Assembly (NCBI RefSeq): GCF_013283855.1
Contig: NZ_CP054056.1
Span: forward strand, 1,240,001-1,304,000
Direction: 5' to 3'
DNA: 64,000 nucleotides
Source: Aquiluna borgnonia
Lineage (GTDB): Bacteria > Actinomycetota > Actinomycetes > Actinomycetales > Microbacteriaceae
Below the pieces are notes generated by a model. The model made no database searches. It saw only the letters and a list, made by a program, of their open reading frames with translations, and was not told the DNA's origin. How positions within the stretch are numbered: the first letter of the stretch is position 1; every line of letters starts with the position of its first letter. This document shows, piece by piece, positions 1-64,000 of this stretch. Position numbers and translations under genes: made by a program.

Positions 1-1381
1 GTGCCCTCACCCAAACTCGGCGCCTTGGCACCAAAAGTGAAAGACCGAGCGAGAAGAGCGAAAGCAAAGCGAAAAACAGCACCCAGATGCCGCCTGGGTT
101 ATAGGCAACATCCAGGGATGCGTAGCGCAGTAAACCATCAAATCGAACCGAGCCAAGCCCATCCGGTAGTGCCACGCTCTCACCAACTCGAAGCTCCAAG
201 GTCGGGTTTGGCCCATCCCTCGAGGCAACTGTCTCGAGGGATGCGACATCCAGGGCAAATACATTTCTCGGGATGCCGGCATCCAAACCAAGATCTCCGG
301 TGTAGACGTTCATGGTGAGAAGCGGGTCAATAGGATCCGGGTAGATCGAGGTGTATGCCCCAGAGTCCAACTGCTGGGCTGTCGGGTAGAAAAAGGAGAT
401 CATTCCGATTTGCTTTGGCAGGGCATCTGGAACCTTGATGACACCTAGCGATGTCATGTTGCCGTCCTGAGCCAGGTAAATCGTGGGGCCGGAATAGGCA
501 ATGTTGCCCTCGCCGTCAAAGACAGTTATAACCGGTGCAAATCCGTTGCCGGTCAAATACAGGTTGCTGCCCGGAGCTTCAAGAGGGTAGTTGACCTTGA
601 TTTGGGCATCTCCGAAACTCGTCGACACATCGGCAATGAAGTCGATCGGTTGCCCAAGGTTGGCTGGGTTCTTGAGGTCGTAAACCACATCAAAGTTCTC
701 GAGAGTGACGCTAAACGGCTCAAGGGTGGTCTCATCGAAAAATGGCCCCGGTGAGAACGAGTCGTAGCTTGCGAGGTTGTTGACGAAGGTTTCTCCTTCG
801 ACCAAAACGCGCTGACCGCTGTAACTCAGCGCACCACCAACCCCCACCGCAATCAGCACGCCAATCAAAGAGAGGTGAAAAACCAGATTGCCGGTTTCTC
901 GCAGGTAACCCTTTTCCGCTGACACGGAGTTGCCCTGGATTTCTGCCTTATAGCCGGAGGCGCGCAGCACCGCCAAGGCACCCGTAATCACATCGCCGTC
1001 AAGCTCTTTGGTTAGGTGTGCTGGCATGCGCTCGAGATTCTTTGGAGTCTGTACCGGCTTTTCCCGCATGGCCTCAAAATGAACCTTGGTGCGTGGCAGC
1101 ACGCAACCCACCAGCGAAATGAAAAGCAGCAGGTAGATAGAGGAGAACCAGACTGAGGTGTAGACATCAAAAAGCTGGAACGAGTCCATGATCGGTGCCA
1201 GATCTGGGTTGTTTTCAAAAAAGACTCTCACGCCATTGGGGTCAGCGCTGCGCTGCGGATAAACGCTGCCCGGAACCGCTGCGACCGCCAGCAAAAGCAG
1301 CAGGAACAGCGCGGTTCGCATCGAGGTCAACTGCTTCCAGAACCAGCGTGGCCAGAACCACAAATTAGAGGATGAGCTCAT
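1..1381 (-). CDS. resB: ResB-like cytochrome c biogenesis protein, 3' end outside window
   Basis: The minus strand is open from ATG at 1381 to position 1 (460 codons, no stop), so the C-terminus is cut by the window edge. Family role: with CcsA/CcsB, ResB carries heme across the membrane and attaches it to apocytochrome c (system II). Membrane segments are visible at about residues 20-38 and 72-90. A third carries the NLVFHLSLIG stretch, whose histidine could be a heme ligand. A long extracytoplasmic region and a final segment near the truncated end follow. The start overlaps the end of ccdA by 17 bp. The motif FDVYTSVWFSSIYLLLF is typical of actinobacterial ResB. A ccsA/ccsB gene is expected just outside. 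Confidence 0.9.
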   Translation of the reverse strand, partial: MSSSSNLWFWPRWFWKQLTSMRTALFLLLLLAVAAVPGSVYPQRSADPNGVRVFFENNPDLAPIMDSFQLFDVYTSVWFSSIYLLLFISLVGCVLPRTKVHFEAMREKPVQTPKNLERMPAHLTKELDGDVITGALAVLRASGYKAEIQGNSVSAEKGYLRETGNLVFHLSLIGVLIAVGVGGALSYSGQRVLVEGETFVNNLASYDSFSPGPFFDETTLEPFSVTLENFDVVYDLKNPANLGQPIDFIADVSTSFGDAQIKVNYPLEAPGSNLYLTGNGFAPVITVFDGEGNIAYSGPTIYLAQDGNMTSLGVIKVPDALPKQIGMISFFYPTAQQLDSGAYTSIYPDPIDPLLTMNVYTGDLGLDAGIPRNVFALDVASLETVASRDGPNPTLELRVGESVALPDGLGSVRFDGLLRYASLDVAYNPGGIWVLFFALLSLFSLGLSLLVPRRRVWVRA

Positions 1382-2087
1382 AGCCAGCGGTCACCTCCTG
1401 GATGAAGGTGACAAAGCGGTTCCAGAGACCGGTTGCAATCAAGACGCCAATCAATATCAACAGCCAACCGCCGATGAGGTTGAAGGTTCTGATGTGCCGC
1501 TTCACAAAACTGACGCTCGCGGTTGCCCAGCTAACGCCCATGGCGATTAGCAGAAACGGGATTCCGATACCCAGTGAGTAGGCAGTGGCGAGAATCCCAC
1601 CGCGCAACGGATCCGAAGAGTCCGAAGCCAGAACCAAAACTGCCGAGAGTGTAGGACCAATGCAGGGGGTCCAGCCAACGGCAAAGACAACGCCCAGAAG
1701 CGGCGCTCCCAAAAGTCCAACCCTGGGGCTGAGGTTCAGCTTTAGCGTCTGTTGCAAAAAGCCGAACTGACCAATCATGGTCAGACCAAATACGACAACC
1801 AGCAGTCCTAAGACCACCTGGATCCAAGGGTTATTAACCAGGAAAATTAGACCTGCTGTGCCAGCCAGGACCCCGAGAGAGACAAATACCGCCGTAAACC
1901 CCAGCACGAACAGCAGTGCCCCCAAGACCACTCGACCGCGTGACCCGGCGGTGCCGGACACATAGCCCAGGTAGCCGGGCACCAGCGGAAGAACGCAGGG
2001 AGAGATAAATGTCAGAATTCCCGCAAGCAAAGAGATTGGCAAAGCTGCCAAAAGAGAACCGTTGAGAATTACCTCGCCTGGGTTCAC
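1365..2087 (-). CDS. ccdA: CcdA/DsbD-type thiol-electron membrane transporter
   Basis: 240 aa, about six transmembrane segments. CcdA passes reducing equivalents from cytoplasmic thioredoxin to extracytoplasmic thiol proteins that keep apocytochrome c reduced. The two redox cysteines sit in the SPCVLPLVPGY motif (C31) and in GWTPCIGPT (C142), as in the family. It starts with GTG in a GTGA overlap with the stop of the upstream TlpA-like gene and overlaps resB downstream, so translational coupling is likely. Length and context (phosphatase, TlpA, CcdA, ResB) match the standard actinobacterial cluster. Confidence 0.93.
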   Translation of the reverse strand: MNPGEVILNGSLLAALPISLLAGILTFISPCVLPLVPGYLGYVSGTAGSRGRVVLGALLFVLGFTAVFVSLGVLAGTAGLIFLVNNPWIQVVLGLLVVVFGLTMIGQFGFLQQTLKLNLSPRVGLLGAPLLGVVFAVGWTPCIGPTLSAVLVLASDSSDPLRGGILATAYSLGIGIPFLLIAMGVSWATASVSFVKRHIRTFNLIGGWLLILIGVLIATGLWNRFVTFIQEVTAGYELIL

Positions 2088-2689
2088 TCTGCTACCACCG
2101 TCTTGATCAGGGTTCGAAGAATTGATTGATCGATGCGGCCAAGGATGCGAGATGCCACCCTGCCCTCACGGTCCAGCACGATGGTGGTCGGCACAGCCTG
2201 CGGGCTCACCACTCCCTGGAAGGCCAGGGAGACCGAGCCGGTTTGGGCGTCCATGACCGAGGGAAAGGTGATGCCAAACTTTCGGTCAAAGGCCAGCGCA
2301 GTTTCGGCGGAGTCTCGAACATTCACACCGACAAATTGAACGCCCTGATCGGCAAATTCCTCATTGAGTGCCTGCAGGTCAGGTGCCTCAGCGCGGCAAG
2401 GAGCACAAGCCGAATACCACCAGTTCAGAACCACAACCTGGCCGGCAAAATTAGCGGAGTCAAGCTCAAGACCGCTCTCGGTTCTCCCGGCGAAAGGCAG
2501 ATAGCCAGGGCGCTCAGCAACGGCAAATTCAGTTACGGTTCCATCCCCCGCGATGTAGTTTTTGCTGTCACCGCTGCGAAACTGCTCGGCAAGGGGATCC
2601 GAGGTGCAGCCGGCAAGCGAAAGCGCCATTGAGCCGACGATAAAGATGACGAGGGCAATTGCCAAGGCGCGCTGAGTTTCCTTCTTCAA
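2084..2689 (-). CDS. TlpA/ResA-like thioredoxin lipoprotein
   Basis: 201 aa. An N-terminal hydrophobic segment (residues 9-27) ends in a lipobox LAGC, so it should be lipid-anchored at C28 on the outer face of the membrane. A redoxin domain covers about residues 60-200, with the active-site CAPC (C95, C98) after a NWWYSA strand and a cis-proline region (AVPTT). The likely role is to reduce the CxxCH heme-binding cysteines of apocytochrome c using electrons from CcdA. It has a 4-bp ATGA overlap with the upstream phosphatase gene and a GTGA overlap with ccdA. Confidence 0.92.
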   Translation of the reverse strand: MKKETQRALAIALVIFIVGSMALSLAGCTSDPLAEQFRSGDSKNYIAGDGTVTEFAVAERPGYLPFAGRTESGLELDSANFAGQVVVLNWWYSACAPCRAEAPDLQALNEEFADQGVQFVGVNVRDSAETALAFDRKFGITFPSVMDAQTGSVSLAFQGVVSPQAVPTTIVLDREGRVASRILGRIDQSILRTLIKTVVAE

Positions 2690-3339
2690 ACCGCACCCCC
2701 ATCGATGGCTGACTTGCGCAAACTTTCTGCCAGTTTCAAACCCGGCTCGAGGTAATCCACTTCCTGAAGCCGCCCGTCAACCAGCTCAAACGAGGTGATG
2801 GAGGAGAGCGAACAGCGTCGATCTTTGGGGTTGTGAGGTAGCGCCAAGCCCTGGGTGGAGCGGTAAAGCATCCAGATTGGAAGTTGGTGCGAGACGATAA
2901 CCACATCCCCTCCTGAAACGCTGTTCCATGCTTCTAATGCAGCCTCATTCATCCGGCTGGCAATCTCCCGGTATGGCTCTCCCCAGCTTGGCTGCATTGG
3001 GTTGTAGAGGTTTAGCAGAAGACTTGGGCGCTTGAGTAGTGCTCTGGGACCCACCCTCAAACCGGCGAATTTGTTCCAAGGTTCAATCACCCTTGGTTCT
3101 GCATCGAGGCTGAGCCCAAATTCAATCTCCCATGGCTTTGCAGACTCTTGGGTGCGCTGCAGCGGGGATGCTAAAAGCCTCGAGATTGTTCTGCCCTGGG
3201 ACTTCAATTCTTTGGCTGCCGCGCTTGCCATCTGGTGGCCCAGCTCGCTCAATCCGAAACCCTCAATGCGCTCGTAAAGCACACCATCTGGGTTGAAAAC
3301 TTCGCCGTGGCGCACTAGATGAAGGCGAGAGGCAGGCAT
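2686..3339 (-). CDS. Histidine phosphatase family protein
   Basis: 217 aa, phosphoglycerate mutase-like branch of the histidine phosphatase superfamily. The catalytic motif LVRHGE (H11) is at the N-terminus and the second catalytic histidine is in VIVSHQLPIW near residue 150. It is the first gene of the cytochrome c maturation run. Such a gene is commonly found at this spot in actinobacteria, but its substrate is unknown and it may not act on cytochromes. The ATG at 3339 lies 6 nt after a TAGACT hexamer, suggesting a leaderless mRNA for the whole cluster. Confidence 0.88.
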   Translation of the reverse strand: MPASRLHLVRHGEVFNPDGVLYERIEGFGLSELGHQMASAAAKELKSQGRTISRLLASPLQRTQESAKPWEIEFGLSLDAEPRVIEPWNKFAGLRVGPRALLKRPSLLLNLYNPMQPSWGEPYREIASRMNEAALEAWNSVSGGDVVIVSHQLPIWMLYRSTQGLALPHNPKDRRCSLSSITSFELVDGRLQEVDYLEPGLKLAESLRKSAIDGGAV

Positions 3340-3345
3340 ACCAAA

Positions 3346-3351
3346 AGTCTA
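3346..3351 (-). promoter_or_regulatory. Leaderless -10 candidate for the cytochrome c cluster
   Basis: TAGACT on the minus strand, 6 nt before ATG 3339. Matches the TAnnnT-N6-start pattern repeated in this window; no clear -35. Confidence 0.5.
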
Positions 3352-3364
3352 CCATCGCTAAACT

Positions 3365-3393
3365 TTGACAAACGCAGTTCTCAGCGCACTCTA
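3365..3393 (+). promoter_or_regulatory. Candidate aspS promoter
   Basis: A perfect TTGACA -35 box lies at 3365-3370. The -10 region 17-18 bp downstream (ACTCTA or CTCTAA) is weak. A Shine-Dalgarno-like AAGAGGT follows before ATG 3406. Confidence 0.4.
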
Positions 3394-3405
3394 AGAGGTA
3401 ATCGG

Positions 3406-4716
3406 ATGCAAAATCGAAAGACCATCAGCACGCTCGCAAACACCGAAGACGGGCTAGTCAGCATTGGCGGCTGGGTGGAAACCCTCAGGGATCAAAAGCG
3501 CATTCAGTTCATCATTATTCGAGACGAGTCCGGCAGCGTTCAGGTCACCTACCCACGCCCTGCCGAAGAGGATGCACTGGCTGATGTGGTGAGCTCGCTC
3601 TCGCACGGCTCCTTCGTTGAGATCACCGGAAACCTCAAGCACGATGAGCGTGTGAAGCTCGGTGGTATTGAGATCTTGCTGCAGGACCTGAAGGTAGTCT
3701 CACTATCCAACCCAGACAGCCCGATCGCCGAGGACACCACAATCGACAAGCGCCTGGACTGGAGATTCATTGACCTGCGCCGCCCAGAGCTCAACCTCAT
3801 GATGCGTGTCCAGACCGAAATTGAGCGCGTCTGGCGCGAGGTTTGGCTGGAGAACGACTTCATTGAGATCCACTCCCCGAAGCTGATGGCATCACCATCT
3901 GAATCACACGCCGAACTCTTCAAAATGGAGTACTTCGAGACTCACGCTTACCTAGCTCAGTCTCCTCAGTTCTACAAGCAGATGGCGATGAGCGCAGGAC
4001 TTGGCAAGGTCTTTGAGATTGGCCCGGTCTTCAGGGCCGACCCATCGTTCACCTCTCGCCACGCCACAGAATTCATCTCGGTGGACATGGAGATGAGCTG
4101 GATCGATTCGCATGAAGACGTGATGGCTTTCCAGGAGCAACTGCTGGTGCGAGCGATCACCGCGGTGAAGGAAAAATTCGGTTCCGAGATCGAGCGCCTA
4201 TATGGCCTCGAGGTGAAGATCCCAAGCACCCCGTTCCCCCGCATTCCGCTGGCTGAAGCCCACAAGATTGTGGAGGCCCGAGGCTACAAGGTGCCTCGTA
4301 TGGATGGCGACCTGGACCCAGAGGGTGAGCGTCAGATCCACCAGCACGTGATGGAGACCTACGGTCACGAATTCGTCTTCCTAACCGACTACCCAAAGAA
4401 CATTCGACCCTTCTACCACATGCGTCACGAGCACGACGAGTCGCTGACTAAGAGCTACGACCTAATTTGGAAGGGCACCGAAATCACCACGGGCGCTCAG
4501 CGCGAGCACCGCATCGAGGTGCTCGAGAAGCAGGTTCTGGACAAGGGTCTTGAGCTCGAGGGATTGAACTTCTACCTGGACTTCTTCCGCTACGGAGCCC
4601 CGGCGCACGGTGGCTTTGGAATGGGTCTGACCCGCGTGGTGATGCTGCTTTTGAACCTGCCAAACATTCGCGAGGCCAGCTTCCTATTCCGTGGTCCAAA
4701 CAGGCTGCAGCCCTAG
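3406..4716 (+). CDS. aspS: Aspartyl-tRNA synthetase, archaeal-type (probably Asp/Asn non-discriminating)
   Basis: 436 aa class II synthetase charging tRNA with aspartate. An N-terminal OB-fold anticodon domain spans about residues 1-110. Motif 2 is FRADPSFTSRHATEF near residue 205; motif 3 is GGFGMGLTRVVM near the C-terminus. The protein lacks the large GAD insertion of classic bacterial AspRS (about 590 aa), so it belongs to the short archaeal/eukaryal-like branch. In bacteria that branch often also charges tRNA-Asn, with GatCAB then amidating Asp-tRNA-Asn (inference). The ATG at 3406 is preferred over the upstream in-frame start at 3319 because an AAGAGGT ribosome-binding site precedes it and the family begins here. 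Confidence 0.93.
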   Translation: MQNRKTISTLANTEDGLVSIGGWVETLRDQKRIQFIIIRDESGSVQVTYPRPAEEDALADVVSSLSHGSFVEITGNLKHDERVKLGGIEILLQDLKVVSLSNPDSPIAEDTTIDKRLDWRFIDLRRPELNLMMRVQTEIERVWREVWLENDFIEIHSPKLMASPSESHAELFKMEYFETHAYLAQSPQFYKQMAMSAGLGKVFEIGPVFRADPSFTSRHATEFISVDMEMSWIDSHEDVMAFQEQLLVRAITAVKEKFGSEIERLYGLEVKIPSTPFPRIPLAEAHKIVEARGYKVPRMDGDLDPEGERQIHQHVMETYGHEFVFLTDYPKNIRPFYHMRHEHDESLTKSYDLIWKGTEITTGAQREHRIEVLEKQVLDKGLELEGLNFYLDFFRYGAPAHGGFGMGLTRVVMLLLNLPNIREASFLFRGPNRLQP

Positions 4717-5105
4717 ATCCAACTCTCTAACTTCAGGCCCGGGACGTTCTCGAAGTGCTTGGTGTTGTTGGTAACCAACGTTGCATCCAGAGCGATTGCG
4801 TGCCCGGCAATTAGAGCATCGTATTCGCCTGACGGCTTACCCTTCTCCCTGAGTCGCGCTCGAACCAGAGCAGCAGCACTAGCTGCTTCGGAATCAAAAT
4901 CCAAACTCTTAGCTGCGTCCAGAAACCTCCTGACACCAGTGATGGTTCGCTCCGACGTTGTGGGGAGGCTGGAGCCGAACAGCAATTCATGGTGGGTGAT
5001 CATGGAAATTGCCCAATTTTCCGGACCAGCTAACGCAAGCTTTTCGACGATATCGTGCCTGGATCTGATGGCATAGCTACAAATGTCAGTATCAATTAGC
5101 AGCAT
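4713..5105 (-). CDS. vapC: PIN-domain toxin VapC
   Basis: 130 aa PIN-domain ribonuclease, toxin of a type II toxin-antitoxin pair. Acidic metal-binding residues are D5 (in LLIDTDICSY), E40 (THHELLFG) and D96 (EYDALIAGHA), followed by the TNNTKHF motif at 112-118. I chose ATG 5105 because an AGG Shine-Dalgarno lies 6 nt upstream and family members start MLLIDTD; the open frame extends to 5153. It overlaps the antitoxin gene by 14 bp and the convergent aspS by 4 bp. The targets are usually tRNA or rRNA, but this cannot be read from sequence. Confidence 0.88.
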   Translation of the reverse strand: MLLIDTDICSYAIRSRHDIVEKLALAGPENWAISMITHHELLFGSSLPTTSERTITGVRRFLDAAKSLDFDSEAASAAALVRARLREKGKPSGEYDALIAGHAIALDATLVTNNTKHFENVPGLKLESWI

Positions 5106-5373
5106 CTTCATCCTGACGTTCAAAAACGCTTCTCTGATCTCGGCTTGGTTCACGTCTCAGAGCGGACTCGAACACCTCATCTTCATAGGGCGCGGCGGCG
5201 GCAAATTCGGCTAGTAGCTTGGCCATCTTGACAGCTCGCTGACTAACAGCAATCTCCCCGGTCTTTGGATCCCGGGTGAGAGTTACCTCGCCATCGATGA
5301 CCCAGCCAGAAGGAATGCGGATTGCGAGTGATCCGCCATTTCGAAAAGTCTTTGAAGTTACCACGTCAGCCAC
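5092..5373 (-). CDS. vapB: VapB/AbrB-type antitoxin
   Basis: 93 aa. The N-terminus (MADVVTSKTFRNGGSLAIRIP) has the swapped-hairpin AbrB/SpoVT DNA-binding fold seen in VapB and VagC antitoxins. The C-terminal half is acidic and probably wraps the toxin. GTG 5373 is chosen because AAGGAG lies just upstream. It is co-transcribed with vapC, with a 14-bp overlap. It probably represses its own operon through the repeats at 5392-5411. Confidence 0.85.
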   Translation of the reverse strand: MADVVTSKTFRNGGSLAIRIPSGWVIDGEVTLTRDPKTGEIAVSQRAVKMAKLLAEFAAAAPYEDEVFESALRREPSRDQRSVFERQDEDAAN

Positions 5374-5391
5374 AATGCCATCTCCTTTGCT

Positions 5392-5411
5392 GTATAGACA
5401 GAGTATAGACA
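5392..5411 (-). promoter_or_regulatory. vapBC operator: tandem TGTCTATAC repeats
   Basis: On the minus strand TGTCTATAC occurs twice (5403-5411 and 5392-5400) with 2 bp between, a period of 11 bp or one DNA turn. The copies contain TATACT/TATACA -10-like boxes and precede the ribosome-binding site of vapB, so bound antitoxin would block transcription. Confidence 0.5.
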
Positions 5412-5480
5412 CAAAGTCTGTGGATAACTAGATGATTTTTACGCGGCCCTTAACTCACCCTGCCAACATTGCTGACAAAG

Positions 5481-6308
5481 TTATCGCACGTTCCTCTTTG
5501 ACTGATTCCAGGCAAGAACCATGTTTGGAATAAGGATTGTCGAACCCAAAATCGACCAAATGATTGCATTCACTTGACCGAAGGTCAGGGCGAATTTGTA
5601 GTAGTCAACATTTCCGTCCGACTGGTAGTCCGAAGAAATAGTCACAATCATTAGCGCCATTGCTAGCGCCGTGACAACTCCAGCCAGAATTCTGAACGAG
5701 TGCAGGTAGGTGCGATCACGTTGACGAACTTGGAACTCGTCTAGGTATTCATCAGGTGAGTCAGCCACCAAACGAACCGAAATTCTGAGCAGCCACCAAA
5801 TTAGGAAAATCGGAAGAACGGCAAGGATTCCGTAGCCGGGCTTGATAAAGTCCTCAAACCAGAATGCCAAGGGAGCGGCAACCAAGCTCAGGGCCCCAAG
5901 AATTACCAGCAGCTTTTGGGCCCTGGAGGTGCGAATGGCATCCCACTTGGTGTCATTCATCACGGTGTCAATGTTCTTTGCCAGCTTCTCATTTGAGGCT
6001 GGTCGGAGGCCGTACACCTGAGCCAGGGTGCCCTGTTCGGGGTGAGCTTTCATGTACCAATACCAAGCGGGAGTTTCGAAAATCACATAGGCGACCAGGG
6101 TGAATACCACCCAGTTGGCTTCATACCCAAAGAGCCAGAACCCTGGATCGCTCACCCAAAATATGGCTGCTGCGGTTGTGAGTGCGAGTGCTGAAAACAA
6201 TAGATCCAACCAGCGCAGGGTAGATACCTTCTTGGCCCTCGGGTAGACCAAAAAATAGCCAATCGCCATGTAGGCGAGCACAATTCCAATAGCTAAAAGC
6301 TCATTCAT
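5481..6308 (-). CDS. Multi-pass membrane protein of unknown function paired with XRE regulator
   Basis: 275 aa with about seven hydrophobic segments (near residues 3-22, 35-52, 62-82, 130-150, 155-178, 210-228 and 238-265), so an integral inner-membrane protein. I do not recognise a named family with certainty. It has a 4-bp overlap with the upstream XRE regulator, an arrangement common for small HTH-plus-membrane-protein pairs in Gram-positives. Its function is not predictable from sequence; regulation by its partner is likely. Confidence 0.8.
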   Translation of the reverse strand: MNELLAIGIVLAYMAIGYFLVYPRAKKVSTLRWLDLLFSALALTTAAAIFWVSDPGFWLFGYEANWVVFTLVAYVIFETPAWYWYMKAHPEQGTLAQVYGLRPASNEKLAKNIDTVMNDTKWDAIRTSRAQKLLVILGALSLVAAPLAFWFEDFIKPGYGILAVLPIFLIWWLLRISVRLVADSPDEYLDEFQVRQRDRTYLHSFRILAGVVTALAMALMIVTISSDYQSDGNVDYYKFALTFGQVNAIIWSILGSTILIPNMVLAWNQSKRNVR

Positions 6309-6541
6309 GCCTGTTCCTCATCCAGCCAAAAGATCTCTTCGACCTTGGCTCCTAAAACTGAGGCAATGCGAAGTGCCAGCACCAGAGAGGGTGAGTACTC
6401 GCCGCGCTCAATGTAACCGATGGTTTGATAGTGCACTCCGACCTGCTCGGCGAGCTCTTGCCGAGATAAGCCGGATAGGGTGCGCAGTTCTTCGATGCGG
6501 TTAGCTACCCGCTCTTCTTCAGACTTTGGTTTACGACCCAT
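6305..6541 (-). CDS. Small XRE-family transcriptional regulator
   Basis: 78 aa, a single Cro/CI helix-turn-helix domain at about residues 15-70 (LSRQELAEQVGVHYQTIGYIERGEYSPSL), with no other domain. It is similar in size to the YgzD/YozG type of regulators that sit next to membrane proteins. The ATG at 6541 lies 6 nt after a TATGCT -10 box within inverted repeats, so it may be autoregulated and translated from a leaderless mRNA. Its stop overlaps the start of the membrane protein gene. Confidence 0.9.
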   Translation of the reverse strand: MGRKPKSEEERVANRIEELRTLSGLSRQELAEQVGVHYQTIGYIERGEYSPSLVLALRIASVLGAKVEEIFWLDEEQA

Positions 6542-6546
6542 GTTTG

Positions 6547-6585
6547 TAGCATAAATGCTATGTAGTAATAATGCAACAACTACAT
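6547..6585 (-). promoter_or_regulatory. Leaderless promoter with two inverted repeats upstream of XRE gene
   Basis: On the minus strand TTGCAT (6571-6576) and TATGCT (6548-6553) are separated by 17 bp, and the ATG begins 6 nt after the -10. Two inverted repeats cover it: TAGCAT/ATGCTA (6547-6552 and 6555-6560) over the -10, and ATGTAGT/ACTACAT (6560-6566 and 6579-6585) over the -35. They are good candidates for autorepression sites of the XRE protein. Confidence 0.6.
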
Positions 6586-6711
6586 GGGAAGTTTTTTGAC
6601 AGCGCCATGTGCCTTAGCCGCCCAGGTGTGCTTCTTAGCCAGAGATCCCAGAATCGCCACCAGGATTGGGAACCAGAACTTTTTCACAATCCAAAAAACT
6701 ACGTTTCTCAC
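6580..6711 (-). CDS. Small 43-aa protein coupled to glutaredoxin-like gene
   Basis: The frame starts GTG at 6711 in a GTGA overlap with the stop of the upstream glutaredoxin-like gene and ends with TAG at 6580-6582. The product is 43 aa: an N-terminal hydrophobic stretch (VVFWIVKKFWFPILVAILG) then a basic tail rich in K, A and H. It looks like a small membrane-associated basic protein. I recognise no family. The stop-start coupling and lack of other content in this gap support it being real, but it is short and unconfirmed. Confidence 0.5.
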   Translation of the reverse strand: MRNVVFWIVKKFWFPILVAILGSLAKKHTWAAKAHGAVKKLPM

Positions 6712-6977
6712 ACCAACTCCATCAGTTGACCAAATACCCGCTCAGCATCTATCCGCCAAAACGCCACCTGCTTGCCGTTAATCAGTAGCACTGGAATCTC
6801 ATCGCTGAACTTGGCGAAATCCGGATTCGAGTCGATCTCTACCAGGTCAACTGTGTATTCAGTCTCGGGATTCTCGGCAGCAAAGCGACTCATTACCCGA
6901 GAAAGTTCGGCCTCAGCAGCCTCGCAAAGATGGCAACCCTGCCTCACGATGAGCGTTAATTCGATTTGAACTGGCAC
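6708..6977 (-). CDS. Glutaredoxin-like (DUF836) thiol protein
   Basis: 89 aa, thioredoxin fold of the DUF836 glutaredoxin-like family. The CHLC active site is at residues 15-18 near the N-terminus and the cis-proline is in EIPVLLINGK. Such proteins are found beside SerB1-like HAD genes in actinobacteria, as here where it is divergent from the HAD gene. The exact redox partner is unknown. GTG 6977 is preceded at 6 nt by TAGGCT, suggesting a leaderless transcript. Confidence 0.88.
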   Translation of the reverse strand: MPVQIELTLIVRQGCHLCEAAEAELSRVMSRFAAENPETEYTVDLVEIDSNPDFAKFSDEIPVLLINGKQVAFWRIDAERVFGQLMELV

Positions 6978-6983
6978 CGCTAC

Positions 6984-6989
6984 AGCCTA
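6984..6989 (-). promoter_or_regulatory. Leaderless -10 candidate, glutaredoxin-like gene
   Basis: TAGGCT on the minus strand, 6 nt before GTG 6977. Confidence 0.5.
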
Positions 6990-7009
6990 TGTCAGAGGGG
7001 ATGCGCGAA

Positions 7010-7015
7010 TAGACT
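7010..7015 (+). promoter_or_regulatory. Leaderless -10 candidate, HAD phosphatase gene
   Basis: TAGACT, 6 nt before GTG 7022. It is divergent from the glutaredoxin promoter only about 20 bp away. Confidence 0.5.
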
Positions 7016-7021
7016 AAGCCG

Positions 7022-7729
7022 GTGTTCGAGCCTGATGAAAAAAAGCCCAAGATTGAGGCTGCATTTTTCGACGTCGACAACACTTTGGTTCGGGGTTCGA
7101 CCTCGATACTTTTCGGCAAGGTCGCCTTTGCCGGCGGCACGCTAAAGCGCAGAGACATCTGGCGCTTCATGTTCGAGCAGATGATGTTCATTCGCCGCGG
7201 CGAAAAGAACTCAACTATGTCGGACTTCAAAGACCGAGCGCTGCAACTGACCAAAGGCCACCCGATCAGTGAGTTGATGGCCGTGATGGACAAGGTTTAC
7301 CAGTCCGAAATCAAACCAAGACTCTGGCCCGAAACTGTTAACGCACTCAGGGACCACCTCGCCCAGGGACGAGAGGTTTGGCTTATCTCTGCTGCTCCAG
7401 TTGAACTGGTGCAGAAGATTGCGGATGACCTGGGTGCAACCGGTGCACTTGGGACCGTGGTGGGCAATGATGGCACCGTGCTAACCGGTGAATTGATTGG
7501 CGATCCACTTCACGGCAAGGCCAAGCGCAAAGCAGCCAAAAGGCTGGCCAAAGAGCGAGGAATCTCCCTCAAAAAGTCCTACGCCTACTCGGACTCTGTA
7601 AATGACCTACCGCTGCTAACCCTCGTCGGTCACGCGGTTGCTGTGAATCCAGACAAAGTTCTCAGGCGCTATGCGGAGGCGGCCGGCTGGGAAATCTTGC
7701 GTTTTAGAAAGCGCGATCTGCGCAAATAA
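7022..7729 (+). CDS. HAD-IB family phosphatase (SerB1-like)
   Basis: 235 aa HAD-superfamily hydrolase, subfamily IB. Motif I is FFDVDNTLV (residues 16-24; nucleophile D18, acid D20), motif II is ISAAP (near residue 125), and the C-terminal motif SDSVNDLPLL carries the metal-binding aspartates. It resembles the mycobacterial SerB1/Rv0505c group, which is often labelled phosphoserine phosphatase but also includes lysophospholipid or other phosphatases, so the substrate is uncertain. It is followed by a strong bidirectional terminator shared with the convergent bS22 gene. Confidence 0.88.
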   Translation: MFEPDEKKPKIEAAFFDVDNTLVRGSTSILFGKVAFAGGTLKRRDIWRFMFEQMMFIRRGEKNSTMSDFKDRALQLTKGHPISELMAVMDKVYQSEIKPRLWPETVNALRDHLAQGREVWLISAAPVELVQKIADDLGATGALGTVVGNDGTVLTGELIGDPLHGKAKRKAAKRLAKERGISLKKSYAYSDSVNDLPLLTLVGHAVAVNPDKVLRRYAEAAGWEILRFRKRDLRK

Positions 7730-7731
7730 AA

Positions 7732-7751
7732 AACCCGCCCGAAGGCGGGTT
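7732..7751. terminator. Bidirectional intrinsic terminator
   Basis: 8-bp stem AACCCGCC / GGCGGGTT with loop CGAA. It is preceded by an A-run and followed by TCTTT, between the convergent HAD and bS22 genes. Confidence 0.85.
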
Positions 7752-7761
7752 CTTTCAAGAT

Positions 7762-7860
7762 TTACTTCTTGTTGCGACGCTGGTGGCGAGTCTTACGAAG
7801 AAGCTTGCGGTGCTTCTTCTTAGACATACGCTTGCGGCGCTTCTTAATGATTGAACCCAC
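7762..7860 (-). CDS. Ribosomal protein bS22-like (AURKAIP1/COX24 domain)
   Basis: 32 aa, very basic (GSIIKKRRKRMSKKKHRK then LLRKTRHQRRNKK). It matches the AURKAIP1/COX24 mini-family, described in mycobacteria as the ribosome-associated protein bS22. It starts GTG at 7860 with GAGG upstream and stops TAA at 7762-7764. Position near proC is as in other actinobacteria. The gene is so short that automated callers often miss it. Confidence 0.9.
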   Translation of the reverse strand: MGSIIKKRRKRMSKKKHRKLLRKTRHQRRNKK

Positions 7861-7956
7861 GAAGACCTCACAATGAATGTGTTACTGCCCGATTGGGCAA
7901 CCTGAGAAGTTTAGCCCCTAGGCAAGGTCGCACTCAAGCCGTGAGCAAATTGTGAG

Positions 7957-8556
7957 CTAGCGCTTGACCTTAGCCTTGACCTCGGTCGCAAAGTGCTTAG
8001 CCTCACTCTTGACCTCGTCAACCACTTCCTCGACCTTATCGCGGGCGATTCTCTCGAAGTCCTTTGCGCTCTTTGCGGCTTCAACCTTTGCGTCGGCAAG
8101 CTTGCGGCCAAGGCGGTGTCCGAGGTCCTTGGGGTCGACATCGATGTCCAGCTCGTCAACTTTTGACTTCAGCTGCTCTCCTAGCCAGCCGGCCTTTTCG
8201 GTTAGCCAATGACCAAGTTTTTCACCGGCGTCACTCAGCGTGTGGGCAAGCTCATCGCTCTCCTCTTCGGCATCAAAGCCAAGGGAGAGGAAGTTGATCA
8301 TCCAGTCTTCAATTTCCTCTAATGGTTCAGGAACTACCGAGTAGAAACGCTTTTGTCCGTCTTCGCGAACCTCAACAAGTCCAACCTCACGCAGCGTCTT
8401 TAGGTGCTTTGATACGGTCGGCTGTCCTAGCTTGGAGGCTTCAACCAATTCTGTGACGGTCATTTCCCCGCTGCCACCGGCCAGGTTGGATTCCAGAAGG
8501 AGCTCAAGGAGCTGACGCCTGGTTGGGTCTGCAATTGCTTCGAAGATGTCTGCCAT
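7957..8556 (-). CDS. ArsR-family regulator with long charged C-terminal tail
   Basis: 199 aa. Residues 1-90 form an ArsR winged helix: ADPTRRQLLELLLE, then the recognition region LGQPTVSKHLKTLREVGLV. No metal-binding cysteines are seen in the DNA-recognition helix. Residues about 100-199 are rich in K, E, D and A and predicted helical, reminiscent of LEA/apolipoprotein-like amphipathic segments, well beyond the usual 100-120 aa of an ArsR protein. Its ATG lies 6 nt after TAGGGT. The target is unknown; its neighbours are proC and bS22. Confidence 0.87.
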   Translation of the reverse strand: MADIFEAIADPTRRQLLELLLESNLAGGSGEMTVTELVEASKLGQPTVSKHLKTLREVGLVEVREDGQKRFYSVVPEPLEEIEDWMINFLSLGFDAEEESDELAHTLSDAGEKLGHWLTEKAGWLGEQLKSKVDELDIDVDPKDLGHRLGRKLADAKVEAAKSAKDFERIARDKVEEVVDEVKSEAKHFATEVKAKVKR

Positions 8557-8562
8557 GTTTCA

Positions 8563-8568
8563 ACCCTA
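8563..8568 (-). promoter_or_regulatory. Leaderless -10 candidate, ArsR gene
   Basis: TAGGGT on the minus strand, 6 nt before ATG 8556. Confidence 0.5.
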
Positions 8569-8578
8569 TCCCTGAATA

Positions 8579-9403
8579 TCAGGAGTTTGCGATTTCCCTC
8601 GCCCTGCTAACTGCAGCCTCGAGTGATGCACTAAATATCGAACGGAGATCAGCCTGATCCAGCGTTGCAATGATGCGCTCAGTTGTTCCGCCGGGGCTGG
8701 TCACCCTTCTTCGAAGTTCAACAGGTTCCTCTCCCGAAGATTCCAAAAGTGCGATGGATCCTGCGAGTGTTTGCCTGACCATGAGCTTGGCATCGGCCTG
8801 GGAGAAACCCTTCTCAAGGGCAATCTTCTCCCACTGCTCGATGATGTAGAAAACCCAGGCTGGACCAGAACCGGAGATGGCACTTAGCGCATCGATTTGG
8901 GATTCTTCGATCTTCACCACCACCCCAACCGCCTCGAATAGCTCAGTCGCCGCCGTTACAGCCTCGGCACTGGCGTTTGGCCCCGATGCCAACCCGGTCA
9001 CTCCCTTCCCCACCAGAGCGGGAGTATTGGGCATTGTGCGAATCAGGTTTGGATTCTCAGGAAGCTGGCTGGCCATGGTTGCTAACTGGATACCCGCGGC
9101 CATTGATATGACGACTGAGTTTTTGCCAATTTCACCAACGAGTTCGCCCAACACATCGGCAATTTGATAGGGCTTGACCCCAAGCACAATCAAATCCGCA
9201 TCGCCGGCCATTAGTTGGTTGGCATCGGGGGAAGTTTCAGTGGCCAAGGCACTGATGCCTCGAGCCCGAAGTGCCTGAGCCTTGCTCTCGGTTCTAACCG
9301 TTGCAGAAATTAGTTCCCTGGGGTGGCCGGAGGCTATTAGGCCCTCAAGCACGGCCGAGCCCATTGATCCGGTTCCGATAAACGCAATTCTGAGTTTGTC
9401 CAC
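8579..9403 (-). CDS. proC: Pyrroline-5-carboxylate reductase
   Basis: 274 aa, last step of proline biosynthesis: NAD(P)H reduction of pyrroline-5-carboxylate to proline in the cytoplasm. The N-terminal Rossmann motif is FIGTGSMGSAV. The dimerisation domain has SGSGPAWVF and the P5CR signature region around LRRRVTSPGGTTE. I place the start at GTG 9403 (VDKLRIAFIG) rather than TTG 9409 because TAGGAT lies exactly 6 nt upstream, as for other leaderless genes here. An AGGA in the same place could also act as a ribosome-binding site. It lies 9 bp after the CPBP gene. Confidence 0.93.
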   Translation of the reverse strand: MDKLRIAFIGTGSMGSAVLEGLIASGHPRELISATVRTESKAQALRARGISALATETSPDANQLMAGDADLIVLGVKPYQIADVLGELVGEIGKNSVVISMAAGIQLATMASQLPENPNLIRTMPNTPALVGKGVTGLASGPNASAEAVTAATELFEAVGVVVKIEESQIDALSAISGSGPAWVFYIIEQWEKIALEKGFSQADAKLMVRQTLAGSIALLESSGEEPVELRRRVTSPGGTTERIIATLDQADLRSIFSASLEAAVSRAREIANS

Positions 9404-9409
9404 GGTCAA

Positions 9410-9415
9410 ATCCTA
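9410..9415 (-). promoter_or_regulatory. Leaderless -10 candidate, proC
   Basis: TAGGAT on the minus strand, overlapping the TAG stop of the CPBP gene and 6 nt before GTG 9403. Confidence 0.35.
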
Positions 9416-10129
9416 TGAGCCAAAGACCAGCGGGTACCCCACAAAGACAACTGCATCCATAACAAAGTGGGCCAGCACTAGCGGGGCGACGCGGTTGGTG
9501 CGGTGATACCAGTAGGCGAAAACCAGTCCCATAACAAAGTTGCCGACAAAAGCTGAGTACCCCTGGTAGAGGTGGTAGCTGGCCCTGAACAGTGCGGAGA
9601 GAAGGATGATTACCGTGATTGATATTTCGGGTCGCCAGAGCCTTAGCTTTTCCGAGAAAAATGCAGCGGCAATCACCTCTTCCAGCAGCCCCGCCTTGAA
9701 TGCCGCAAGCAAAAGCACGGGAATGGTCCACCAGTTATTGCCCAGCGTGCTGGGCAGAACCTGAGAGGTGACCCCAAGTTCGAGAGCTAGGAAGTAAAGG
9801 CCTATACCCGGAATTCCCACCAGCGCGGCAACACCAAGCACTTGAACCAGGTCGCCTGCCTGGGGCGTTAGCCCAATTTTTACTTGATCCTGGTTCAACC
9901 AGTAAAGCGCTAACAAAACCGGGACCAACGCCAGTGAAATATTTGCCAATTGACTGAGCAGATCAATCAGCGGGTTTTGTGCCAGGGGGCGATTGATAGC
10001 CGTTGTTGATCCGGCCAAACCCTGCTCCGAGGTGAGTTTTCTGAGCAATGAGATCAGGGACCAGATGCTGGATGCGCCAAGCGACAGCATGAGCACCAGC
10101 CCAAATTCAGCACCGTGGGATTTTTTCAA
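9413..10129 (-). CDS. CPBP-family intramembrane metalloprotease
   Basis: 238 aa with about seven to eight membrane segments. CPBP (Abi/Rce1) motifs are LLEEVIAAAFF (the two glutamates), FRASYHLYQG (motif 2 histidine) and LAHFVMDAVVF (motif 3 H and D). The usual R of EExxxR is not obvious. Members are glutamate-type intramembrane proteases; some give bacteriocin immunity. No bacteriocin gene is nearby, so the role is open. The annotated start is TTG; a downstream ATG at residue 14 is an alternative. Confidence 0.85.
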   Translation of the reverse strand: MKKSHGAEFGLVLMLSLGASSIWSLISLLRKLTSEQGLAGSTTAINRPLAQNPLIDLLSQLANISLALVPVLLALYWLNQDQVKIGLTPQAGDLVQVLGVAALVGIPGIGLYFLALELGVTSQVLPSTLGNNWWTIPVLLLAAFKAGLLEEVIAAAFFSEKLRLWRPEISITVIILLSALFRASYHLYQGYSAFVGNFVMGLVFAYWYHRTNRVAPLVLAHFVMDAVVFVGYPLVFGS

Positions 10130-10183
10130 CTCACAACTTTCAACAAACCAACCCTAAAGAGTTTAGGTGTCGGTGCTTAGCGT

Positions 10184-10189
10184 TAGGTT
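10184..10189 (+). promoter_or_regulatory. Leaderless -10 candidate, radA
   Basis: TAGGTT, 7 nt before ATG 10197. Supports that ATG as the radA start. Confidence 0.45.
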
Positions 10190-10196
10190 TGGAGCC

Positions 10197-11507
10197 ATGG
10201 CGAAGCAAAAGACGGAATTCCGCTGCAGTGAGTGCGGCTGGACCAGCGTGAAGTGGGCGGGCCGCTGCGGTGAGTGCCAAGCCTGGGGATCCCTGGAGGA
10301 AAGCGCCGGAACCACCAAAGAGGTGAAGCCGCTCAGGCTAAACGAATCGCAGGCAGCCCGGCCCATCACCGAAATTGAAACCCAAGGCACCAGAACTTCA
10401 CCAACCATGGTTGGTGAGTTTGACCGGGTACTGGGTGGCGGGTTGGTCCCGGGTGCAGCAATTTTGATTTCCGGTGAGCCAGGCGTTGGAAAGTCCACCT
10501 TGCTTTTGGAAGTCGCGTCCCGAGTAGCGAAATCCGGCAAGAAGGTGCTCTATGTATCAGCTGAAGAGTCTGCCTCACAGGTCAAGCTTCGAGCCGAGCG
10601 AACCGGAGCCATCAGCCCAAATCTTTACCTCGCGGCCGAGACCGATCTAGCAACTGTGCTGGGGCAAATCGAAGCGGTCAATCCGGAGCTGTTCATAGTT
10701 GACTCTGTCCAAACCGTTGCCTCGAGCGACATAGATGGAGTTGCCGGAATGCCCGCACAGGTCAGGGAGGTTGCTGCAAACCTGATTCGAACCGCCAAGC
10801 AGAATTCGATTCCGATGCTGCTGGTTGGGCACGTGACCAAGGACGGTTCAATTGCTGGACCGAGAACCCTTGAGCATCTGGTCGATGTGGTCTGTCACTT
10901 TGAGGGCGATCGACAAACCTCACTCCGTTTCATCAGAACCCTAAAAAACCGATTTGGCCCAACCGATGAGGTGGGCTGCTTTGAGCTCACCGGCGAGGGA
11001 ATCCTTGAGGTATCCGATCCCAGCTCACTCTTTGTTTCAGGTTCTGAGAATCCGGTTTCCGGGACCTGCATAACTGTGACTGTGGAGGGTAGGAGGGCTC
11101 TCATTGCTGAGGTGCAGGCCCTGGTGGTTCACTCCACTTCACCACAACCCAGGAGGGTTACCAACGGCGTCGATCCCTCCAGGGTCGCGATGCTACTGGC
11201 AGTGCTGGAGCGCCGAGCCGGCATGTCGCTAAGCGATAAAGATGTCTACGTCTCAACGGTTGGAGGGGTGAAGATCACCGAGCCGGCCGCTGATCTGGCC
11301 ATCGCCATTGCTATCGCCTCAGCCCTAAAAGATAAGCCGGTCAATTTCAAAGTCGCAGCGTTCGGCGAAATTTCACTGGCTGGTGAAATACGAGGGGTAT
11401 CAAACCTCAGTCAACGTACCCAGGAAGCAATCCGTCTTGGTCACCCCGAGGTAATCGGTGAGAAGGGTCAGCTCATCTCTCAGGCACTGCGCCGGGCAAT
11501 TAGTTGA
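10197..11507 (+). CDS. radA: DNA repair protein RadA
   Basis: 436 aa RecA-like ATPase that promotes branch migration in recombinational repair. An N-terminal C4 zinc finger (CSECGWTSVKWAGRCGEC) comes first, then Walker A GEPGVGKST, the RadA-specific KNRFG motif (LKNRFGPTDEVG), and a C-terminal Lon protease-like domain (DLAIAIAIASALKD). All key elements are intact. ATG 10197 (MAKQKTEFRC) is preferred over GTG 10167. The convergent downstream gene overlaps the last 8 bp. Confidence 0.95.
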   Translation: MAKQKTEFRCSECGWTSVKWAGRCGECQAWGSLEESAGTTKEVKPLRLNESQAARPITEIETQGTRTSPTMVGEFDRVLGGGLVPGAAILISGEPGVGKSTLLLEVASRVAKSGKKVLYVSAEESASQVKLRAERTGAISPNLYLAAETDLATVLGQIEAVNPELFIVDSVQTVASSDIDGVAGMPAQVREVAANLIRTAKQNSIPMLLVGHVTKDGSIAGPRTLEHLVDVVCHFEGDRQTSLRFIRTLKNRFGPTDEVGCFELTGEGILEVSDPSSLFVSGSENPVSGTCITVTVEGRRALIAEVQALVVHSTSPQPRRVTNGVDPSRVAMLLAVLERRAGMSLSDKDVYVSTVGGVKITEPAADLAIAIAIASALKDKPVNFKVAAFGEISLAGEIRGVSNLSQRTQEAIRLGHPEVIGEKGQLISQALRRAIS

Positions 11508-12096
11508 GGATGAAGCTCTTGTCCTCGGAAATCACTCCGTTGACCTCAGCCTTGATTCGGTAGGTTGCTCCGCCCGATGGGACAGGGTCATTTCCGTCGT
11601 CTGCTCCGCAGCCAGTCTCTGAAGAGTAAACCCGGTCCCAAATCCCCTTAGGTGCCTCAATGGTTTGGTTGGAAGCGAGCGTGATGAATGAATCGGTGTC
11701 AGCCGATCGATCACACTCTCGAGAGGACCAGTAGGTCTGATCACCCGAGGTGATCGTGTAGAAGGTGACCCTGGCTCCAACGTTGAACTTGCAGTCTTCC
11801 AAGCCCGTGTTGGTGATGGCATACCAAATGTTTGGGAGCTCATCGGAACTAAAGGTGTTCAAAGTCTCCGTTTCATTACCGATCATTACCTCAACACTGA
11901 CAACCCCCGGAGCACAGTCCGTAACCTCGTTAGCAACCGCCGACTCAGTCACAGCGCTTTGGGTTGGGGCTGGGGTTGCCTGCTGGGCCGGGCTAGAGAT
12001 TGATGAAAATCCGAACCAAATCGCCAAGCCGACCAGTGCTAAAGCGATGAGCGCGAGCAGTCTGCGGCGAGCATAAATCTGTTGCTGGGTAGGCAT
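11500..12096 (-). CDS. Membrane-anchored or secreted protein, unknown function
   Basis: 198 aa. A basic N-terminus and one hydrophobic helix (residues 13-32) are followed by a Pro/Ala/Thr/Gln-rich linker (about 33-50) and an extracytoplasmic domain with four cysteines (in TDCAP, EDCKF, RECDR and TGCGA). The domain looks beta-rich and Ig-like, but I do not recognise a family. TAGATT lies 6 nt before its ATG. It overlaps the end of convergent radA by 8 bp. Confidence 0.8.
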   Translation of the reverse strand: MPTQQQIYARRRLLALIALALVGLAIWFGFSSISSPAQQATPAPTQSAVTESAVANEVTDCAPGVVSVEVMIGNETETLNTFSSDELPNIWYAITNTGLEDCKFNVGARVTFYTITSGDQTYWSSRECDRSADTDSFITLASNQTIEAPKGIWDRVYSSETGCGADDGNDPVPSGGATYRIKAEVNGVISEDKSFILN

Positions 12097-12102
12097 GGAA
12101 CA

Positions 12103-12108
12103 AATCTA
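12103..12108 (-). promoter_or_regulatory. Leaderless -10 candidate, anchored protein gene
   Basis: TAGATT on the minus strand, 6 nt before ATG 12096. Confidence 0.45.
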
Positions 12109-12109
12109 G

Positions 12110-12604
12110 TTACAGGTACTTCAGCATGCGTGAGTTTCCAAGCGTGTTCTGCTTAACTCTCGCCAAATCCAGAAACTCTGCGACTCCGTCATCGTGAGAG
12201 CGGACAAGCTCTGCGTAGGTTTCTGGGTCGACGGGAACGTCCGAAATCTCCTCAAAGCCGTGGCTCTGGAAAAATTCAACTTCAAAGGTGAGGCAGAAAA
12301 CCCTGCGAACCCCGAGTAAGCGGGCCCGCTCCAGAAGCTCGCGCAGCATCGCGGCACCAATGCCGCGGCGCTTGTAGTTCTGATCAACCGCTAGCGTGCG
12401 AACCTCGGCCAAGTCTCGCCACATCACGTGTAGCGCACCGAATCCGACGACCTCGCCCTCGAGCTCAGCGACCACGAACTCTTGGATGGCCTCATAAAAC
12501 TCAACCATTTCTTTACCAAGCAGAATGCGCTCCTGAACCAAAGGCTCTGCAATTCGAGTGATCGCCTCAACGTCTGAGGTGTTGGCCGAGCGAATAAGAA
12601 GCAT
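12110..12604 (-). CDS. GNAT acetyltransferase, probable amino-acid N-acetyltransferase (NAGS-like)
   Basis: 164 aa. The GNAT acetyl-CoA motif is VDQNYKRRGIGAAMLREL (Q/RxxGxG/A). The overall pattern, including EVRTLAV and the FFQSHGFEEI ending, resembles the short stand-alone N-acetylglutamate synthase of actinobacteria (Rv2747 type), which starts arginine biosynthesis. No arg gene is adjacent, so this is a family-based call. The ATG at 12604, 7 bp past the SOUL stop, has a CATAAT 6 nt upstream. A TTG at 12625 is an alternative start. Confidence 0.82.
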   Translation of the reverse strand: MLLIRSANTSDVEAITRIAEPLVQERILLGKEMVEFYEAIQEFVVAELEGEVVGFGALHVMWRDLAEVRTLAVDQNYKRRGIGAAMLRELLERARLLGVRRVFCLTFEVEFFQSHGFEEISDVPVDPETYAELVRSHDDGVAEFLDLARVKQNTLGNSRMLKYL

Positions 12605-12611
12605 CTGGCAA

Positions 12612-13133
12612 TTATGGAGCAACAACCCGCTTCACAGGAACTAGAACCTCATTGCGGCGCATGAAAAACGGTGTCCAGGGTCCGTTGTAGCGAGCGTAGA
12701 CCGGACCACCCGCTGCCTCGTAACCCGAATTGCCCAGTACTGAGAGGAGGGCTTTTGCCTTTCGCTCAAACAGTTCATCATTGCCAAGACCGGAAAATGT
12801 AACGGCGGCAAACAACCCCCCGCTGGCTCGGTGTTTGCTGAGAGTTGCATCGGCAGTCCCCGGCATCGCCTCGAGTTTCATTTCACCGGGCATCACAAAA
12901 GAGGTTTCATAGCCGCCTGGAACCGGTTTCTGCAATACCGGTGCAGTCATGGCAATCTGCTTGCCCTCGAGGTTTGAACCAAAAATGTAACCGGCTAGGC
13001 GCCTAAACGCCTGGTTGCCGGAATCGGGCATCGAACCCGAATCAAAAGTCGAGACCAGCAGGTGCTCTGGGTAGTCCCTAACTTCCGCGCCGCTGAGCTG
13101 GGCGACCACCCGATAGCTCAGCTGCTCGGTCAT
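12612..13133 (-). CDS. SOUL heme-binding family protein
   Basis: 173 aa, single SOUL/HBP domain throughout: YRVVAQLSGAEVRDYPEHLLVST near the start, AFRRLAGYIFG, then KQIAMTAPVLQ, and the C-terminal ARYNGPWTPFFMRRNEVLVPV. Family members bind heme or tetrapyrroles; the role in bacteria is poorly defined. The gene lies 1 bp after the clpC stop and 7 bp before the GNAT, so it probably shares their transcript. Confidence 0.9.
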   Translation of the reverse strand: MTEQLSYRVVAQLSGAEVRDYPEHLLVSTFDSGSMPDSGNQAFRRLAGYIFGSNLEGKQIAMTAPVLQKPVPGGYETSFVMPGEMKLEAMPGTADATLSKHRASGGLFAAVTFSGLGNDELFERKAKALLSVLGNSGYEAAGGPVYARYNGPWTPFFMRRNEVLVPVKRVVAP

Positions 13134-13134
13134 G

Positions 13135-15591
13135 TTAGGCCACTACTTCTTTGGCGCGATCAGTCGAGACAAATGTGAACTCGCCCGAGACGTAGTCGAC
13201 CAAAATATCTTGCGCGTTCTGGATATCTCCGGTGAGGATTCGCTCGGAAATCGCGTCCTCGATTTCGCGCTGGACCACTCTGCGAAGCGGTCTGGCACCC
13301 ATCGATGGATCGTAACCAAGCTCAATCAACTTCTCCTTGGCGGAGGAGGTTAGAGTCAACTTGAGATCGCGCTCATCGAGCCTGATTTGCAGACGCTTGA
13401 TGAACAGATCGACAATCAGCAGCAGCTCCTCGCGGGTCAGCTGTGGGAAGACGATGACCTCATCAACTCGGTTGAGGAACTCCGGCTTGAAGTTTTGCTT
13501 CAGCGATTCGTTCACCCTGGCGCGCATCTGGTCGTAGTCATTCTTGGAGTCACCCTCCAGGGTGAAGCCAAGTGCTCCACGAGTGATTTCCTTGGTGCCG
13601 AGGTTGGTGGTCATGATGATCACCGTGTTCTTGAAGTCAACGACTCGGCCCTGGCCATCGGTTAGACGCCCCTCCTCAAGAATCTGAAGCAGGGAGTTGA
13701 AGATGTCCGGGTGGGCCTTCTCGATCTCATCAAAGAGCACAACTGAGAATGGCTTGCGGCGAATCTTCTCGGTGAGCTGACCGCCCTCGTCGTAACCGAC
13801 GAATCCCGGAGGTGCTCCAAACAGTCTGGAAACGGTGTGCTTTTCCCCGTACTCGGACATGTCAAGGGCAATCAGGGCATCCTCGTCGTCAAACAGGAAC
13901 TCCGCTAGCGCCTTGGCCAGCTCCGTCTTACCAACACCGGTTGGGCCTGCAAAAATGAACGAGCCGGATGGGCGCTTTGGATCTTTCAAACCAGCGCGCT
14001 GGCGACGAATTGTCTTTGAAAGTGCTGCGATAGCAAGGTCCTGACCGATAACCCGCTGGTGTAGCTCTTGCTCCATGAAGATTAGTTTCGAGCCCTCTTC
14101 CTCGCTGAGCTTGAACACTGGGATGCCGGTGGCCTGGGCCAGCACCTCGGCGATAAGTCCCTCGTCGACGATGCCAGGCTTTTGAATGTTGCCCTCGCGG
14201 AACTCGCGCTCCATTCGGATTTTCTCCGCGGTCAACTTCTTTTCCTCATCGCGCTTGGCTGCAGCGGCCTCAAAGTCCTGATCCGCGATGGCCTGCTCTT
14301 TGGCCTTCTTGACGACAGCAATCTTCTCGTCCATCTCGCGAAGCTCCGGTGGCGAAGACAGGAAGCTTAGTCTCAGGCGAGCTCCGGCCTCATCGATAAG
14401 GTCAATTGCCTTGTCCGGCAGGAATCGGTCGGAGACGTAACGGTCCGACATTCCAACCGCAGCGACAATCGCACCGTCTGTGATGGAAACCTTGTGGTGC
14501 GCTTCGTAGCGATCGCGCAGTCCCTTGAGAATGTTGATTGCCATCGCGGGGGTTGGCTCGTTTACCTGGACCGACTGGAAGCGACGTACCAGCGCTGCGT
14601 CTTTTTCAAAGTGCTTGCGGTATTCATCCAATGTGGTGGCACCGATGGTCTGCAGCTCGCCTCTAGCAAGCATGGGCTTGAGGATCGATGCTGCGTCAAT
14701 GGCACCCTCGGCAGCTCCGGCTCCGACCAGGGTGTGAATTTCGTCAATGAAGGTGATGATGTCGCCTCGGGTGCGAATCTCCTTGGTCACCTTCTTGAGG
14801 CGCTCCTCAAAATCACCGCGGTAACGAGAACCAGCAATCAAGCTGCCCATGTCCAGGGTGTAGACCTGCTTGCCGCGCAGCGTTTCGGGAACCATACCGG
14901 AGACAATTGCCTGGGCTAGGCCCTCAACGACGGCAGTCTTTCCAACTCCCGGCTCACCAATCAGGATTGGGTTGTTCTTGGTGCGGCGCGAAAGAATCTG
15001 CATGACGCGCTCGATCTCGCGCTCACGACCAACCACTGGGTCGAGCTTTCCCTCCGAAGCAGCCAGGGTCAGGTTGCGACCAAACTGATCGAGAATCTGA
15101 GAGCCCTTGGGCTGCGGGTTCGTTTCCCCACCAACCGCAACGGTTTCTTTGCCCTGGAAGCCAGAGAGCAGCTGAATTACCTGCTGGCGGACCTTGTTGG
15201 TGTCAGCACCCAACTTGGTTAGCACCTGGGCTGCCACACCCTCACCCTCGCGGATCAGCCCCAGCAGCAGGTGTTCGGTTCCGATGTAGCTGTGCCCTAG
15301 CTGAAGTGCTTCGCGGAGCGAGAGCTCCAAAACCTTTTTAGCGCGCGGAGTGAAAGGAATGTGGCCGGACGGAGCCTGCTGACCCTGACCGATAATCTCC
15401 TGGACCTGCTCGCGAACCTGCTCGAGGTTGATGCCCAGTGCCTCGAGGGCCTTGGCGGCAACGCCCTCGCCCTCGTGGATCAGACCGAGCAGGATGTGCT
15501 CAGTTCCGATGTAGTTGTGGTTCAGTAGCTTTGCCTCTTCTTGGGCAAGAACGACCACCCGCCTGGCCTTGTCGGTAAATTTCTCGAACAA
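13135..15591 (-). CDS. clpC: ATP-dependent Clp protease ATPase subunit ClpC
   Basis: 818 aa AAA+ unfoldase feeding substrates to ClpP. Two N-terminal Clp repeats (1-150) come first, then Walker A of D1 GEPGVGKTA (near 205), Walker B TFIDEIH, a UVR/coiled-coil middle region ([12 protein letters not shown] and following, 410-450), Walker A of D2 GPTGVGKTE (near 545) and the C-terminal ClpB_D2 domain. I set the start at TTG 15591 ([13 protein letters not shown]) because GGAGG lies 7 nt upstream and actinobacterial ClpC proteins begin MFERFTD. The GTG at 15597 would be only 1 nt from the Shine-Dalgarno. Confidence 0.96.
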
Positions 15592-15647
15592 GTGCACACC
15601 TCCAATAAATCTCTAGTCATGATGCTAGGAGGAGGTGAGGCTAAGAA

Positions 15648-15833
15648 CTAGGGCTGTTCGCCCAAGGCGTTAGCGCGCTTGGCTCGCTCTTCCGCTTCAA
15701 TCTTTTGGTAGGCATCGCGCTCACCCTTGTCTGCCCTGAGAATTGAGCGCAGCATTATCCAAAATAGGACGCCGACCAACGCTGGAGGAATCAGCGAAAT
15801 TAGCGCGTCAAGAATCAAATCCCAAATTTCCAT
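15648..15833 (-). CDS. Small single-pass membrane protein between lysS and clpC
   Basis: 61 aa. One hydrophobic helix (about residues 8-30, LILDALISLIPPALVGVLFWIML) is followed by a charged, probably cytoplasmic tail (RADKGERDAYQKIEAEERAKRA). It lies 7 bp downstream of the lysS stop, so it is co-transcribed. Small proteins of this shape occur at the same place in related Microbacteriaceae as far as I recall; the function is unknown. Confidence 0.75.
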   Translation of the reverse strand: MEIWDLILDALISLIPPALVGVLFWIMLRSILRADKGERDAYQKIEAEERAKRANALGEQP

Positions 15834-15840
15834 CTCACAC

Positions 15841-17325
15841 CTATTTCACCAGCGGGAACAAAATGGTTTCCCGAATTCCAAGACCGGTCAGGCTCATGAG
15901 CAAGCGGTCAATTCCCATCCCCATTCCACCCGATGGCGGCATGCCGAACTCAAGCGCCTTGAGGAACTCTTCGTCCAGTTTCATGGCCTCTGGGTCGCCA
16001 GCCTTAGCCAGTTCCATCTGAGCTACAAAACGCTCACGCTGCACAACCGGGTCAACCAGCTCGGAGTAGCCGGTGGCCTGCTCAAAGCCCCTGACGTAGA
16101 GGTCCCACTTCTCAACGACGCCACGCTTACTGCGGTGATCCCTGGTCAGCGGTGAGGTATCAACCGGGAAGTCGGTAACGAAGGTTGGCCGATCCAACCC
16201 GGGCTTCACAAAGTGCTCCCACAGCTCTTCAACATACTTACCGTGGAGCGGGTGATCGATCTCGATTCCTAGGCTCAGGGAAAGCTTCTTCAGCTCTGCG
16301 ATGTCGGTGTCCGGGGTAATTTCAACCCCGGCCGCCTCAGACAGGGACTCAAACATAGAAATTCTTGGCCACTGACCCGAGAGGTCATTCTCAGTGCCGT
16401 CATCCAGAGTGACGATGTGGGTGCCAAAGACATCCTTTGCCGCATTCTGGATCAGCTCCTGGGTCAGGTCAGCAATCGAGTTGTAATCGCCATAAGCCTC
16501 GTATGCCTCGAGCATTGCAAACTCTGGGGAGTGGGTGCGGTCCGCTCCCTCGTTGCGGAAGTTGCGGTTGATCTCATAGACCCGCTCAAGCCCTCCAACC
16601 ACGGCTCGCTTCAAAAATAACTCAGGGGCAATTCGCAAGAACAACTCGGTGTCGAAGGCGTTGGAGTGGGTCTTGAAAGGCCTTGCCGAAGCTCCACCGT
16701 GCACCACCTGGAGCATTGGGGTTTCAACCTCCATGAATGCTCGGTTGGAAAATGTGTTGCGCAGCGACTGCATCACCTCGGAGCGAATTTTCACAACCTC
16801 TCGAGCTCGATCTCTAACGATCAAGTCGATGTAGCGGTGCCGAACCCGGTACTCCTCACCGAGGTCATTGTGCAGATTTGGAAGCGGGCGAATCGTCTTC
16901 GCAGCCATCAGCCAGCTCTCCGCGAGGACACTGAGCTCCCCGCGCTTTGAAGTGATAACTTCTCCGGCAACAAAAATGTGATCGCCTAGGTCAACCAGCT
17001 CTTTCCACTGCTCTAGGGATTCCTCGCCAACCTTGTCGAGCGAAATCATCGCTTGGATTCGCTCACCTGTGCCAGATTGCAGCGAAGCGAAGCAGAGTTT
17101 TCCGGTGTTGCGCAGGAACATTACGCGACCGGCAATTCCAACCTGGTCGCCGGTTGCAATATCGGCCTCGAGGTTTGGGTACTGAGCCTTGATCGCTTCG
17201 ATGGTGTGAGTGACCGGTAGGGAGACGGGATAAGCATCCGAAAGCTCGTTTAGGCGCTCACGCTTTTGCAGGCGGATCGCAATCTGCTCAGGAAGGTCCT
17301 GGCCCTCTAACTCTTGCTCGCTCAC
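15841..17325 (-). CDS. lysS: Lysyl-tRNA synthetase, class II
   Basis: 494 aa. An OB-fold anticodon-binding domain (about residues 60-170) is followed by the class II core: motif 2 FRNEGADRTHSPEFAMLEAYEAY and motif 3 GGMGMGIDRLLMSLTG. It charges tRNA-Lys. GTG start; its first codons overlap the panC stop by 4 bp. Position between panC and clpC is the conserved actinobacterial arrangement. Confidence 0.96.
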   Translation of the reverse strand: MSEQELEGQDLPEQIAIRLQKRERLNELSDAYPVSLPVTHTIEAIKAQYPNLEADIATGDQVGIAGRVMFLRNTGKLCFASLQSGTGERIQAMISLDKVGEESLEQWKELVDLGDHIFVAGEVITSKRGELSVLAESWLMAAKTIRPLPNLHNDLGEEYRVRHRYIDLIVRDRAREVVKIRSEVMQSLRNTFSNRAFMEVETPMLQVVHGGASARPFKTHSNAFDTELFLRIAPELFLKRAVVGGLERVYEINRNFRNEGADRTHSPEFAMLEAYEAYGDYNSIADLTQELIQNAAKDVFGTHIVTLDDGTENDLSGQWPRISMFESLSEAAGVEITPDTDIAELKKLSLSLGIEIDHPLHGKYVEELWEHFVKPGLDRPTFVTDFPVDTSPLTRDHRSKRGVVEKWDLYVRGFEQATGYSELVDPVVQRERFVAQMELAKAGDPEAMKLDEEFLKALEFGMPPSGGMGMGIDRLLMSLTGLGIRETILFPLVK

Positions 17326-18167
17326 GATTTCCTATCGATGATCACATTGTCTAGCAGTCGAACATTCCCAACCTTGGCGGCAACAATCAGCAGCGCTGAA
17401 TTCTTGTTCACTTCGGTGGGTTCAAAGCTGATCGGATCAACCAGCTCTAGATACTCAAGCTTAGCCTCTGGGTGAATTTCAGCCTTTGCTCGCTCAAGGA
17501 TCTGCCCGCGGGTTGGAAGCGTGGCGCCGGCAAACAGCGCCCTACTCAAACTCTGAGCGATTGGTAATTGCTCGTTAGAGAGAAAACGATTGCGCGAGGA
17601 CATCGCCAGGCCCGAAGGTTCCCTCACCGTCTCGACCACCACCAAATGACAGTGGTGCCTTCCCCGAGCATTTCGATCCGCAATCAGCTGCGTAACGAGC
17701 GCCACCTGCTGGGCATCCTTCTGCCCAAAAAATGCGAAGTCAGGTTCAACCAGATCAAGTAGCCGGTTCACCACCAACAGCATTCCGTTGAAGTGACCCG
17801 GTCGACTCTCGCCTTCAAAACGGCTTGCTGCTGCAGGTGCCGAAGGGGCTTCCAGTTGCTCACCTGACGGGTAAATCTCCTGAACACTCGGGGCAAAAAC
17901 CACATCAACCTCAGCACTTGCCAACAGTTTGGCATCGGCGTCTAAGGTCCTGGGGTATCGGTCAAAGTCCTCGTTGGCACCAAACTGAGTTGGGTTTACA
18001 AAAATAGAGACGATCACAAAATCAGAGATTTGCTTGGCGCGCTCAACCAGTTTTAGGTGACCGGCGTGCAGGGCCCCCATGGTTGGCACAAATCCAATGG
18101 TCAGCCCCTTACCCCTGGTGCTTGACAGTGCCCCGGAGAGCTCCAGATTGAAATGCGCGGTAATCAC
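17322..18167 (-). CDS. panC: Pantothenate synthetase
   Basis: 281 aa. ATP-dependent condensation of pantoate with beta-alanine, the last step to pantothenate. The nucleotidyltransferase HIGH-like motif is PTMGALHAGHL; GQKDAQQ and the KMSKS-equivalent MSSRNRFLS are present. GTG start in a GTGA overlap with the DUF2520 gene. panD (beta-alanine supply) often follows in actinobacteria but is absent here and must be elsewhere or missing. Confidence 0.95.
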   Translation of the reverse strand: MITAHFNLELSGALSSTRGKGLTIGFVPTMGALHAGHLKLVERAKQISDFVIVSIFVNPTQFGANEDFDRYPRTLDADAKLLASAEVDVVFAPSVQEIYPSGEQLEAPSAPAAASRFEGESRPGHFNGMLLVVNRLLDLVEPDFAFFGQKDAQQVALVTQLIADRNARGRHHCHLVVVETVREPSGLAMSSRNRFLSNEQLPIAQSLSRALFAGATLPTRGQILERAKAEIHPEAKLEYLELVDPISFEPTEVNKNSALLIVAAKVGNVRLLDNVIIDRKS

Positions 18168-18856
18168 GCGAGGGCATCTCCCGCATCGAGCCGAGGGGCG
18201 GGTTGGTAAAGCGCCTTCTCAACAGCGCTTCTGACCACCGGACCAATCAGGTTTGCCGGTTGGCTCACTCCGGCATCCGCAAGAATGCCCACGGCCTGCT
18301 GCACCACCAGAGATGAAAAACTGCTCGCGACCTCATAGGCCTCGGCGTAAGCAGCGCGCTGCGACTCGAGGATTACAAATGGCTCGCCACCGAGTTCAAT
18401 GGCGAGGGCCTGGGCGATTGGCAACAGGGGCTCTGGAGCGGAGACCGCAATCGTGGTGTTTTTCAAAACGAGCAAGTCCATGCTGGTTCCGGTGAAGTGC
18501 ATAACTGGGTGCAGCGCTATTGGAACAGCCCCGCGCAAACCGGCTGCTGCCAAAACTTCGTAGCCACTCAGCGGCGAGACGTGAACCACAATCTTGCGAG
18601 GACCAAACAGGCCCAGATCGGTTAGCCCCTCGCACACCAACTGAACATCGGAATTTGGAACAGCCAGCAGCACCAGCTCTGCATCCTCCGCAACGGCAGC
18701 CATCGATGCAATTGGCAGATCTGGCAGTAGGGTTTCGATTCTTTCTATCGCCTCGGTTCCTTCAACCGCAGCCCCAATTAGCTCGTGCCCAGCCTGAGCC
18801 CACGCTTTGGCCAGCACCGGTCCAACCGGTTCACTTCCGATCACTCCCACCCTCAC
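18164..18856 (-). CDS. Rossmann-fold DUF2520 protein
   Basis: 230 aa. An N-terminal NAD(P)-binding fold (MRVGVIGSEPVGPVLAKAWAQAGH) resembles F420/NADP oxidoreductase, and a helical C-terminal DUF2520 domain follows. HPVMHFTG is the conserved central motif. This gene regularly neighbours panC, and a role in supplying pantoate (ketopantoate reduction) has been proposed for the family. That remains an inference; no direct evidence is in the sequence. Overlaps with panC and DUF3180 indicate co-translation. Confidence 0.87.
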   Translation of the reverse strand: MRVGVIGSEPVGPVLAKAWAQAGHELIGAAVEGTEAIERIETLLPDLPIASMAAVAEDAELVLLAVPNSDVQLVCEGLTDLGLFGPRKIVVHVSPLSGYEVLAAAGLRGAVPIALHPVMHFTGTSMDLLVLKNTTIAVSAPEPLLPIAQALAIELGGEPFVILESQRAAYAEAYEVASSFSSLVVQQAVGILADAGVSQPANLIGPVVRSAVEKALYQPAPRLDAGDALA

Positions 18857-19323
18857 GCTGCAACCTCTCCGTCAGGATCCTTGGGAAGCCGGCAGTTGTA
18901 TTCAGCCAGCACTCCGCCAACCAACATGGCGACCGAACTCAGAATTCCAAGCACGGTTTGTGACACAAGGCCAGCTGGGCCAACTGAAATCGTGAGCAGC
19001 CACAGCACCTGCCCAAGGTGCCAACCCAAAAAACCCGTGGCGGTGAGAATCACCGCCCGTGCCAACACCAGCAATCGAAAAGACAGCAGTGGATCTGGCC
19101 GCTTCACAGTTCCCGAATTCTTCGACTCGGTCTTGATGCGATAAATCAAAATCGGCAGAGTCGCCAGATAAATACCCAGGCCAATTCCAACCAGCGTCGC
19201 GGTGAGTGAACCATCGCTGACCGGAAAGCTGTATCCGGTGCTGACCAAAAACTCACTGCCGAGTGCTCCAAACGCCCCGCCCACCAGGAGGAAACCTGCC
19301 AAAAGCCGAAGACTAAGCCTCAT
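18853..19323 (-). CDS. DUF3180 family membrane protein
   Basis: 156 aa with four hydrophobic segments (residues about 5-25, 40-62, 80-98 and 118-142), typical of the actinobacterial DUF3180 family that follows folK in the folate cluster. Function unknown. It overlaps folK by 11 bp and the DUF2520 gene by 4 bp. Confidence 0.88.
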   Translation of the reverse strand: MRLSLRLLAGFLLVGGAFGALGSEFLVSTGYSFPVSDGSLTATLVGIGLGIYLATLPILIYRIKTESKNSGTVKRPDPLLSFRLLVLARAVILTATGFLGWHLGQVLWLLTISVGPAGLVSQTVLGILSSVAMLVGGVLAEYNCRLPKDPDGEVAA

Positions 19324-19819
19324 GGAATTCCCAAACCTCGTGCTCGAGAGAGCGGGCTAAATCCTGAACGCTACCCAGGCCGGGAAGCTTTGCCTGGGGA
19401 TCAAGCTGGGCCCAGGGCACCAAAACAAAGCCGCGCTCATGGGCTCTTGGGTGCGGAACGATCAGCGCTTTGGTCTCGATCAATTCAGTCCCGTAGGTGA
19501 TGATGTCAATGTCTAGGGTTCTAGCCGCCCAGCGCTCGATTCGAACTCTTCCAAATTGGTTCTCGAGACGGTTTAGCTCTTCGAGCAGAGCCTTGGGTTT
19601 GAGGCTGGTGGCAATTTCCACCACGCCATTTAGATACTTGGGCTGGGCCTGGTCAACACCCGCCTTGGTCACCGCGTGAGACTCGTAGAGCTTTGATTGC
19701 CCGAGTACCTTTATCCCCGGCGTCCTTGCCAGGGCGGCAATTGCAGATTGAATGGTTTGGACTCGGTCACCCAGGTTACCTCCGAGTGCCAAAACCGACC
19801 TAGTCTTCTCGCCTGCCAT
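19313..19819 (-). CDS. folK: HPPK, 6-hydroxymethyl-7,8-dihydropterin pyrophosphokinase
   Basis: 168 aa. Transfers pyrophosphate from ATP to hydroxymethyl-dihydropterin. The start LALGGNLGDR and the signature RWAARTLDIDIITYG (metal-binding D-D pair) with VPHPRAHERGFVL are intact. Starts ATG 19819 and overlaps folB by 20 bp. Confidence 0.95.
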   Translation of the reverse strand: MAGEKTRSVLALGGNLGDRVQTIQSAIAALARTPGIKVLGQSKLYESHAVTKAGVDQAQPKYLNGVVEIATSLKPKALLEELNRLENQFGRVRIERWAARTLDIDIITYGTELIETKALIVPHPRAHERGFVLVPWAQLDPQAKLPGLGSVQDLARSLEHEVWEFHEA

Positions 19820-20162
19820 GCTGAACGCTCACGGTTACGTCTGAAAAAACATGGTCTATCGGGGCCTGAGGCTTGTGCACGGTGATCTTGCAGAAGGTTA
19901 TTTTTGAATCCAGGGAAATCACCGCAGCCAGCAGGTGTTCTGCAAGGGTCTCAATCAAATCAAAAGTGTTTGATTTGGCACTCACGACCAGAAGATCTGC
20001 AACTGCTGCGTAAGAGACGGTCTGTGAAATCTGATCACCGGCCTCGGCCTCAAGCTGGTACTCAACGTCAATCAAAAACTTCTGACCGTAGGCACGCTCA
20101 TGCTCGAGCACCCCGTGGTAGGCAAAAACCTCAAGGCCGCTCAGCTGCAGGGTGTAGCGCAC
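19800..20162 (-). CDS. folB: Dihydroneopterin aldolase
   Basis: 120 aa. Converts dihydroneopterin to hydroxymethyl-dihydropterin plus glycolaldehyde. It has the family pattern LSGLEVFAYHGVLEHERAYGQKFLIDV, with catalytic E in HGVLEHE and the later lysine in ITVHKPQAPI. It sits between folP and folK, with its start overlapping the folP stop. Confidence 0.95.
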   Translation of the reverse strand: MRYTLQLSGLEVFAYHGVLEHERAYGQKFLIDVEYQLEAEAGDQISQTVSYAAVADLLVVSAKSNTFDLIETLAEHLLAAVISLDSKITFCKITVHKPQAPIDHVFSDVTVSVQHGRRED

Positions 20163-20986
20163 TAGATGGACTCCTTGAGCTTTTTCACAATCGCAATTGT
20201 GTCAGCTGTGAGCTCAACATTGTGAACCCTGACCCCCCATAGCCCGCGCTGCAACAGCAATGCGGTCAGAACGGCAGTTGCAACATCCCTGCGCTGATTA
20301 GTTACACCGGCCGGATTTTCAGAATCCAACGCGGTAGCCAGAAAGCGCTTCCTGGAGGCGCCCACCAAAACCGGTAGCCCAAGGTTCTCAAGCTCATCTA
20401 ACCGAGCCACCAGCTCCCAGTTCTGATCGATGTCTTTTGCAAATCCAAGACCCGGGTCGACAATAATTCGATCCCTGGAAATGCCTGACGCGATTGCAAC
20501 CGCAACCTGCTCACTGAGCTCAGCCACCACATCCTTGGCAACATCCCGATAGCCGTTGAGTTGATCCATCACCTGCGAGTGTCCACGCCAATGGCCAAGA
20601 ATGTATTTGCAACCGAGCGGAGCTAGGGCGGCAAACATCTGCTTGTCCGCAAGACCGCCCGACACGTCGTTGACGTAATCAGCACCGGCTAACACCGCAA
20701 GCCGCGCGGTCTCTGCGTTCATGGTGTCGATGGAAACCTCAACATCGAGTTCGGCCTTGAGTGCGGCGATAACACCCAGAACACGCTGCTGCTCTTCAGC
20801 TGGGCTGACTCGATTTGCTCCAGGCCGCGTGGACTCGCCACCAACATCCAAGATGTGTGCGCCCTGAGCGACCAAAAGTCTGCCCTGCTCGAGAGCTGCC
20901 TCTGGATTTAGAAAAAGCCCACCGTCACTGAATGAGTCTGGGGTCACATTGATGACTCCCATTACCTTCGGGGCCTGCCAAATCAT
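20162..20986 (-). CDS. folP: Dihydropteroate synthase
   Basis: 274 aa TIM barrel condensing p-aminobenzoate with the pterin pyrophosphate; the sulfonamide target. The first DHPS signature is GVINVTPDSFSDGG, the second is DVGGESTRPGA, and the C-terminal pair is VGASRKRFL and RVHNV. Complete. ATG start in a 4-bp overlap with folE. Confidence 0.96.
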   Translation of the reverse strand: MIWQAPKVMGVINVTPDSFSDGGLFLNPEAALEQGRLLVAQGAHILDVGGESTRPGANRVSPAEEQQRVLGVIAALKAELDVEVSIDTMNAETARLAVLAGADYVNDVSGGLADKQMFAALAPLGCKYILGHWRGHSQVMDQLNGYRDVAKDVVAELSEQVAVAIASGISRDRIIVDPGLGFAKDIDQNWELVARLDELENLGLPVLVGASRKRFLATALDSENPAGVTNQRRDVATAVLTALLLQRGLWGVRVHNVELTADTIAIVKKLKESI

Positions 20987-21534
20987 CGGCCGATCAGCCC
21001 CATTACCTCGGCACGCTGGACCGGATCAGAGAACTTTCCTCTGGTCGCCATGGTGATGGTATTGACCTCGGGCTGTCTGGCACCGCGACTAGCAACGCAC
21101 TGGTGACGAGCCTCGATAACCACTACAACGCCCTGGGCATCCAAGCCCTGCATCAAGGCATCGGCAACTTGGGCAGTCAGGTTCTCCTGGAGCTGGGGTC
21201 GAGAGGCAAGTATCTCAATGACGCTGGCTAACCGGCCAAGCCCGGCAACCTTCGCCGATGGCAGGTAGGCAATGTGAGCAAATCCAGTAAAAGGGAGCAG
21301 GTGGTGCTCGCAGATTGAGACCAGCTCGATGTCCTTGAGGATTACCGCCTCGTTGTGCTCCGCGGGAAAGAGTTCTCCCAGGGCATCGAGCGGATCTTTA
21401 CCGATTCCTTTGAAAAAGGACTGGTAGGCGTCGGCTACTTTGGAGGGGGTTGCAGAAAGCTCTGGGCGATCCGGATTCTCGCCGATAGCAATCAGCAGCT
21501 CGCGAACCGCAGCCTTTATCCGATCAGCTTGCAC
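20983..21534 (-). CDS. folE: GTP cyclohydrolase I
   Basis: 183 aa. Opens the folate pathway by turning GTP into dihydroneopterin triphosphate. Zinc and active-site signature: SICEHHLLPFTGFAHIAYLP, with QLQENLT and ARHQCVASRGARQ. I choose GTG 21534 ([14 protein letters not shown]) rather than the open-frame start at 21579: AAGGA lies 5 nt upstream, the overlap with ftsH becomes 11 bp instead of 56, and family members begin at this point. Confidence 0.93.
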   Translation of the reverse strand: MQADRIKAAVRELLIAIGENPDRPELSATPSKVADAYQSFFKGIGKDPLDALGELFPAEHNEAVILKDIELVSICEHHLLPFTGFAHIAYLPSAKVAGLGRLASVIEILASRPQLQENLTAQVADALMQGLDAQGVVVVIEARHQCVASRGARQPEVNTITMATRGKFSDPVQRAEVMGLIGR

Positions 21535-23500
21535 TTTCTTCCTTGGTCTCGGGCTTTGGCTCCTCTGGAAGAGCTTCAAGCTGCTTAACCTTGCGCCTTG
21601 GAACCGCGATTGGTCCCTTGGTGCTGAGGGTGCGCTTGGTGGAGGAACGCCAGGTGGTGCGATCTGGAAGCTTCTTAATCCCCTTGAAGATCTTGGCGAT
21701 TTCGTCTTGGTTCAGAGTCTCCTGCTCCAGGAGCGCTTTGGCCAAGCGGTCCAAGATCACTCGGTTGGAGGTTAGGGCCTTGTGGGCCTCATCGAGCGCC
21801 CCATCCAGGATGATTCGGACTTCGGCATCAACCTGCTGGGCTAACTCGTTGGAGTATTCGCGCTGCGAACCCAGGTCTCTTCCCAGGAATGGCTCGGAAG
21901 ATCCGCTCCCCAGCGAAATTGCCCCAACGCGCTGGCTCATGCCGTATTTGGTAACCATGGTGCGGGCGATGCTGGTGGCCTTCTCGAAGTCATTTGATGC
22001 ACCGGTGGTTGGGTCCTTGAAAACAATTTCCTCGGCGATTCGACCACCCATGGCATAGGCAATTTGATCCAGCAACTGGTTTCTGGTGATCGAGTAGCGA
22101 TCCTCCATTGGCATCACCATGGTGTAACCGAGGGCCCGACCTCTGGGGAGGATAGTGATTTTGGTTACCGGGTCCGAGTGGTTCAGGCTGCCGGCAACCA
22201 GGGCGTGGCCTGCCTCGTGGTAGGCGGTGATTAGGCGCTCGTGGTCCCGCATCAGGGTGGACTTCTTCTGAGGTCCGCCAATGACGCGATCAATGGCCTC
22301 ATCAATAATCTCGTTGTCGATCACCTTGCGGTTCAGTCGCGCTGCCAAAAGTGCAGCTTCGTTCAACACGTTGGCCAAGTCGGCTCCGGTGAAGCCGGGG
22401 GTTCTTCTGGCGACCAGCTCAAGATCGACATCCTCGGACAGCGGCTTGTTCTTGGCGTGAATCCCGAGGATCTGCTCCCTGCCCTTTAGATCCGGCGAGG
22501 ACACCCCGACCTGACGGTCAAAACGGCCTGGACGCAGCAGGGCTGGGTCGAGCACGTCCGGCCGGTTTGTAGCGGCAATCAGGATTACGTTGGTGTTGGT
22601 GTCAAAGCCGTCCATCTCAACCAATAGCTGGTTCAGGGTTTGCTCGCGCTCATCGTTTCCGCCACCGATGCCGGTACCGCGGTGGCGACCAACCGCGTCA
22701 ATTTCATCCACGAAAATGATTGCCGGGGCGGCCTGCTTGGCCTGGTCAAAAAGATCTCGAACCCTCGAAGCACCGACACCCACAAACATCTCCACAAAGT
22801 CCGATCCGGAGATAGAGAAAAATGGCACGCCGGCCTCGCCTGCGACAGCTTTGGCAACCAAAGTCTTACCGGTTCCTGGAGGGCCGTAGAGCAAAACTCC
22901 GCGAGGAATCTTCGCTCCCATCTCCTGGAACTTCTTTGGGTCCTTTAGGAAGTCCTTGATTTCAACAAGCTCCTCCATAGCCTCTTCGATGCCTGCGACA
23001 TCTTTGAAGGTGATGCTCGAAGTCTCCTTGGTGACCATCTTGGCTCTGGACTTACCGAAGTTCATGACCCCTCGGCCACCGCCACCCATTGATCCCATCA
23101 GGAACCAGAACAGCGCAACCAGAATGATGATCGGAAGCAGGGAACCGAGCAGGGCAACGTACCAGGGGGTGCGGACCACCTCATCGGTCCAACCGTCTTG
23201 AACAGGCGCTGCCGCAACTGCCTGAGCAACCGCGACCTCTCGACCCATGGCGTAGAAGAACTGAATGTGGTCACCGTATTCGGCATCCGCCTGGCTGAGC
23301 ACAACATCGACCCGCTGATCGCCGTCAAAGATTTTGACGGTCTTGGCCTTGCCGGTCTCAATCAGCTCGAGACCAACCTGGGTGTCAACCTTGGTGTACT
23401 GCTGGGCAGTCATCAACTGGCTACCAATCAGCATTACGGCAAGTGCCAACCCAATCCACAACCAGGGACCGCGCAAAAACTTTTTCATAGACGTCTTCAT
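21524..23500 (-). CDS. ftsH: ATP-dependent zinc metalloprotease FtsH
   Basis: 658 aa membrane AAA+ protease that degrades misfolded membrane and regulatory proteins. Two N-terminal transmembrane helices (about 14-31 and 113-136) flank a small periplasmic domain. Walker A is GPPGTGKT, Walker B is IIFVDEID, the SRH region is followed by the zinc site HEAGH, and there is a charged C-terminal tail ([13 protein letters not shown]). Start: ATG 23500, or ATG 23488 (MKKFLRGP). Upstream lies hpt, 26 bp away. Confidence 0.96.
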
Positions 23501-23526
23501 CTGAGGCTGATGCCCCTCTCTAATCT

Positions 23527-24072
23527 CTAGCTGTAGACGGCTGGGGACAGAATCCCAACGCCGTCCATTGACCGGTAGGACTCGTTGAAATCGAGTCCGT
23601 AACCGACAACAAACTCATTGGGGATATCAAACCCCACCCATCTGACAGCTATTTCAACCTTCGCCGCATCTGGCTTGCGCAGCAGCGTCACAATCTCTAC
23701 AGATGCTGCCCCACGGGCCTTGAGGTTGGCTGTGAGCCAGGAAAGCGTGAGGCCGGAGTCGATGATGTCTTCAACGATCAGCACATTGCGATCTTTGACA
23801 TCGGTGTCCAAGTCTTTGAGAATTCGAACCACGCCCGAGGAAACCGTCCCAGAACCGTAGGAGGAAACCGCCATCCAATCCTGCTTGGTCGGAATCTGCA
23901 TGGCCCTCGAGAGATCAGCCATGAACGGGACCGCACCCTTGAGAATTCCCACCAGCAAAACATCTTTGTCCGCGTAGAAAGCGTCAATTTTTGGAGCTAG
24001 CTCTTGAATCTTCTCCCGAATCTGCTCCGCGGTGACTAGAACTTCTTTGATGTCCGGGTGGTTGAGATGCAC
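23527..24072 (-). CDS. hpt: Hypoxanthine phosphoribosyltransferase
   Basis: 181 aa purine salvage enzyme. The PRPP-binding motif is VLIVEDIIDSGLTLSWL, the flexible loop region is SYGSGT, and the C-terminal pattern is IPNEFVVGYGLDFNESYR. GTG 24072 (HLNHPDIKEVLV follows) is preferred: it overlaps the tilS stop by 1 bp (TAGTG), and AGGAG lies 7 nt upstream. The open frame reaches 24177 but those codons are inside tilS. Order tilS-hpt-ftsH-fol is standard for the phylum. Confidence 0.95.
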   Translation of the reverse strand: MHLNHPDIKEVLVTAEQIREKIQELAPKIDAFYADKDVLLVGILKGAVPFMADLSRAMQIPTKQDWMAVSSYGSGTVSSGVVRILKDLDTDVKDRNVLIVEDIIDSGLTLSWLTANLKARGAASVEIVTLLRKPDAAKVEIAVRWVGFDIPNEFVVGYGLDFNESYRSMDGVGILSPAVYS

Positions 24073-25094
24073 TAGCAGGCTCCTGGGTTTTGGGGCTTGG
24101 TCTTGGTAAAGATCAGCTGGTCTTTTACCCGCTCTACTGTAATGCCAGATAGCGAGGCAGGTTTCTGCCCGTGCCAATTGGTGATCAGCTCCTCAACCTG
24201 CTGAATTTGGGCCTGGGTTGCTCCCCCCGCTCCGGCGGCGGTGGCGATTAGGTGAAGTGCCTTGGTTCGGACTGCGCGTGGAGCTTCCGCAAACTTCGAC
24301 ACTTGGTAAGCCACGCTCTTGGCCGTTGCAGAAAGCTTTGCCGAGGCAGTCAGTTCGCCTGCCAAGGCGGTTATAACCTCGTCAGCCTCTGCCGCCATGC
24401 CCGCGGTCCTCGCGAGCGCCGAGGCAAAGCCCGGCCCGAGCTCTTGCTCCAGCGTGGCAAGTAGGTTTCTGGCCCTAACTCGCAAAAACTTCGGGTCTTG
24501 ATTGTGCGGGTCCTCCCAAAAATTCAATCCCTGGTCTCGGCAGGCGGTTCTGAGGTCCGATCTAGATAGTCCTAAGAACGGTCTGAGCAGATTTCTAGCG
24601 GGATCGAAACTTTCCATACCGGAGATCGAAGTGAGGCCGGAACCCCTGGCCAACCCAAGCAGCACGGTCTCGGCCTGATCCTCAAGATTGTGCCCGGTTA
24701 GCACCGCGGCAGCCCCCTCCGAGATCCGGACGCGCTCAATGGCCTGATAGCGGGCAGCTCTGGCAGCAGCCTCCAAGCCCTCTCCGTTTGGTTTAACTTC
24801 AACCTTGACCACCAGAACCGGGTGCAATCCCAGCCCCTCACAAGTCAGCTTGGCCTGGTGGGCGATATCCTCAGATCCCGACTGAAGACCGTGATCCACA
24901 ATTACCGCACCGCCGGCAAGCCCCATGCGCGGCGCCTCAAACGCCAGAGCGGCTGCGAGAGCGACTGAATCCCCGCCGCCGGATACTGCCGCCAGAACCA
25001 ATTCACCCTTGTGAAGGTTCAGAATCTGCAGCGACTCTCGAACCGCACGCCGAGCGTCCGCCACCGCACTGGTGAGCCTTGGTCGCACTGGCAT
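24072..25094 (-). CDS. tilS: tRNA(Ile)-lysidine synthetase
   Basis: 340 aa PP-loop ATPase that modifies C34 of tRNA-Ile(CAU) to lysidine, needed to read AUA. The PP-loop motif SGGGDSVALAAAL (normally SGGxDS) is near residue 45. The TilS-characteristic HNLEDQAETVLLGLARGSG and NLLRPFLGLSRSDLRTACRDQGL follow. ATG 25094 is chosen; a TTG at 25121 is in frame. A dacB gene often precedes tilS in actinobacteria but is not here. Confidence 0.93.
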   Translation of the reverse strand: MPVRPRLTSAVADARRAVRESLQILNLHKGELVLAAVSGGGDSVALAAALAFEAPRMGLAGGAVIVDHGLQSGSEDIAHQAKLTCEGLGLHPVLVVKVEVKPNGEGLEAAARAARYQAIERVRISEGAAAVLTGHNLEDQAETVLLGLARGSGLTSISGMESFDPARNLLRPFLGLSRSDLRTACRDQGLNFWEDPHNQDPKFLRVRARNLLATLEQELGPGFASALARTAGMAAEADEVITALAGELTASAKLSATAKSVAYQVSKFAEAPRAVRTKALHLIATAAGAGGATQAQIQQVEELITNWHGQKPASLSGITVERVKDQLIFTKTKPQNPGAC

Positions 25095-25141
25095 GGTTCT
25101 CGATTCGATAATCTTTTCCAAAAGCCTATTTAGGAGAAGCA

Positions 25142-25621
25142 GTGTCTTACGACGTAGTTATTGAGATTCCAAAGGGATCCCGCAACAAATATGAGGTTGA
25201 CCACGAGACCGGACGGGTCTATTTGGACCGTGTGCTGTTCACCGGATTCGTTTACCCAACCGACTACGGCTTCTTTGAGAACACCCTTGGTGGCGATGGC
25301 GACCCACTGGATGCACTGGTTTTGCTTGAGTACCCACTGTTCCCCGGTGTCGGAGTGAAAGTTCGCCCGGTAGGCATGCTTGTCATGGAGGATGACGGTG
25401 GAGTAGACGAGAAGGTGCTCTGCGTCCCTCACAAGGATCCACGCTGGGGCCACATCCAAGACCTAGGCGATGTTTCTGCGCAGGTCAAGAACGAAATTGA
25501 ACACTTCTTCTCGCACTACAAAGACCTCGAGCCCGGTAAGTGGGTCAAGATTCAGGGCTGGAAGGACAAGGCAGCCGCCGAAGAGGTAATCGCCGCCGCC
25601 TACGCAAACTACAAGCACTAG
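25142..25621 (+). CDS. ppa: Inorganic pyrophosphatase
   Basis: 159 aa soluble family I pyrophosphatase that pulls biosynthetic reactions forward. Active-site residues lie in [24 protein letters not shown] and the signature [13 protein letters not shown] start with TTTAGGAGAA upstream. It is divergent from tilS with 47 bp between, and the NTF2-like gene follows 14 bp downstream. Confidence 0.96.
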
Positions 25622-25635
25622 TTTCAGGAGAAACC

Positions 25636-26016
25636 GTGGAGACCTCAAGTATCGACATTGGCATCATAAAGCTGCTTGATGACTACTTCGAGGTCATTCA
25701 CGCCCAAAACATGGAGCTGTTTGATCAGGTCTTTCACCCGCAGTGCTGCCTCTACTCCTCCAAGGATTCAGAGCCAGTGCTGAGACCCTACGAGCTTTAC
25801 CGCTCTCAGGTGGCGGGCAGGCAGTCTCCAGCGGAACTGGGTAACCCGCGCAAGGACGAGATTCTCATGGTCGATCAACTAAGTGACACCATGGCCCTTG
25901 CCAAGGTTCAGCTGCAAATGTTTGGCGGAGTGATGCAGGACTACCTAAACCTGATCAAGCTTGACGGGAAGTGGTGGGTCATCGCAAAGCTCTACGAGCA
26001 GGTTGGCACCTACTAG
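25636..26016 (+). CDS. NTF2-like (lumazine-binding-type) protein
   Basis: 126 aa, one SnoaL/NTF2-like cone-shaped domain of the Lumazine_bd_2 kind: an early helix (IKLLDDYFEVIHAQNMELFDQVFHP), then a beta sheet ending KLDGKWWVIAKLYEQV. The substrate is unknown. GTG 25636 has AGGAG 5 nt upstream; the longer open frame from 25540 lies inside ppa and is rejected. Probably co-transcribed with ppa. It converges on the NlpC gene with a 4-bp overlap. Confidence 0.85.
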   Translation: METSSIDIGIIKLLDDYFEVIHAQNMELFDQVFHPQCCLYSSKDSEPVLRPYELYRSQVAGRQSPAELGNPRKDEILMVDQLSDTMALAKVQLQMFGGVMQDYLNLIKLDGKWWVIAKLYEQVGTY

Positions 26017-27221
26017 TTGCTGTTGGCGGTTGGCCTAGCTGCGTATGGGAAAAGCTCACCGTAGCGAACCGGCACGATCCGCACGGTCCTCGCTGGGTTT
26101 GGGGCTTCGAGCATCATTCCATCACCGAGGTAAATAGCCGTGTGGTACTTGTCTCCGGAGAAGTTCGAAGAAGTGGTCCACCAAATTAGATCACCGCGCT
26201 GAGCGTCTTGGAACGGCACCAATTTCTTCTCAGCAGCCATCAGGTTGAACTGTGCCGTGGCAGAGTGCCAGCCGATGTAAACCCCGGCAGCCGCATAACT
26301 TTTCATCGTGATGCCCGAGCAGTCCCAAACACTTGGCCCAGCACCACCCAGCACGTAGCGCTCTCCCAACTGCGCGGAGGCAAATGCCAGCGCCTGCTCG
26401 ACCTTTGCGGAGTCGGGAGCTCCCACGGTGTAGAGCTCCGGTGCTGTAGGGGCGGTTTTCACTAGGGCTTGGCGACGCTCCGCTTCGAGGCCTTCGCGGC
26501 GCTGCCGCTCCAGATCACTCGCGGTGTCTTTAAGAGTTGCCAGTTGGCTCATCATGTCCGCGCGCTGCGACTCGGATTCGGCAACCTTGGCGATCACTGC
26601 ATCTGCCGCCGCCTTGGCCTCTCTATAAAGTTTTTCTGCCGCTGCCCTGCGGTCTTCTAGCTCGTCTTGGGCGCTGGCCAACTCGGCCGCCAACGCTTCT
26701 GCATCGGCTTGCTTAGCAAGTGACTGCTGATAAATAGCCTGGGTGCGCTGGGCAACCACATCGCTAGCCCCGAGTTGATAGAGCAGCTCATCTGAATTCT
26801 CGGGGTTGAAAAAGATCTCGAGGGTGGTGTTGCCGCTAGTTCCCTGGCGATACATGCGAGCGATGATTTGACCCAGCTGAGTCTTGGCGGCCTCGGCCTC
26901 GGCCCCAGCCTGGGTAACTTTTTCCTGCAGGCCCTCAACCTTGGCTGCCATCTCGTTTACCGCCTGCTTGGCCTGGTTGTACTGCTCGTTTTTCTGCAGT
27001 GCAACTCGCTCCAGGGCATCCGCCTCAGTCTGAAGTTCATCCAGAATGCCCTCGATGCGGGTGATCATCTTTTTCTTTTCTTCGACGTTTCGCTTTGCGG
27101 CGGCAACCTCTGCGGCCGAAGGGTAATCCGGGACAGCCCATGCCGGTCCGAGAGTCATCGAAGTGAAAACCAGTCCGGCGCCAGCGAGCGCCGCAATCAC
27201 TAATTGCCTGGATTTCCGCAT
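26013..27221 (-). CDS. Secreted NlpC/P60 peptidoglycan hydrolase with coiled coil
   Basis: 402 aa. A signal peptide (residues 1-29, cleavage after AWA) and long coiled-coil regions (about 35-130 and 170-250) come first, then a C-terminal NlpC/P60 domain (280-395). Catalytic Cys is in WDCSGIT and His in KYHTAIYLGDGMML. This resembles RipA/CwlO-type endopeptidases, in which the coiled coil is used for regulation, for example by FtsEX; that partner is not seen here. The start has GGAGG 4 nt upstream. Confidence 0.92.
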   Translation of the reverse strand: MRKSRQLVIAALAGAGLVFTSMTLGPAWAVPDYPSAAEVAAAKRNVEEKKKMITRIEGILDELQTEADALERVALQKNEQYNQAKQAVNEMAAKVEGLQEKVTQAGAEAEAAKTQLGQIIARMYRQGTSGNTTLEIFFNPENSDELLYQLGASDVVAQRTQAIYQQSLAKQADAEALAAELASAQDELEDRRAAAEKLYREAKAAADAVIAKVAESESQRADMMSQLATLKDTASDLERQRREGLEAERRQALVKTAPTAPELYTVGAPDSAKVEQALAFASAQLGERYVLGGAGPSVWDCSGITMKSYAAAGVYIGWHSATAQFNLMAAEKKLVPFQDAQRGDLIWWTTSSNFSGDKYHTAIYLGDGMMLEAPNPARTVRIVPVRYGELFPYAARPTANSN

Positions 27222-27281
27222 GACACCTCCGCTCCGATGCTAACCCGAACTTTCAAGTATTACCTGAGAGTTCCCCAAGTG

Positions 27282-27311
27282 TTGCGCAACAGGGCCGTTA
27301 GCCAGTAATGT
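27282..27311 (+). promoter_or_regulatory. Candidate promoter of the tRNA Glu-Asp-Phe cluster
   Basis: TTGCGC (27282-27287) and TAATGT (27306-27311) are spaced by 18 bp, about 35 bp before tRNA-Glu. Confidence 0.4.
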
Positions 27312-27345
27312 TGTGCGTCGGTGCTTTTGAAGTCGCCAGCTTCAC

Positions 27346-27418
27346 GGCCCCATCGTTTAGTGGCCTAGGACGCTGCCCTTTCACGGCAGTAGCACGGGTT
27401 CGAATCCCGTTGGGGTCA
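27346..27418 (+). tRNA. tRNA-Glu (anticodon TTC)
   Basis: 73 nt cloverleaf. Acceptor GGCCCCA/TGGGGTC with discriminator A, anticodon stem CTGCC/GGCAG around CTTTCAC, T-loop TTCGAAT. CCA is not encoded. Confidence 0.97.
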
Positions 27419-27445
27419 CTCAGGCGATGTTGGAAGTACCACTCT

Positions 27446-27519
27446 GGCTCCGTAGCGCAGTTGGTTAGCGCGCCGCCCTGTCACGGCGGAGGTCGCGGGT
27501 TCAAGTCCCGTCGGAGTCG
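27446..27519 (+). tRNA. tRNA-Asp (anticodon GTC)
   Basis: 74 nt. Acceptor GGCTCCG/CGGAGTC with discriminator G, anticodon stem CCGCC/GGCGG around CTGTCAC. CCA is not encoded. Confidence 0.97.
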
Positions 27520-27555
27520 CTTCGCTTTAAAAGGCGAATGGGGAGTCTCTCTCCA

Positions 27556-27628
27556 GGCTCTGTAGCTCAGTTGGTAGAGCGAACGACTGAAAATCGTTAG
27601 GTCACCGGATCGACGCCGGTCGGAGCCA
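27556..27628 (+). tRNA. tRNA-Phe (anticodon GAA)
   Basis: 73 nt. Acceptor GGCTCTG/CGGAGCC, anticodon stem AACGA/TCGTT around CTGAAAA, T-stem ACCGG/CCGGT. The T-loop reads ATCGACG, so position 54 is A instead of the near-universal T. Confidence 0.96.
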
Positions 27629-27649
27629 CCGCAAAAGTAAGGCGGACAA

Positions 27650-28510
27650 GTGACCATCATCTTTGGTTTACTGTCCGCCTTTTCTTATGGCTACGCGGAC
27701 TTCGTGGGGGCACTGGCCGCCAAAAGAGTCCGAGCCATCTCGGTCACAACGATTTCCTTCAGCTTTGGATTGCTGATCGCTCTGGTGCTGAGCATCCCGA
27801 TCGGTGCCAACTATTCGCCCGCAGCTATTAGCACCGGCATCTACGCCGGTGTCGCATCCGGCATTGCAATAAGTTGCCTTTACGCAGCACTCGCCCTCGG
27901 ACCCATTTCCATAGTTAGCCCACTAACGGCTGTTATCAGCGCGGTGATTCCGGTTCTGTTTGATCTTGCGACCGGCACTCAGCTCGGGCCCTATTCGATT
28001 TTGGCGATCGTGCTGGTGCTAATCGCTGTGGTGCTGGTGGCGTTTGTGCCGGGGCCAGATGTTCGGCTTCCAAGTCTCAGGGCTATGGTTTTTTCAGTTG
28101 GGTCGGGGCTTGGCTTTGCCGGCATCTTTGTATTTTTAGATTCAGCTCCCTCAGACAGCGGGCTCTCAACACTGGTCGTAATGCGAGTGGTTGGGATCGC
28201 ACTGATGCTGCTAGGGCTGAGCTACTTGTTTTTCACATCAAAGCCCGCCCACTTCCTTGAGCCGCAATTGTTCTCCAAGTCGCTAGTGTGGCTGGTGTTG
28301 CTTGCTGGCTCAGGCGATGTGCTGGGCAACGTTGCCTTTCTAGTCGCCACCAGGGCTGGAGATCTTGCAGTGGCAGCGGTGCTGACATCGCTCTATCCAG
28401 TGGGGACAATTTTGCTGGCGAGGATTGTTTTGAAAGAAAGAATTGCCAAGAGTCAAACAGTCGGGATTTTCCTGGCCATGGCAGCCTGCGGGCTGCTAGC
28501 AATGAACTGA
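27650..28510 (+). CDS. EamA/DMT-family transporter
   Basis: 286 aa with about ten transmembrane helices as two EamA repeats (residues 1-135 and 145-285), typical of drug/metabolite transporters that export small metabolites. The substrate is unknown. GTG start 21 nt after tRNA-Phe, with AAGGCGGA upstream, so it may be read through from the tRNA promoter. The DHA2 pump gene follows 10 bp later, so both probably form an operon. Confidence 0.87.
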   Translation: MTIIFGLLSAFSYGYADFVGALAAKRVRAISVTTISFSFGLLIALVLSIPIGANYSPAAISTGIYAGVASGIAISCLYAALALGPISIVSPLTAVISAVIPVLFDLATGTQLGPYSILAIVLVLIAVVLVAFVPGPDVRLPSLRAMVFSVGSGLGFAGIFVFLDSAPSDSGLSTLVVMRVVGIALMLLGLSYLFFTSKPAHFLEPQLFSKSLVWLVLLAGSGDVLGNVAFLVATRAGDLAVAAVLTSLYPVGTILLARIVLKERIAKSQTVGIFLAMAACGLLAMN

Positions 28511-28520
28511 AGAAGGATAA

Positions 28521-30128
28521 ATGTCTCAGACCAAAAACCGCTGGGTTGCCCTGCTGTTCATCTCGCTGGCCATCTCGCTGGTAATAATTGACGGAACCAT
28601 CGTCAACACCATTTTCCCTCAGGTGATTGCGGACCTAGACCTCACCTCAACCGAGGTTCAGTGGGTCCAGGAATCCTACGTTTTGGTATTTGCATCCCTG
28701 CTTTTGGTTTGGGGATCGCTGGCTGATCGCTTCGGTCGAAAGCTCATGCTGGTTCTAGGCATCCTGGTGTTTGTGGCGGCCTCGGTTTGGGCCGGCTACA
28801 CCGAGAGTGCAGAGGCCATGATCTTGGCCAGGGTGGTCCAGGGAGTCGGTGGCGCGATGGTGCTCCCCACCACGCTCTCGCTGGTGAACGCCAACTTCCA
28901 GGGCAAAGAGCGTGGCATAGCCTTTGCTGTTTGGGGTGCCACCATCGGTGGCATGGTTGCCGTTGGTCCAGTGCTCGGCGGCTGGTTGGCCACCGACTTC
29001 ACTTGGCGCTGGGCGTTTTTGATCAACCTTCCCCTGGGAATCATCATCGTTGCCGGCTTGCTCTACTTCTTAGGTGAATCAAAGTCACCGCAGCGAGCCG
29101 GGGGTATTGACTGGGTTGGTTCAGCCATCTCAGTCGTGATGTTTGCAACCCTGGTATTTGGCCTGATCGAAGGCCGCGTTTACGGCTGGTGGGAAATCAA
29201 TCCCAAGAACCAGTTCCAGATTGGCGATTTCGCCTGGCCTGAAACTGGCATTTCGGTTATCCCGGTTTCACTCGCAATTTCTGCAATCTCCACGCTGGCT
29301 TTTATCCTCTGGGAGCGCAGGCGCGAACGCCAGCACAAGAATGTGCTGCTGGATCTGCAGCTGTTCTCAATTGCCTCTTTCCGCAACGGTTCAATCGCCG
29401 CCACCATCATCTCGATGGGTGAATTCGGAGTCCTGTTTGCCATCCCGCTTTGGCTGCAGAACGTGTTGGGCCTAAGCCCGGTCAGCTCCGGTCTGGTACT
29501 GCTGTGGCTGGCCGGTGGTGCATTCATGGCCTCTGGTATCGGTGGAGCACTCTCCGGAAAGTTACCGGCCTTCAGAGCGGTTCAGATTGGCGTCCTGCTT
29601 GAACTGGTTGGAGTTGCGGGAGTTGGGCTTTTTGCCTCCACAGACCTCGGCTGGGGAGCAATCGCTCCAGCGCTATTTATCTACGGCATCGGTATTGGAT
29701 TGGCAACCGCACAGTTGACCGGCGTAATCATGGTTGATGTCCCGATGGACAAAGTGGGGCAAGGTTCTGGTTCGCAGTCCACGGTTCGTCAAATCGGCTC
29801 TGCACTTGGAATAGCAGTTTTAGGAACCGTGCTATTCACCGGCACGCAGTCATCCTTTGAGGATCGCCTGAGCGAACTCAATGTTTCTAAAGAGCAGTCA
29901 GTTGTTCTAGTTGACGCTGTCGTCGACTCTTCGGGTGGGGCTATCCCCGGCTTGGCTCAGTACCTCAGTTCAGTCCAGGTCCCAGCCGAGGCGGCTGAAG
30001 AGATTCAAATTGCCGCGGGAGAGGCTTTTACTGACGGAGCTAAGTTGGCAGCTTGGGCAGCCGGAGCCTTCCTGCTGCTCGGCTTTGCCTCAACCTTCAG
30101 ACTGGGAAGAAAAACTAAGACAGCCTAG
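28521..30128 (+). CDS. DHA2-family MFS multidrug exporter
   Basis: 535 aa, 14 predicted helices, proton-driven drug exporter of the EmrB/QacA group. The intracellular loop motif A is GSLADRFGRKLML; motif C-like GPVLGGWLATDFTWRWAFLINLPLG is typical of DHA2. It is followed convergently, with a 14-bp overlap, by a stand-alone TipAS drug-sensor domain, which makes an antibiotic-linked role plausible but unproven. Confidence 0.9.
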   Translation: MSQTKNRWVALLFISLAISLVIIDGTIVNTIFPQVIADLDLTSTEVQWVQESYVLVFASLLLVWGSLADRFGRKLMLVLGILVFVAASVWAGYTESAEAMILARVVQGVGGAMVLPTTLSLVNANFQGKERGIAFAVWGATIGGMVAVGPVLGGWLATDFTWRWAFLINLPLGIIIVAGLLYFLGESKSPQRAGGIDWVGSAISVVMFATLVFGLIEGRVYGWWEINPKNQFQIGDFAWPETGISVIPVSLAISAISTLAFILWERRRERQHKNVLLDLQLFSIASFRNGSIAATIISMGEFGVLFAIPLWLQNVLGLSPVSSGLVLLWLAGGAFMASGIGGALSGKLPAFRAVQIGVLLELVGVAGVGLFASTDLGWGAIAPALFIYGIGIGLATAQLTGVIMVDVPMDKVGQGSGSQSTVRQIGSALGIAVLGTVLFTGTQSSFEDRLSELNVSKEQSVVLVDAVVDSSGGAIPGLAQYLSSVQVPAEAAEEIQIAAGEAFTDGAKLAAWAAGAFLLLGFASTFRLGRKTKTA

Positions 30129-30456
30129 AGTCGGCGAAGTGGCAAACCGCATCGTAGATGTATTTGCCTAAGCCTTCGCGATAGCTCTCGTAACTGTCCC
30201 GGTATTCGGTTGGCAGAATGTAACTCATGGCCAGGGACTTGTAGCTCTCTTTGCTGGGAGTCCAAAACTTTAGGCAAAAGTCGTAGTGGCGCTGAACCGC
30301 CTGCTGCATCTCTGAACTGGAGTAGCCAAGGCCTGCATCGAGGTGCTGCACCATCTGCTTGGTGATGGAATCGAACTCCACCGCAAACTGGCTGTTTTGC
30401 TCTTTGGTGTAGTTGTTCTGGTAGTAGTTTCCGGCAGTGAAACTTTGATCATTCAC
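30115..30456 (-). CDS. Stand-alone TipAS (antibiotic-recognition) domain protein
   Basis: 113 aa, all-helical, matching the ligand-binding TipAS half of TipA (thiopeptide sensor) without the MerR DNA-binding half: YYQNNYTKEQNSQFAVEFDSI, then MQQAVQRHYDFCLKFW, then LGKYIYDAVCHFADSRL. TipAS proteins alone can sequester thiopeptide-like drugs. GTG 30456 (NDQSF follows) lies 7 nt after TAGAAT. The open frame continues to 30501, overlapping the divergent fluC start, which is less likely. It is adjacent to a DHA2 exporter. Confidence 0.8.
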   Translation of the reverse strand: MNDQSFTAGNYYQNNYTKEQNSQFAVEFDSITKQMVQHLDAGLGYSSSEMQQAVQRHYDFCLKFWTPSKESYKSLAMSYILPTEYRDSYESYREGLGKYIYDAVCHFADSRLS

Positions 30457-30463
30457 ATTCTGG

Positions 30464-30469
30464 ATTCTA
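30464..30469 (-). promoter_or_regulatory. Leaderless -10 candidate, TipAS gene
   Basis: TAGAAT on the minus strand, 7 nt before GTG 30456. Confidence 0.4.
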
Positions 30470-30480
30470 GTTTTTGCCGC

Positions 30481-30486
30481 TAGGTT
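30481..30486 (+). promoter_or_regulatory. Leaderless -10 candidate, fluC pair
   Basis: TAGGTT, 6 nt before ATG 30493. No fluoride riboswitch consensus is visible in the short upstream gap. Confidence 0.45.
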
Positions 30487-30492
30487 TTTCCT

Positions 30493-30870
30493 ATGGCTCA
30501 CAATCGAATATTGTTCGGCTACGTCTTTCTGGGGGGCGTGCTGGGGACAATGTTGCGCTACCTACTTTTTGAACTAATTGCGACCCTGGCCGAGTATCCA
30601 ACCTATGAACTGATAGCGCTATTTGTTGTCAACCTGCTCGGTGCCTTTTTCCTAGGGGTAACGGCCCGCTACCCATACTTCCAACTTGAAACCTGCCGCA
30701 ACCTTTGGGGGATTGGTTTCGCCGGGGCCTTCACAACCATGAGCGCCGTGACACTATTCATTGATTTTGAAGGCTTTGGCATTGAGATCGCCCTGATGCT
30801 CTTGCTGGGTTTCCTGCTCTACTGGGCTGGATTCACGATTGGCCGTCGGGCGGCAAAGCGGGCCAACTAA
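30493..30870 (+). CDS. crcB: Fluoride channel subunit FluC/CrcB (first copy)
   Basis: 125 aa, four transmembrane helices. FluC exports fluoride as a dual-topology or heteromeric dimer. The conserved asparagine is in FVVNLLGAFFLG, and GFAGAFTTMSAVTLF corresponds to the GxxGGxTTFSTF track. Its stop codon shares a base with the start of the second copy (TAATG), so the two are translationally coupled and probably form one heterodimeric channel. Confidence 0.92.
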   Translation: MAHNRILFGYVFLGGVLGTMLRYLLFELIATLAEYPTYELIALFVVNLLGAFFLGVTARYPYFQLETCRNLWGIGFAGAFTTMSAVTLFIDFEGFGIEIALMLLLGFLLYWAGFTIGRRAAKRAN

Positions 30871-31223
30871 TGGATCTGAACTCACTGCTAGTTTTTATCC
30901 TGATCGGCATCGCAGGCGGTATCGGCTCAGTGCTGCGCGCTTGGATAACTCAGTGGCGGGGGTTTTTGCCCTACGGCCTGATCTCAACAAACTCGGTGGC
31001 AGCGGGACTGGTTGGCTGGTGGCTGGCTGGCCCAACCCTAACTGCCGACTACTCTGCCGTAATCACGGTCGGCCTGGCCGGAGGTCTATCGACCTTCTCC
31101 ACGCTGGCCAAAGATAGTTTTGATTTTTACCACCGAGGCCGGATCTTTCAGGCGATTCTCACCATGGTCACGAACCTGATTATTCCCCTGGCTGTGATGA
31201 TGCTCGCCACGCAGTTGCGCTAG
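30870..31223 (+). CDS. crcB: Fluoride channel subunit FluC/CrcB (second copy)
   Basis: 117 aa, four transmembrane helices with GGIGSVLRAWITQW, TNSVAAGLVGWWLAG and the better-conserved GLAGGLSTFSTLAKD motif. Tandem non-identical copies in Gram-positives are thought to insert in opposite orientations and pair. Starts in a 1-bp overlap with the first copy. Confidence 0.92.
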   Translation: MDLNSLLVFILIGIAGGIGSVLRAWITQWRGFLPYGLISTNSVAAGLVGWWLAGPTLTADYSAVITVGLAGGLSTFSTLAKDSFDFYHRGRIFQAILTMVTNLIIPLAVMMLATQLR

Positions 31224-31305
31224 CCCTGCTAGAATCTCCCAAGATTTGAATAGGTTCTCGGGGCCTTACCGGCCTCGAATCACAAAGAGAATAAGGGGGC
31301 TCGCC

Positions 31306-31524
31306 ATGGGGCGTGGCCGTCAAAAAGCAAAGAACACCAAGGTCGCCAGAGAGCTGAAGTACTACAGCCCGGCCACCGATTACTCTGCCCTGGAGGCTGA
31401 GTTGAGCACTAAGTCCGGTGACGATCAGTACGAGGACAAGTGGGCTGACCTCTACGAGGACGACGAAGAAGAACCTGCCGCTCCCGACGATGACCGCGTA
31501 GTCGAACTCGACGACGAGAAGTAG
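31306..31524 (+). CDS. DUF3073 family protein
   Basis: 72 aa. The N-terminus is basic and conserved (MGRGRQKAKNTKVARELKYYSP), the C-terminus very acidic (YEDDEEEPAAPDDDRVVELDD), as in the actinobacterial DUF3073 family of unknown function. ATG 31306 has AAGGGGG upstream; the open frame to 31246 is leader. It often sits beside purM/purF in actinobacteria, here convergent to them. Confidence 0.93.
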   Translation: MGRGRQKAKNTKVARELKYYSPATDYSALEAELSTKSGDDQYEDKWADLYEDDEEEPAAPDDDRVVELDDEK

Positions 31525-31556
31525 TCAAAGCCAAAACCTAATGGTTTCCCCCTGCG

Positions 31557-31919
31557 TCACCAGGCGGAAGCGCCAACCACCAAGCCGGATATGATTTCCA
31601 GGTTCACTCGAGCGTCGGTGTAGTCCTCGGTGAGTGAGAAGTACTCGCCGTCCTCCATCGCAATCCGCACCACCAGATCCTGGCTCTCTAGAAACTCAAT
31701 TCCTTCAGCCTTAGTCATCCCCACCACCTGGCAGGCAAAAAGCTTGGTTTGAACATGCCGCTCCGAAAATTGCTCAGGGTTAGTATCCGCAAAACACATG
31801 GCATTCGGCGTTGAGCGAGGCTCAGGGCTCTGGTTTGAGAGCTGGATGCCGAGCGTAAAAGCTGCGATGGCAGCAAGAGCGCCGACAAAGAAGGCAGCCA
31901 AAAGATTCTTAGCTGGCAT
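31557..31919 (-). CDS. Membrane-anchored protein with I78-inhibitor-like domain
   Basis: 120 aa. The N-terminal hydrophobic helix (residues 4-26) probably anchors or exports it. The C-terminal stretch MTKAEGIEFLESQDLVVRIA to YTDARVNLEIISGLVVGASAW resembles the potato-inhibitor-I-like fold of peptidase inhibitor I78 proteins (T-x-DYxxxRVNxE pattern). Two cysteines (CFAD and LFACQ) may pair. The function is only a fold-level guess. ATG 31919 overlaps the purM stop by 11 bp; the longer frame inside purM is rejected. Confidence 0.7.
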   Translation of the reverse strand: MPAKNLLAAFFVGALAAIAAFTLGIQLSNQSPEPRSTPNAMCFADTNPEQFSERHVQTKLFACQVVGMTKAEGIEFLESQDLVVRIAMEDGEYFSLTEDYTDARVNLEIISGLVVGASAW

Positions 31920-33009
31920 AGTTGCCAACCAGCCGAACCGCACCGCCTCGAACACCCTTTGCCTCAGAAACGTAACCGGGTAGTTCGGCATCGCACGGAG
32001 TAGATTCAATGACTCCCAGATCCCAGGCCTCGATTCCAAGCTCGGTAATCCGAGCGGAAATCTGCTGCGCCGCGTCCTTGCGCACCACAACCGCAAAGCC
32101 AAGCCCCAGGTTCCAGGTGCTCTCGAGGTCTTTGAGGTCGTAGTTTGCCCACTGAGCCAGCACTGAAAAAACATCATTTGGGCGCCAACTAGGGCGCTCA
32201 ACGTCGAGCGACACTGTCTCGGGCAGCACGCGAGAAAGGTTGGCTGCAATACCGCCACCGGTGATGTGACTCATGGTGGAGATCTGTGAATCAAACTCTT
32301 CGAGCACCTTGTTTAGCACGCCGGTGTAGAGCCGGGTTGGCTCCAAGAGCTCTTCGCCGAGGGATCTGGAAAACTCGGGAACTTGGTCGGTGTATTTCAA
32401 GCCGCGATCAGCAACTATTTTGCGAACCAGCGAGAAGCCGTTGGAGTGCAAGCCGGAGGCTCGAAGCCCCAGCACAACATCGCCAACCTGAACCCTCGAT
32501 GCCGAGAGCATTTTGGACTTCTCTACAACGCCAACAGCAGCACCGGCCACGTCATATTCCTCGGGGGCTAACAGCCCAGGGTGCTCGGCGGTTTCCCCAC
32601 CTACCAGCGCAACGTCAACCTGGCGGCAAGCTCCGGCGATGCCGCGAACGATGTCTGCAATTCTGGACGGTTCAAGCTTTCCGGTTGCAATGTAGTCGGT
32701 CATAAATAGGCTGCGAGCGCCGACCACCACAATGTCGTCCACCACCATGCCGACCAGGTCCTGACCGATGGTGTCGTGCTTATCGATTGCCTGCGCAATC
32801 GCAACCTTGGTTCCAACCCCATCGGTGGAGGTTGCCAGGATTGGGTGATCATAATCCTTTAGGAACTTGGCGTCGATCATGCCGGCAAAACCGCCAACTC
32901 CACCGAGCACTAGAGAGTTGTGGGTTGCGGAAACCGCAGCCTTCATAAGTTCAACGGCTCTATCGCCCGCTTCAGTGTCTACTCCGGAGGATGCGTAAGG
33001 GTTAGTCAT
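31909..33009 (-). CDS. purM: Phosphoribosylformylglycinamidine cyclo-ligase (AIR synthetase)
   Basis: 366 aa, fifth step of purine synthesis, ATP-dependent closure of the imidazole ring. VLGGVGGFAGMIDAKFL, the ATSTDGVGTKVAIAQ motif and GLHSNGFSLVRKI are diagnostic. The start is ATG 33009 (MTNPYASSGVDTEAGDRAVELMK), overlapping the purF stop by 8 bp. The further upstream frame is inside purF and not used. Confidence 0.96.
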   Translation of the reverse strand: MTNPYASSGVDTEAGDRAVELMKAAVSATHNSLVLGGVGGFAGMIDAKFLKDYDHPILATSTDGVGTKVAIAQAIDKHDTIGQDLVGMVVDDIVVVGARSLFMTDYIATGKLEPSRIADIVRGIAGACRQVDVALVGGETAEHPGLLAPEEYDVAGAAVGVVEKSKMLSASRVQVGDVVLGLRASGLHSNGFSLVRKIVADRGLKYTDQVPEFSRSLGEELLEPTRLYTGVLNKVLEEFDSQISTMSHITGGGIAANLSRVLPETVSLDVERPSWRPNDVFSVLAQWANYDLKDLESTWNLGLGFAVVVRKDAAQQISARITELGIEAWDLGVIESTPCDAELPGYVSEAKGVRGGAVRLVGNYAS

Positions 33010-34504
33010 TGATGTGGACGTGGCCTTCCTCGCGAATAGTTGCCACCCCGCGCTCCAGGAGGTTTTTACCAAGTCTCTCGGTGGCGGGAAGTTCGATTGG
33101 ATACTGGCCCGTGAAGCAAGCGGTGCAGAGCTTTGACTCAGGCTGGTTGGTGGCTGCAATCATTCCCTCTTTAGAGAGGTAGCCAAGAGAATCAGCCCCG
33201 ATGGACTGTCTGACCTCATCGACTCCCAGTCCAGAAGCTATGAGCTCTGCCCTGGATGCAAAGTCGATTCCGTAGAAGCAGGGCCAGGTAATCGGTGGGC
33301 TTGAAATCCGAACGTGAACCTCGGCGGCACCAGCCTCTTTAAGCATCTTCACCAGAGCCCGCTGGGTGTTGCCGCGGACGATTGAGTCATCCACCACAAC
33401 CAACCGCTTACCCGCGATCACCTCTCGAAGGGGATTGAGCTTTAGCCGAATACCGAGCTGGCGAATGGTCTGGGAGGGCTGAATAAAGGTTCTTCCCACG
33501 TAGGCATTTTTCACCAGTCCGTGGCCAAAGGGGATTCCGGAGAATTCCGAATAGCCAATTGCCGCGGGGGTTCCAGACTCCGGGGTTGGCATCACCAGAT
33601 CTGCCTCGACCGGGAACTCTCTAGCCAAAGTCCGACCCATCTCAACCCTGGCCTCATAAACCACCCGACCGCTTATGGAAGTGTCTGGGCGCGCCAGGTA
33701 GACGTATTCAAAGACGCAACCGGCTCGCTTTTTAGGGGCAAAACTGGTCGAGCGAAGTCCGTTCTCGTCAATCGCAATCAGTTCCCCGGGCTCGACCTCG
33801 CGAACAAAGGATGCTCCAACAATGTCAAGGGCTGCCGACTCGGAAGCAACCACCCAGCCGCGCTCTAGTCGGCCAAGCACCAGAGGCCTCACCCCTTGCG
33901 GATCGCGCGCGGCATAGAGGGTGTGCTCATCCATGAAAGCTAGGCAGTAGGCACCTTTAACCAAAGGTAGAAGTTCGAGTGCGGTGGCCTCCAGGGAGGC
34001 ATCTGCGTTGCCGGTGAGTAACGCGGTCAAAACTGCGGTGTCGGTGGTGTTTCCACCCCGCAGCTCAGACTCGTGATTTGGATATCGCTTTTCCAACAGC
34101 TCCATCAGTTCGGCAGTGTTGGTGAGATTTCCGTTGTGGGCCAGGGCAATAGTTCCGTAGGCAGTCTTACCAAGCGTTGGCTGAGCGTTTCTCCAGTGAG
34201 AGGCACCGGTTGTGGAATATCTGGTGTGGCCAACCGCAATGTGACCAAGCAGGGACTCGAGGGCGGCCTCGTTGAAGACCTGGGAAACCAGACCCATGTC
34301 CTTATAAACCAAAATCTTTTCGCCGTTGGCGGTTGCAATGCCCGCTGACTCTTGGCCGCGGTGCTGGAGTGCGTAAAGTCCAAAGTAGGTGAGTTTGGAA
34401 ACTTCTTCCCCGGGAGCCCAAACTCCAAAGACTCCGCACTGGTCCTGTGGACCCTTCTCAAAAGGAAGGATGTCGTGATTTAGTTGACCGTCTGGGCGGA
34501 TCAC
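33002..34504 (-). CDS. purF: Amidophosphoribosyltransferase
   Basis: 500 aa, first committed step of purine synthesis. A short propeptide (residues 1-22) precedes the nucleophile C23 (CGVFGVWAPG), so N-terminal processing is expected. The glutaminase domain is followed by the PRPP motif VVVDDSIVRGNTQ. Cysteines in GCVFEY, WPCFYG and LCTACF match the [4Fe-4S]-containing Bacillus-type enzyme. GTG start in a GTGA overlap with the upstream membrane protein gene. Confidence 0.96.
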   Translation of the reverse strand: MIRPDGQLNHDILPFEKGPQDQCGVFGVWAPGEEVSKLTYFGLYALQHRGQESAGIATANGEKILVYKDMGLVSQVFNEAALESLLGHIAVGHTRYSTTGASHWRNAQPTLGKTAYGTIALAHNGNLTNTAELMELLEKRYPNHESELRGGNTTDTAVLTALLTGNADASLEATALELLPLVKGAYCLAFMDEHTLYAARDPQGVRPLVLGRLERGWVVASESAALDIVGASFVREVEPGELIAIDENGLRSTSFAPKKRAGCVFEYVYLARPDTSISGRVVYEARVEMGRTLAREFPVEADLVMPTPESGTPAAIGYSEFSGIPFGHGLVKNAYVGRTFIQPSQTIRQLGIRLKLNPLREVIAGKRLVVVDDSIVRGNTQRALVKMLKEAGAAEVHVRISSPPITWPCFYGIDFASRAELIASGLGVDEVRQSIGADSLGYLSKEGMIAATNQPESKLCTACFTGQYPIELPATERLGKNLLERGVATIREEGHVHIND

Positions 34505-34782
34505 TCGACCACTCGCTCTGCCTCAGCGCGCTTTGCGCTCCGTGAAGAAAGCAGATCGACGGTGATCGCGAAAGCTAGGCCAACGCCAAAGCCTAGAGAA
34601 GCCATTGAGAGGAACAGCAGACCAAGAATGTTCTCGCTGGAACGCTGATCCGCTGGAATAAAGAGGTAAAGGACAAAGGCGGCAATCGCCCCAAAAATGG
34701 CTCCGGTTAGTGCCCAGGGGAGAATCTTGGGGGCACGGCGAATTTCGACCACTTCTGGGTTGGGTTTCTTTTTGCTCGCCAC
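34501..34782 (-). CDS. Two-helix membrane protein upstream of purF
   Basis: 93 aa. A basic N-terminus (ASKKKPNPEVVEIRRAPK) is followed by two transmembrane helices (about residues 21-40 and 53-76) and a charged tail. Small proteins of this type occur next to purF in many actinobacteria; the function is unknown. I choose GTG 34782 because relatives begin with an MASKKKP-like stretch; the open frame reaches 34827 and overlaps the SCP2-like gene. Confidence 0.8.
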   Translation of the reverse strand: MASKKKPNPEVVEIRRAPKILPWALTGAIFGAIAAFVLYLFIPADQRSSENILGLLFLSMASLGFGVGLAFAITVDLLSSRSAKRAEAERVVE

Positions 34783-34823
34783 CTGAGTATTCAAACAGAT
34801 ATCAACCCTCAGCGACACTGAGT

Positions 34824-35168
34824 TCATGGATTTAGCGCATCAAAAACTTTTGCGATTTCACTCGCCCTAACACCGGAGAGTCGAATGTCGGGGGAAGCGG
34901 TGGATAGGTCAAGTTTTCTTTTTCCAAGCGCTAGCTCAATGAATACTTCGGGATCCAGTTCAACAACATTTGGAGGCGTTCCGCGTCTGTGGTCCATGCC
35001 CTCAACGCATTGAATGGCGCCGAAGGGTGGTACGCGCAACTCGATGGTCCCCCCGGGAAACTCTGTTTCGATGCGCTGCAGCAGATAGCGAACCGCTGTC
35101 CCAAGCTGTGTGCTGAGGTCAGCTAGAGCTGCTTCACCAACAGCTTCAGGAATTCGCTTTTTGCCCAC
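34824..35168 (-). CDS. SCP2-like (sterol carrier family) protein
   Basis: 114 aa. It resembles the actinobacterial sterol carrier family protein found upstream of purF: an N-terminal helix, then GTIELRVPPFGAIQCVEG, NVVELDPEVFIELALGK and a C-terminal helix. It may bind a lipid or hydrophobic ligand, or have another role in maturation; unproven. GTG start; AT-rich sequence (TAAATAATTAG) just upstream could contain a leaderless -10. Confidence 0.8.
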   Translation of the reverse strand: MGKKRIPEAVGEAALADLSTQLGTAVRYLLQRIETEFPGGTIELRVPPFGAIQCVEGMDHRRGTPPNVVELDPEVFIELALGKRKLDLSTASPDIRLSGVRASEIAKVFDALNP

Positions 35169-35184
35169 GGCTAATTATTTACTC

Positions 35185-35574
35185 TCATTTGGTTGCATCC
35201 AGAATCCAGTCAAAGTTTTGACTGAGTATTCGGGAGTCTGAGGTTATGAGACTTAGGTTGTTTGCCGCCGCCACAGCCATGATCTGCCGGTCAAAAGGAT
35301 CCGGCACCCACTCAGGACTAAAGCGAGAAAAAGCGGTGCCGGCTTCAATGTTGAAATTTAGGGGCAGAATCCCTTCGCTCTGCCAAAGTTCAAGGATGCT
35401 CAGATCGAACTTGAGTTTCCCAAAGCGCATCTTGAATGAGAGCTCAGCAACGGAGACCGAAGAAAAATAAAGATCTTGGCGCTCCAAAATCTTGGTCGTT
35501 ACCCGCCCGATGTAACCCGGATCTTCTCCGAGCCAGTAAAGGACCTGAGTATCCAGCAGAAAGCCCTTAGCCAT
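35185..35574 (-). CDS. PIN-domain toxin (VapC-like)
   Basis: 129 aa PIN ribonuclease. Metal-binding acids are D8 (LLDTQVLYW), E44 (VAELSFK), D95 (DPFDRQIMA) and D113 (TSDSRI). The DPFDR signature is typical of PIN toxins paired with Phd antitoxins. It overlaps its antitoxin gene by 8 bp. It is a different subfamily from the VapC at 4713. Confidence 0.9.
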   Translation of the reverse strand: MAKGFLLDTQVLYWLGEDPGYIGRVTTKILERQDLYFSSVSVAELSFKMRFGKLKFDLSILELWQSEGILPLNFNIEAGTAFSRFSPEWVPDPFDRQIMAVAAANNLSLITSDSRILSQNFDWILDATK

Positions 35575-35824
35575 TCCACTCCGAGTACTCGATGGAGTCC
35601 AGAAATGCCTGATCTAGCTCTTCCCACTGCCGATTAGAAATTGGACCGATGAGTCCCTTTAGTTTTGTGAAGTCTCGGGGTGACTCACGCTGGGCTTGAA
35701 CCGGGACCAACTTCATGATTTCAACGCCGTTGCGAGCAACCACGACCTCTTCACCTTGCTCAACCAACTTTGCGAGCTTGGAAAAGTTTGTCTTTGCCTC
35801 ATGCATGTTTACGGTCACAACCAT
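35567..35824 (-). CDS. Phd/YefM-family antitoxin
   Basis: 85 aa. The N-terminal Phd/YefM dimerisation and DNA-binding domain is TVNMHEAKTNFSKLAKLVEQGEEVVVARNGVEIMKLVP; the toxin-neutralising tail is acidic (LDQAFLDSIEYSEWNG). ATG 35824 lies 7 nt after TAACAT and next to a tandem repeat at 35835-35851 that may be its operator. Confidence 0.9.
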   Translation of the reverse strand: MVVTVNMHEAKTNFSKLAKLVEQGEEVVVARNGVEIMKLVPVQAQRESPRDFTKLKGLIGPISNRQWEELDQAFLDSIEYSEWNG

Positions 35825-35831
35825 GAATCTA

Positions 35832-35851
35832 ATGTTAGTCCACTTAGTCCA
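35832..35851 (-). promoter_or_regulatory. Toxin-antitoxin promoter with tandem TGGACTAA repeats
   Basis: TGGACTAA occurs twice on the minus strand (35844-35851 and 35835-35842), 9 bp apart. The second copy touches the -10-like TAACAT (35832-35837), itself 7 nt before the antitoxin ATG. A likely autoregulatory operator. Confidence 0.5.
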
Positions 35852-35888
35852 TTAGGAGGATTGGCTCAGGCTGTGCAGAAATAGCACT

Positions 35889-35894
35889 TAGGCT
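35889..35894 (+). promoter_or_regulatory. Leaderless -10 candidate, prenyltransferase gene
   Basis: TAGGCT, 6 nt before GTG 35901. Confidence 0.5.
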
Positions 35895-35900
35895 TTAGAA

Positions 35901-36737
35901 GTGTTGAAAAGACTAATCATCATCTCCCGACCCGTGCTGTGGGTAAACACCATCGGCACCACCGTGATGGGAATGTGGTTGGCCGGTTACCTGTGGGACT
36001 GGCGAGTGCTGCCGATCCTGATTTGGGTGACCCTGCCGTTCAACCTTTTGATCTACGGCATCAACGACATCTTTGATCAGGAAACTGACAACATCAACGC
36101 CCGCAAAGGCGGCTACGAGGGCGCCCACATCTACCCAAATGAGGTGAAGCCGATCTGGTGGGGGGTAGTCCTCACCAACGTTCCCTTTCTGATCTTCTTC
36201 GCGCTAACTTTGCCCTGGCAGGCAACGGCCTGGATGGTGGCCTACAGCCTGTTCTTCACTTTTTACTCAGCACCCCCGCTTCGATTCAAGGCTCGCCCAT
36301 ACCTAGATAGTTTTTCCAACACCGACTACGCCTTCCCGCTCGCTTTCGTGCCGCTGGCACTCGGCCATGAGCCACTCTGGCTAGCAGTATTTGCGCTTAT
36401 GGCCTGGTCCATCGCCAAGCATGCCTACGATGCCATCCAAGATATCCCGCAGGATTCTGACACTGGGATTCAGACGACCGCCGTGCACCTCGGAGTCAAA
36501 GGAACCCTAATTTGGTCAGGTTTTTGGTGGATAGTTTCCACGGTTTTGTTTGCCCTGGTGAACCTGCCGGTTGCTATCGCTAACGCCGTAATCTCCGGTT
36601 ACCTTGTGGTCTCGGTTTGGAAAGATCCAACACCCAAGAAAGCTCACGATGTCTACAAGTACTCGATTGCTTTCCCTTACGTTGCAGGCGCAGTTGCTGG
36701 GGTTCAACTTGTTGCGTCCATTGTCCTCGGCTGGTAG
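35901..36737 (+). CDS. UbiA-family prenyltransferase, lycopene elongase (CrtEb)-like
   Basis: 278 aa, about eight to nine membrane helices. The first Asp-rich motif lies in YGINDIFDQETDNINARKGG and the second in DAIQDIPQDSDTG. The YGINDxFDxExDxxNxRKGG context closely resembles actinobacterial CrtEb, which adds C5 units to lycopene on the way to C50 carotenoids. Other UbiA enzymes share the fold, so substrate is an inference. A CrtI/CrtD-like oxidoreductase starts 2 bp after its stop, which supports a carotenoid role. GTG start; leaderless-type -10 upstream. Confidence 0.85.
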   Translation: MLKRLIIISRPVLWVNTIGTTVMGMWLAGYLWDWRVLPILIWVTLPFNLLIYGINDIFDQETDNINARKGGYEGAHIYPNEVKPIWWGVVLTNVPFLIFFALTLPWQATAWMVAYSLFFTFYSAPPLRFKARPYLDSFSNTDYAFPLAFVPLALGHEPLWLAVFALMAWSIAKHAYDAIQDIPQDSDTGIQTTAVHLGVKGTLIWSGFWWIVSTVLFALVNLPVAIANAVISGYLVVSVWKDPTPKKAHDVYKYSIAFPYVAGAVAGVQLVASIVLGW

Positions 36738-36739
36738 CG

Positions 36740-38155
36740 GTGGCAAAAGTAGTTGTGCTAGGAGCTGGCCTCTCGGGGCTGGCGAGTGCGGCACTGCTCG
36801 CTCAAGCGGGTCACCAGGTCACTGTTCTAGAACGAAACTCTTGGGTCGGAGGTAAATCACGGCGCATCGAAGTGCTCGGTCAGCGAATGGACACCGGTCC
36901 CGCACTGGTCACCTACCCAGAGGTATGGGAAAACTTTCTAAGTACCTACGACTCACTGGGTGCCAAAAAGGCAGCCGATGTGATCGACCTGAAGTTTGAA
37001 AAGCTGCCGGAAATTGGCCGCTACTACCTTCGCAATCACGTCACCTATCTTCCGGTCAAGCCTGAGCACCACTGGTTCAAACCCTGGGAGCGCTTTGCGA
37101 CCCAGCATGACCGATTGACTCCAGCCATCACAAAGCTTTTGACGCTGAGCCCCTTTAGCTTGAAGACCCTTGCTCCAGTGGGAAAGATTGCCGGCACCTA
37201 CGGCATCAACCTGACCACTTCCTCCTACATCAACTCCCTGGACTACATGCCAAAGGGATTGAAGGAGGTGATTGCCATTCACACCTTGAACGCAGGCATC
37301 TCACCAAAGCGAAGCCTTGCGCTCTATGCCTCAATGACGGCAAGCATGGCCTCGCAGGGAATCTCAGTTCCAGTTGGTGGTGTGAATGAAATCGCCCAGT
37401 CGATCTTCCAGCTGGCCTTGGCAGCCGGTGCCACGGTGAAGCTAAATGCCAAGGTCACCAAAGTCTCAAAGGGATTAGTTGAGGTTGATGGGGAGCGATA
37501 CCAGTTCGATCAACTGGTGAGCTCAATTGACCCGTTCGTGCTAAAGCAACTGATGGGAAAACCAAAGGCGGAACCCAAGCTGAGCTCCTGCTCGGGAGTG
37601 GCAATCTATGCGGTTCTCAAGAACCCGCTGCCCGAGGAGATTGTCACGCACTCGGTGATCATGCCCGATGACTCGGACCAGCTATTTGAGGCGATTGAGG
37701 CAAAACGTCCGCCCAAGCAAACCATGACATTTGTCAACTACTACCGGGCCGGGCACATCTACCCGAACTCAAAACCAACCGTGGCGGTGCTACTTACCGC
37801 TCCGGCAGATGGCAAAGCCCACGACCTAAACAGCGAGTGGGTAAGACAAGAGCTCGACAGAGTCTCGGAAAAGCTAGGCCTGTCCTCCCCGATTGATGAG
37901 CTTTTCGAGGATTATCAACTTCTAAACCCAGAGTACTTCTCGGTCTACGGAGCTAAGGACGGAGCCCTCTACGGGGCGACTAAACCGCTGTGGCAATCCG
38001 GTCCCTTCCACGCTCCCGCCCACCACAATCCCATGCGCCCATGGCTTTGGCGAGTTGGCGCATCGGTGCACCCCGGTGGCGGAATCCCGGCGGTGTTGGG
38101 AAGCGCTCAAATTACGACTGCGAAACTGCTCAGAAAACTCGGGAAGGGAAAATGA
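36740..38155 (+). CDS. FAD-dependent phytoene desaturase-like oxidoreductase (CrtI/CrtD family)
   Basis: 471 aa. The N-terminal FAD dinucleotide fold is VVVLGAGLSGLASAALLAQAGH with ERNSWVGGKS; the family's C-terminal FAD signature is VGASVHPGGGIPAVLGSAQ. It may be a 1,4-type phytoene desaturase, a 3,4-desaturase (CrtD) or another isoprenoid desaturase. Coupling with the CrtEb-like gene suggests a carotenoid end-group or chain modification. GTG 36740, 2 bp after the prenyltransferase stop, is chosen; the longer frame from 36617 is inside that gene. Confidence 0.87.
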   Translation: MAKVVVLGAGLSGLASAALLAQAGHQVTVLERNSWVGGKSRRIEVLGQRMDTGPALVTYPEVWENFLSTYDSLGAKKAADVIDLKFEKLPEIGRYYLRNHVTYLPVKPEHHWFKPWERFATQHDRLTPAITKLLTLSPFSLKTLAPVGKIAGTYGINLTTSSYINSLDYMPKGLKEVIAIHTLNAGISPKRSLALYASMTASMASQGISVPVGGVNEIAQSIFQLALAAGATVKLNAKVTKVSKGLVEVDGERYQFDQLVSSIDPFVLKQLMGKPKAEPKLSSCSGVAIYAVLKNPLPEEIVTHSVIMPDDSDQLFEAIEAKRPPKQTMTFVNYYRAGHIYPNSKPTVAVLLTAPADGKAHDLNSEWVRQELDRVSEKLGLSSPIDELFEDYQLLNPEYFSVYGAKDGALYGATKPLWQSGPFHAPAHHNPMRPWLWRVGASVHPGGGIPAVLGSAQITTAKLLRKLGKGK

Positions 38156-38172
38156 ACCTCTCACGGTTCAAC

Positions 38173-38178
38173 TAGTCT
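38173..38178 (+). promoter_or_regulatory. Leaderless -10 candidate, nitroreductase
   Basis: TAGTCT, 7 nt before ATG 38186. Confidence 0.35.
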
Positions 38179-38185
38179 CGTGAGC

Positions 38186-38767
38186 ATGATTCAAAAACCC
38201 GCACAAACTTCCGTCCCAATCTCTGAACTATTGGCAAACCGCTGGAGCCCAAGGGTCTACGACCCAACTCACCGGCTATCCCAAGACCAAATTGCTCGCC
38301 TGCAAGAGGCAGCACGCTGGGCACCTTCGGGTAACAACAACCAGCCCTGGCGCTTTGCCTTTCTGACCCGGGAGAGTGCGCTGTTTCAGGAAATATCTCA
38401 AAAGGCGCTCACTGGCTTCAACCAGAGCTGGGCGCCAAAGGCATCGCTCTATGTTGTGGCACTGGCTGATCAGAAGCGTCCAGACGGTAATGATTTCAAG
38501 CAGCACGACAGCTATTTCAACAACGCGCTTGCAACCGGCCAGATTGTTTACGAGGCTGAAGCCATGGGGCTAAAGGCCCACTACATGGGTGGAGTCATCC
38601 ACGATGAAATTCTCAGGCTTCTGGAGGTAGAGGACGCCTGGGTCACCTGCGTGATTACGGTTGGTATGCAGGGTGATCTGACCGGTGTGACCCAGGAGCT
38701 TGCCCAGCGTGAATCGGCGGAGCGAACCAGAAAAGCTCTGCCTGACATCATCATCAGATCCGAGTAG
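38186..38767 (+). CDS. Nitroreductase-family flavoprotein
   Basis: 193 aa FMN-dependent oxidoreductase of the NfsA/NfsB/BluB superfamily. WSPRVYDP near the start, EAARWAPSGNNNQPWRF (FMN phosphate region) and EAEAMGLKAHYMGGV are characteristic. The substrate (quinones, nitro compounds or others) cannot be told. Start ATG 38186, or GTG 38180. Confidence 0.9.
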   Translation: MIQKPAQTSVPISELLANRWSPRVYDPTHRLSQDQIARLQEAARWAPSGNNNQPWRFAFLTRESALFQEISQKALTGFNQSWAPKASLYVVALADQKRPDGNDFKQHDSYFNNALATGQIVYEAEAMGLKAHYMGGVIHDEILRLLEVEDAWVTCVITVGMQGDLTGVTQELAQRESAERTRKALPDIIIRSE

Positions 38768-38804
38768 CTGGGGCCAGCCCGGGGCTAGGCTTTGACTCAA
38801 AGTT

Positions 38805-40046
38805 ATGAAAGCCCCGACTGAATTGTCAGACACCAAGTTCTCCCCCTCGTTCCAGAAACTATGGACGGCGAGCGCCGCCAGCAACTTAGCCGATGGCCTG
38901 CTAAAAACAGCCGCTCCGCTATTGGCGACCACCCTCACCAAGGACCCGTTTCTAATCTCAACGCTGGCAGCGGTGATCATGCTGCCGTGGCTGTTTTTTG
39001 CCATTCCAATCGGTGGTTTGGTAGACCGAGTTAATCGCAGGCTCCTGCTCGCAGTTGCGAATTTGATTCGGCTGAGTGCTGCATCGATACTTGCCGTCAC
39101 AGTCGGTTATGACCTCATCACTTTCCCGATTTTGCTTTTGGCCACCCTGCTTTTTGGGATTGGTGAGGTGATGTATGACACCACGATCCAATCGATGACT
39201 CCGGAGGTTTTGGATAGGGATCAGCTGGACCGGGGCAACGCCAGACTCCAGGTCACCTCCGTTGCTCTGGGTGAATTCATCGGCACCCCACTGAGCGGTG
39301 TCCTATTTGCAGCTTCGATCGTGCTGCCCTTTGTATTTGGTGCCGGCGGAATCGTGCTGGCGGTCCTGATTGTTCTGCTGTTACCAAGCCACTACTCCTC
39401 AACCCCCAAGAGCACACAGCCCAAGGACAAGACTAAGTTCTGGGCAGACATCCGATTCGGCATCGGTTACCTCTACCAGGACAAGGTGCTGCTCAAGCTG
39501 GTGCTGCTAACCAGCTCCATCGGATTCTTTTTCTCTGCATCCAGTGCGACGATGGTGCTATTTCTCACCGAAACTTTGAAGCTCCCGATCGCCCTCTACG
39601 GAGTGATTTTTGCCATGCCAGCCGTTGGCACCCTGCTGGGATCTTTACTGGCTCCAAGACTGTCTGCCAAATTCGGCAGAACCAACGTCATGGCGCTGAG
39701 CATGCTGGTTTCTAGTTTTCTAGTGATTTTGCAGGGATTCTCACCGAACTACTGGGTGCTGGCTGGATTGGTTGGCCTTGGCCTAATGGCAATCACCTTC
39801 TGGAACATCCTGTTGATGTCCACCTACCACCAGATCATCCCGACTGAACCGTTTGGTCGAATTCACGGCACCCGCAGAACCTTGGTCTGGGGCTTGATGC
39901 CGATTGGCTCACTGCTTGGGGGAGCCATCGCAACCATTGACCTCAGAGCTCCGTTTTGGATCGGCGGCCTAGCCTGCACGGCACTCGCCCTCTACGGTTA
40001 CAACTTCATCCGAAACCTAAACACGACACTGGTGAATAAGGAGTAG
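38805..40046 (+). CDS. MFS transporter (EntS/MFS_3-like)
   Basis: 413 aa with about twelve helices. Motif A is GGLVDRVNRRLLLAVANL, in the MFS_3 group that includes siderophore and macrolide exporters. No siderophore genes are nearby, so the substrate is unknown. TAGGCT lies 14 nt upstream, giving a very short leader. The YciI-like gene follows 3 bp after the stop. Confidence 0.88.
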   Translation: MKAPTELSDTKFSPSFQKLWTASAASNLADGLLKTAAPLLATTLTKDPFLISTLAAVIMLPWLFFAIPIGGLVDRVNRRLLLAVANLIRLSAASILAVTVGYDLITFPILLLATLLFGIGEVMYDTTIQSMTPEVLDRDQLDRGNARLQVTSVALGEFIGTPLSGVLFAASIVLPFVFGAGGIVLAVLIVLLLPSHYSSTPKSTQPKDKTKFWADIRFGIGYLYQDKVLLKLVLLTSSIGFFFSASSATMVLFLTETLKLPIALYGVIFAMPAVGTLLGSLLAPRLSAKFGRTNVMALSMLVSSFLVILQGFSPNYWVLAGLVGLGLMAITFWNILLMSTYHQIIPTEPFGRIHGTRRTLVWGLMPIGSLLGGAIATIDLRAPFWIGGLACTALALYGYNFIRNLNTTLVNKE

Positions 40047-40049
40047 TTC

Positions 40050-40376
40050 ATGCGGTTTCTGCTCATGGTAATAGACACCACCTCCCCTTCAGCCTCTGGC
40101 GACGAGCTGGCTGCTATAGATGCCTTCAATCAGCAGCTGACCGATAACAACCAGCTACTTCTTGCCGTCGGCATCGCCGATCCCGGCAAAAGCTTGATAG
40201 TTGACGGTCGCCAAACACCGGCCTCTAGCGCGCAGGAGAGCCTATTCTCAGGGCCCGATTACCACAGTGGTTTCTGGTTCATAAGTGCGGAATCGGTTGA
40301 TGAGGCTCAAGAGTTAGCCAAACAGGGTTCTAAAGCTTGCAACCGCAAGGTTGAGCTAAGACCCCTGCTTGGCTAA
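40050..40376 (+). CDS. YciI-like/DGPF domain protein
   Basis: 108 aa ferredoxin-like fold of the YCII-related (DGPF) family: MRFLLMVI start, LLLAVGIADPGKSLIVDG, then SGFWFISAESVDEAQELAKQ. These small enzymes or binding proteins are often hypothetical; no catalytic role is assigned here. Three bp after the MFS gene, likely co-transcribed. Confidence 0.83.
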   Translation: MRFLLMVIDTTSPSASGDELAAIDAFNQQLTDNNQLLLAVGIADPGKSLIVDGRQTPASSAQESLFSGPDYHSGFWFISAESVDEAQELAKQGSKACNRKVELRPLLG

Positions 40377-40384
40377 TTAGTTCT

Positions 40385-40390
40385 TAGACT
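40385..40390 (+). promoter_or_regulatory. Leaderless -10 candidate, alpha-CTD-like gene
   Basis: TAGACT, 6 nt before ATG 40397. Confidence 0.5.
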
Positions 40391-40396
40391 TGGCCC

Positions 40397-40648
40397 ATGG
40401 TCAAGCCCCAACCAAGAAAGCGCTATGTCCAGTTGGACATGAGTCAATACGAGGGGCTTGATGACGAGTGGCGCCGGATTGGGCTTAGTGCCCCGGCTAG
40501 AAAAGCCCTGGTGGATGCCAAACTCTATAAAGTCTCGGACCTTAGGAAGATAACCCAATCCGAACTCATTGAGATGGATGGGATTTCCAAATCGGCAGTG
40601 GCGAGGATAAAGGTCATTATGGAGGCCAAGCGAATTAGCTTCCGCTAA
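40397..40648 (+). CDS. Small helix-hairpin-helix protein resembling RNA polymerase alpha-CTD
   Basis: 83 aa. Residues about 27-80 (IGLSAPARKALVDAKLYKVSDL, then KITQSELIEMDGISKSAVARIK) match the double HhH fold of RpoA C-terminal domains, which bind DNA and transcription factors. No other domain is present. It may bind DNA or RNA; the partner is unknown. Its terminator is also the host-side copy of the tRNA-Arg terminator at the island boundary. Confidence 0.8.
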   Translation: MVKPQPRKRYVQLDMSQYEGLDDEWRRIGLSAPARKALVDAKLYKVSDLRKITQSELIEMDGISKSAVARIKVIMEAKRISFR

Positions 40649-40657
40649 AAAATAAAA

Positions 40658-40688
40658 AACCCGAGAAGTTGTGAAGTCTTCTCGGGTT
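40658..40688. terminator. Intrinsic terminator at the left island boundary
   Basis: 11-bp stem AACCCGAGAAG / CTTCTCGGGTT with a 9-nt loop. It is followed by TT on the plus strand and an A-rich side for the minus strand. It serves the alpha-CTD-like gene now and presumably served tRNA-Arg before insertion. Confidence 0.85.
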
Positions 40689-40691
40689 TTG

Positions 40692-40734
40692 TGCGCTTGG
40701 AGGGACTCGAACCCCCAACCTTCTGATCCGTAGT
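40692..40734 (-). pseudogene. Truncated tRNA-Arg 3' remnant
   Basis: Identical to the last 43 nt of tRNA-Arg(ACG) at 44525-44567, from the anticodon loop to the discriminator base. The 5' half is missing. It marks the displaced original 3' end after island insertion. Confidence 0.85.
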
Positions 40735-40912
40735 TATGTTGCAATGCCTCTATATGTAGAGGAAGTGGCAATGTACCCCAGTATTTTATTAGTCAAGCCA
40801 CCCTTTGCAGATGTGTCCATTCATGACCGTTTCCGCCCATTGAACGGAATGTGAACGGAAGGCATCATTAGCCCGACCGGCTCAGAAGTTGAACCTGCAA
40901 AAGGATCTTGGG
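40735..40912. other. Island left-end non-coding segment with repeats
   Basis: No open frame. It holds a hairpin CCTCTA/TAGAGG (40747-40762) and a tandem TGAACGGAA (40841-40849 and 40852-40860, period 11 bp). These might be arm-type integrase sites or remains of the recombination module; no integrase fragment is readable. Confidence 0.45.
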
Positions 40913-41551
40913 CTAAACCGCAAATAAGTACGGGAATCGAAAAACAATGATGACGATGATCAGCGCAAAGTTAGCAATGATTAGCGGCAGCAAATAAGGC
41001 ATGAGCGCGAGGCCAATCGTACGAGTTGCGCCAATGCCCCACTGGCCGTTGGCGAGTGTTAGTGCTCCTGTAGTCCACCAAATGGGTATCGCTGCTGCCC
41101 ACACCACCAGGCAATAGGGGCACAGAACGCCTATCACGAAGGTGCTCTGCACAAACAACCAAGTGACAAACGCCCACGATCCAAAAAACCCAAGCACAAG
41201 CAATCGCCAGAACCACGGCGCGAACTTTGCACCGGCTAGCACTCCAAGTCCCACTATCACTGGGACCATGAAGCCAGCCACTCCAATCACGGGATTTGGG
41301 AAACCGAGGAGCGAGGCTTGCCATCGATCAAATAGCGCTCCGCAGGAAACGAAGGGGCTGATGTCGCAAGCCAACTCCGATTGGGGATTCTGCAGAGACC
41401 GAATCCGCTCAATCAACAGTGCGGTAGATGAAAGCCAACCGATTGATCCTGCAATAACGAGCAAAAACGACAGAGGTCGCCAGGTCTGCGAGCCAAGCTT
41501 GGCATCAACCATCTGTGAATTCTTGTCCGCCACCATAACTAACCTACGCAT
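40913..41551 (-). CDS. Vitamin K epoxide reductase (VKOR) family protein
   Basis: 212 aa, five or so membrane helices. Redox cysteines: loop pair C62 and C70 (ACDISPFVSC) and the quinone-side CPYC (C144, C147). Bacterial VKOR reoxidises DsbA-type oxidases using quinone, in place of DsbB. The divergent DsbA-like gene 149 bp away is the likely partner. The start could be ATG 41551, ATG 41536, or GTG 41533, which has TAGGTT 7 nt upstream. It lies inside the tRNA-Arg island. Confidence 0.9.
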   Translation of the reverse strand: MRRLVMVADKNSQMVDAKLGSQTWRPLSFLLVIAGSIGWLSSTALLIERIRSLQNPQSELACDISPFVSCGALFDRWQASLLGFPNPVIGVAGFMVPVIVGLGVLAGAKFAPWFWRLLVLGFFGSWAFVTWLFVQSTFVIGVLCPYCLVVWAAAIPIWWTTGALTLANGQWGIGATRTIGLALMPYLLPLIIANFALIIVIIVFRFPYLFAV

Positions 41552-41700
41552 CCATACCTAACCGACTCAGCTCTATGCTACGTCTCCAGAGTCAAGTCAC
41601 CGGCCAGGGTTATCATTAGCTGTCGATAATGCAGCCGAGGTGGTTGTTGACGCTGTTTTGTAACTCCATCGATAGCTTTCAAACCAAGAAAGGTTGCTCT

Positions 41701-42369
41701 GTGAAAGGTGCAAACTTAAAAGTCTCCCTAATCCTGACGGGAATAGTAATCGTCGCGGCCCTAGCGGCGGTCATCGCTGCTCTAGCACCAAAGCCAACAC
41801 CGTCTGAATCTGCTGAAGTTGGAAATGGCTCTCCGAACTCCTCGGTGATTCGACCAGACACTCACATCCTCGATGACGCCGGAGAGGGGGCCGTAACCCT
41901 GGTTGAGTTCCTTGATTTTGAATGTGAAGCATGCGGAGCTTTCTACCCAATCGTCGAGCAGCTTCGCGAGGATTTCGCAGGCGAAGTGACCTTTGCCTTC
42001 CGTTATTTTCCTCTACCGGGTCACGTGAACTCGACGACGGCCGCGCTGGCCGTAGAAGCGGCTGCACAGCAGGGCAAGCTAGAGGAGATGTTTGCGCGCA
42101 TGTACGAGACCCAAGCTGAATGGGGTGAATCTCAGGACTCGAAGGCGGGTTTGTTTCGCCAATACGCTGAAGAGCTTGGCCTAAACCTCGAGCAGTACGA
42201 CGCTGCTGTTGCTGCGCCCGAGACCTTGGAACGAGTCAAGTCTGACTTCGACGATGGCATCGCGAACGGAGTGCAATCGACCCCAACCTTCTTTCTGAAT
42301 AATCGACCAGTAGAGCTAACCTCCTTTGATGACCTCAGGTTGGCAATAGAGGCCGAGTTGCAACGATGA
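41701..42369 (+). CDS. DsbA-family thiol:disulfide oxidoreductase
   Basis: 222 aa. The N-terminal membrane anchor (residues 7-29) is followed by a DsbA/thioredoxin_4 domain with active site CEAC (C75, C78) and cis-proline in QSTPTFFLNN. It probably forms disulfides in exported proteins, reoxidised by the neighbouring VKOR. GTG 41701 is chosen from AGAAAGG 7 nt upstream; the open frame from 41629 is leader. It lies inside the island. Confidence 0.9.
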   Translation: MKGANLKVSLILTGIVIVAALAAVIAALAPKPTPSESAEVGNGSPNSSVIRPDTHILDDAGEGAVTLVEFLDFECEACGAFYPIVEQLREDFAGEVTFAFRYFPLPGHVNSTTAALAVEAAAQQGKLEEMFARMYETQAEWGESQDSKAGLFRQYAEELGLNLEQYDAAVAAPETLERVKSDFDDGIANGVQSTPTFFLNNRPVELTSFDDLRLAIEAELQR

Positions 42370-42375
42370 CCCCCG

Positions 42376-42741
42376 ATGAATAAGTCAACGCGCGGACACC
42401 AAGCTGCAAAGTTACGAAGAATGGCACTTGCACCCGCAGTACTTGGTGCGATTGCCGTCTACTTCGGACTATCGACAGTAGGAAAACAAGAGTTTTATCT
42501 CGTCAGTTTCGTTATCTGTTTGCTCGGGCTCATCGTAGGGTGGTACACAATTCAGTCCCGCCAATGGTGGTGGCTCACAATTCCAGTGGCGATCGCCTTG
42601 GTTTGGAACCCGATTTTTCCCTTCGCTCTAACGGCGGAGGTCTGGTTGATACTGCATTACTTGGCTACTCTAGGTTTCGCAACGGCTGGTTTTGTTATCC
42701 GCGTGCCGGCGCAAGATCAGACCCAAGAAATTCGACGATAG
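42376..42741 (+). CDS. Small membrane protein (DUF6804-like), unknown function
   Basis: 121 aa with three or four hydrophobic segments (about residues 17-33, 40-58, 66-82 and 88-108). The WWWLTIPVAIALVWNPIFPF stretch recalls small DUF6804-type membrane proteins, but I am not certain of the family. It starts 6 bp after the DsbA-like gene, so co-transcription is likely and a link to disulfide formation is possible. Confidence 0.7.
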   Translation: MNKSTRGHQAAKLRRMALAPAVLGAIAVYFGLSTVGKQEFYLVSFVICLLGLIVGWYTIQSRQWWWLTIPVAIALVWNPIFPFALTAEVWLILHYLATLGFATAGFVIRVPAQDQTQEIRR

Positions 42742-42834
42742 TTTTAGGCAGAGCTTGAAAACCTTGTGCCGAGATCTGAGCGAGTTCTGCACTCGGTGCC
42801 CGAGGAACGAAACAGCGGCAGAAAGACCGCTTCG

Positions 42835-43746
42835 CTAGTGCATTTCGTGGGTGTCCAGCGCAGCCGCTGGCTCTAATTGGAATGTTGAGTGAGAAATTGC
42901 GACTGAGAAGTGCTCAGCAACACAGCGCTGCAGAGCAAGAGTTATCTCAGCGGCATGCCCGTCATGGAAGCATTCGGGCTCGACCACGACATGTGCGGTG
43001 AGTACCGGCAGCCCCGTCGCTATCTGCGTAATGTGCAGGTCGTGCACGTCGAGAACATGGTCCTCGTCAAGCAGGTGCTGTCGCACATCGTTGAGGTCAA
43101 TGCCTCTTGGCACTGCCTCGAGCAAAACTTCGACAGAATCGTGCAGCAAGCGCAAGGTGCGCGGAATGATGAGCAACCCAACGACCAACGCCGCGATGGA
43201 GTCAGCCTGTTGAAATCCTGTCAACATGATGGTGATTGCCGCCGCGATTACTGCCATAGATCCGAGCGCATCACTGAGCACCTCCAGGAATGCGGCTCTC
43301 ATGTTGAGGTTGTCGCTCCGGCCACCAGAAAGCACGATAATTGCGACAATATTGGCCACCAGGCCGACCAAACCGAAAACAAGCAGCTCTGGTCCCGTAA
43401 TCTCGGCCGGTTGACTGAGGCGTTGCAGGGCCTCGACTGCAACGAAAACACCAACACCCAGTAACACTGCGGCCTGCATAGTGGAACCTAGAACCTCGGC
43501 CCTTCGAAGTCCCCAGGTGCGACGTGCTGTAGCGGGCCTCCGCATTAGCTGAGCCGCGAAGAGGGCAACCAGAAGACCGGCGGCATCGGTGAGCATGTGG
43601 GCCGCATCCACAAGCAGGGCGAGAGATCCCGTAATAATCGTTCCGATTAATTCAGCTACTAGAACACTGGCAGTGATTGTGAATGCGATGGCCAGTCTCC
43701 TACGATTCACGGTCCCTGTGGCGTGCTCGTGGTCTCCCGCGCTCAT
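42835..43746 (-). CDS. Cation diffusion facilitator (Zn/Cd/Co exporter)
   Basis: 303 aa, six transmembrane helices plus a C-terminal cytoplasmic ferredoxin-like domain (about 210-300). The TM2 metal site is H50 and D54 in DAAHMLTD. The TM5 site is EVLSDALGS, with glutamate where ZitB/CzcD usually has histidine. A His-containing N-terminus (GDHEHATG) and C-terminus (DTHEMH) flank it. The likely role is proton-driven export of zinc, cadmium or cobalt. ATG start with AAGGAAG upstream. No regulator gene sits next to it. Confidence 0.92.
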   Translation of the reverse strand: MSAGDHEHATGTVNRRRLAIAFTITASVLVAELIGTIITGSLALLVDAAHMLTDAAGLLVALFAAQLMRRPATARRTWGLRRAEVLGSTMQAAVLLGVGVFVAVEALQRLSQPAEITGPELLVFGLVGLVANIVAIIVLSGGRSDNLNMRAAFLEVLSDALGSMAVIAAAITIMLTGFQQADSIAALVVGLLIIPRTLRLLHDSVEVLLEAVPRGIDLNDVRQHLLDEDHVLDVHDLHITQIATGLPVLTAHVVVEPECFHDGHAAEITLALQRCVAEHFSVAISHSTFQLEPAAALDTHEMH

Positions 43747-43983
43747 TCGCTCTTCCTTTCTCGGCAGTGACTACCATAAGCCCGGCGACTCGCTCAGCAT
43801 GCGAACATCTCAATTTTCAGGTCATTTTTAAGTCTAAGACAAATTTAACTAGCGGTTTCCCTGAAGAGTTAGCTCCATAGTTAGAAGCCACGCTGTTCTC
43901 TTTGGGTGCTGATGAAAATTGTCTTGAACGCATTTAGAGCTTCGCATCACCTCCCCATTTTGACTCTGTTGCTATTGCTTTAG
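43747..43983. other. AT-rich gap upstream of the CDF gene with a small palindrome
   Basis: No convincing gene. GTCT-A-AGAC (43832-43840), in a TTTAAGTCTAAGACAAATTTAA context, could be an operator for a metal-responsive regulator. The lower GC suggests foreign DNA. Confidence 0.3.
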
Positions 43984-44439
43984 CTAGGTGCGTATGCAGC
44001 TTTTAGCGCTCAAATACCAGTTGGCAAATTGCTCAGGTTCAAATAGTGATACTGCCCAAGCACGGGTTTCGAGATCGGCTTTTTCCAGCGCGGTAAACCT
44101 GACGCAAGACTTTCCCATATCCAAGCGCTTGCAAATCTTGGTCCATCGCTTCTGGAATTCGGCTGTCAGCTGCTCAGACGCATAGATTGCGGATAGATAA
44201 AAGGAGATGTGGTTCTTCTGGCTCGCTAGCGCAAGTGCGGCGAAAGGCTGGTCGTTATGTGTTGGTCCAGAGACCTCGAGTGGAACCTGAAAAACAATCA
44301 TTCCCCAGGCCATGGTTTCAATAAAACCTGCCGGCAGATTGTCTCGAATTAGTTCCAAATGCTGAGTTATCTCAGATCTTCTGGGGTCTGCAAGTTCGAC
44401 CAGATACTGCTCCACCGTTGCAGCGTGAGACGAGACCAT
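43984..44439 (-). CDS. DUF1801 domain protein
   Basis: 151 aa, single DUF1801 (YdhG-like) domain: VEQYLVELADPRRSEITQHLELIRDNLPAGFIETMAWGMIVFQ, then FAALALASQKNHISFYLSAIY and the family's IRFTALEKAD-like strand (CVRFTALEKADLE). Function unknown. ATG 44439 follows GGAGGG; the open frame from 44484 would cross the repeat boundary. It lies at the right end of the island. Confidence 0.87.
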   Translation of the reverse strand: MVSSHAATVEQYLVELADPRRSEITQHLELIRDNLPAGFIETMAWGMIVFQVPLEVSGPTHNDQPFAALALASQKNHISFYLSAIYASEQLTAEFQKRWTKICKRLDMGKSCVRFTALEKADLETRAWAVSLFEPEQFANWYLSAKSCIRT

Positions 44440-44482
44440 AACCCTCCGACTTCGAAGGAAGCTCCAGCTAGCAAATGGGCAC

Positions 44483-44567
44483 AAATAAAAAACCCGAGAA
44501 GTTGTGAAGGCTTCTCGGGTTCAGTGCGCTTGGAGGGACTCGAACCCCCAACCTTCTGATCCGTAGT
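44483..44567. repeat. Right boundary repeat (attR-like)
   Basis: 85 bp partner of 40650-40734; here it completes the functional tRNA-Arg gene and its terminator. Confidence 0.85.
44491..44521. terminator. tRNA-Arg terminator (right copy)
   Basis: 11-bp stem AACCCGAGAAG / CTTCTCGGGTT with a 9-nt loop; A-rich flank gives the T-tract on the minus strand. Confidence 0.85.
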
Positions 44568-44597
44568 CAGATGCTCTATCCGTTGAGCTACAAACGC
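44525..44597 (-). tRNA. tRNA-Arg (anticodon ACG), island attachment gene
   Basis: 73 nt. Acceptor GCGTTTG/CAAGCGC with discriminator A, anticodon stem TCTGA/TCAGA around CTACGGA, T-loop TTCGAGT. The 3' 43 nt belong to the duplicated boundary repeat. It is the A34 (inosine) arginine tRNA reading CGU, CGC and CGA. Confidence 0.97.
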
Positions 44598-44652
44598 TTG
44601 AGTAACGAGGAGTCAGTCTAATGGATTTCTGTAGGTTAGGAAAGTCCCGAGT

Positions 44653-45558
44653 TTACTGGTCCGGGCTGAGCTTGAAGTTGAAGATACTCGAATCAAAATC
44701 GTTGTAGCCCTCGTAATCCAAAAGCTCGTAAAGCCTTGACCTAGTTTGCATATTGCCAACTTCAGACTCCAGTGTCCCGTGCGACCTGAGCGAATCAAGC
44801 GCTCTCTCAGCCGCACCCATGGCTGCCCGAAGCAGTGATACTGGATAGATCACAAGGTTCACGCCAACATCATGCAATTGCTGCTTGGTGTATAGCTGGC
44901 CCTTTCCAAACTCAGTCATGTTGGCCAATATCGGTAGCGAGGTAGCGGCCCTTACCGCCTCAAACTCATCGAGACTCATTAGGGCCTCAGGGAAAATAGC
45001 GTCTGCCCCAGCGTCCTCCAGGGCTCGAATTCGATCCAGAGTTGCAGGCAGACCCTCCACCGCTCTGATGTCGGTCCTGGCCATGATCACAAAGTTGGAA
45101 TCCCTCCTCGCCCTTGCCGCAGATGCGATTCGCTGGGTAGCCGTGTGCTCATCCACCACCGCTTTACCGTCAAGGTGACCGCAGCGCTTGGGGTTGACCT
45201 GATCTTCAATGTGAATTCCGGCAACTCCAGCATCCTCAAATTCCTGGATGGTTCTGGCCAGATTCAGCATCTCTCCAAATCCAGTGTCGGCATCGGCCAG
45301 AACCGGAACATCGACCAGGCGAGCAATTTGTTTAGCTCGGAGTGACATTTCGCTGAGCGTTGTAAGTCCGATATCCGGAAGTCCAAGGTCAGCGGAAGTC
45401 ACGGCGCCCGAGACATAAACCCCGTCAAAGCCTTTGTCTTGAATCAGCTTTGCTGAGACTCCATTGAAAGCGCCCGGAAATTGAAGTGTCTTACCGGAGG
45501 CGAGCGCTGCGCGAAAATCAGCGCGTTTTTGCTGTGCGGGGACAGCGGAGTAGAGCAT
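44653..45558 (-). CDS. prpB: Methylisocitrate lyase
   Basis: 301 aa ICL/PEP-mutase superfamily TIM barrel. It cleaves 2-methylisocitrate to pyruvate and succinate. FPGAFNGVSAKLIQDKGFDGVYVSG, DADTGFGE (Mg site) and the active-site loop PKRCGH (catalytic Cys; the R is typical of methylisocitrate rather than isocitrate lyase) are present. Last gene of the tctCBA-MFS-prpD-prpB run, with its first base overlapping the prpD stop. Confidence 0.92.
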   Translation of the reverse strand: MLYSAVPAQQKRADFRAALASGKTLQFPGAFNGVSAKLIQDKGFDGVYVSGAVTSADLGLPDIGLTTLSEMSLRAKQIARLVDVPVLADADTGFGEMLNLARTIQEFEDAGVAGIHIEDQVNPKRCGHLDGKAVVDEHTATQRIASAARARRDSNFVIMARTDIRAVEGLPATLDRIRALEDAGADAIFPEALMSLDEFEAVRAATSLPILANMTEFGKGQLYTKQQLHDVGVNLVIYPVSLLRAAMGAAERALDSLRSHGTLESEVGNMQTRSRLYELLDYEGYNDFDSSIFNFKLSPDQ

Positions 45559-47081
45559 CAGAAGATTCCAATCGGGTCAGTTGCATTCTCCAGTAAACCA
45601 GCTTTGGCCACCACATTGAGGCCCAGAAGCTCCTGATGACTCAAGGCGGTCACGTTTCTAGCCAAGTCGATGAATCGCCTGGCCTCAGACTCATCAATGA
45701 TTCCCTGGGTAAGCGTTAAGAACTTTTGCTCGTACTGTTCTGGACCAAATGGCCTTGCGCCCCTGGGGTGGGCATCGGCCACTGCAATCTCGTCAACGAT
45801 CTTGGTGCCATCCCGCATTTCAATTTCAACCCTCCCGCCAAAGGCAAGTTGATCTGGGTCTTGGGAGTGATAAAGCTCGGTCCAGTGCGGGTCCTCGGCG
45901 GTTATCACCTTGTGCCAAAGCGCAACCGTGTCGGTGCGAGCTGCTCGCTGCGGTGCGTAGCTCGCCTCATGGTGCCACATACCGTCTTGCAGTGCGACAG
46001 TAAAAATGTAGGGGATTGAGTGGTCAAGCGTCTCGCGAGATGCTTCGGGGTCGTACTTTTGAGGATCGTTTGCTCCAGAGCCAATCACATTGTGGGTGTG
46101 GTGCGAGGTGTGAATCACAACGCGAACGACTTGATCAACATCCAATACCTCTGGATGATTTTGGTGCATGCGCCGAGCTAGATCTATGAGCGCCTGGGCC
46201 TGATACTCGGCAGAGTGCTCTTTGGTGTAGCTCTCGAGAATTGCTCGCTTTGACTCCCCAGGACCAGGTAGAAGAACCTCATACTCTGCTTGTGGTCCCC
46301 CTAGCAGCCAAGCGATTACACCGTCCTCACCCTCGTAGATTGGGGTCGGGCTGGTCTGGCCGCGCATCGCACGGTCAACGGCCTCAACGGCAACCTTGCC
46401 GGCAAACGCCGGAGCATGAGCCTTCCAGGTGGAGATCTCACCCTTGCGTGATTGCCTGGTAGCGGTGGTGGTGTGGAGCGCCTGTCCGATGGCGTGGAAG
46501 ACCGTATCTGGCTCCAGTCTGAGCATCGCTCCGATTCCCGCTGCCGCCGAAGGACCTAGATGAGCAACGTGGTCAATCTTGTGCTTGTGCAGGGAAATGC
46601 GACGCACCAGGTTGATCTGGATTTCGTAGGCTGCTGCAATTCCTCTGACCAGGTCTGCTCCAGTGAGCCCAAGCTGCTGAGCCACAGCAATTTGAGCTGG
46701 GATGTTGTCGCCCGGGTGAGAGTAATCCGCCGCTAGAAAAGTGTCATGGAAATCTAGCTCCCGAACCGCAACTCCATTTGCCCAAGCCGCCCACTCAGGA
46801 GAAACTCGTATCGAATTGGGAAGCCCAAAGACAGTTGCCCCGTGTTTACCAACCCGAGGAAGGTGGGCCTTTGCCTGAGACCTTGCAGAAATAATCGGGC
46901 CGCGCATCAGAGAGGCGACGGCGACTGAGGCATTGTCAATAATGCGGTTGGAAATCATCTGCGAGACCTCAGGAAGCACCTCAACCGGATCCAGAGCAAC
47001 CTCAGCGAGCTTGTATGCGAGCTGCTGCTGCATGGGAAGGTGCTCAGATGACTTGTGGGTTCTAACCAAGTGCGGTTTCAT
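45558..47081 (-). CDS. prpD: 2-Methylcitrate dehydratase (MmgE/PrpD family)
   Basis: 507 aa. Dehydrates 2-methylcitrate to methylaconitate. MmgE/PrpD pattern: [14 protein letters not shown], the [35 protein letters not shown] region, and [24 protein letters not shown]. Length is at the PrpD end of the family rather than short MmgE. Shine-Dalgarno AGGA lies 6 nt before ATG. A substrate other than methylcitrate is possible because no prpC is present. Confidence 0.9.
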
Positions 47082-47087
47082 GATTTC

Positions 47088-48278
47088 CTATTCGTCTGCC
47101 GGTGGTTTTTTGCCGAGCGCTCGCTCGCTAACAATAAAGCTCAATCCCTGCAGCCCAGCGAGCAACAGGAAGACAGTTCCGGCGCTGGTGGCTGCCAAAA
47201 CTCCCGCTACCGCGGGAATTACAACCTGGCCAAGCCGATTTGAAGTCAGGCGAATCGATATCGCTAGACCCCTGACATCCTTTGGGGAGATTCTGGTTAC
47301 CCAGGCCATGGTTACCGGTTGGCCAATGCCGGTCGAGAATCCAAGAAGAAGCATGAGTGCGCCGAGGATCCAAAAGTCTGTGGTCAGCGCAATTGCTAGC
47401 GTGCCGAGCACGGTGAGACCGGAGCCAAGCCCTAAAGTCCAGCGCATTCCAAGTCTTCTTGATAACGGCCCGAGAATGATTCGGACGGCCATCGCCGAGG
47501 CTGCCCTGATGGCCAGAAGAATACCCACCTGTGAGGCACTCAGCCCAAGCTCCCTACCTAGCAGCGGAAGGAAGACGAGCATCACGTCTATGACCGCAGT
47601 GATTGAGCCGGAGACCAAAATTGCTGACTTAAATCCCGGCAGACCAAATACTTCCCGGGCACTTCCCCTGACCGAATGCTGAGGCTTAGCCTCACCCTTG
47701 ACCCTTCGCTCGACAACTGGAATCGCCACGAGAGCCGCAACTAGGAACAAGCCGGTGGCGAGGATGAATGCGGAGTCGACGTCGACCTCGAGCCCGCCCC
47801 GGTCAGCAACAAAACCAGCCGCGAACGGCCCCAGAGCGTGACCCATGGAGGCATAAAAAGTAAGCAGCCCGAAGTTGCGCTCGTAATCCCGATCCTGAGA
47901 CCTATTACCTGTGAGAGTTTGACCTCCGGACATCACCAGCAGGTGACCGATTCCCAAGACCGGCATTGAGAGCATGAGCAGCCAGAAATTCTCCACAAAA
48001 ATCAAAGAGACGGTTGCCAAGAGCGAGATCAAAGTGCCAAAAAACAAGGCCCGACCGGCATTGCCCCGGTCTATCCAACGACCGATTTGAATCGCAAAAA
48101 TCAAGGGGGCTAGTGCAAAGGTCGCTCCGATGATTCCCACTAGCCACGGATCTGCTCCAAGGTCCACGGATTTATAGGTGACCATGGGTCGCACCGCGTA
48201 AACGGCACCCTGCAAGAATCCGGAATTAAGCAAAACGGGCAGTAGCCATCCGCCACTACCCGTTATTGCTTTTTTCAA
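47088..48278 (-). CDS. MFS transporter within the prp/tct operon
   Basis: 396 aa, about twelve helices of the major facilitator type. The motif A-like region is IQIGRWIDRGNAGRALFFG. The substrate is not evident; its placement between tctA (9 bp upstream) and prpD (6 bp downstream) suggests uptake or export of a carboxylate handled by these enzymes (inference). Confidence 0.88.
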   Translation of the reverse strand: MKKAITGSGGWLLPVLLNSGFLQGAVYAVRPMVTYKSVDLGADPWLVGIIGATFALAPLIFAIQIGRWIDRGNAGRALFFGTLISLLATVSLIFVENFWLLMLSMPVLGIGHLLVMSGGQTLTGNRSQDRDYERNFGLLTFYASMGHALGPFAAGFVADRGGLEVDVDSAFILATGLFLVAALVAIPVVERRVKGEAKPQHSVRGSAREVFGLPGFKSAILVSGSITAVIDVMLVFLPLLGRELGLSASQVGILLAIRAASAMAVRIILGPLSRRLGMRWTLGLGSGLTVLGTLAIALTTDFWILGALMLLLGFSTGIGQPVTMAWVTRISPKDVRGLAISIRLTSNRLGQVVIPAVAGVLAATSAGTVFLLLAGLQGLSFIVSERALGKKPPADE

Positions 48279-48287
48279 TTTAGCTAA

Positions 48288-49787
48288 TTACCCAACCAAC
48301 GCTTTGCGCTTCTGCGACATCCTTGGGAGCACAACGGTTCCCACAATCACCAAAGCTAGCAGGACATAGGCTGCGATAGTAAATGGGGTGCTGACCAGAA
48401 TCGAGTAGTCACCGTATGAGATCTGCAAAGACCTGCGGAATTGGATTTCGGCCATCGGTCCCAGAATGCTCCCCAGGATCAAAGGCGTAATCGGGTAGCC
48501 GTAGCGCCTGAACAAAAGACCCAAGACTCCAATAGCGAGTGCCATCCAAAGGTCAAAGATGAAGTTGTTAATGGCGTAAGCACCGACCACGGCGAACATG
48601 ATTATGCCGGCGTACAGAAATGGTGCGGGGATAGTCAACAGTTTCGCCCAGAGGCCGACAAGCGGAAGGTTGATAACCAACAACAGAAGGTTTCCAAGGA
48701 ACAGCGAGGCAATCAGAGTCCAAACTAGGACCGGCTGCTCACTGAAAAGCAGCGGGCCAGGGTTGATATTGAACTGCTGAAAAGAGGCCAAAATAACCGC
48801 TGCGGTTCCAGAGGTCGGCAACCCAAGAGCTAGAAGCGGAACCAGTGCACCACCGGCATTTGCGTTGTTTGCAGCCTCAGGTCCAGCTACACCTTCGATG
48901 GCTCCGTTTCCAAACTCCTCTTTGTTTTTCGAGAGGCGACGCTCTAGGGAGTAGCTCAAGAAGGTTGGTAGCTCAGATCCACCCGCTGGCAGAACTCCGG
49001 TTGGGAAGCCAATCGCGGTGCCTCGAAGCCATGGCTTCCAGGAACGCTTCCAGTCCTCGCGGCTCAAAAACGCAAAGCCCTTGAAGCTGTTCATTTCACC
49101 CTTGGAGAACTTGCCTCTGAAGGCAACGTAAAGCGTCTCACCAACGGCGAACAGGGAAACGATGATGACGATGGTTTCGATTCCATCAGCGGCATACATG
49201 TTTCCAAAGGTCAGTCGCGAAACACCAGACTGCGAGTCGATTCCCACCAGGGCGATAGACAGGCCGACGGATAGCGAGATCAATCCCCGCAACGGTGACT
49301 TGCCCATCACAGCGCCCACGGTTCCGAAGGCAACAATGATCAGGGCTAGATAGTCCGGTGGGGTCAGCATTAATCCGATTCGAGCCAAGAAAGGTGCACC
49401 CAGGGCCAATAGTCCAGTTGCTATGGCACCAGCGACAAAGGAACCGATTGCAGCGGTGGCCAGTGCAGCTCCTGCTCGCCCGCGCTTTGCCATCTTGTTG
49501 CCCTCGATGGCAGTCATCACAGATCCCGATTCACCAGGGGTGTTTAGCAGGATGGAGGTGGTTGAACCGCCGTACATTGCGCCGTAGTAAATTGCGGCAA
49601 ACATGATCAGCGCGGCCGTTGGCTCGACCACCAGCGTGACGGGCAGCAACAGTGAGATTGCAAGAGCTGGCCCGATTCCAGGCAGGACTCCGACGAGAGT
49701 TCCCAGCACTGTGCCCAAAAGGCCAAACATCAAATTTGTGAAAGTGAGCGAGGCGCTAAAGCCCGCTATGAAATTTCCCCAGTCCAT
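48288..49787 (-). CDS. tctA: Tripartite tricarboxylate transporter, large permease TctA
   Basis: 499 aa with about eleven or twelve helices. TctA signature: [23 protein letters not shown] near the start, and [12 protein letters not shown] with [15 protein letters not shown]. It forms the transport pathway for the substrate delivered by TctC. Two bp from tctB. Family substrates include citrate, tricarballylate and aromatic acids. Confidence 0.93.
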
Positions 49788-49789
49788 TG

Positions 49790-50359
49790 TTACCAGGTCT
49801 CCTCTTCGCTCTCGTCCACAATTACCTCTTCGCCGTTTTCGTCAATAATGACTTCTGGCGCGGGTTCAAGGAACTCAAAGCCTGCTGGGAGCTGCAGCTG
49901 CAGCCCCTCGGTGAATGCGAAGTAGGTTCCGACGGTCAATACCGTGGCAACGATCAGGGTTCGCAACCAGCGACGCTCTCCAAGCGCAAACGCAATAATG
50001 AAAAACAGTGGGATGGTTGCGATTATGAACCCAAAGAGCTCAAGGGTGAAGATATGAAACAGGAAGGCTCCGATTACCAGAATCAAGGCTTTCCAATTTG
50101 ATTTCTCTACGAGAACGCCACCCTCAATTTCATCTGGCTCACCTTTGTCGCCGCGCAAAACCGCAATGATCTGCAGTGAGCTTAGGAACAGCAAGATTGA
50201 GCCAATTGCGATGGCGAACGCCTTCGGTCCAACTATTACGTTGATACCAACCTCTTTGAGGTTGATGGCGTCCCACAAAACTACCAAGGCAATGGCCAAG
50301 AGGAAGCTGGTGAAAACCAGCTCCCCCTTGGCTACCTTGTTGGTGCTTATTGAACTCAC
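49790..50359 (-). CDS. tctB: Tripartite tricarboxylate transporter, small permease TctB
   Basis: 189 aa, four transmembrane segments (about residues 12-31, 42-62, 88-108 and 120-150) with an acidic C-terminal tail ([23 protein letters not shown]). Typical size and place of TctB. GTG start overlapping the tctC stop by 4 bp. Confidence 0.9.
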
Positions 50360-51474
50360 AGGCCTAGCTGGGCGTAGAGAGTTACAACCTTCTTTTCCTC
50401 AATCTTGAGGAATCGGTCCCAGGTGTCGCCAACGATGTAGTTGTCTCCCCAGTTGCGGTCTACCAGCGTCTGCTGCCAGGTCTTTCCAGCGTGCATGACG
50501 TCTACAGCGCGGATAACCAGGTTGCGGTTTGCCTTCGAGGTTCCCGGAGGCAGCATGATTCCACGCCAGTTCTGGCTGACCACGTTAACACCCTGAGACT
50601 TGAGGGTCTCGGCTGGAATCTTGGCCTGCTTTACAGGTGCGGTGATTCCGAGGACGCGAAGGTCACCAGAGTTCACGTACTGCTCGAACTCACCCCAGCC
50701 GGAAACTCCGACCTTGGTTGCGCCGCTCAGGAGCGAGGTGATTACCTCACCGCCGCCAGAGTGGGCAACGTAGTTCAGCTTGGTGGAGTCAACCCCAATG
50801 GCCTTGTAAACCTGAATGGTTGTTGCGTGGTCAAGGGTTCCGACCGATCCACCTGCGACAGCAATGGTTGGGTCCTTCTTGATTGCAGCTACCAAGTCCT
50901 TCATGGTCTTGTAGGGGCTGGTTGCGGGGACAACGATGGCCTCATACTCAGCCATCAGGCGAGCAACACCAATGTTGTCAGATACGCGAGCGGAGTTCTT
51001 GTTGTTCTGGATACCTAAGAGCATTGCGTAACCGGTGACCATGGCCTTACCGGCCTTGCCGCGGTCCTTGAGCATGAAGTCATTTAGAGCCGCAGCACCG
51101 GATCCACCGATTACCGACTCGTTGGTGATGCTTCCAGAAACCAGACCCTCGGCCTTCATGGCGGCCGCAACATCATTGGCAAATCCTGCGTAGCCAGAGG
51201 TTGGGCCGGCACCCAGCTTGAAGTTCAAGCTCTTCAGGGTTGGGTACTTGGCGTATGCCCAGATCCTCTTGCCCTTGAATGTTCCTGCGGTTTCCTTCTT
51301 GCAGACTAGGTTGCTGCCATCAGCACCCTTGCCCTTTGCAACAGCGTTTAGAGTTGCGCACTCCTTGCCGTACTTGGCTGCAGCCGCTGAGGCTGGGGCG
51401 GCTGTTGCTGGAACAGCTGACATGGTTGAAGCAATCAACGCGAGCGCCGTTGCTGCGATTGTAATTTTCTTCAC
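50356..51474 (-). CDS. tctC: Tripartite tricarboxylate transporter, substrate-binding protein TctC
   Basis: 372 aa secreted or surface binding protein of the Bug/TctC family. The signal peptide (residues 1-26, VPATAAPA) and a Lys-rich linker precede the two-lobed domain, with GGSVGTLDHATTIQVYKAIGVD and VAHSGGGEVITSLLSGATKVGVSG as in the family. GTG 51474 has GGAGG 8 nt upstream; the in-frame TTG 51489 overlaps the Shine-Dalgarno itself. First gene of the six-gene run, so it probably carries the operon promoter. Confidence 0.92.
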   Translation of the reverse strand: MKKITIAATALALIASTMSAVPATAAPASAAAAKYGKECATLNAVAKGKGADGSNLVCKKETAGTFKGKRIWAYAKYPTLKSLNFKLGAGPTSGYAGFANDVAAAMKAEGLVSGSITNESVIGGSGAAALNDFMLKDRGKAGKAMVTGYAMLLGIQNNKNSARVSDNIGVARLMAEYEAIVVPATSPYKTMKDLVAAIKKDPTIAVAGGSVGTLDHATTIQVYKAIGVDSTKLNYVAHSGGGEVITSLLSGATKVGVSGWGEFEQYVNSGDLRVLGITAPVKQAKIPAETLKSQGVNVVSQNWRGIMLPPGTSKANRNLVIRAVDVMHAGKTWQQTLVDRNWGDNYIVGDTWDRFLKIEEKKVVTLYAQLGL

Positions 51475-51765
51475 TACGTGGTCCTCCAATTGAAGTGGGC
51501 TTGGCCCTGGCCAGTGCCAGTGCCGCGACGGAGAACGAGAGTGGGATTAACAGCCTTTGCCAACCCCATCGTCGACCGAAGGCTGAGTCTCTTCCACCAC
51601 CGAAGTGATCACAGGCCCCGGGTTATTAACCGTGATGACGAAACCTGTGCTTAGGAATACTCCCCCAGCAATCTCAAAGTTAGCTGGTTGGGGGACAAGT
51701 GAACGGCGGTATACCAATTCGTTACATTTGAGTGAACTGAACAGCCCAAGCCTGGGCTTCGGAAG
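51475..51765. other. Non-coding region upstream of the tct-prp operon
   Basis: No gene seen. GGTTATTAACC (51621-51631) is a perfect inverted repeat with a 1-bp centre. CACAGG/CCTGTG arms lie around it. These are candidate operator sites for the operon. Confidence 0.35.
51743..51758 (-). terminator. Weak hairpin after tRNA-Ser(GCT)
   Basis: AGCCCA/TGGGCT stem with a 4-nt loop, 8 nt beyond the tRNA 3' end; no clear T-tract. Confidence 0.3.
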
Positions 51766-51857
51766 CGGAGACGAGAGGATTTGAACCTCCGAGGGGCTTT
51801 TAAGACCCCTACCTCATTAGCAGTGAGGCGCACTCGACCGGGCTATGCGACGTCTCC
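51766..51857 (-). tRNA. tRNA-Ser (anticodon GCT)
   Basis: 92 nt class II tRNA with a long variable arm. Acceptor GGAGACG/CGTCTCC with discriminator G, anticodon loop CTGCTAA. Reads AGU/AGC. Confidence 0.96.
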
Positions 51858-51901
51858 AAGATGCCAGCCAAGCCTACTAGGAAAAGAGTCGGTTTGAAAA
51901 A

Positions 51902-53110
51902 CTAACTGGAGCAGCTCTTGACAGAGGCGTTGGTGCCCTGAACCCAGTCTGGAAGAGGCTCATCACTTGAAGTGGCGGCGGAGTCAGGAGCTGCCTCAAC
52001 GCTTTCTGAAATGGTTGGTTCCTCTGTTTCGGCAACAACCGCTCCGCTTCCAACGTTTGCCTCCTGCAGCACCAGCGGCTGGTCCTGAGCTAGTTTTTCA
52101 AACAGCAACTGGCCCTGTTCTTCAATCAGGCCAACTCGGCCCGCGTAGTTACCGGACATCGAATAGACCGGAAGCTTTAGGAACGTGATCTTGTCCAAGT
52201 CAACGTCGTTTACCTCGCTAGCCATGCCAAGAATTACGCGAATGCTGGTAAGGCTGTTGGAAAGGGTCATGTTCTCGAGCGCCGCGGTTCCAAGCTTCAG
52301 CATGGTGAAGGGGTTGGTGAGGGCTCCCTCATCTTTTAGCTTTCGAACCAGGGAGGTTAGGAAAACCTGCTGGTTAGAAATGCGAGAGAGGTCTGAACCA
52401 TCGCCAACTCCGTGGCGAGTTCGCAAAAACGCCAGCGCCTGCTCACCGATCAGGGTGTGCTCGCCCGCTTCAAGGTATAGATCGGTGTATTGATCCTGAA
52501 TTGGCTCCGCGACACAAACCGTGACCCCGCCAACCGCCTCGCTCATTGCAATTACGCCTTTGAAGTCGATCATGGCCAGGTAGGGGATTCTCACGCCCGT
52601 GAGCTCTTGAATGGTGAGCAGGGTGCAGGCCGGGCCACCGTTATTCATGGTCGCATTGATTTGCATGAGATCACTGCCGGGGTAAGGCTCCCCGCCATCG
52701 GGATTGGGGCAGGATGGAACCTCAACCATCAAATCTCTGGGGAAGGAGAGCGCCACTGCGTTCTTTCGGTCCTCCGAGACGTGGAGCAAGATGATCACAT
52801 CCGCAAGGGCGTTTCCCACTGGGCCGTAAGCCGTTGAGCCCTGGCCCTCTCTGGTGTCAGAACCAATCAGCAAAACATTTATCGGGCCGTCAATTTCAGC
52901 CGCGGTGGGCGGCGCGTATGTGGCACCATCGGTGGAGTAAACATCAATTCCAGAGGCCTTGAGCTGGGATAGCACATAAACGTAACCTCCGCCGGCAGCC
53001 AATGCCACCAGCCCGGTGACTACGGTGAAGCCAATTATGAGTTTTGTGAGCCAACCACGACGCCTTGGGCGCTTGGTTTCATCGGGAAAAATGAACTCGG
53101 ACTCGGTCAC
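51902..53110 (-). CDS. LytR-CpsA-Psr (LCP) family cell-wall ligase
   Basis: 402 aa. A short basic cytoplasmic start (KRPRRRG), one transmembrane helix (about 22-46), then an extracellular LCP domain (about 75-260): IDGPINVLLIGSDTREGQG, SFPRDLMVEVP, LAMIDFKGVIAMSEAVGG and FLRTRHGVGDGSDLSRISNQQ. LCP enzymes attach lipid-linked glycopolymers to peptidoglycan. The C-terminal tail is Ser/Glu/Ala-rich and disordered. TAGACT lies 6 nt before GTG 53110. Confidence 0.93.
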   Translation of the reverse strand: MTESEFIFPDETKRPRRRGWLTKLIIGFTVVTGLVALAAGGGYVYVLSQLKASGIDVYSTDGATYAPPTAAEIDGPINVLLIGSDTREGQGSTAYGPVGNALADVIILLHVSEDRKNAVALSFPRDLMVEVPSCPNPDGGEPYPGSDLMQINATMNNGGPACTLLTIQELTGVRIPYLAMIDFKGVIAMSEAVGGVTVCVAEPIQDQYTDLYLEAGEHTLIGEQALAFLRTRHGVGDGSDLSRISNQQVFLTSLVRKLKDEGALTNPFTMLKLGTAALENMTLSNSLTSIRVILGMASEVNDVDLDKITFLKLPVYSMSGNYAGRVGLIEEQGQLLFEKLAQDQPLVLQEANVGSGAVVAETEEPTISESVEAAPDSAATSSDEPLPDWVQGTNASVKSCSS

Positions 53111-53116
53111 CTGAAA

Positions 53117-53122
53117 AGTCTA
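53117..53122 (-). promoter_or_regulatory. Leaderless -10 candidate, LCP gene
   Basis: TAGACT on the minus strand, 6 nt before GTG 53110. Confidence 0.5.
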
Positions 53123-53156
53123 GAGATTAAATGCTGAAAGCGGGCTAGGAAAGTGG

Positions 53157-53241
53157 CGGAGGCCGTGGGATTCGAACCCACGAGACATTGCTGTCCACTG
53201 GTTTTCAAGACCAGCTCCATCGGCCGCTCGGACAGACCTCC
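53157..53241 (-). tRNA. tRNA-Ser (anticodon TGA)
   Basis: 85 nt class II tRNA. Acceptor GGAGGTC/GGCCTCC with discriminator G, anticodon loop CTTGAAA, long variable arm. Reads UCA and related codons. Confidence 0.96.
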
Positions 53242-53258
53242 GCATGGAAGTTTAGTAG

Positions 53259-54089
53259 CTATTGCAGAAATTCGAGACCCTCAAGTGACTCCAGCACCTG
53301 AGCAACTCCGTCTTCCGTCACCGCAGCGGTGATTGCGGTGGCCTCAAGCTTTACCTCTTCGGGGGCCTGCCCCATGGCAAAGGCGTAGCCGCCCATGGAC
53401 CTTGCCCAGCGGAACATTTCAATGTCGTTGCGACCATCACCCATAACCAGGGTTCGATGTCCGGGGATGTCGTAGCTTTGGCGCAGCTGCTCAAGAGCAT
53501 GCCCCTTGTCTATGCCCTCGGGGGCAATGTCCAACCAAGCGGTATAGCCGATTGCGTAGGAGACTGATTTCAGCCCGACTCGCTCCATCAGACCCAAAAA
53601 CTGCTGTACATCGTGATCCGGAGACAGCACAACCACCCGGCTAACCGGCCGGTGCAACAGTTCCTCCAGCGGAGCCTCGTGATTCACATCTCCCAGGGCG
53701 TAAGCAGGGAAAGGTTTGTGGAAGCGATAGCTTCCGTCAACATCCTCAACAGCAAAGTGAGCATTGGGAAGATGCTCGATCAACTGGGTCAGCACCTCAG
53801 CGGGTTCAAAAGTTTTCACATCGTGGATTTCAAATCCTTTGGGGTGAGCATCCTCCAGTCGAATCGTGACTGCGCCATTGGAACAGACAGAGTGATTGAG
53901 TTTTACTCCGAGGTCTTTGATGACCGGGTAGGCGTTGGCGGCAGCTCGACCGGTGGCGATGACCACCTCGTGGCCGAGGGCCCGGACTCGAGTGACCTGC
54001 TCGATTACTCGATCGGATAAAAACCCGTCGTCGTGAACGAGCGTGCCATCAATGTCTAGGCCAATTAGCCAACGCTCAAAATCTGCCAT
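53259..54089 (-). CDS. Cof-type HAD hydrolase
   Basis: 276 aa HAD IIB phosphatase. Motif I is GLDIDGTLVHDDG, motif II is VIATGRAA, and motif III/IV is KGHALEQLRQSYDI to MGDGRNDIEMF. A Cof cap domain lies between. It probably acts on a sugar phosphate or a flavin/pyridoxal phosphate; unknown. Three bp after serS, so co-transcribed. Confidence 0.9.
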   Translation of the reverse strand: MADFERWLIGLDIDGTLVHDDGFLSDRVIEQVTRVRALGHEVVIATGRAAANAYPVIKDLGVKLNHSVCSNGAVTIRLEDAHPKGFEIHDVKTFEPAEVLTQLIEHLPNAHFAVEDVDGSYRFHKPFPAYALGDVNHEAPLEELLHRPVSRVVVLSPDHDVQQFLGLMERVGLKSVSYAIGYTAWLDIAPEGIDKGHALEQLRQSYDIPGHRTLVMGDGRNDIEMFRWARSMGGYAFAMGQAPEEVKLEATAITAAVTEDGVAQVLESLEGLEFLQ

Positions 54090-54092
54090 TGG

Positions 54093-55358
54093 CTAGTTCT
54101 TCGGCACAATCTTCTCGAGGCCGCCGAGGTAAGGACGCAGTGCCTTTGGAACCACCACCGACCCGTCGGCCTGCTGATGATTTTCCAAAATTGCAACGAG
54201 CCAGCGAGTAGTGGCCAACGTTCCGTTCAGCGTTGCCGCGATTCTAGGCTTGCCGTTTTCGTCTCGGTAACGGGTGTTTAGTCTGCGGGCCTGGAAGGTG
54301 GTGCAGTTCGAGGTTGAGGTCAGCTCGCGGAAGGTGCCCTGGGTCGGGACCCAGGCCTCAACGTCATACTTTCTTGCGGCCGAAGAGCCCAGGTCTCCCG
54401 CTGCGACATCAATAACCCGGTAGGGAAGCTCACACTTTTGCAGCATCTGCTCTTGCCAGCCCAAGAGCCTGGCGTGCTCCTGCTCGGCTTGATCTGGGTG
54501 GCAGTAGCTAAACATCTCCAGCTTGTTGAACTGGTGAACTCTCAGGATGCCGCGGTTGTCTTTTCCTGCAGCACCAGCTTCGCGTCGGTAACAGGTGGAC
54601 CAACCCGCGTAGCGGACCGGGCTCGAAAGGTCGTCGATGATCTCGTCTCGGTGGTAACCGGCGAGAGCAACCTCACTGGTGCCGGTGAGGTAAAGCTCAT
54701 CGGCAGGAAGGTAATAGATCTCGTCAGAGTGCTCACCCAAAAAGCCAGTGCCCTGCATAACCTCGGGCTTGACCAGGGTCGGAGTGATTAGCACCGTGAA
54801 CCCAGCCTCGGCGGCCTGGTCCATAGCAAGCTGCATCATCGCGAGCTCAAGACGCGCTCCCCAGCCCTTCAGGAAGTAAAAACGTGATCCCGAGATTTTC
54901 ACTCCGCGCTCGATGTCAATCACATCGAGTAGCTCTCCAAGCTCAGCGTGGTCCCTTGGTTCAAAATCAAAGCTTGGTATTTCACCAACCTGCTTGATCA
55001 CTACGAAGTTCTCTTCGCCGCCCGCCGGAACGTCTGGAATAACAATGTTTTCAATTTTGAGCAAAACTTTTGCCAGCTCTTCATCAGCCTGATTCGCCTT
55101 GGCGTCTGCTGCCTTCACACTGGCGGCAAGCTCTTGGGCCTGAGCCACCAGCTCGGCCTTTTGCTCCTTTGGCGCAGCAGCGACCAGCTTGCTGTGTTGA
55201 TTCTGCTGGGCCCTTAGCGCTTCAAATTCCGATAGTGCTGAGCGCTTTTGAAGGTCAAGTTTGGCAGCTAGGTCTACAAGGGATTCATCGCCACCGCGTG
55301 CACGCTGGGATGCCCTGATGGCTTCTGGGTTTTCTCTAAGTAGATTGAGGTCAATCAC
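54093..55358 (-). CDS. serS: Seryl-tRNA synthetase
   Basis: 421 aa class II synthetase. The N-terminal antiparallel coiled-coil arm (about 25-105) that grips the tRNA variable arm is followed by motif 2 ([28 protein letters not shown]) and motif 3 ([23 protein letters not shown]). I choose GTG 55358 ([14 protein letters not shown] follows), the usual family start, with TGAGGG upstream; the open frame to 55484 crosses the divergent gene. Confidence 0.95.
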
Positions 55359-55365
55359 GCCCTCA

Positions 55366-55371
55366 AGCCTA
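55366..55371 (-). promoter_or_regulatory. Leaderless -10 candidate, serS
   Basis: TAGGCT on the minus strand, 7 nt before GTG 55358. The TGAGGG between could alternatively act as a Shine-Dalgarno. Confidence 0.4.
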
Positions 55372-55385
55372 CCCGCAGAAACCCT

Positions 55386-55391
55386 TAGGCT
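55386..55391 (+). promoter_or_regulatory. Leaderless -10 candidate, diacylglycerol kinase-like gene
   Basis: TAGGCT, 6 nt before GTG 55398. Confidence 0.5.
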
Positions 55392-55397
55392 TGTGTC

Positions 55398-56339
55398 GTG
55401 GGCGGGCATGCAATCATCTTTAATCCTTCGAAGACCTCGAAGGAAAAGCTTGAGCAATTTATAACCCAGGCCCAGCTGAATCACGTTTCACTTTTCACTT
55501 CGGATTCGAAAACCAATGGCTACCAAACCGCGCTAAAGGTAATCTCCGAAGGACACCGGCACATCGCAATCGCCGGCGGTGACGGCACAATCCGAGCCGT
55601 GATTCAAGCGGTGGCAGAGGCCAAACATGAGGTGAGCATCGGTCTGATAGCCATTGGAACAGGAAACGTGCTGGCGAGAAATCTCAGGATTCCGCTCGGG
55701 CTGAGCGCAAAATCAATCGAGAGGGCACTGAGCGGCCAGCCCTACCGAATAGACCTCGGCGAGGCCATGGCTCTGATGCATGATGGCCACCTCAGGCAAT
55801 TTTTCTTTACCGGAATCGCAGGGCTGGGGATGGATGCGCGAATCATGCAGCGAACCAGGAAGTCACTCAAGCGCCGAGTGGGGTGGATCGCCTACATCGA
55901 CGGCGGATTTCGATCGCTGCCACTGAAGTTTGAGAAATTCGAGGTGAGTGTGGACGAGCGGCCACTGCGAACTTTGAAGAGCTACTCGATTCTGGTGGGA
56001 AACGCCGGCTGGCTTCCGGGAAACATTTCGATGATGCCGGATGCCAAATTGGATGACGGGCAGTTGGATTTTGCCGCCATAGGTCCGAGGCGAATTTGGA
56101 ACTGGATTGACTTTTTAGCCAGGGTGACCTGGCAAAACCAAATTGTTCGCCCAATTTCACTTGGTCGGAAATTCTTGGATGCAACGGCCAACCTCAAGAC
56201 CATGGAAAACCTCAATGGAGCCAGGATTCGTATCCGACCAAGCTCGCCAAGCCCCATGCAATTGGATGGTGACGTGATGGGGGAAGTGCTGGAAGTTAAC
56301 TTCTGCCTAAAGCCAAAGGGATTGGTCGTAAGGCTTTAG
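55398..56339 (+). CDS. Diacylglycerol kinase-like lipid kinase
   Basis: 313 aa DAGK catalytic-domain protein. The nucleotide motif is [30 protein letters not shown] and [12 protein letters not shown] follow. Members phosphorylate diacylglycerol, sphingosine or related lipids; here the substrate is open. GTG start, TAGGCT upstream. Convergent with pheA, sharing 4 bp. Confidence 0.92.
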
Positions 56340-57259
56340 TTTCCTCGCAGGCTCTCAAGCCACTGCTGGGCCGACTCGTATGCAGGGTTTGAGTTATTGC
56401 CGCGGTGCACAGATTCACTCTTATCCGCCCTGGGGTAGGAGCCGAGGAATATCACCTTTGGCGAAAAACGGTGCAGCCCCATCAAAGCCTCAGCAATAGC
56501 CTCGTCCTCGAGGTGGCCCTGGGCATCAATGTTGAAGCGGTAGCGGCCAAAGCGATCACCGACCGGCCTGGATTCAATTCGGGAGAGATTCACCCCGCGC
56601 GCAGCGAACTGCTCGAGCATCTCTAAAAGCCCACCGGGTCGGTCATCCGGGAGTTCCACAATGACAGAGGTTTTGTCAAAGCCGGTTCTTGGCTTTGGTG
56701 CGCCGCTGCGACCGACCTCCAGGAAGCGGGTTTGGGCTTCCTTGTTTTCCCCGATGTCGCTGGCAAGGGTCACCAGACCATAGAGTCCAGCAGCTCCGGG
56801 GGCAGCTATAGCCGCATCTGAGGTGTGACCGGAAATTACTGTTTTTGCCGCCGCAGCGGTGGAGGCGGTTGGGATGTGAGAGTGGTTTGGAACCCTGGCC
56901 TGCAACCACTTGCGAGATTGGGCATAGGCAACCGGGTGGGTGTAAACAGTTTGAATAGATTCAAGTGTTGTCCCCGGGGAAGCCATTAGATCAAAGGTGA
57001 CCGGCACCAAATACTCTCCAAATATTTGAACCCCGGAGTAGGTTGCCAAAGCATCCATGGTTGCCGATACGCCACCCTCGAGAGAGTTCTCAATCGGAAC
57101 CACAGCCCGCTCAGCGCTGCCATCTAGCACGGAATCAAGTGCCTCACTCACTGAGCCGACTGGGATCAGGGCAGTGTCCTCACCGGCCAGTTGTCGCGCG
57201 GCCATTTCAGTGAAGGTGCCGGCTGGGCCCAGGTAGGCAATCGACTTAGGTTGGGACAT
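56336..57259 (-). CDS. pheA: Prephenate dehydratase
   Basis: 307 aa, converts prephenate to phenylpyruvate. The PDT domain (1-180) has IAYLGPAGTFTEMAA and VVPIENSLEGGVSATMDAL. A C-terminal ACT domain with ESRPVGDRFGRYRFNIDAQGH gives phenylalanine feedback. No chorismate mutase domain is fused. ATG start 6 nt after TAATCT. Confidence 0.95.
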   Translation of the reverse strand: MSQPKSIAYLGPAGTFTEMAARQLAGEDTALIPVGSVSEALDSVLDGSAERAVVPIENSLEGGVSATMDALATYSGVQIFGEYLVPVTFDLMASPGTTLESIQTVYTHPVAYAQSRKWLQARVPNHSHIPTASTAAAAKTVISGHTSDAAIAAPGAAGLYGLVTLASDIGENKEAQTRFLEVGRSGAPKPRTGFDKTSVIVELPDDRPGGLLEMLEQFAARGVNLSRIESRPVGDRFGRYRFNIDAQGHLEDEAIAEALMGLHRFSPKVIFLGSYPRADKSESVHRGNNSNPAYESAQQWLESLRGN

Positions 57260-57265
57260 GCCTCA

Positions 57266-57271
57266 AGATTA
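57266..57271 (-). promoter_or_regulatory. Leaderless -10 candidate, pheA
   Basis: TAATCT on the minus strand, 6 nt before ATG 57259. Confidence 0.45.
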
Positions 57272-57368
57272 GGGCAGATGCGCCAATGGTTGCAGTTTTG
57301 TTAGACGACTACTAACCGCTTATGCCCGATTCGCTATACCTTTTATAAGAAGTTCCGGAAGGGGACCC

Positions 57369-58994
57369 ATGCACCAGAGAGCCGGTTTGCTTGCCCATGA
57401 AAGCGACCTAGTTGATCTAGAGAAACTAACTTCCAGCTACTTCGACGTCTCCCCGGACGTTGCTATTGCAGAACAGCGAGTTGCGTTTGGAACATCTGGC
57501 CACCGTGGGAGCTCGCTCAACGGCTCGTTCAACGAGAACCATATTCTGGCTATCACTCAGGCGATTGTGGAATATCGAACTGCTCAGGGTTTCAACGGTC
57601 CAATTTATGTCGGCCGTGACACCCACGCACTGAGCGAACCAGCTCAGCAGAGCGTTCTTGAGGTTCTTGCCGGCAACGGACTAGTTGCTCTGATTGACAG
57701 TAACGACCGCTACACCCCAACTCCAGCAATTTCGGTAGCCATCATCGATCACAACGGTCAACTCCCCCGCGGCAGTGATGCGGTGGCGGATGGCATTGTG
57801 ATCACCCCCAGCCACAATCCACCCCAGGATGGCGGCATCAAATACAACCCCCCACACGGTGGGCCAGCGGACTCCGATGCCACAAACTGGATCGCAAAGC
57901 GGGCCAACGAAATCATTTCCAACGGCATGCAGGCCGTGAAGCGAGCAACGCCAAATGCCCGAAAGTTCGACTTCCTAAATAACTACGTTTCCCAACTTGA
58001 CCAGGTGCTCAAGCTCGACTCAATTCGCAATGCCGATGTTCGAATTGGAGCCGATCCAATGGGCGGAGCATCGGTTGACTACTGGGGTGCCATTGCAGAT
58101 CGATTTAGGCTAAACCTTCAGGTGATAAACCCTAACGTCGACTATCGGTTCGGCTTCATGACACTGGACTGGGATGGCAAGATCCGCATGGACTGCTCCT
58201 CACCGCATGCCATGGCCTCACTAATTGATAACAAATCAAGCTTTGACATCTCTACTGGCAATGACGCAGACGCAGATCGGCACGGCATTGTCACGGCAGA
58301 CTCCGGACTTATGAATCCAAACCACTTTCTTGCCGCCTCAATTCACTACCTCTTCGGTGAGCGAGACGGCTGGGATGAAAACGCTGCGGTGGGTAAGACC
58401 ATGGTGTCCTCTTCAATTATTGACAAGGTGGTTTCGAGCCTGGGTCGCAAGTTGATTGAGGTTCCGGTTGGGTTCAAATGGTTCGTCTCTGGCCTCTCCG
58501 ACGGTTCAATTGGCTTTGGCGGCGAAGAATCCGCTGGGGCCTCTTTCCTGAGGCGCAACGGTCAAGCTTGGTCAACTGACAAAGACGGATTGATAATGTG
58601 CCTGCTGGCTGCAGAGATTGAAGCGGTAACCTCAAAGAGCCCCTCGGAGCTTTACGCCGACCTAACCCGCATTCACGGTGAACCGAGCTATCGAAGAGTT
58701 GATGCCCCGGCCACCTTGGAACAAAAATCGACGCTCAGCAAACTTTCCGCCAATGAAGTTTCCGCCACGACGTTGGCTGGGGAGTCGATAAGCAACATCG
58801 AAACCCATGCAAGTTCCGGTGGGGCACTGGGCGGAGTAAAGGTCTCTACACAGAACGCCTGGTTTGCCGCCCGGCCCTCTGGAACTGAAAATGTCTACAA
58901 GATTTACGGAGAGTCGTTCAAGGGTGATCAGCACCTAGAGCAGGTTTTGGCCGAGGCTCAATCGCTGGTTGATTCCGTTATCTCTTCAAGATAA
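57369..58994 (+). CDS. pgm: Phosphoglucomutase, alpha-D-glucose specific
   Basis: 541 aa, interconverts glucose-1-phosphate and glucose-6-phosphate. FGTSGHRGSSL near residue 40, the phosphoserine loop TPSHNPPQDGGIKYNPPHGGP, the metal loop GNDADADRHG, the sugar loop GGEESAGASF and the C-terminal RPSGTENVYKI are all intact. ATG start with AAGGGG upstream. The last 37 bp overlap the convergent VanY-like gene. Confidence 0.95.
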   Translation: MHQRAGLLAHESDLVDLEKLTSSYFDVSPDVAIAEQRVAFGTSGHRGSSLNGSFNENHILAITQAIVEYRTAQGFNGPIYVGRDTHALSEPAQQSVLEVLAGNGLVALIDSNDRYTPTPAISVAIIDHNGQLPRGSDAVADGIVITPSHNPPQDGGIKYNPPHGGPADSDATNWIAKRANEIISNGMQAVKRATPNARKFDFLNNYVSQLDQVLKLDSIRNADVRIGADPMGGASVDYWGAIADRFRLNLQVINPNVDYRFGFMTLDWDGKIRMDCSSPHAMASLIDNKSSFDISTGNDADADRHGIVTADSGLMNPNHFLAASIHYLFGERDGWDENAAVGKTMVSSSIIDKVVSSLGRKLIEVPVGFKWFVSGLSDGSIGFGGEESAGASFLRRNGQAWSTDKDGLIMCLLAAEIEAVTSKSPSELYADLTRIHGEPSYRRVDAPATLEQKSTLSKLSANEVSATTLAGESISNIETHASSGGALGGVKVSTQNAWFAARPSGTENVYKIYGESFKGDQHLEQVLAEAQSLVDSVISSR

Positions 58995-59794
58995 AACTCC
59001 GCCGCGGGTAAATCCCAAAACTCCTCAAAGGTTTGTATTCCATTTTTGGCATAAAGGGCAGCAATCTCTTTTCCCACAAACCGGAGGTGCCAAGGCTCGT
59101 AGGTGTAACCGGTAATTGAAGTGGTGTCCTCTTCGTAGCGGATGATGAACCCGTGTTTCCAGGAGTTCTCTGCCAGCCACTTACCGGCATCGGTATCCCC
59201 GAAGCACTGCATGATTGCGCATCCCTGAGCGGGGACTGAAACGTCAACTGCCAGACCGGTTTGATGCTCTGAGTGACCTGCCTTGGCGCTTCGCACCAAG
59301 GCCCCTGCCAATCCATACTGCTCAGTCTTCGAGACAAAAAGTTCGCTCTGGTATTCGTAGGAGCGGTAGGCGGAATTCACAAACAGCTGCCCGACACCTT
59401 GAGCGTGCATCTCGGTGGCCAAGTTCTCAAGTGCTGTGGCGGCATGGTCACTCAGCTCAAGTCCACGAGAATTGTCGAGACTCTTGGAGGACTGCACCGC
59501 TCGCAAATTGGCGGGTTCATAGTCGATTGGATTCAGCGGACGCTGTTTGTTGACCACCACCCACTCGCTAGATGCGAAGTTCGTTGCCAGTTTCACAAAG
59601 TCGAACTCGTTGATGTCTGGAGATTGGGCTGACTCAGATCGACTTTCTAAATCGGTGATGGCGCCTCGAATGATTTCATGGGTCGGATCAAAGGCCTGAG
59701 GCTGCAGGACAAGTGCCATTCCAAGTCCGGCTAAGACAACCGGTGGTCCGAACACGAACCAGGGATTGCGAAGCAGAGGTCTAGACTGAGGCAC
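58958..59794 (-). CDS. VanY/M15-type D-alanyl-D-alanine carboxypeptidase
   Basis: 278 aa. One transmembrane anchor (about residues 11-31) is followed by an M15B peptidase domain (about 110-265). VNSAYRSYEYQSELF, the zinc motif AGHSEHQTGLAVDVS and the second site YEPWHLRFVG are present. It trims the terminal D-Ala of peptidoglycan stem peptides. GTG start 6 nt after TAGGGT. Convergent with pgm, with a 37-bp overlap. Confidence 0.92.
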   Translation of the reverse strand: MPQSRPLLRNPWFVFGPPVVLAGLGMALVLQPQAFDPTHEIIRGAITDLESRSESAQSPDINEFDFVKLATNFASSEWVVVNKQRPLNPIDYEPANLRAVQSSKSLDNSRGLELSDHAATALENLATEMHAQGVGQLFVNSAYRSYEYQSELFVSKTEQYGLAGALVRSAKAGHSEHQTGLAVDVSVPAQGCAIMQCFGDTDAGKWLAENSWKHGFIIRYEEDTTSITGYTYEPWHLRFVGKEIAALYAKNGIQTFEEFWDLPAAEFYLEEITESTSD

Positions 59795-59800
59795 GTATAA

Positions 59801-59806
59801 ACCCTA
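59801..59806 (-). promoter_or_regulatory. Leaderless -10 candidate, VanY-like gene
   Basis: TAGGGT on the minus strand, 6 nt before GTG 59794. Confidence 0.5.
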
Positions 59807-59821
59807 GAACTTGGAGACCCG

Positions 59822-61504
59822 TTGGCGTCTAACACAAGGCGGGAAGCCGCAAAACAGGCCGCTCAATCTGGCCAAATGTCACCCAGAGAAATTTGGTTGG
59901 TCCTAGTTGGGCTCATGTCCGGGATGTTCCTGGCGGCCCTGGACCAGTCTGTGGTGGGCGCCGCAATGAGAACAATTGCTGATGATTTAGATGGACTTTC
60001 AGTCCAGGCGTGGGCCACGACCGCATACCTAATTACCTCAACAGTCTCAACCCCAATCTACGGAAAGCTCGGGGACCTCTTCGGGAGAAGGCCGCTCTTC
60101 CTGGCCGCAATCGCAATTTTCATAATTGGTTCGGTAACCACCGGGTTCGCCAATGACATGTATCAACTAGCTGCATATCGCGCGATTCAGGGGCTTGGTG
60201 CCGGCGGGTTGTTCTCACTCGCTCTAACCATCGTTGCGGACATTGTTCCGCCTCGTGAAAGAGCTCGCTACCAGGGCATGTTCTTGGCCGTATTTGGCTC
60301 ATCTTCTCTGCTTGGGCCAGTAGTAGGCGGGACCTTTGCGGGAATCGATCAGATTCTCTGGATCGACGGCTGGCGCTGGGTATTCCTGATTAACCTTCCA
60401 ATCGGAATTGCCTCACTGATCATGGTGACCACCTTCTTGCACGTCCCGCACACCCCAAAGCAGCAGAAAATTGACTGGTGGGGTGCCGTCACGATCGTGG
60501 TTGGAGTTGTTCCAATTCTCCTGGTTGCGGAGCAGGGACGAGAGTGGGGCTGGGGCTCCCCGCTCTCCGTTGCTATGTATGTCACCGGAGTAGTTGGAAT
60601 CGTGAGCTTCATCCTGGTTGAAAAGCGAATGGGTGAATCAGCTCTGATTCCTCTTTCAATCTTCAAGAATCAGACTTTTGCCAGGACCCAGGTGCTGGGC
60701 GTAATTATTGGTGCCGGCATGTTTGGCGGCATGATCGTGCTGCCATTGATCATTCAAATCATCTACGGCATCACACCAACTATGACCGGTTTGATGATGC
60801 TTCCGATGGTGCTGGGAATGATGACCGCAACCATTACCGCCGGTCGGATAACTTCAAAGACTGGAAAGTACCGAATCTTCTTCAACACCGGAACGGCGAC
60901 TCTTTTCACTGGCTACACCTTCATGGTCTTGGTGCTCGCAGCTGATACACCGCTGTGGTTGCTCGCTATCGGCATGGTGCTGATTGGACTTGGTCTGGGT
61001 CAGCTAATGCAGACCACAATGGTTGCAAGCCAGAACGCAGTGGAGGCCAAAGACATTGGAGTGGCAACCTCTTCGGCCACCTTCTTCAGGCAAATGGGTG
61101 GAACCTTTGGAGTCGCCATCTTTATGTCGATCCTGTTCTCTCAGGTGGTCGACAAAATAACTCAGGCCTTCCAGGACACCGAGGTTCAGGCTGGGCTAGC
61201 CGAAGCGTTGGCCAATGGCAACGTCACTTCGGATCCTGCCAACGCCGGAATTCTTGAAGTGTTGAACTCTGGACCCAGCGGAGCAAACGGCATCACCAGT
61301 GATAGCTCATTCCTAATTGGAGCGGATGAGAGGCTAACCCTGCCGTTCCGAATTGGATTTGTTGAAAGTTCTCTGACCGTATTCATGCTCGCAGCCAGCT
61401 TCATAGCGGTTGCCTTTGTCATCAGTTGGTTCATCAAGGAAATCCCGCTTCGGCAGAAGAGTGCCTCACAGGAAGCGGCCGAAGCCGCTGCTGCCGGGCA
61501 CTAG
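59822..61504 (+). CDS. DHA2-family MFS multidrug exporter
   Basis: 560 aa, 14 predicted helices, EmrB/QacA drug exporter type. Motif D1-like LDQSVVGAAMRTI, motif A GKLGDLFGRRPLFL, and motif C GSSSLLGPVVGGTFAG. TTG start with GGAG 5 nt upstream. Distinct from the DHA2 pump at 28521. Substrate unknown; the downstream TPP riboswitch belongs to the next operon. Confidence 0.9.
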   Translation: MASNTRREAAKQAAQSGQMSPREIWLVLVGLMSGMFLAALDQSVVGAAMRTIADDLDGLSVQAWATTAYLITSTVSTPIYGKLGDLFGRRPLFLAAIAIFIIGSVTTGFANDMYQLAAYRAIQGLGAGGLFSLALTIVADIVPPRERARYQGMFLAVFGSSSLLGPVVGGTFAGIDQILWIDGWRWVFLINLPIGIASLIMVTTFLHVPHTPKQQKIDWWGAVTIVVGVVPILLVAEQGREWGWGSPLSVAMYVTGVVGIVSFILVEKRMGESALIPLSIFKNQTFARTQVLGVIIGAGMFGGMIVLPLIIQIIYGITPTMTGLMMLPMVLGMMTATITAGRITSKTGKYRIFFNTGTATLFTGYTFMVLVLAADTPLWLLAIGMVLIGLGLGQLMQTTMVASQNAVEAKDIGVATSSATFFRQMGGTFGVAIFMSILFSQVVDKITQAFQDTEVQAGLAEALANGNVTSDPANAGILEVLNSGPSGANGITSDSSFLIGADERLTLPFRIGFVESSLTVFMLAASFIAVAFVISWFIKEIPLRQKSASQEAAEAAAAGH

Positions 61505-61508
61505 CACT

Positions 61509-61514
61509 TATACT
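61509..61514 (+). promoter_or_regulatory. Candidate -10 for the thi operon
   Basis: TATACT just downstream of the DHA2 stop and 8 bp before the riboswitch; no clear -35. Confidence 0.35.
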
Positions 61515-61522
61515 TTTCCCAC

Positions 61523-61614
61523 CACGGGAGTTCGGTAAACCGGACTGAGAGGAAAGCTGAAAGCTTTCGACCGTCGAACCTGATATGGGTAATGCCAGCG
61601 CAGGGAGACACTCC
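61523..61614 (+). promoter_or_regulatory. TPP (THI-box) riboswitch
   Basis: The conserved core CGGACTGAGAGGAAAGC is followed by CGAACCTGATATGGGTAATGCCAGCGCAGGGA, the TPP aptamer pattern. P1 can form between GGAGT (61527-61531) and ACTCC (61610-61614). It precedes thiB and should turn the operon off when thiamine pyrophosphate is high. Confidence 0.93.
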
Positions 61615-61619
61615 AACCC

Positions 61620-61638
61620 GTGCCTAAACGAAAGGCAC
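61620..61638 (+). promoter_or_regulatory. Hairpin sequestering the thiB ribosome-binding site
   Basis: GTGCCT (61620-61625) pairs with AGGCAC (61633-61638) over a 7-nt loop. The AAAGG Shine-Dalgarno of thiB (6 nt before the ATG) lies in the loop end and 3' arm. Suggests a translational expression platform for the riboswitch. Confidence 0.5.
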
Positions 61639-61641
61639 GAA

Positions 61642-62589
61642 ATGAAAAAAGTAGCACTTGTAGCAATCGGTGTATTTCTACTGGCTGGCTGTTCTTCGCC
61701 AGAGACAGTAACCAAGCTCAGACTTGCAACGCATGATTCCTTTTATATCTCAGATGAGCAGATTGCGGAGTTTGAGAGCTCAACCGGATACGACCTAGAG
61801 GTAATCACCTTGGGAGACACCGGAGGGCTAACCAACCAACTAGTTCTCACCAAAGCCGCACCTGTTGCAGATGTTGTTTATGGAATCGACAACACCTTCG
61901 CTCCGGTCGCCACCGAAAACAAAATCGTGGAGGATCTCGTTCCAATTAACTACGGCGATGTTTGCTTCAACTACGACATTGATTGGTTTGATGCCAACGG
62001 CATTCAACCCCCAACTTCATGGCGAGAGCTGGGAGATCCGCGTTTCAAAAACCTTGTGGTAATTCCAAACCCCACCCTGTCATCCCCCGGTCTTGCATTC
62101 CTGGCCACCACACATGCGGGCTTTGAAACCTCTGCTGAAGTATTCGCCTATTGGCGATCACTACGGGACAACGGTCTCAAGACCACCAGCGATTGGACCG
62201 AAGCCTATTTCACTCACTTCACCCGCTACGAGGGAGAACGCCCCATAGTCCTAAGCTATGCATCCTCTCCAGCGGCTGAAATAAAAAACGGAGTTGCCGG
62301 AAGTGCAGCATTGAGAACCGAGTGCTTCAGGCAAACCGAATACGCCTCTGCTGTGGTCGGCGGAAGTAATCCAGCTGGAGCCAAGGCACTCATTGACTTC
62401 TTTCTAACCGAATCATTCCAATCGCAACTACCTTGGAACATGTTTGTCTACCCCGTAGCGGATGTTGAACTGCCTCAGGAATTCGCTCAGTTCGCGGCGC
62501 CCGCTGAGTCAACGATTGGGGAGAATTTGGACATTGCCGCCAATCGAGAGCAGTGGCTAACCGACTGGCAAGATGTCTTTGACAACTAG
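61642..62589 (+). CDS. thiB: Thiamine ABC transporter substrate-binding lipoprotein
   Basis: 315 aa. Lipoprotein signal (VALVAIGVFLLAGC, lipid on C16), then a two-lobed periplasmic-binding domain of the ThiB/iron-binding type. VADVVYGIDNTFAPVATE and NYGDVCFNYDIDWF resemble ThiB. Riboswitch control fixes the pathway as thiamine/TPP uptake. ATG 61642 follows AAAGG. It overlaps thiP by 17 bp. Confidence 0.92.
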   Translation: MKKVALVAIGVFLLAGCSSPETVTKLRLATHDSFYISDEQIAEFESSTGYDLEVITLGDTGGLTNQLVLTKAAPVADVVYGIDNTFAPVATENKIVEDLVPINYGDVCFNYDIDWFDANGIQPPTSWRELGDPRFKNLVVIPNPTLSSPGLAFLATTHAGFETSAEVFAYWRSLRDNGLKTTSDWTEAYFTHFTRYEGERPIVLSYASSPAAEIKNGVAGSAALRTECFRQTEYASAVVGGSNPAGAKALIDFFLTESFQSQLPWNMFVYPVADVELPQEFAQFAAPAESTIGENLDIAANREQWLTDWQDVFDN

Positions 62590-63985
62590 CCTCGAACTCC
62601 TGCTGACCACCGCATTTATTGCTCTGGCGAGCGCGGTCCTGGCAACAGCGTTTGGCGTGGTGTTTGGGCGCTGGTTGAGAACCCTCAGTTCTTCCATTGG
62701 GAGAGTTGTTTCTGCTATCGCTCTGATTCCTTTTCTGCTGCCTCCGCTTTTGATCGGAATGGCATTCAGCCAACTGGATTTTTTGTATTCAAGTTTTGGA
62801 ATACTAAACATCCTGGTTGCGCATACCATCATGAACTTTGGATTTATTGGCAGGGTGGTTGCCTCGAGCACTCTTCAGAAAGAACAGATTGAGGAGGCGA
62901 GAATCTCTGGTGCTAACGATTTTGAGATCTTCGCTCGAATTGAACTTCCGCAACTTCGAGGGCCACTTTCGTCAGCCGGACTTTTGGTAGCAATCTACTC
63001 CGCCACCAGCTACGGGCTGATCCTTATTCTGGGAAATGGAGTCAGGACTCTAGAGACTGAGATCGCTCGAACCACGCTGGTAGCGCTCGACTTTCAAACG
63101 GCCACCCTCTTAGCAGTTCTTCAGAGTTTCCTAACACTCGCACTCTTTCTGTTAGCGCGTCGCTTTGGCCCAGGGGTCAGTCTCTTGGGTCAGCTGGAAA
63201 GGCAAAATCTAAGAGTGGGTTTGCTCAGCAAAATCCTTGGCTATGCCCTGCTGGCTTTGGTTGTAATAACCATAGGCACAGTGATGGCAAGATCTTTTTC
63301 TGGAGTTGGGCTGATCGACAATCTGGAGAACCTTTTCTCAACCGGATACCGATCAATACTGAACATCAGCCCCTTCGAGGCTGGCCTAAACAGCATTCGA
63401 AATGCGCTGATAACGGCGACCCTCGCGGTAGTCATCGCTCTCTTCCTGGCGAGTCGAAAGTACAGGTCTGGTTGGGTCTTGATTGCGGTCGGAATATCAC
63501 CAGTAGTCATCGGACTGGCGACCCTGATAATCTCGGGGTACCTGCCCAGGGAGCTCACCGCATCTTGGCTATTGCTCCCATTGGTTCAGGTTTTACTCTC
63601 GCTGCCAATCGCTTATCAAATTCTCAGGCCGGCTTTTGAAGCAATTGATACTGATGTTCGTTTCGCTGCTCATTTGGATGGGGCTAACCAGCTGACTCGA
63701 CTTTTGAGAATAGAGGCGCCGCAGGTCTCTAGGTCGATTGGGTTGGCTGCAGCATTTGCAGCTCTTGTTTCACTTGGGGAATTTGGAACGGCCAGCTTCC
63801 TGGCTTTCGGGGAGAATGAGACTCTGCCGATAGTGATGTTCAAACTCTTGAGTCGACCGGGAGAGCAAAACCTGGGAATGGCCATGACTGCTGCCGCAAT
63901 TCATATTCTGATTGCGGCATGCATAACCTGGATCAGCCTGAGATCAGGCGATATGAAATCTGAGCCTGATCGAGCCGAGCGGTAA
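62573..63985 (+). CDS. thiP: Thiamine ABC transporter permease
   Basis: 470 aa, about twelve helices, two fused permease modules. The ATPase-contact EAA-type loops are EEARISGANDFEIFARIELP (near 110) and DVRFAAHLDGANQLTRLLRIEAP (near 370). Starts ATG inside the end of thiB. Together with thiB and a downstream ATPase it forms the ThiBPQ importer. Confidence 0.91.
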   Translation: MSLTTSLELLLTTAFIALASAVLATAFGVVFGRWLRTLSSSIGRVVSAIALIPFLLPPLLIGMAFSQLDFLYSSFGILNILVAHTIMNFGFIGRVVASSTLQKEQIEEARISGANDFEIFARIELPQLRGPLSSAGLLVAIYSATSYGLILILGNGVRTLETEIARTTLVALDFQTATLLAVLQSFLTLALFLLARRFGPGVSLLGQLERQNLRVGLLSKILGYALLALVVITIGTVMARSFSGVGLIDNLENLFSTGYRSILNISPFEAGLNSIRNALITATLAVVIALFLASRKYRSGWVLIAVGISPVVIGLATLIISGYLPRELTASWLLLPLVQVLLSLPIAYQILRPAFEAIDTDVRFAAHLDGANQLTRLLRIEAPQVSRSIGLAAAFAALVSLGEFGTASFLAFGENETLPIVMFKLLSRPGEQNLGMAMTAAAIHILIAACITWISLRSGDMKSEPDRAER

Positions 63986-63987
63986 CC

Positions 63988-64000
63988 GTGCTAATGGACT
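63988..64000 (+). CDS. Start of probable ThiQ ATPase, cut by window end
   Basis: GTG CTA ATG GAC begins 2 bp after the thiP stop and runs off the end. The position fits thiQ, the ATPase of the same importer, but only four codons are visible. Confidence 0.4.

What the first reader, a model, noticed from the sequence alone, without database searches (positions are those of the whole stretch)
40650..44567. Compact redox/metal genomic island in tRNA-Arg(ACG) without a visible integrase
Seen: an 85-bp direct repeat with three mismatches brackets 3.8 kb. The right copy completes tRNA-Arg; the left copy is a 43-nt 3' remnant still attached to its terminator. Known: tyrosine integrases insert elements at tRNA 3' ends and leave exactly this pattern. 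Inferred: the cargo (VKOR, DsbA-like, membrane protein, CDF exporter, DUF1801) is an accessory disulfide-formation and metal-export module. It is either stranded after integrase loss or moved in trans. Including the terminator in the duplicated unit is a tidy detail that keeps both the tRNA and the neighbouring gene terminated.
Basis: partly seen in the sequence, partly recalled or inferred. Interest (0 to 1): 0.8.

Follow-up and report, generated by a model that had tools for sequence, protein, structure and literature searches.

The report
Half of a tRNA-inserted mobile island
A small block of redox and metal-export genes sits beside a transfer-RNA gene because a mobile element once inserted there; the half that carried the inserting enzyme seems to be gone, while related water bacteria still carry the more complete element.

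Summary
The repeat and the tRNA-Arg(ACG) remnant are real, and the insertion reading holds. The window island belongs to a family. Its first ~126 bp form a non-coding arm that recurs with other cargo at this tRNA in two genera of small-genome Microbacteriaceae, and once at tRNA-Tyr. L065 has the same VKOR-DsbA-DUF6804-CDF cargo and arm plus what the window lacks: a 417-aa tyrosine integrase and a second arm repeat at the tRNA end. A homologous island in G009 has empty sites in relatives. Of 12 islands seen end to end, 4 have the integrase and the second arm repeat; 8 have neither. Three of the four integrase islands end in one shared terminator of their own; the window's right copy has the host type. 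So the terminator is not part of the attachment core, and the window holds the left half of such an element joined to a native tRNA end. It is probably immobile alone, but an intact element docking beside it could carry it off; a tandem (G451) and a fused island (G460) sharing 6.4 kb at 99.8% fit this. How the right end was exchanged is inferred.

The parts
40397..40648 (+). alpha-CTD-like 83-aa gene, left flank
   Evidence: PF03118 E 0.005, below cut-off; also next to a remnant in G013 and G222
40650..40690 (.). host-type terminator, left copy
   Evidence: type judged by eye
40691..40734 (-). 44-nt 3' remnant of tRNA-Arg(ACG), left attachment core
   Evidence: same end point before the arm in the 14 other sites aligned (G222 and the second G451 site have variant cores; G019 keeps only a short core)
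40735..40860 (.). conserved terminal arm of the element (attachment-site arm, inferred)
40842..40859 (+). arm-type repeat, the only match to GAACGGAATNTRAACGGA in the window at up to 2 mismatches
   Evidence: 0.01 expected by chance
40913..41551 (-). VKOR family membrane protein
   Evidence: 69% identical to L065, 71% to G009
41629..42369 (+). DsbA-like thioredoxin (CEAC motif read by eye)
   Evidence: 77% identical to L065, 74% to G009
42376..42741 (+). DUF6804 membrane protein
   Evidence: 51% identical to L065, 55% to G009
42835..43746 (-). CDF cation-efflux transporter; DNA similarity to L065 ends at its 5' end
43984..44484 (-). DUF1801 gene (start uncertain; ATG at 44439 likely)
   Evidence: no counterpart in the L065 or G009 islands
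44483..44523 (.). host-type terminator, right copy
   Evidence: type judged by eye
44524..44597 (-). complete tRNA-Arg(ACG); repeat ends at 44567
   Evidence: G009 against G021 for the same crossover
44653..45558 (-). prpB, right flank

Best explanation
The island began as an insertion by a tyrosine integrase of the 417-aa family seen in L065 and G112. The integrase recombined the anticodon-loop side of tRNA-Arg(ACG) with a circle carrying an arm on each side of a core of about 44 nt (end points and arms shown; integrase activity inferred). From the left this gave: host terminator and tRNA 3' half, left arm, VKOR-DsbA-DUF6804-CDF cargo, a primase module, the integrase, the right arm, and a restored tRNA, as L065 shows. 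Later the right half, from behind the CDF gene through the integrase and right arm, was lost, and a native 'DUF1801 - host terminator - tRNA-Arg' end took its place. Plain deletion through the right end would remove the tRNA, so this step probably used a second native copy of the locus, by homologous recombination with a related chromosome or from a duplicated tRNA-Arg (inferred). The remaining cassette lacks an integrase and one arm, so it should not move alone. It keeps the outer arm, so a new integrase element inserting into the tRNA beside it could take both out together (inferred from G451 and G460). The cargo is read as a disulfide-forming pair plus a metal exporter (from domains, untested).
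For: Repeat and tRNA anatomy. The arm is 82-86% identical over ~126 nt among the islands of G000, G001, G009 and G017; over nine arms the differences fall evenly on codon positions (196/195/200, 36 pairs), so it is a DNA site, not a gene. L065 has arm, VKOR, DsbA, DUF6804, CDF in the window's order plus the integrase. Integrase and right arm repeat go together: 4 of 4 against 0 of 7 bounded islands (Fisher p 0.003); a twelfth, G457, has neither. Host-type right terminator in G000, G001, G017, G031, the G451 cassette and the armless island of G013; one shared element type in L065, G112, G460. Empty site: G021 against G009, 98.7% left, 91.5% right, 44-nt overlap; G010 and G020 show the same left junction and a short right flank (123 and 97 nt). 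G451 and G460 share 6420 bp at 99.84%. G000 has no relative of the integrase at E 1e-60.
Against: No relative lacking this very island was found, and no clean empty site at alpha-CTD. No integrase remnant is detectable in the window island. The integrase-bearing element of G451 lacks the left arm repeat and its right end is off the contig, so two arms are not universal. G222 has no integrase but a right terminator like that of G450, so terminator type does not follow integrase absence in every case. Five arm islands plus G013 end in a host-type right terminator; repeated one-sided exchange is less simple than one shared mechanism I may have missed. The source of DUF1801 is unresolved (20 of 398 genomes; in G008 it lies about 1 Mb from tRNA-Arg, in G006 on another contig). 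L065 belongs to a metagenome bin that may be mixed, and its contig ends inside the tRNA. Binding of the arm by the integrase is not tested.
Confidence: 0.74

Rival explanations
1. The island is a complete non-autonomous element that an integrase elsewhere excises and moves in trans, with the terminator as part of its right end.
For: Islands without integrase outnumber those with it, 8 to 4, among 12 bounded islands. The arms of G009 and G031, in two genera, match at 126 of 127.
Against: None of the 8 has the right arm repeat. G000 has no such integrase. In G000, G001, G017 and G031 the left and right terminators look like one host lineage, and G017's two copies share a tRNA variant absent from the other copies printed, which argues against import of the right end from a distant source.
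Confidence: 0.12
2. A segmental duplication of the tRNA 3' end and terminator by ordinary recombination, with no integrase involved.
For: The repeat covers the terminator, beyond the tRNA core; the window has no integrase.
Against: The remnant is followed at the same base by the same arm in islands of two genera, some with an integrase; the empty and filled sites of G021 and G009 differ by exactly such an insertion.
Confidence: 0.04
3. One ancient insertion in a common ancestor, inherited vertically, with the cargo later replaced.
For: The same site and arm recur in 5 of 22 genomes of the genus.
Against: Patchy distribution: at least 90 bp of arm in 5 of 22 and 8 of 67 genomes; the G009 arm is closer to G031 of another genus than to the arms of its own genus; a 6.4-kb cassette is 99.8% identical in two species; filled and empty sites occur in close relatives.
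Confidence: 0.07

Closest known systems
tRNA-targeting tyrosine-integrase genomic islands (catalogued by Islander, PMC4383910; start of abstract seen in the listing)
   Same: Restored tRNA at one end and displaced 3' fragment at the other.
   Different: The window island has no integrase and only one arm; the duplicated terminator is not part of the core.
CIME, cis-mobilizable element, and accretion (PMC5704250 and PMC7563491, passages read)
   Same: Element without recombination genes that keeps an attachment end; in G451 such a cassette stands in tandem with an integrase element, the more decayed one further from the tRNA end.
   Different: CIMEs are defined there as decayed ICEs or IMEs that keep their attachment sites. 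Here the intact relatives show primase/helicase genes and no recognised conjugation gene, and one end lacks the arm repeat.
Tycheposons of Prochlorococcus, reported also in freshwater Methylophilaceae (PMC10872708, passages read)
   Same: tRNA-bordered cargo elements with a tyrosine recombinase in streamlined aquatic bacteria.
   Different: Unrelated host; the original description was not read, so no gene-by-gene comparison was made.
Actinomycete integrative elements, AICEs (features recalled, no call)
   Same: Actinobacterial, tRNA-targeting, tyrosine integrase; some have a Prim-Pol replication gene (recalled).
   Different: No FtsK/TraB-type transfer gene among the L065 and G112 proteins scanned.

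Membership tests
tRNA-targeting integrase island | Direct repeat of the tRNA 3' part with the full tRNA at one end | tested here: met
tRNA-targeting integrase island | Integrase gene inside the island | tested here: not met
   met in the relatives L065 and G112
tRNA-targeting integrase island | Empty site in relatives | tested here: inconclusive
   Met for the homologous island of G009; not found for the window's own flanks
CIME | No recombination or conjugation genes of its own | tested here: met
CIME | Keeps attL and attR | tested here: inconclusive
   Both core copies are present and the left arm is present; the right arm repeat is absent, judged by motif only
CIME | Derived from an ICE or IME | tested here: not met
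   No relaxase, FtsK or secretion gene in 11 L065 and 9 G112 proteins scanned with Pfam; many of these have no Pfam match, so divergent genes could be missed
CIME | Tandem accretion with an integrase element | tested here: not met
   Not in the window; seen in G451. An observed consequence more than a strict definition
Tycheposon | tRNA border plus tyrosine recombinase plus cargo | tested here: inconclusive
   tRNA border and cargo in the window, recombinase only in relatives; definition taken from passages of PMC10872708
AICE | FtsK/TraB-type DNA transfer protein (recalled) | tested here: not met

The most novel reading that the evidence does not exclude
One-armed cassettes are a lasting class of hitchhiker in these streamlined aquatic actinobacteria: the right half with integrase and inner arm is repeatedly replaced by a native tRNA end, the outer arm is kept, and passing integrase elements dock in the tRNA, pick the cargo up in cis and fuse with it, as the G451 tandem and the fused G460 island suggest.
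Probability: 0.3. Interest if true: 0.7.

Novelty: new variant of a known kind. Interest (0 to 1): 0.5.

Why it matters
Islands without an integrase are often left unexplained. Here the missing half is found in relatives, the arm that marks the family is short and searchable, and the same anatomy recurs in two genera with different cargo (metal handling, restriction-modification, AbiE, haem and fatty-acid genes). That makes a testable system for how small-genome aquatic bacteria keep acquiring genes.

Tried and rejected
Looked for a serine recombinase as the mover: 1 of 22 genomes of the genus has PF00239 (G010), about 87 kb from its tRNA-Arg. Looked for the element in viruses: 0 matches for two arm patterns and no integrase relative in viral contigs. 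In the phage and plasmid collections all integrase matches are under 60% identity, and the ten listed of each are 25-31%. Considered the arm as a gene, since open frames of 57 and 63 aa overlap it in L065 and G451: rejected, substitutions are even over codon positions. Considered the terminator as part of the attachment core: rejected. Searched for DUF1801 as the native neighbour of tRNA-Arg: unresolved. Searched alpha-CTD for a clean empty site: none. Considered the G019 integrase, next to the same tRNA, as the cognate enzyme: it is a different one, with only partial matches of 24-28% identity to those of L065 and G112.

Limits. The PF00589 scan covered the 22 genomes of the genus and G112, G031, G222. 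G451, G460, G450 and G457 were searched with the L065 protein and by local comparison, and six ORFs of the G451 cassette with Pfam. L065's genome was not held. Terminator types were judged by eye. The family searches used a sample of 398 genomes of a larger group. The VKOR scan of genome contigs finds close relatives only.

Papers: PMC10872708, PMC5704250, PMC7563491 and PMC12422013 were seen as found passages only; all others as search listings. That this element family is undescribed rests on the searches and on PMC12422013 having 0 occurrences of 'integrase', 'genomic island' and 'mobile'; most subscription journals are not held.
Full report
OBSERVATION. The repeat is present as stated: 40650-40734 and 44483-44567, 82 of 85 identical. 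tRNA-Arg(ACG) is 44524-44597, minus strand. The tRNA part of the repeat is 44 nt, from position 31 at the anticodon loop to the 3' end; the rest is a strong terminator hairpin. No tyrosine integrase lies in the window.

SETTING. The window is part of a 1.36-Mb single-contig genome, G000. The contig of G009, a genome of the same genus, has the same length as JAIYCT010000002.1, titled Microbacteriaceae bacterium. Of 22 genomes of the genus, 20 have a match to the tRNA-Arg region. Of 22 fetched stretches with tRNA-Arg(ACG), 15 also hold tRNA-Ser(GCT); the gene content on the other side of the tRNA differs widely.

THE ARM. The first ~126 bp inside the left repeat are 82-86% identical among the islands of G000, G001, G009 and G017. 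Apart from G000 and G009, which share the VKOR module, these four show no other DNA match to each other in that call. With this arm, 5 of 22 genomes of the genus and 16 of 67 genomes of a second genus have a match at E 0.001. Matches of 90 bp or more number 6 sites in 5 genomes and 9 sites in 8 genomes; with L065 that is 16 sites in 14 records. In a sample of 398 family genomes, 13 had any match, and the 8 long ones came from 7 genomes of these two genera. Fifteen of the sites were aligned: the arm follows the core at the same base, though G222 and the second G451 site have variant cores and G019 keeps only a short core. Differences among nine arms fall evenly on codon positions (196/195/200, 36 pairs), so the arm behaves as a DNA site. 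The sixteenth, in G457, lies at tRNA-Tyr(GTA), with a 53-nt exact repeat and an island of about 4.8 kb.

THE INTEGRASE. L065, found by its VKOR, holds arm, VKOR, DsbA, DUF6804 and CDF in the window's order, then further genes including a Prim-Pol and a 417-aa tyrosine integrase before the tRNA, where the contig ends. G112 carries an 89% identical integrase with the same arm at its other end. With the L065 protein, 2 of 398 family genomes match at E 1e-60 (G112 at 89%, G066 at 34%) and 4 of 67 of the second genus at E 1e-40 (G112 89%, G451 90%, G450 50%, G460 45%). G000 does not match. These relatives carry Prim-Pol and AAA helicase genes. No conjugation gene was recognised in the L065 and G112 proteins scanned with Pfam, and no capsid gene in the ten proteins scanned with PHROGs. 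They look more like satellites or integrative plasmids than like ICEs (inference).

ONE-ARMED ISLANDS. Twelve islands are seen end to end: G000, G001, G009, G017, G031, G222, the G451 cassette and G457 (no integrase), and G112, L065, G460, G450 (integrase). The four other sites (G017 second site, G019, G436, the G451 integrase element) are not closed on both sides. An arm repeat GAACGGAATNTNAACGGA, allowing 2 mismatches, sits at position 108 from the left in all twelve. A second one, 61-101 nt from the right end, occurs in the 4 with integrase and in none of the other 7 tested (Fisher p 0.003); G457 also has none. Against the pattern, the G451 integrase element has no left arm repeat. Integrase absence rests on PF00589 for G000, G001, G009, G017, G031 and G222 and on the searches for G451 and G457. 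In the window the motif occurs once, at the left end.

TERMINATORS (typed by eye). Left copies mostly carry a terminator like that of single-copy relatives or of other left copies of the genus; G009, G222 and the G451 cassette differ. Right copies carry one shared element type (ATGACGCGG..CCGCGTCAT or close to it) in L065, G112 and G460, and another type in G450 and in G222, which has no integrase. They are host-type in G000, G001, G017, G031, the G451 cassette and the armless island of G013. G009 has an IS481-type transposase at its right end. G006 and G008, with one complete tRNA copy, carry the L065-type terminator, as if only a right end survived. So in the window the duplicated terminator most likely marks replacement of the element's right end by a native one. 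Simple deletion would remove the tRNA, so a second native copy was probably used (inference).

EMPTY SITE AND TRANSFER. G009 carries a 14.5-kb island with homologues of VKOR, DsbA, DUF6804 and CDF. G021 1-4019 matches G009 39913-43931 at 98.7%, and G021 3976-5562 matches G009 58408-60000 at 91.5%; the two overlap by 44 nt, the tRNA 3' half, so G021 is the empty site. G010 and G020 show the same left junction and a right flank of 123 and 97 nt. No clean empty site was found for the window's own flanks: of 18 genomes among 398 with the alpha-CTD gene, none has it directly against an intact tRNA-Arg within the fetched 1.5 kb; G004 has the tRNA about 1 kb away. In G451 an integrase-less cassette stands beside an integrase element; the same cassette, 99.84% over 6420 bp, is fused in G460 to a stretch 94% identical to L065 over 3648 bp, with another integrase (45%). 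The collection holds one genome per species, so these are two species. The arms of G009 and G031, in two genera, match at 126 of 127.

CARGO. DsbA with DsbB or VKOR is the bacterial disulfide-forming pair (PMC11208910, start of abstract in the listing). CDF proteins export metal ions. G009's island adds a heavy-metal ATPase, DUF305 and CtaG, in line with metal handling. Other arm islands carry type I restriction-modification (G112), AbiE (G017), beta-oxidation (G031) and haem (G222) genes. The function of the window cargo is inferred from domains.

VERDICT. A real and informative example of a known kind, in a recurrent one-armed form that I did not find described in the searches named. The main uncertainty is how the right end was replaced.

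Noticed in passing
G000:C1:60971-61006 (L053:10972-11007): 36-nt exact fragment of tRNA-Arg(ACG) spanning the anticodon loop, with no tRNA gene found there.
   Followed up: partly
G017:C1:126796-126974 (L063:8797-8975): tRNA core plus arm with no tRNA gene in the 18-kb stretch, next to type III restriction genes; no second end seen.
   Followed up: partly
G009, G010, G020 (L039-L048): A 30-kb block, 96-99% identical, with a complete tRNA-Arg(ACG) at each end in G010 and G020; no arm match.
   Followed up: partly
G457:C10 (L150, L151), oriented 19937-24733: The same arm at tRNA-Tyr(GTA), suggesting a switch of target tRNA.
   Followed up: yes
G019:C19:19-1347 (L059): A different tyrosine integrase directly beside the same tRNA-Arg; a second element family may use this site.
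   Followed up: partly
window 44653-45558: Among the stretches compared a prpB match lies beside tRNA-Arg only in G017, so this flank is itself variable.
   Followed up: no
G000:C1:1040726-1041178: A second DUF1801 gene in the genome, 40% identical to the island one.
   Followed up: no
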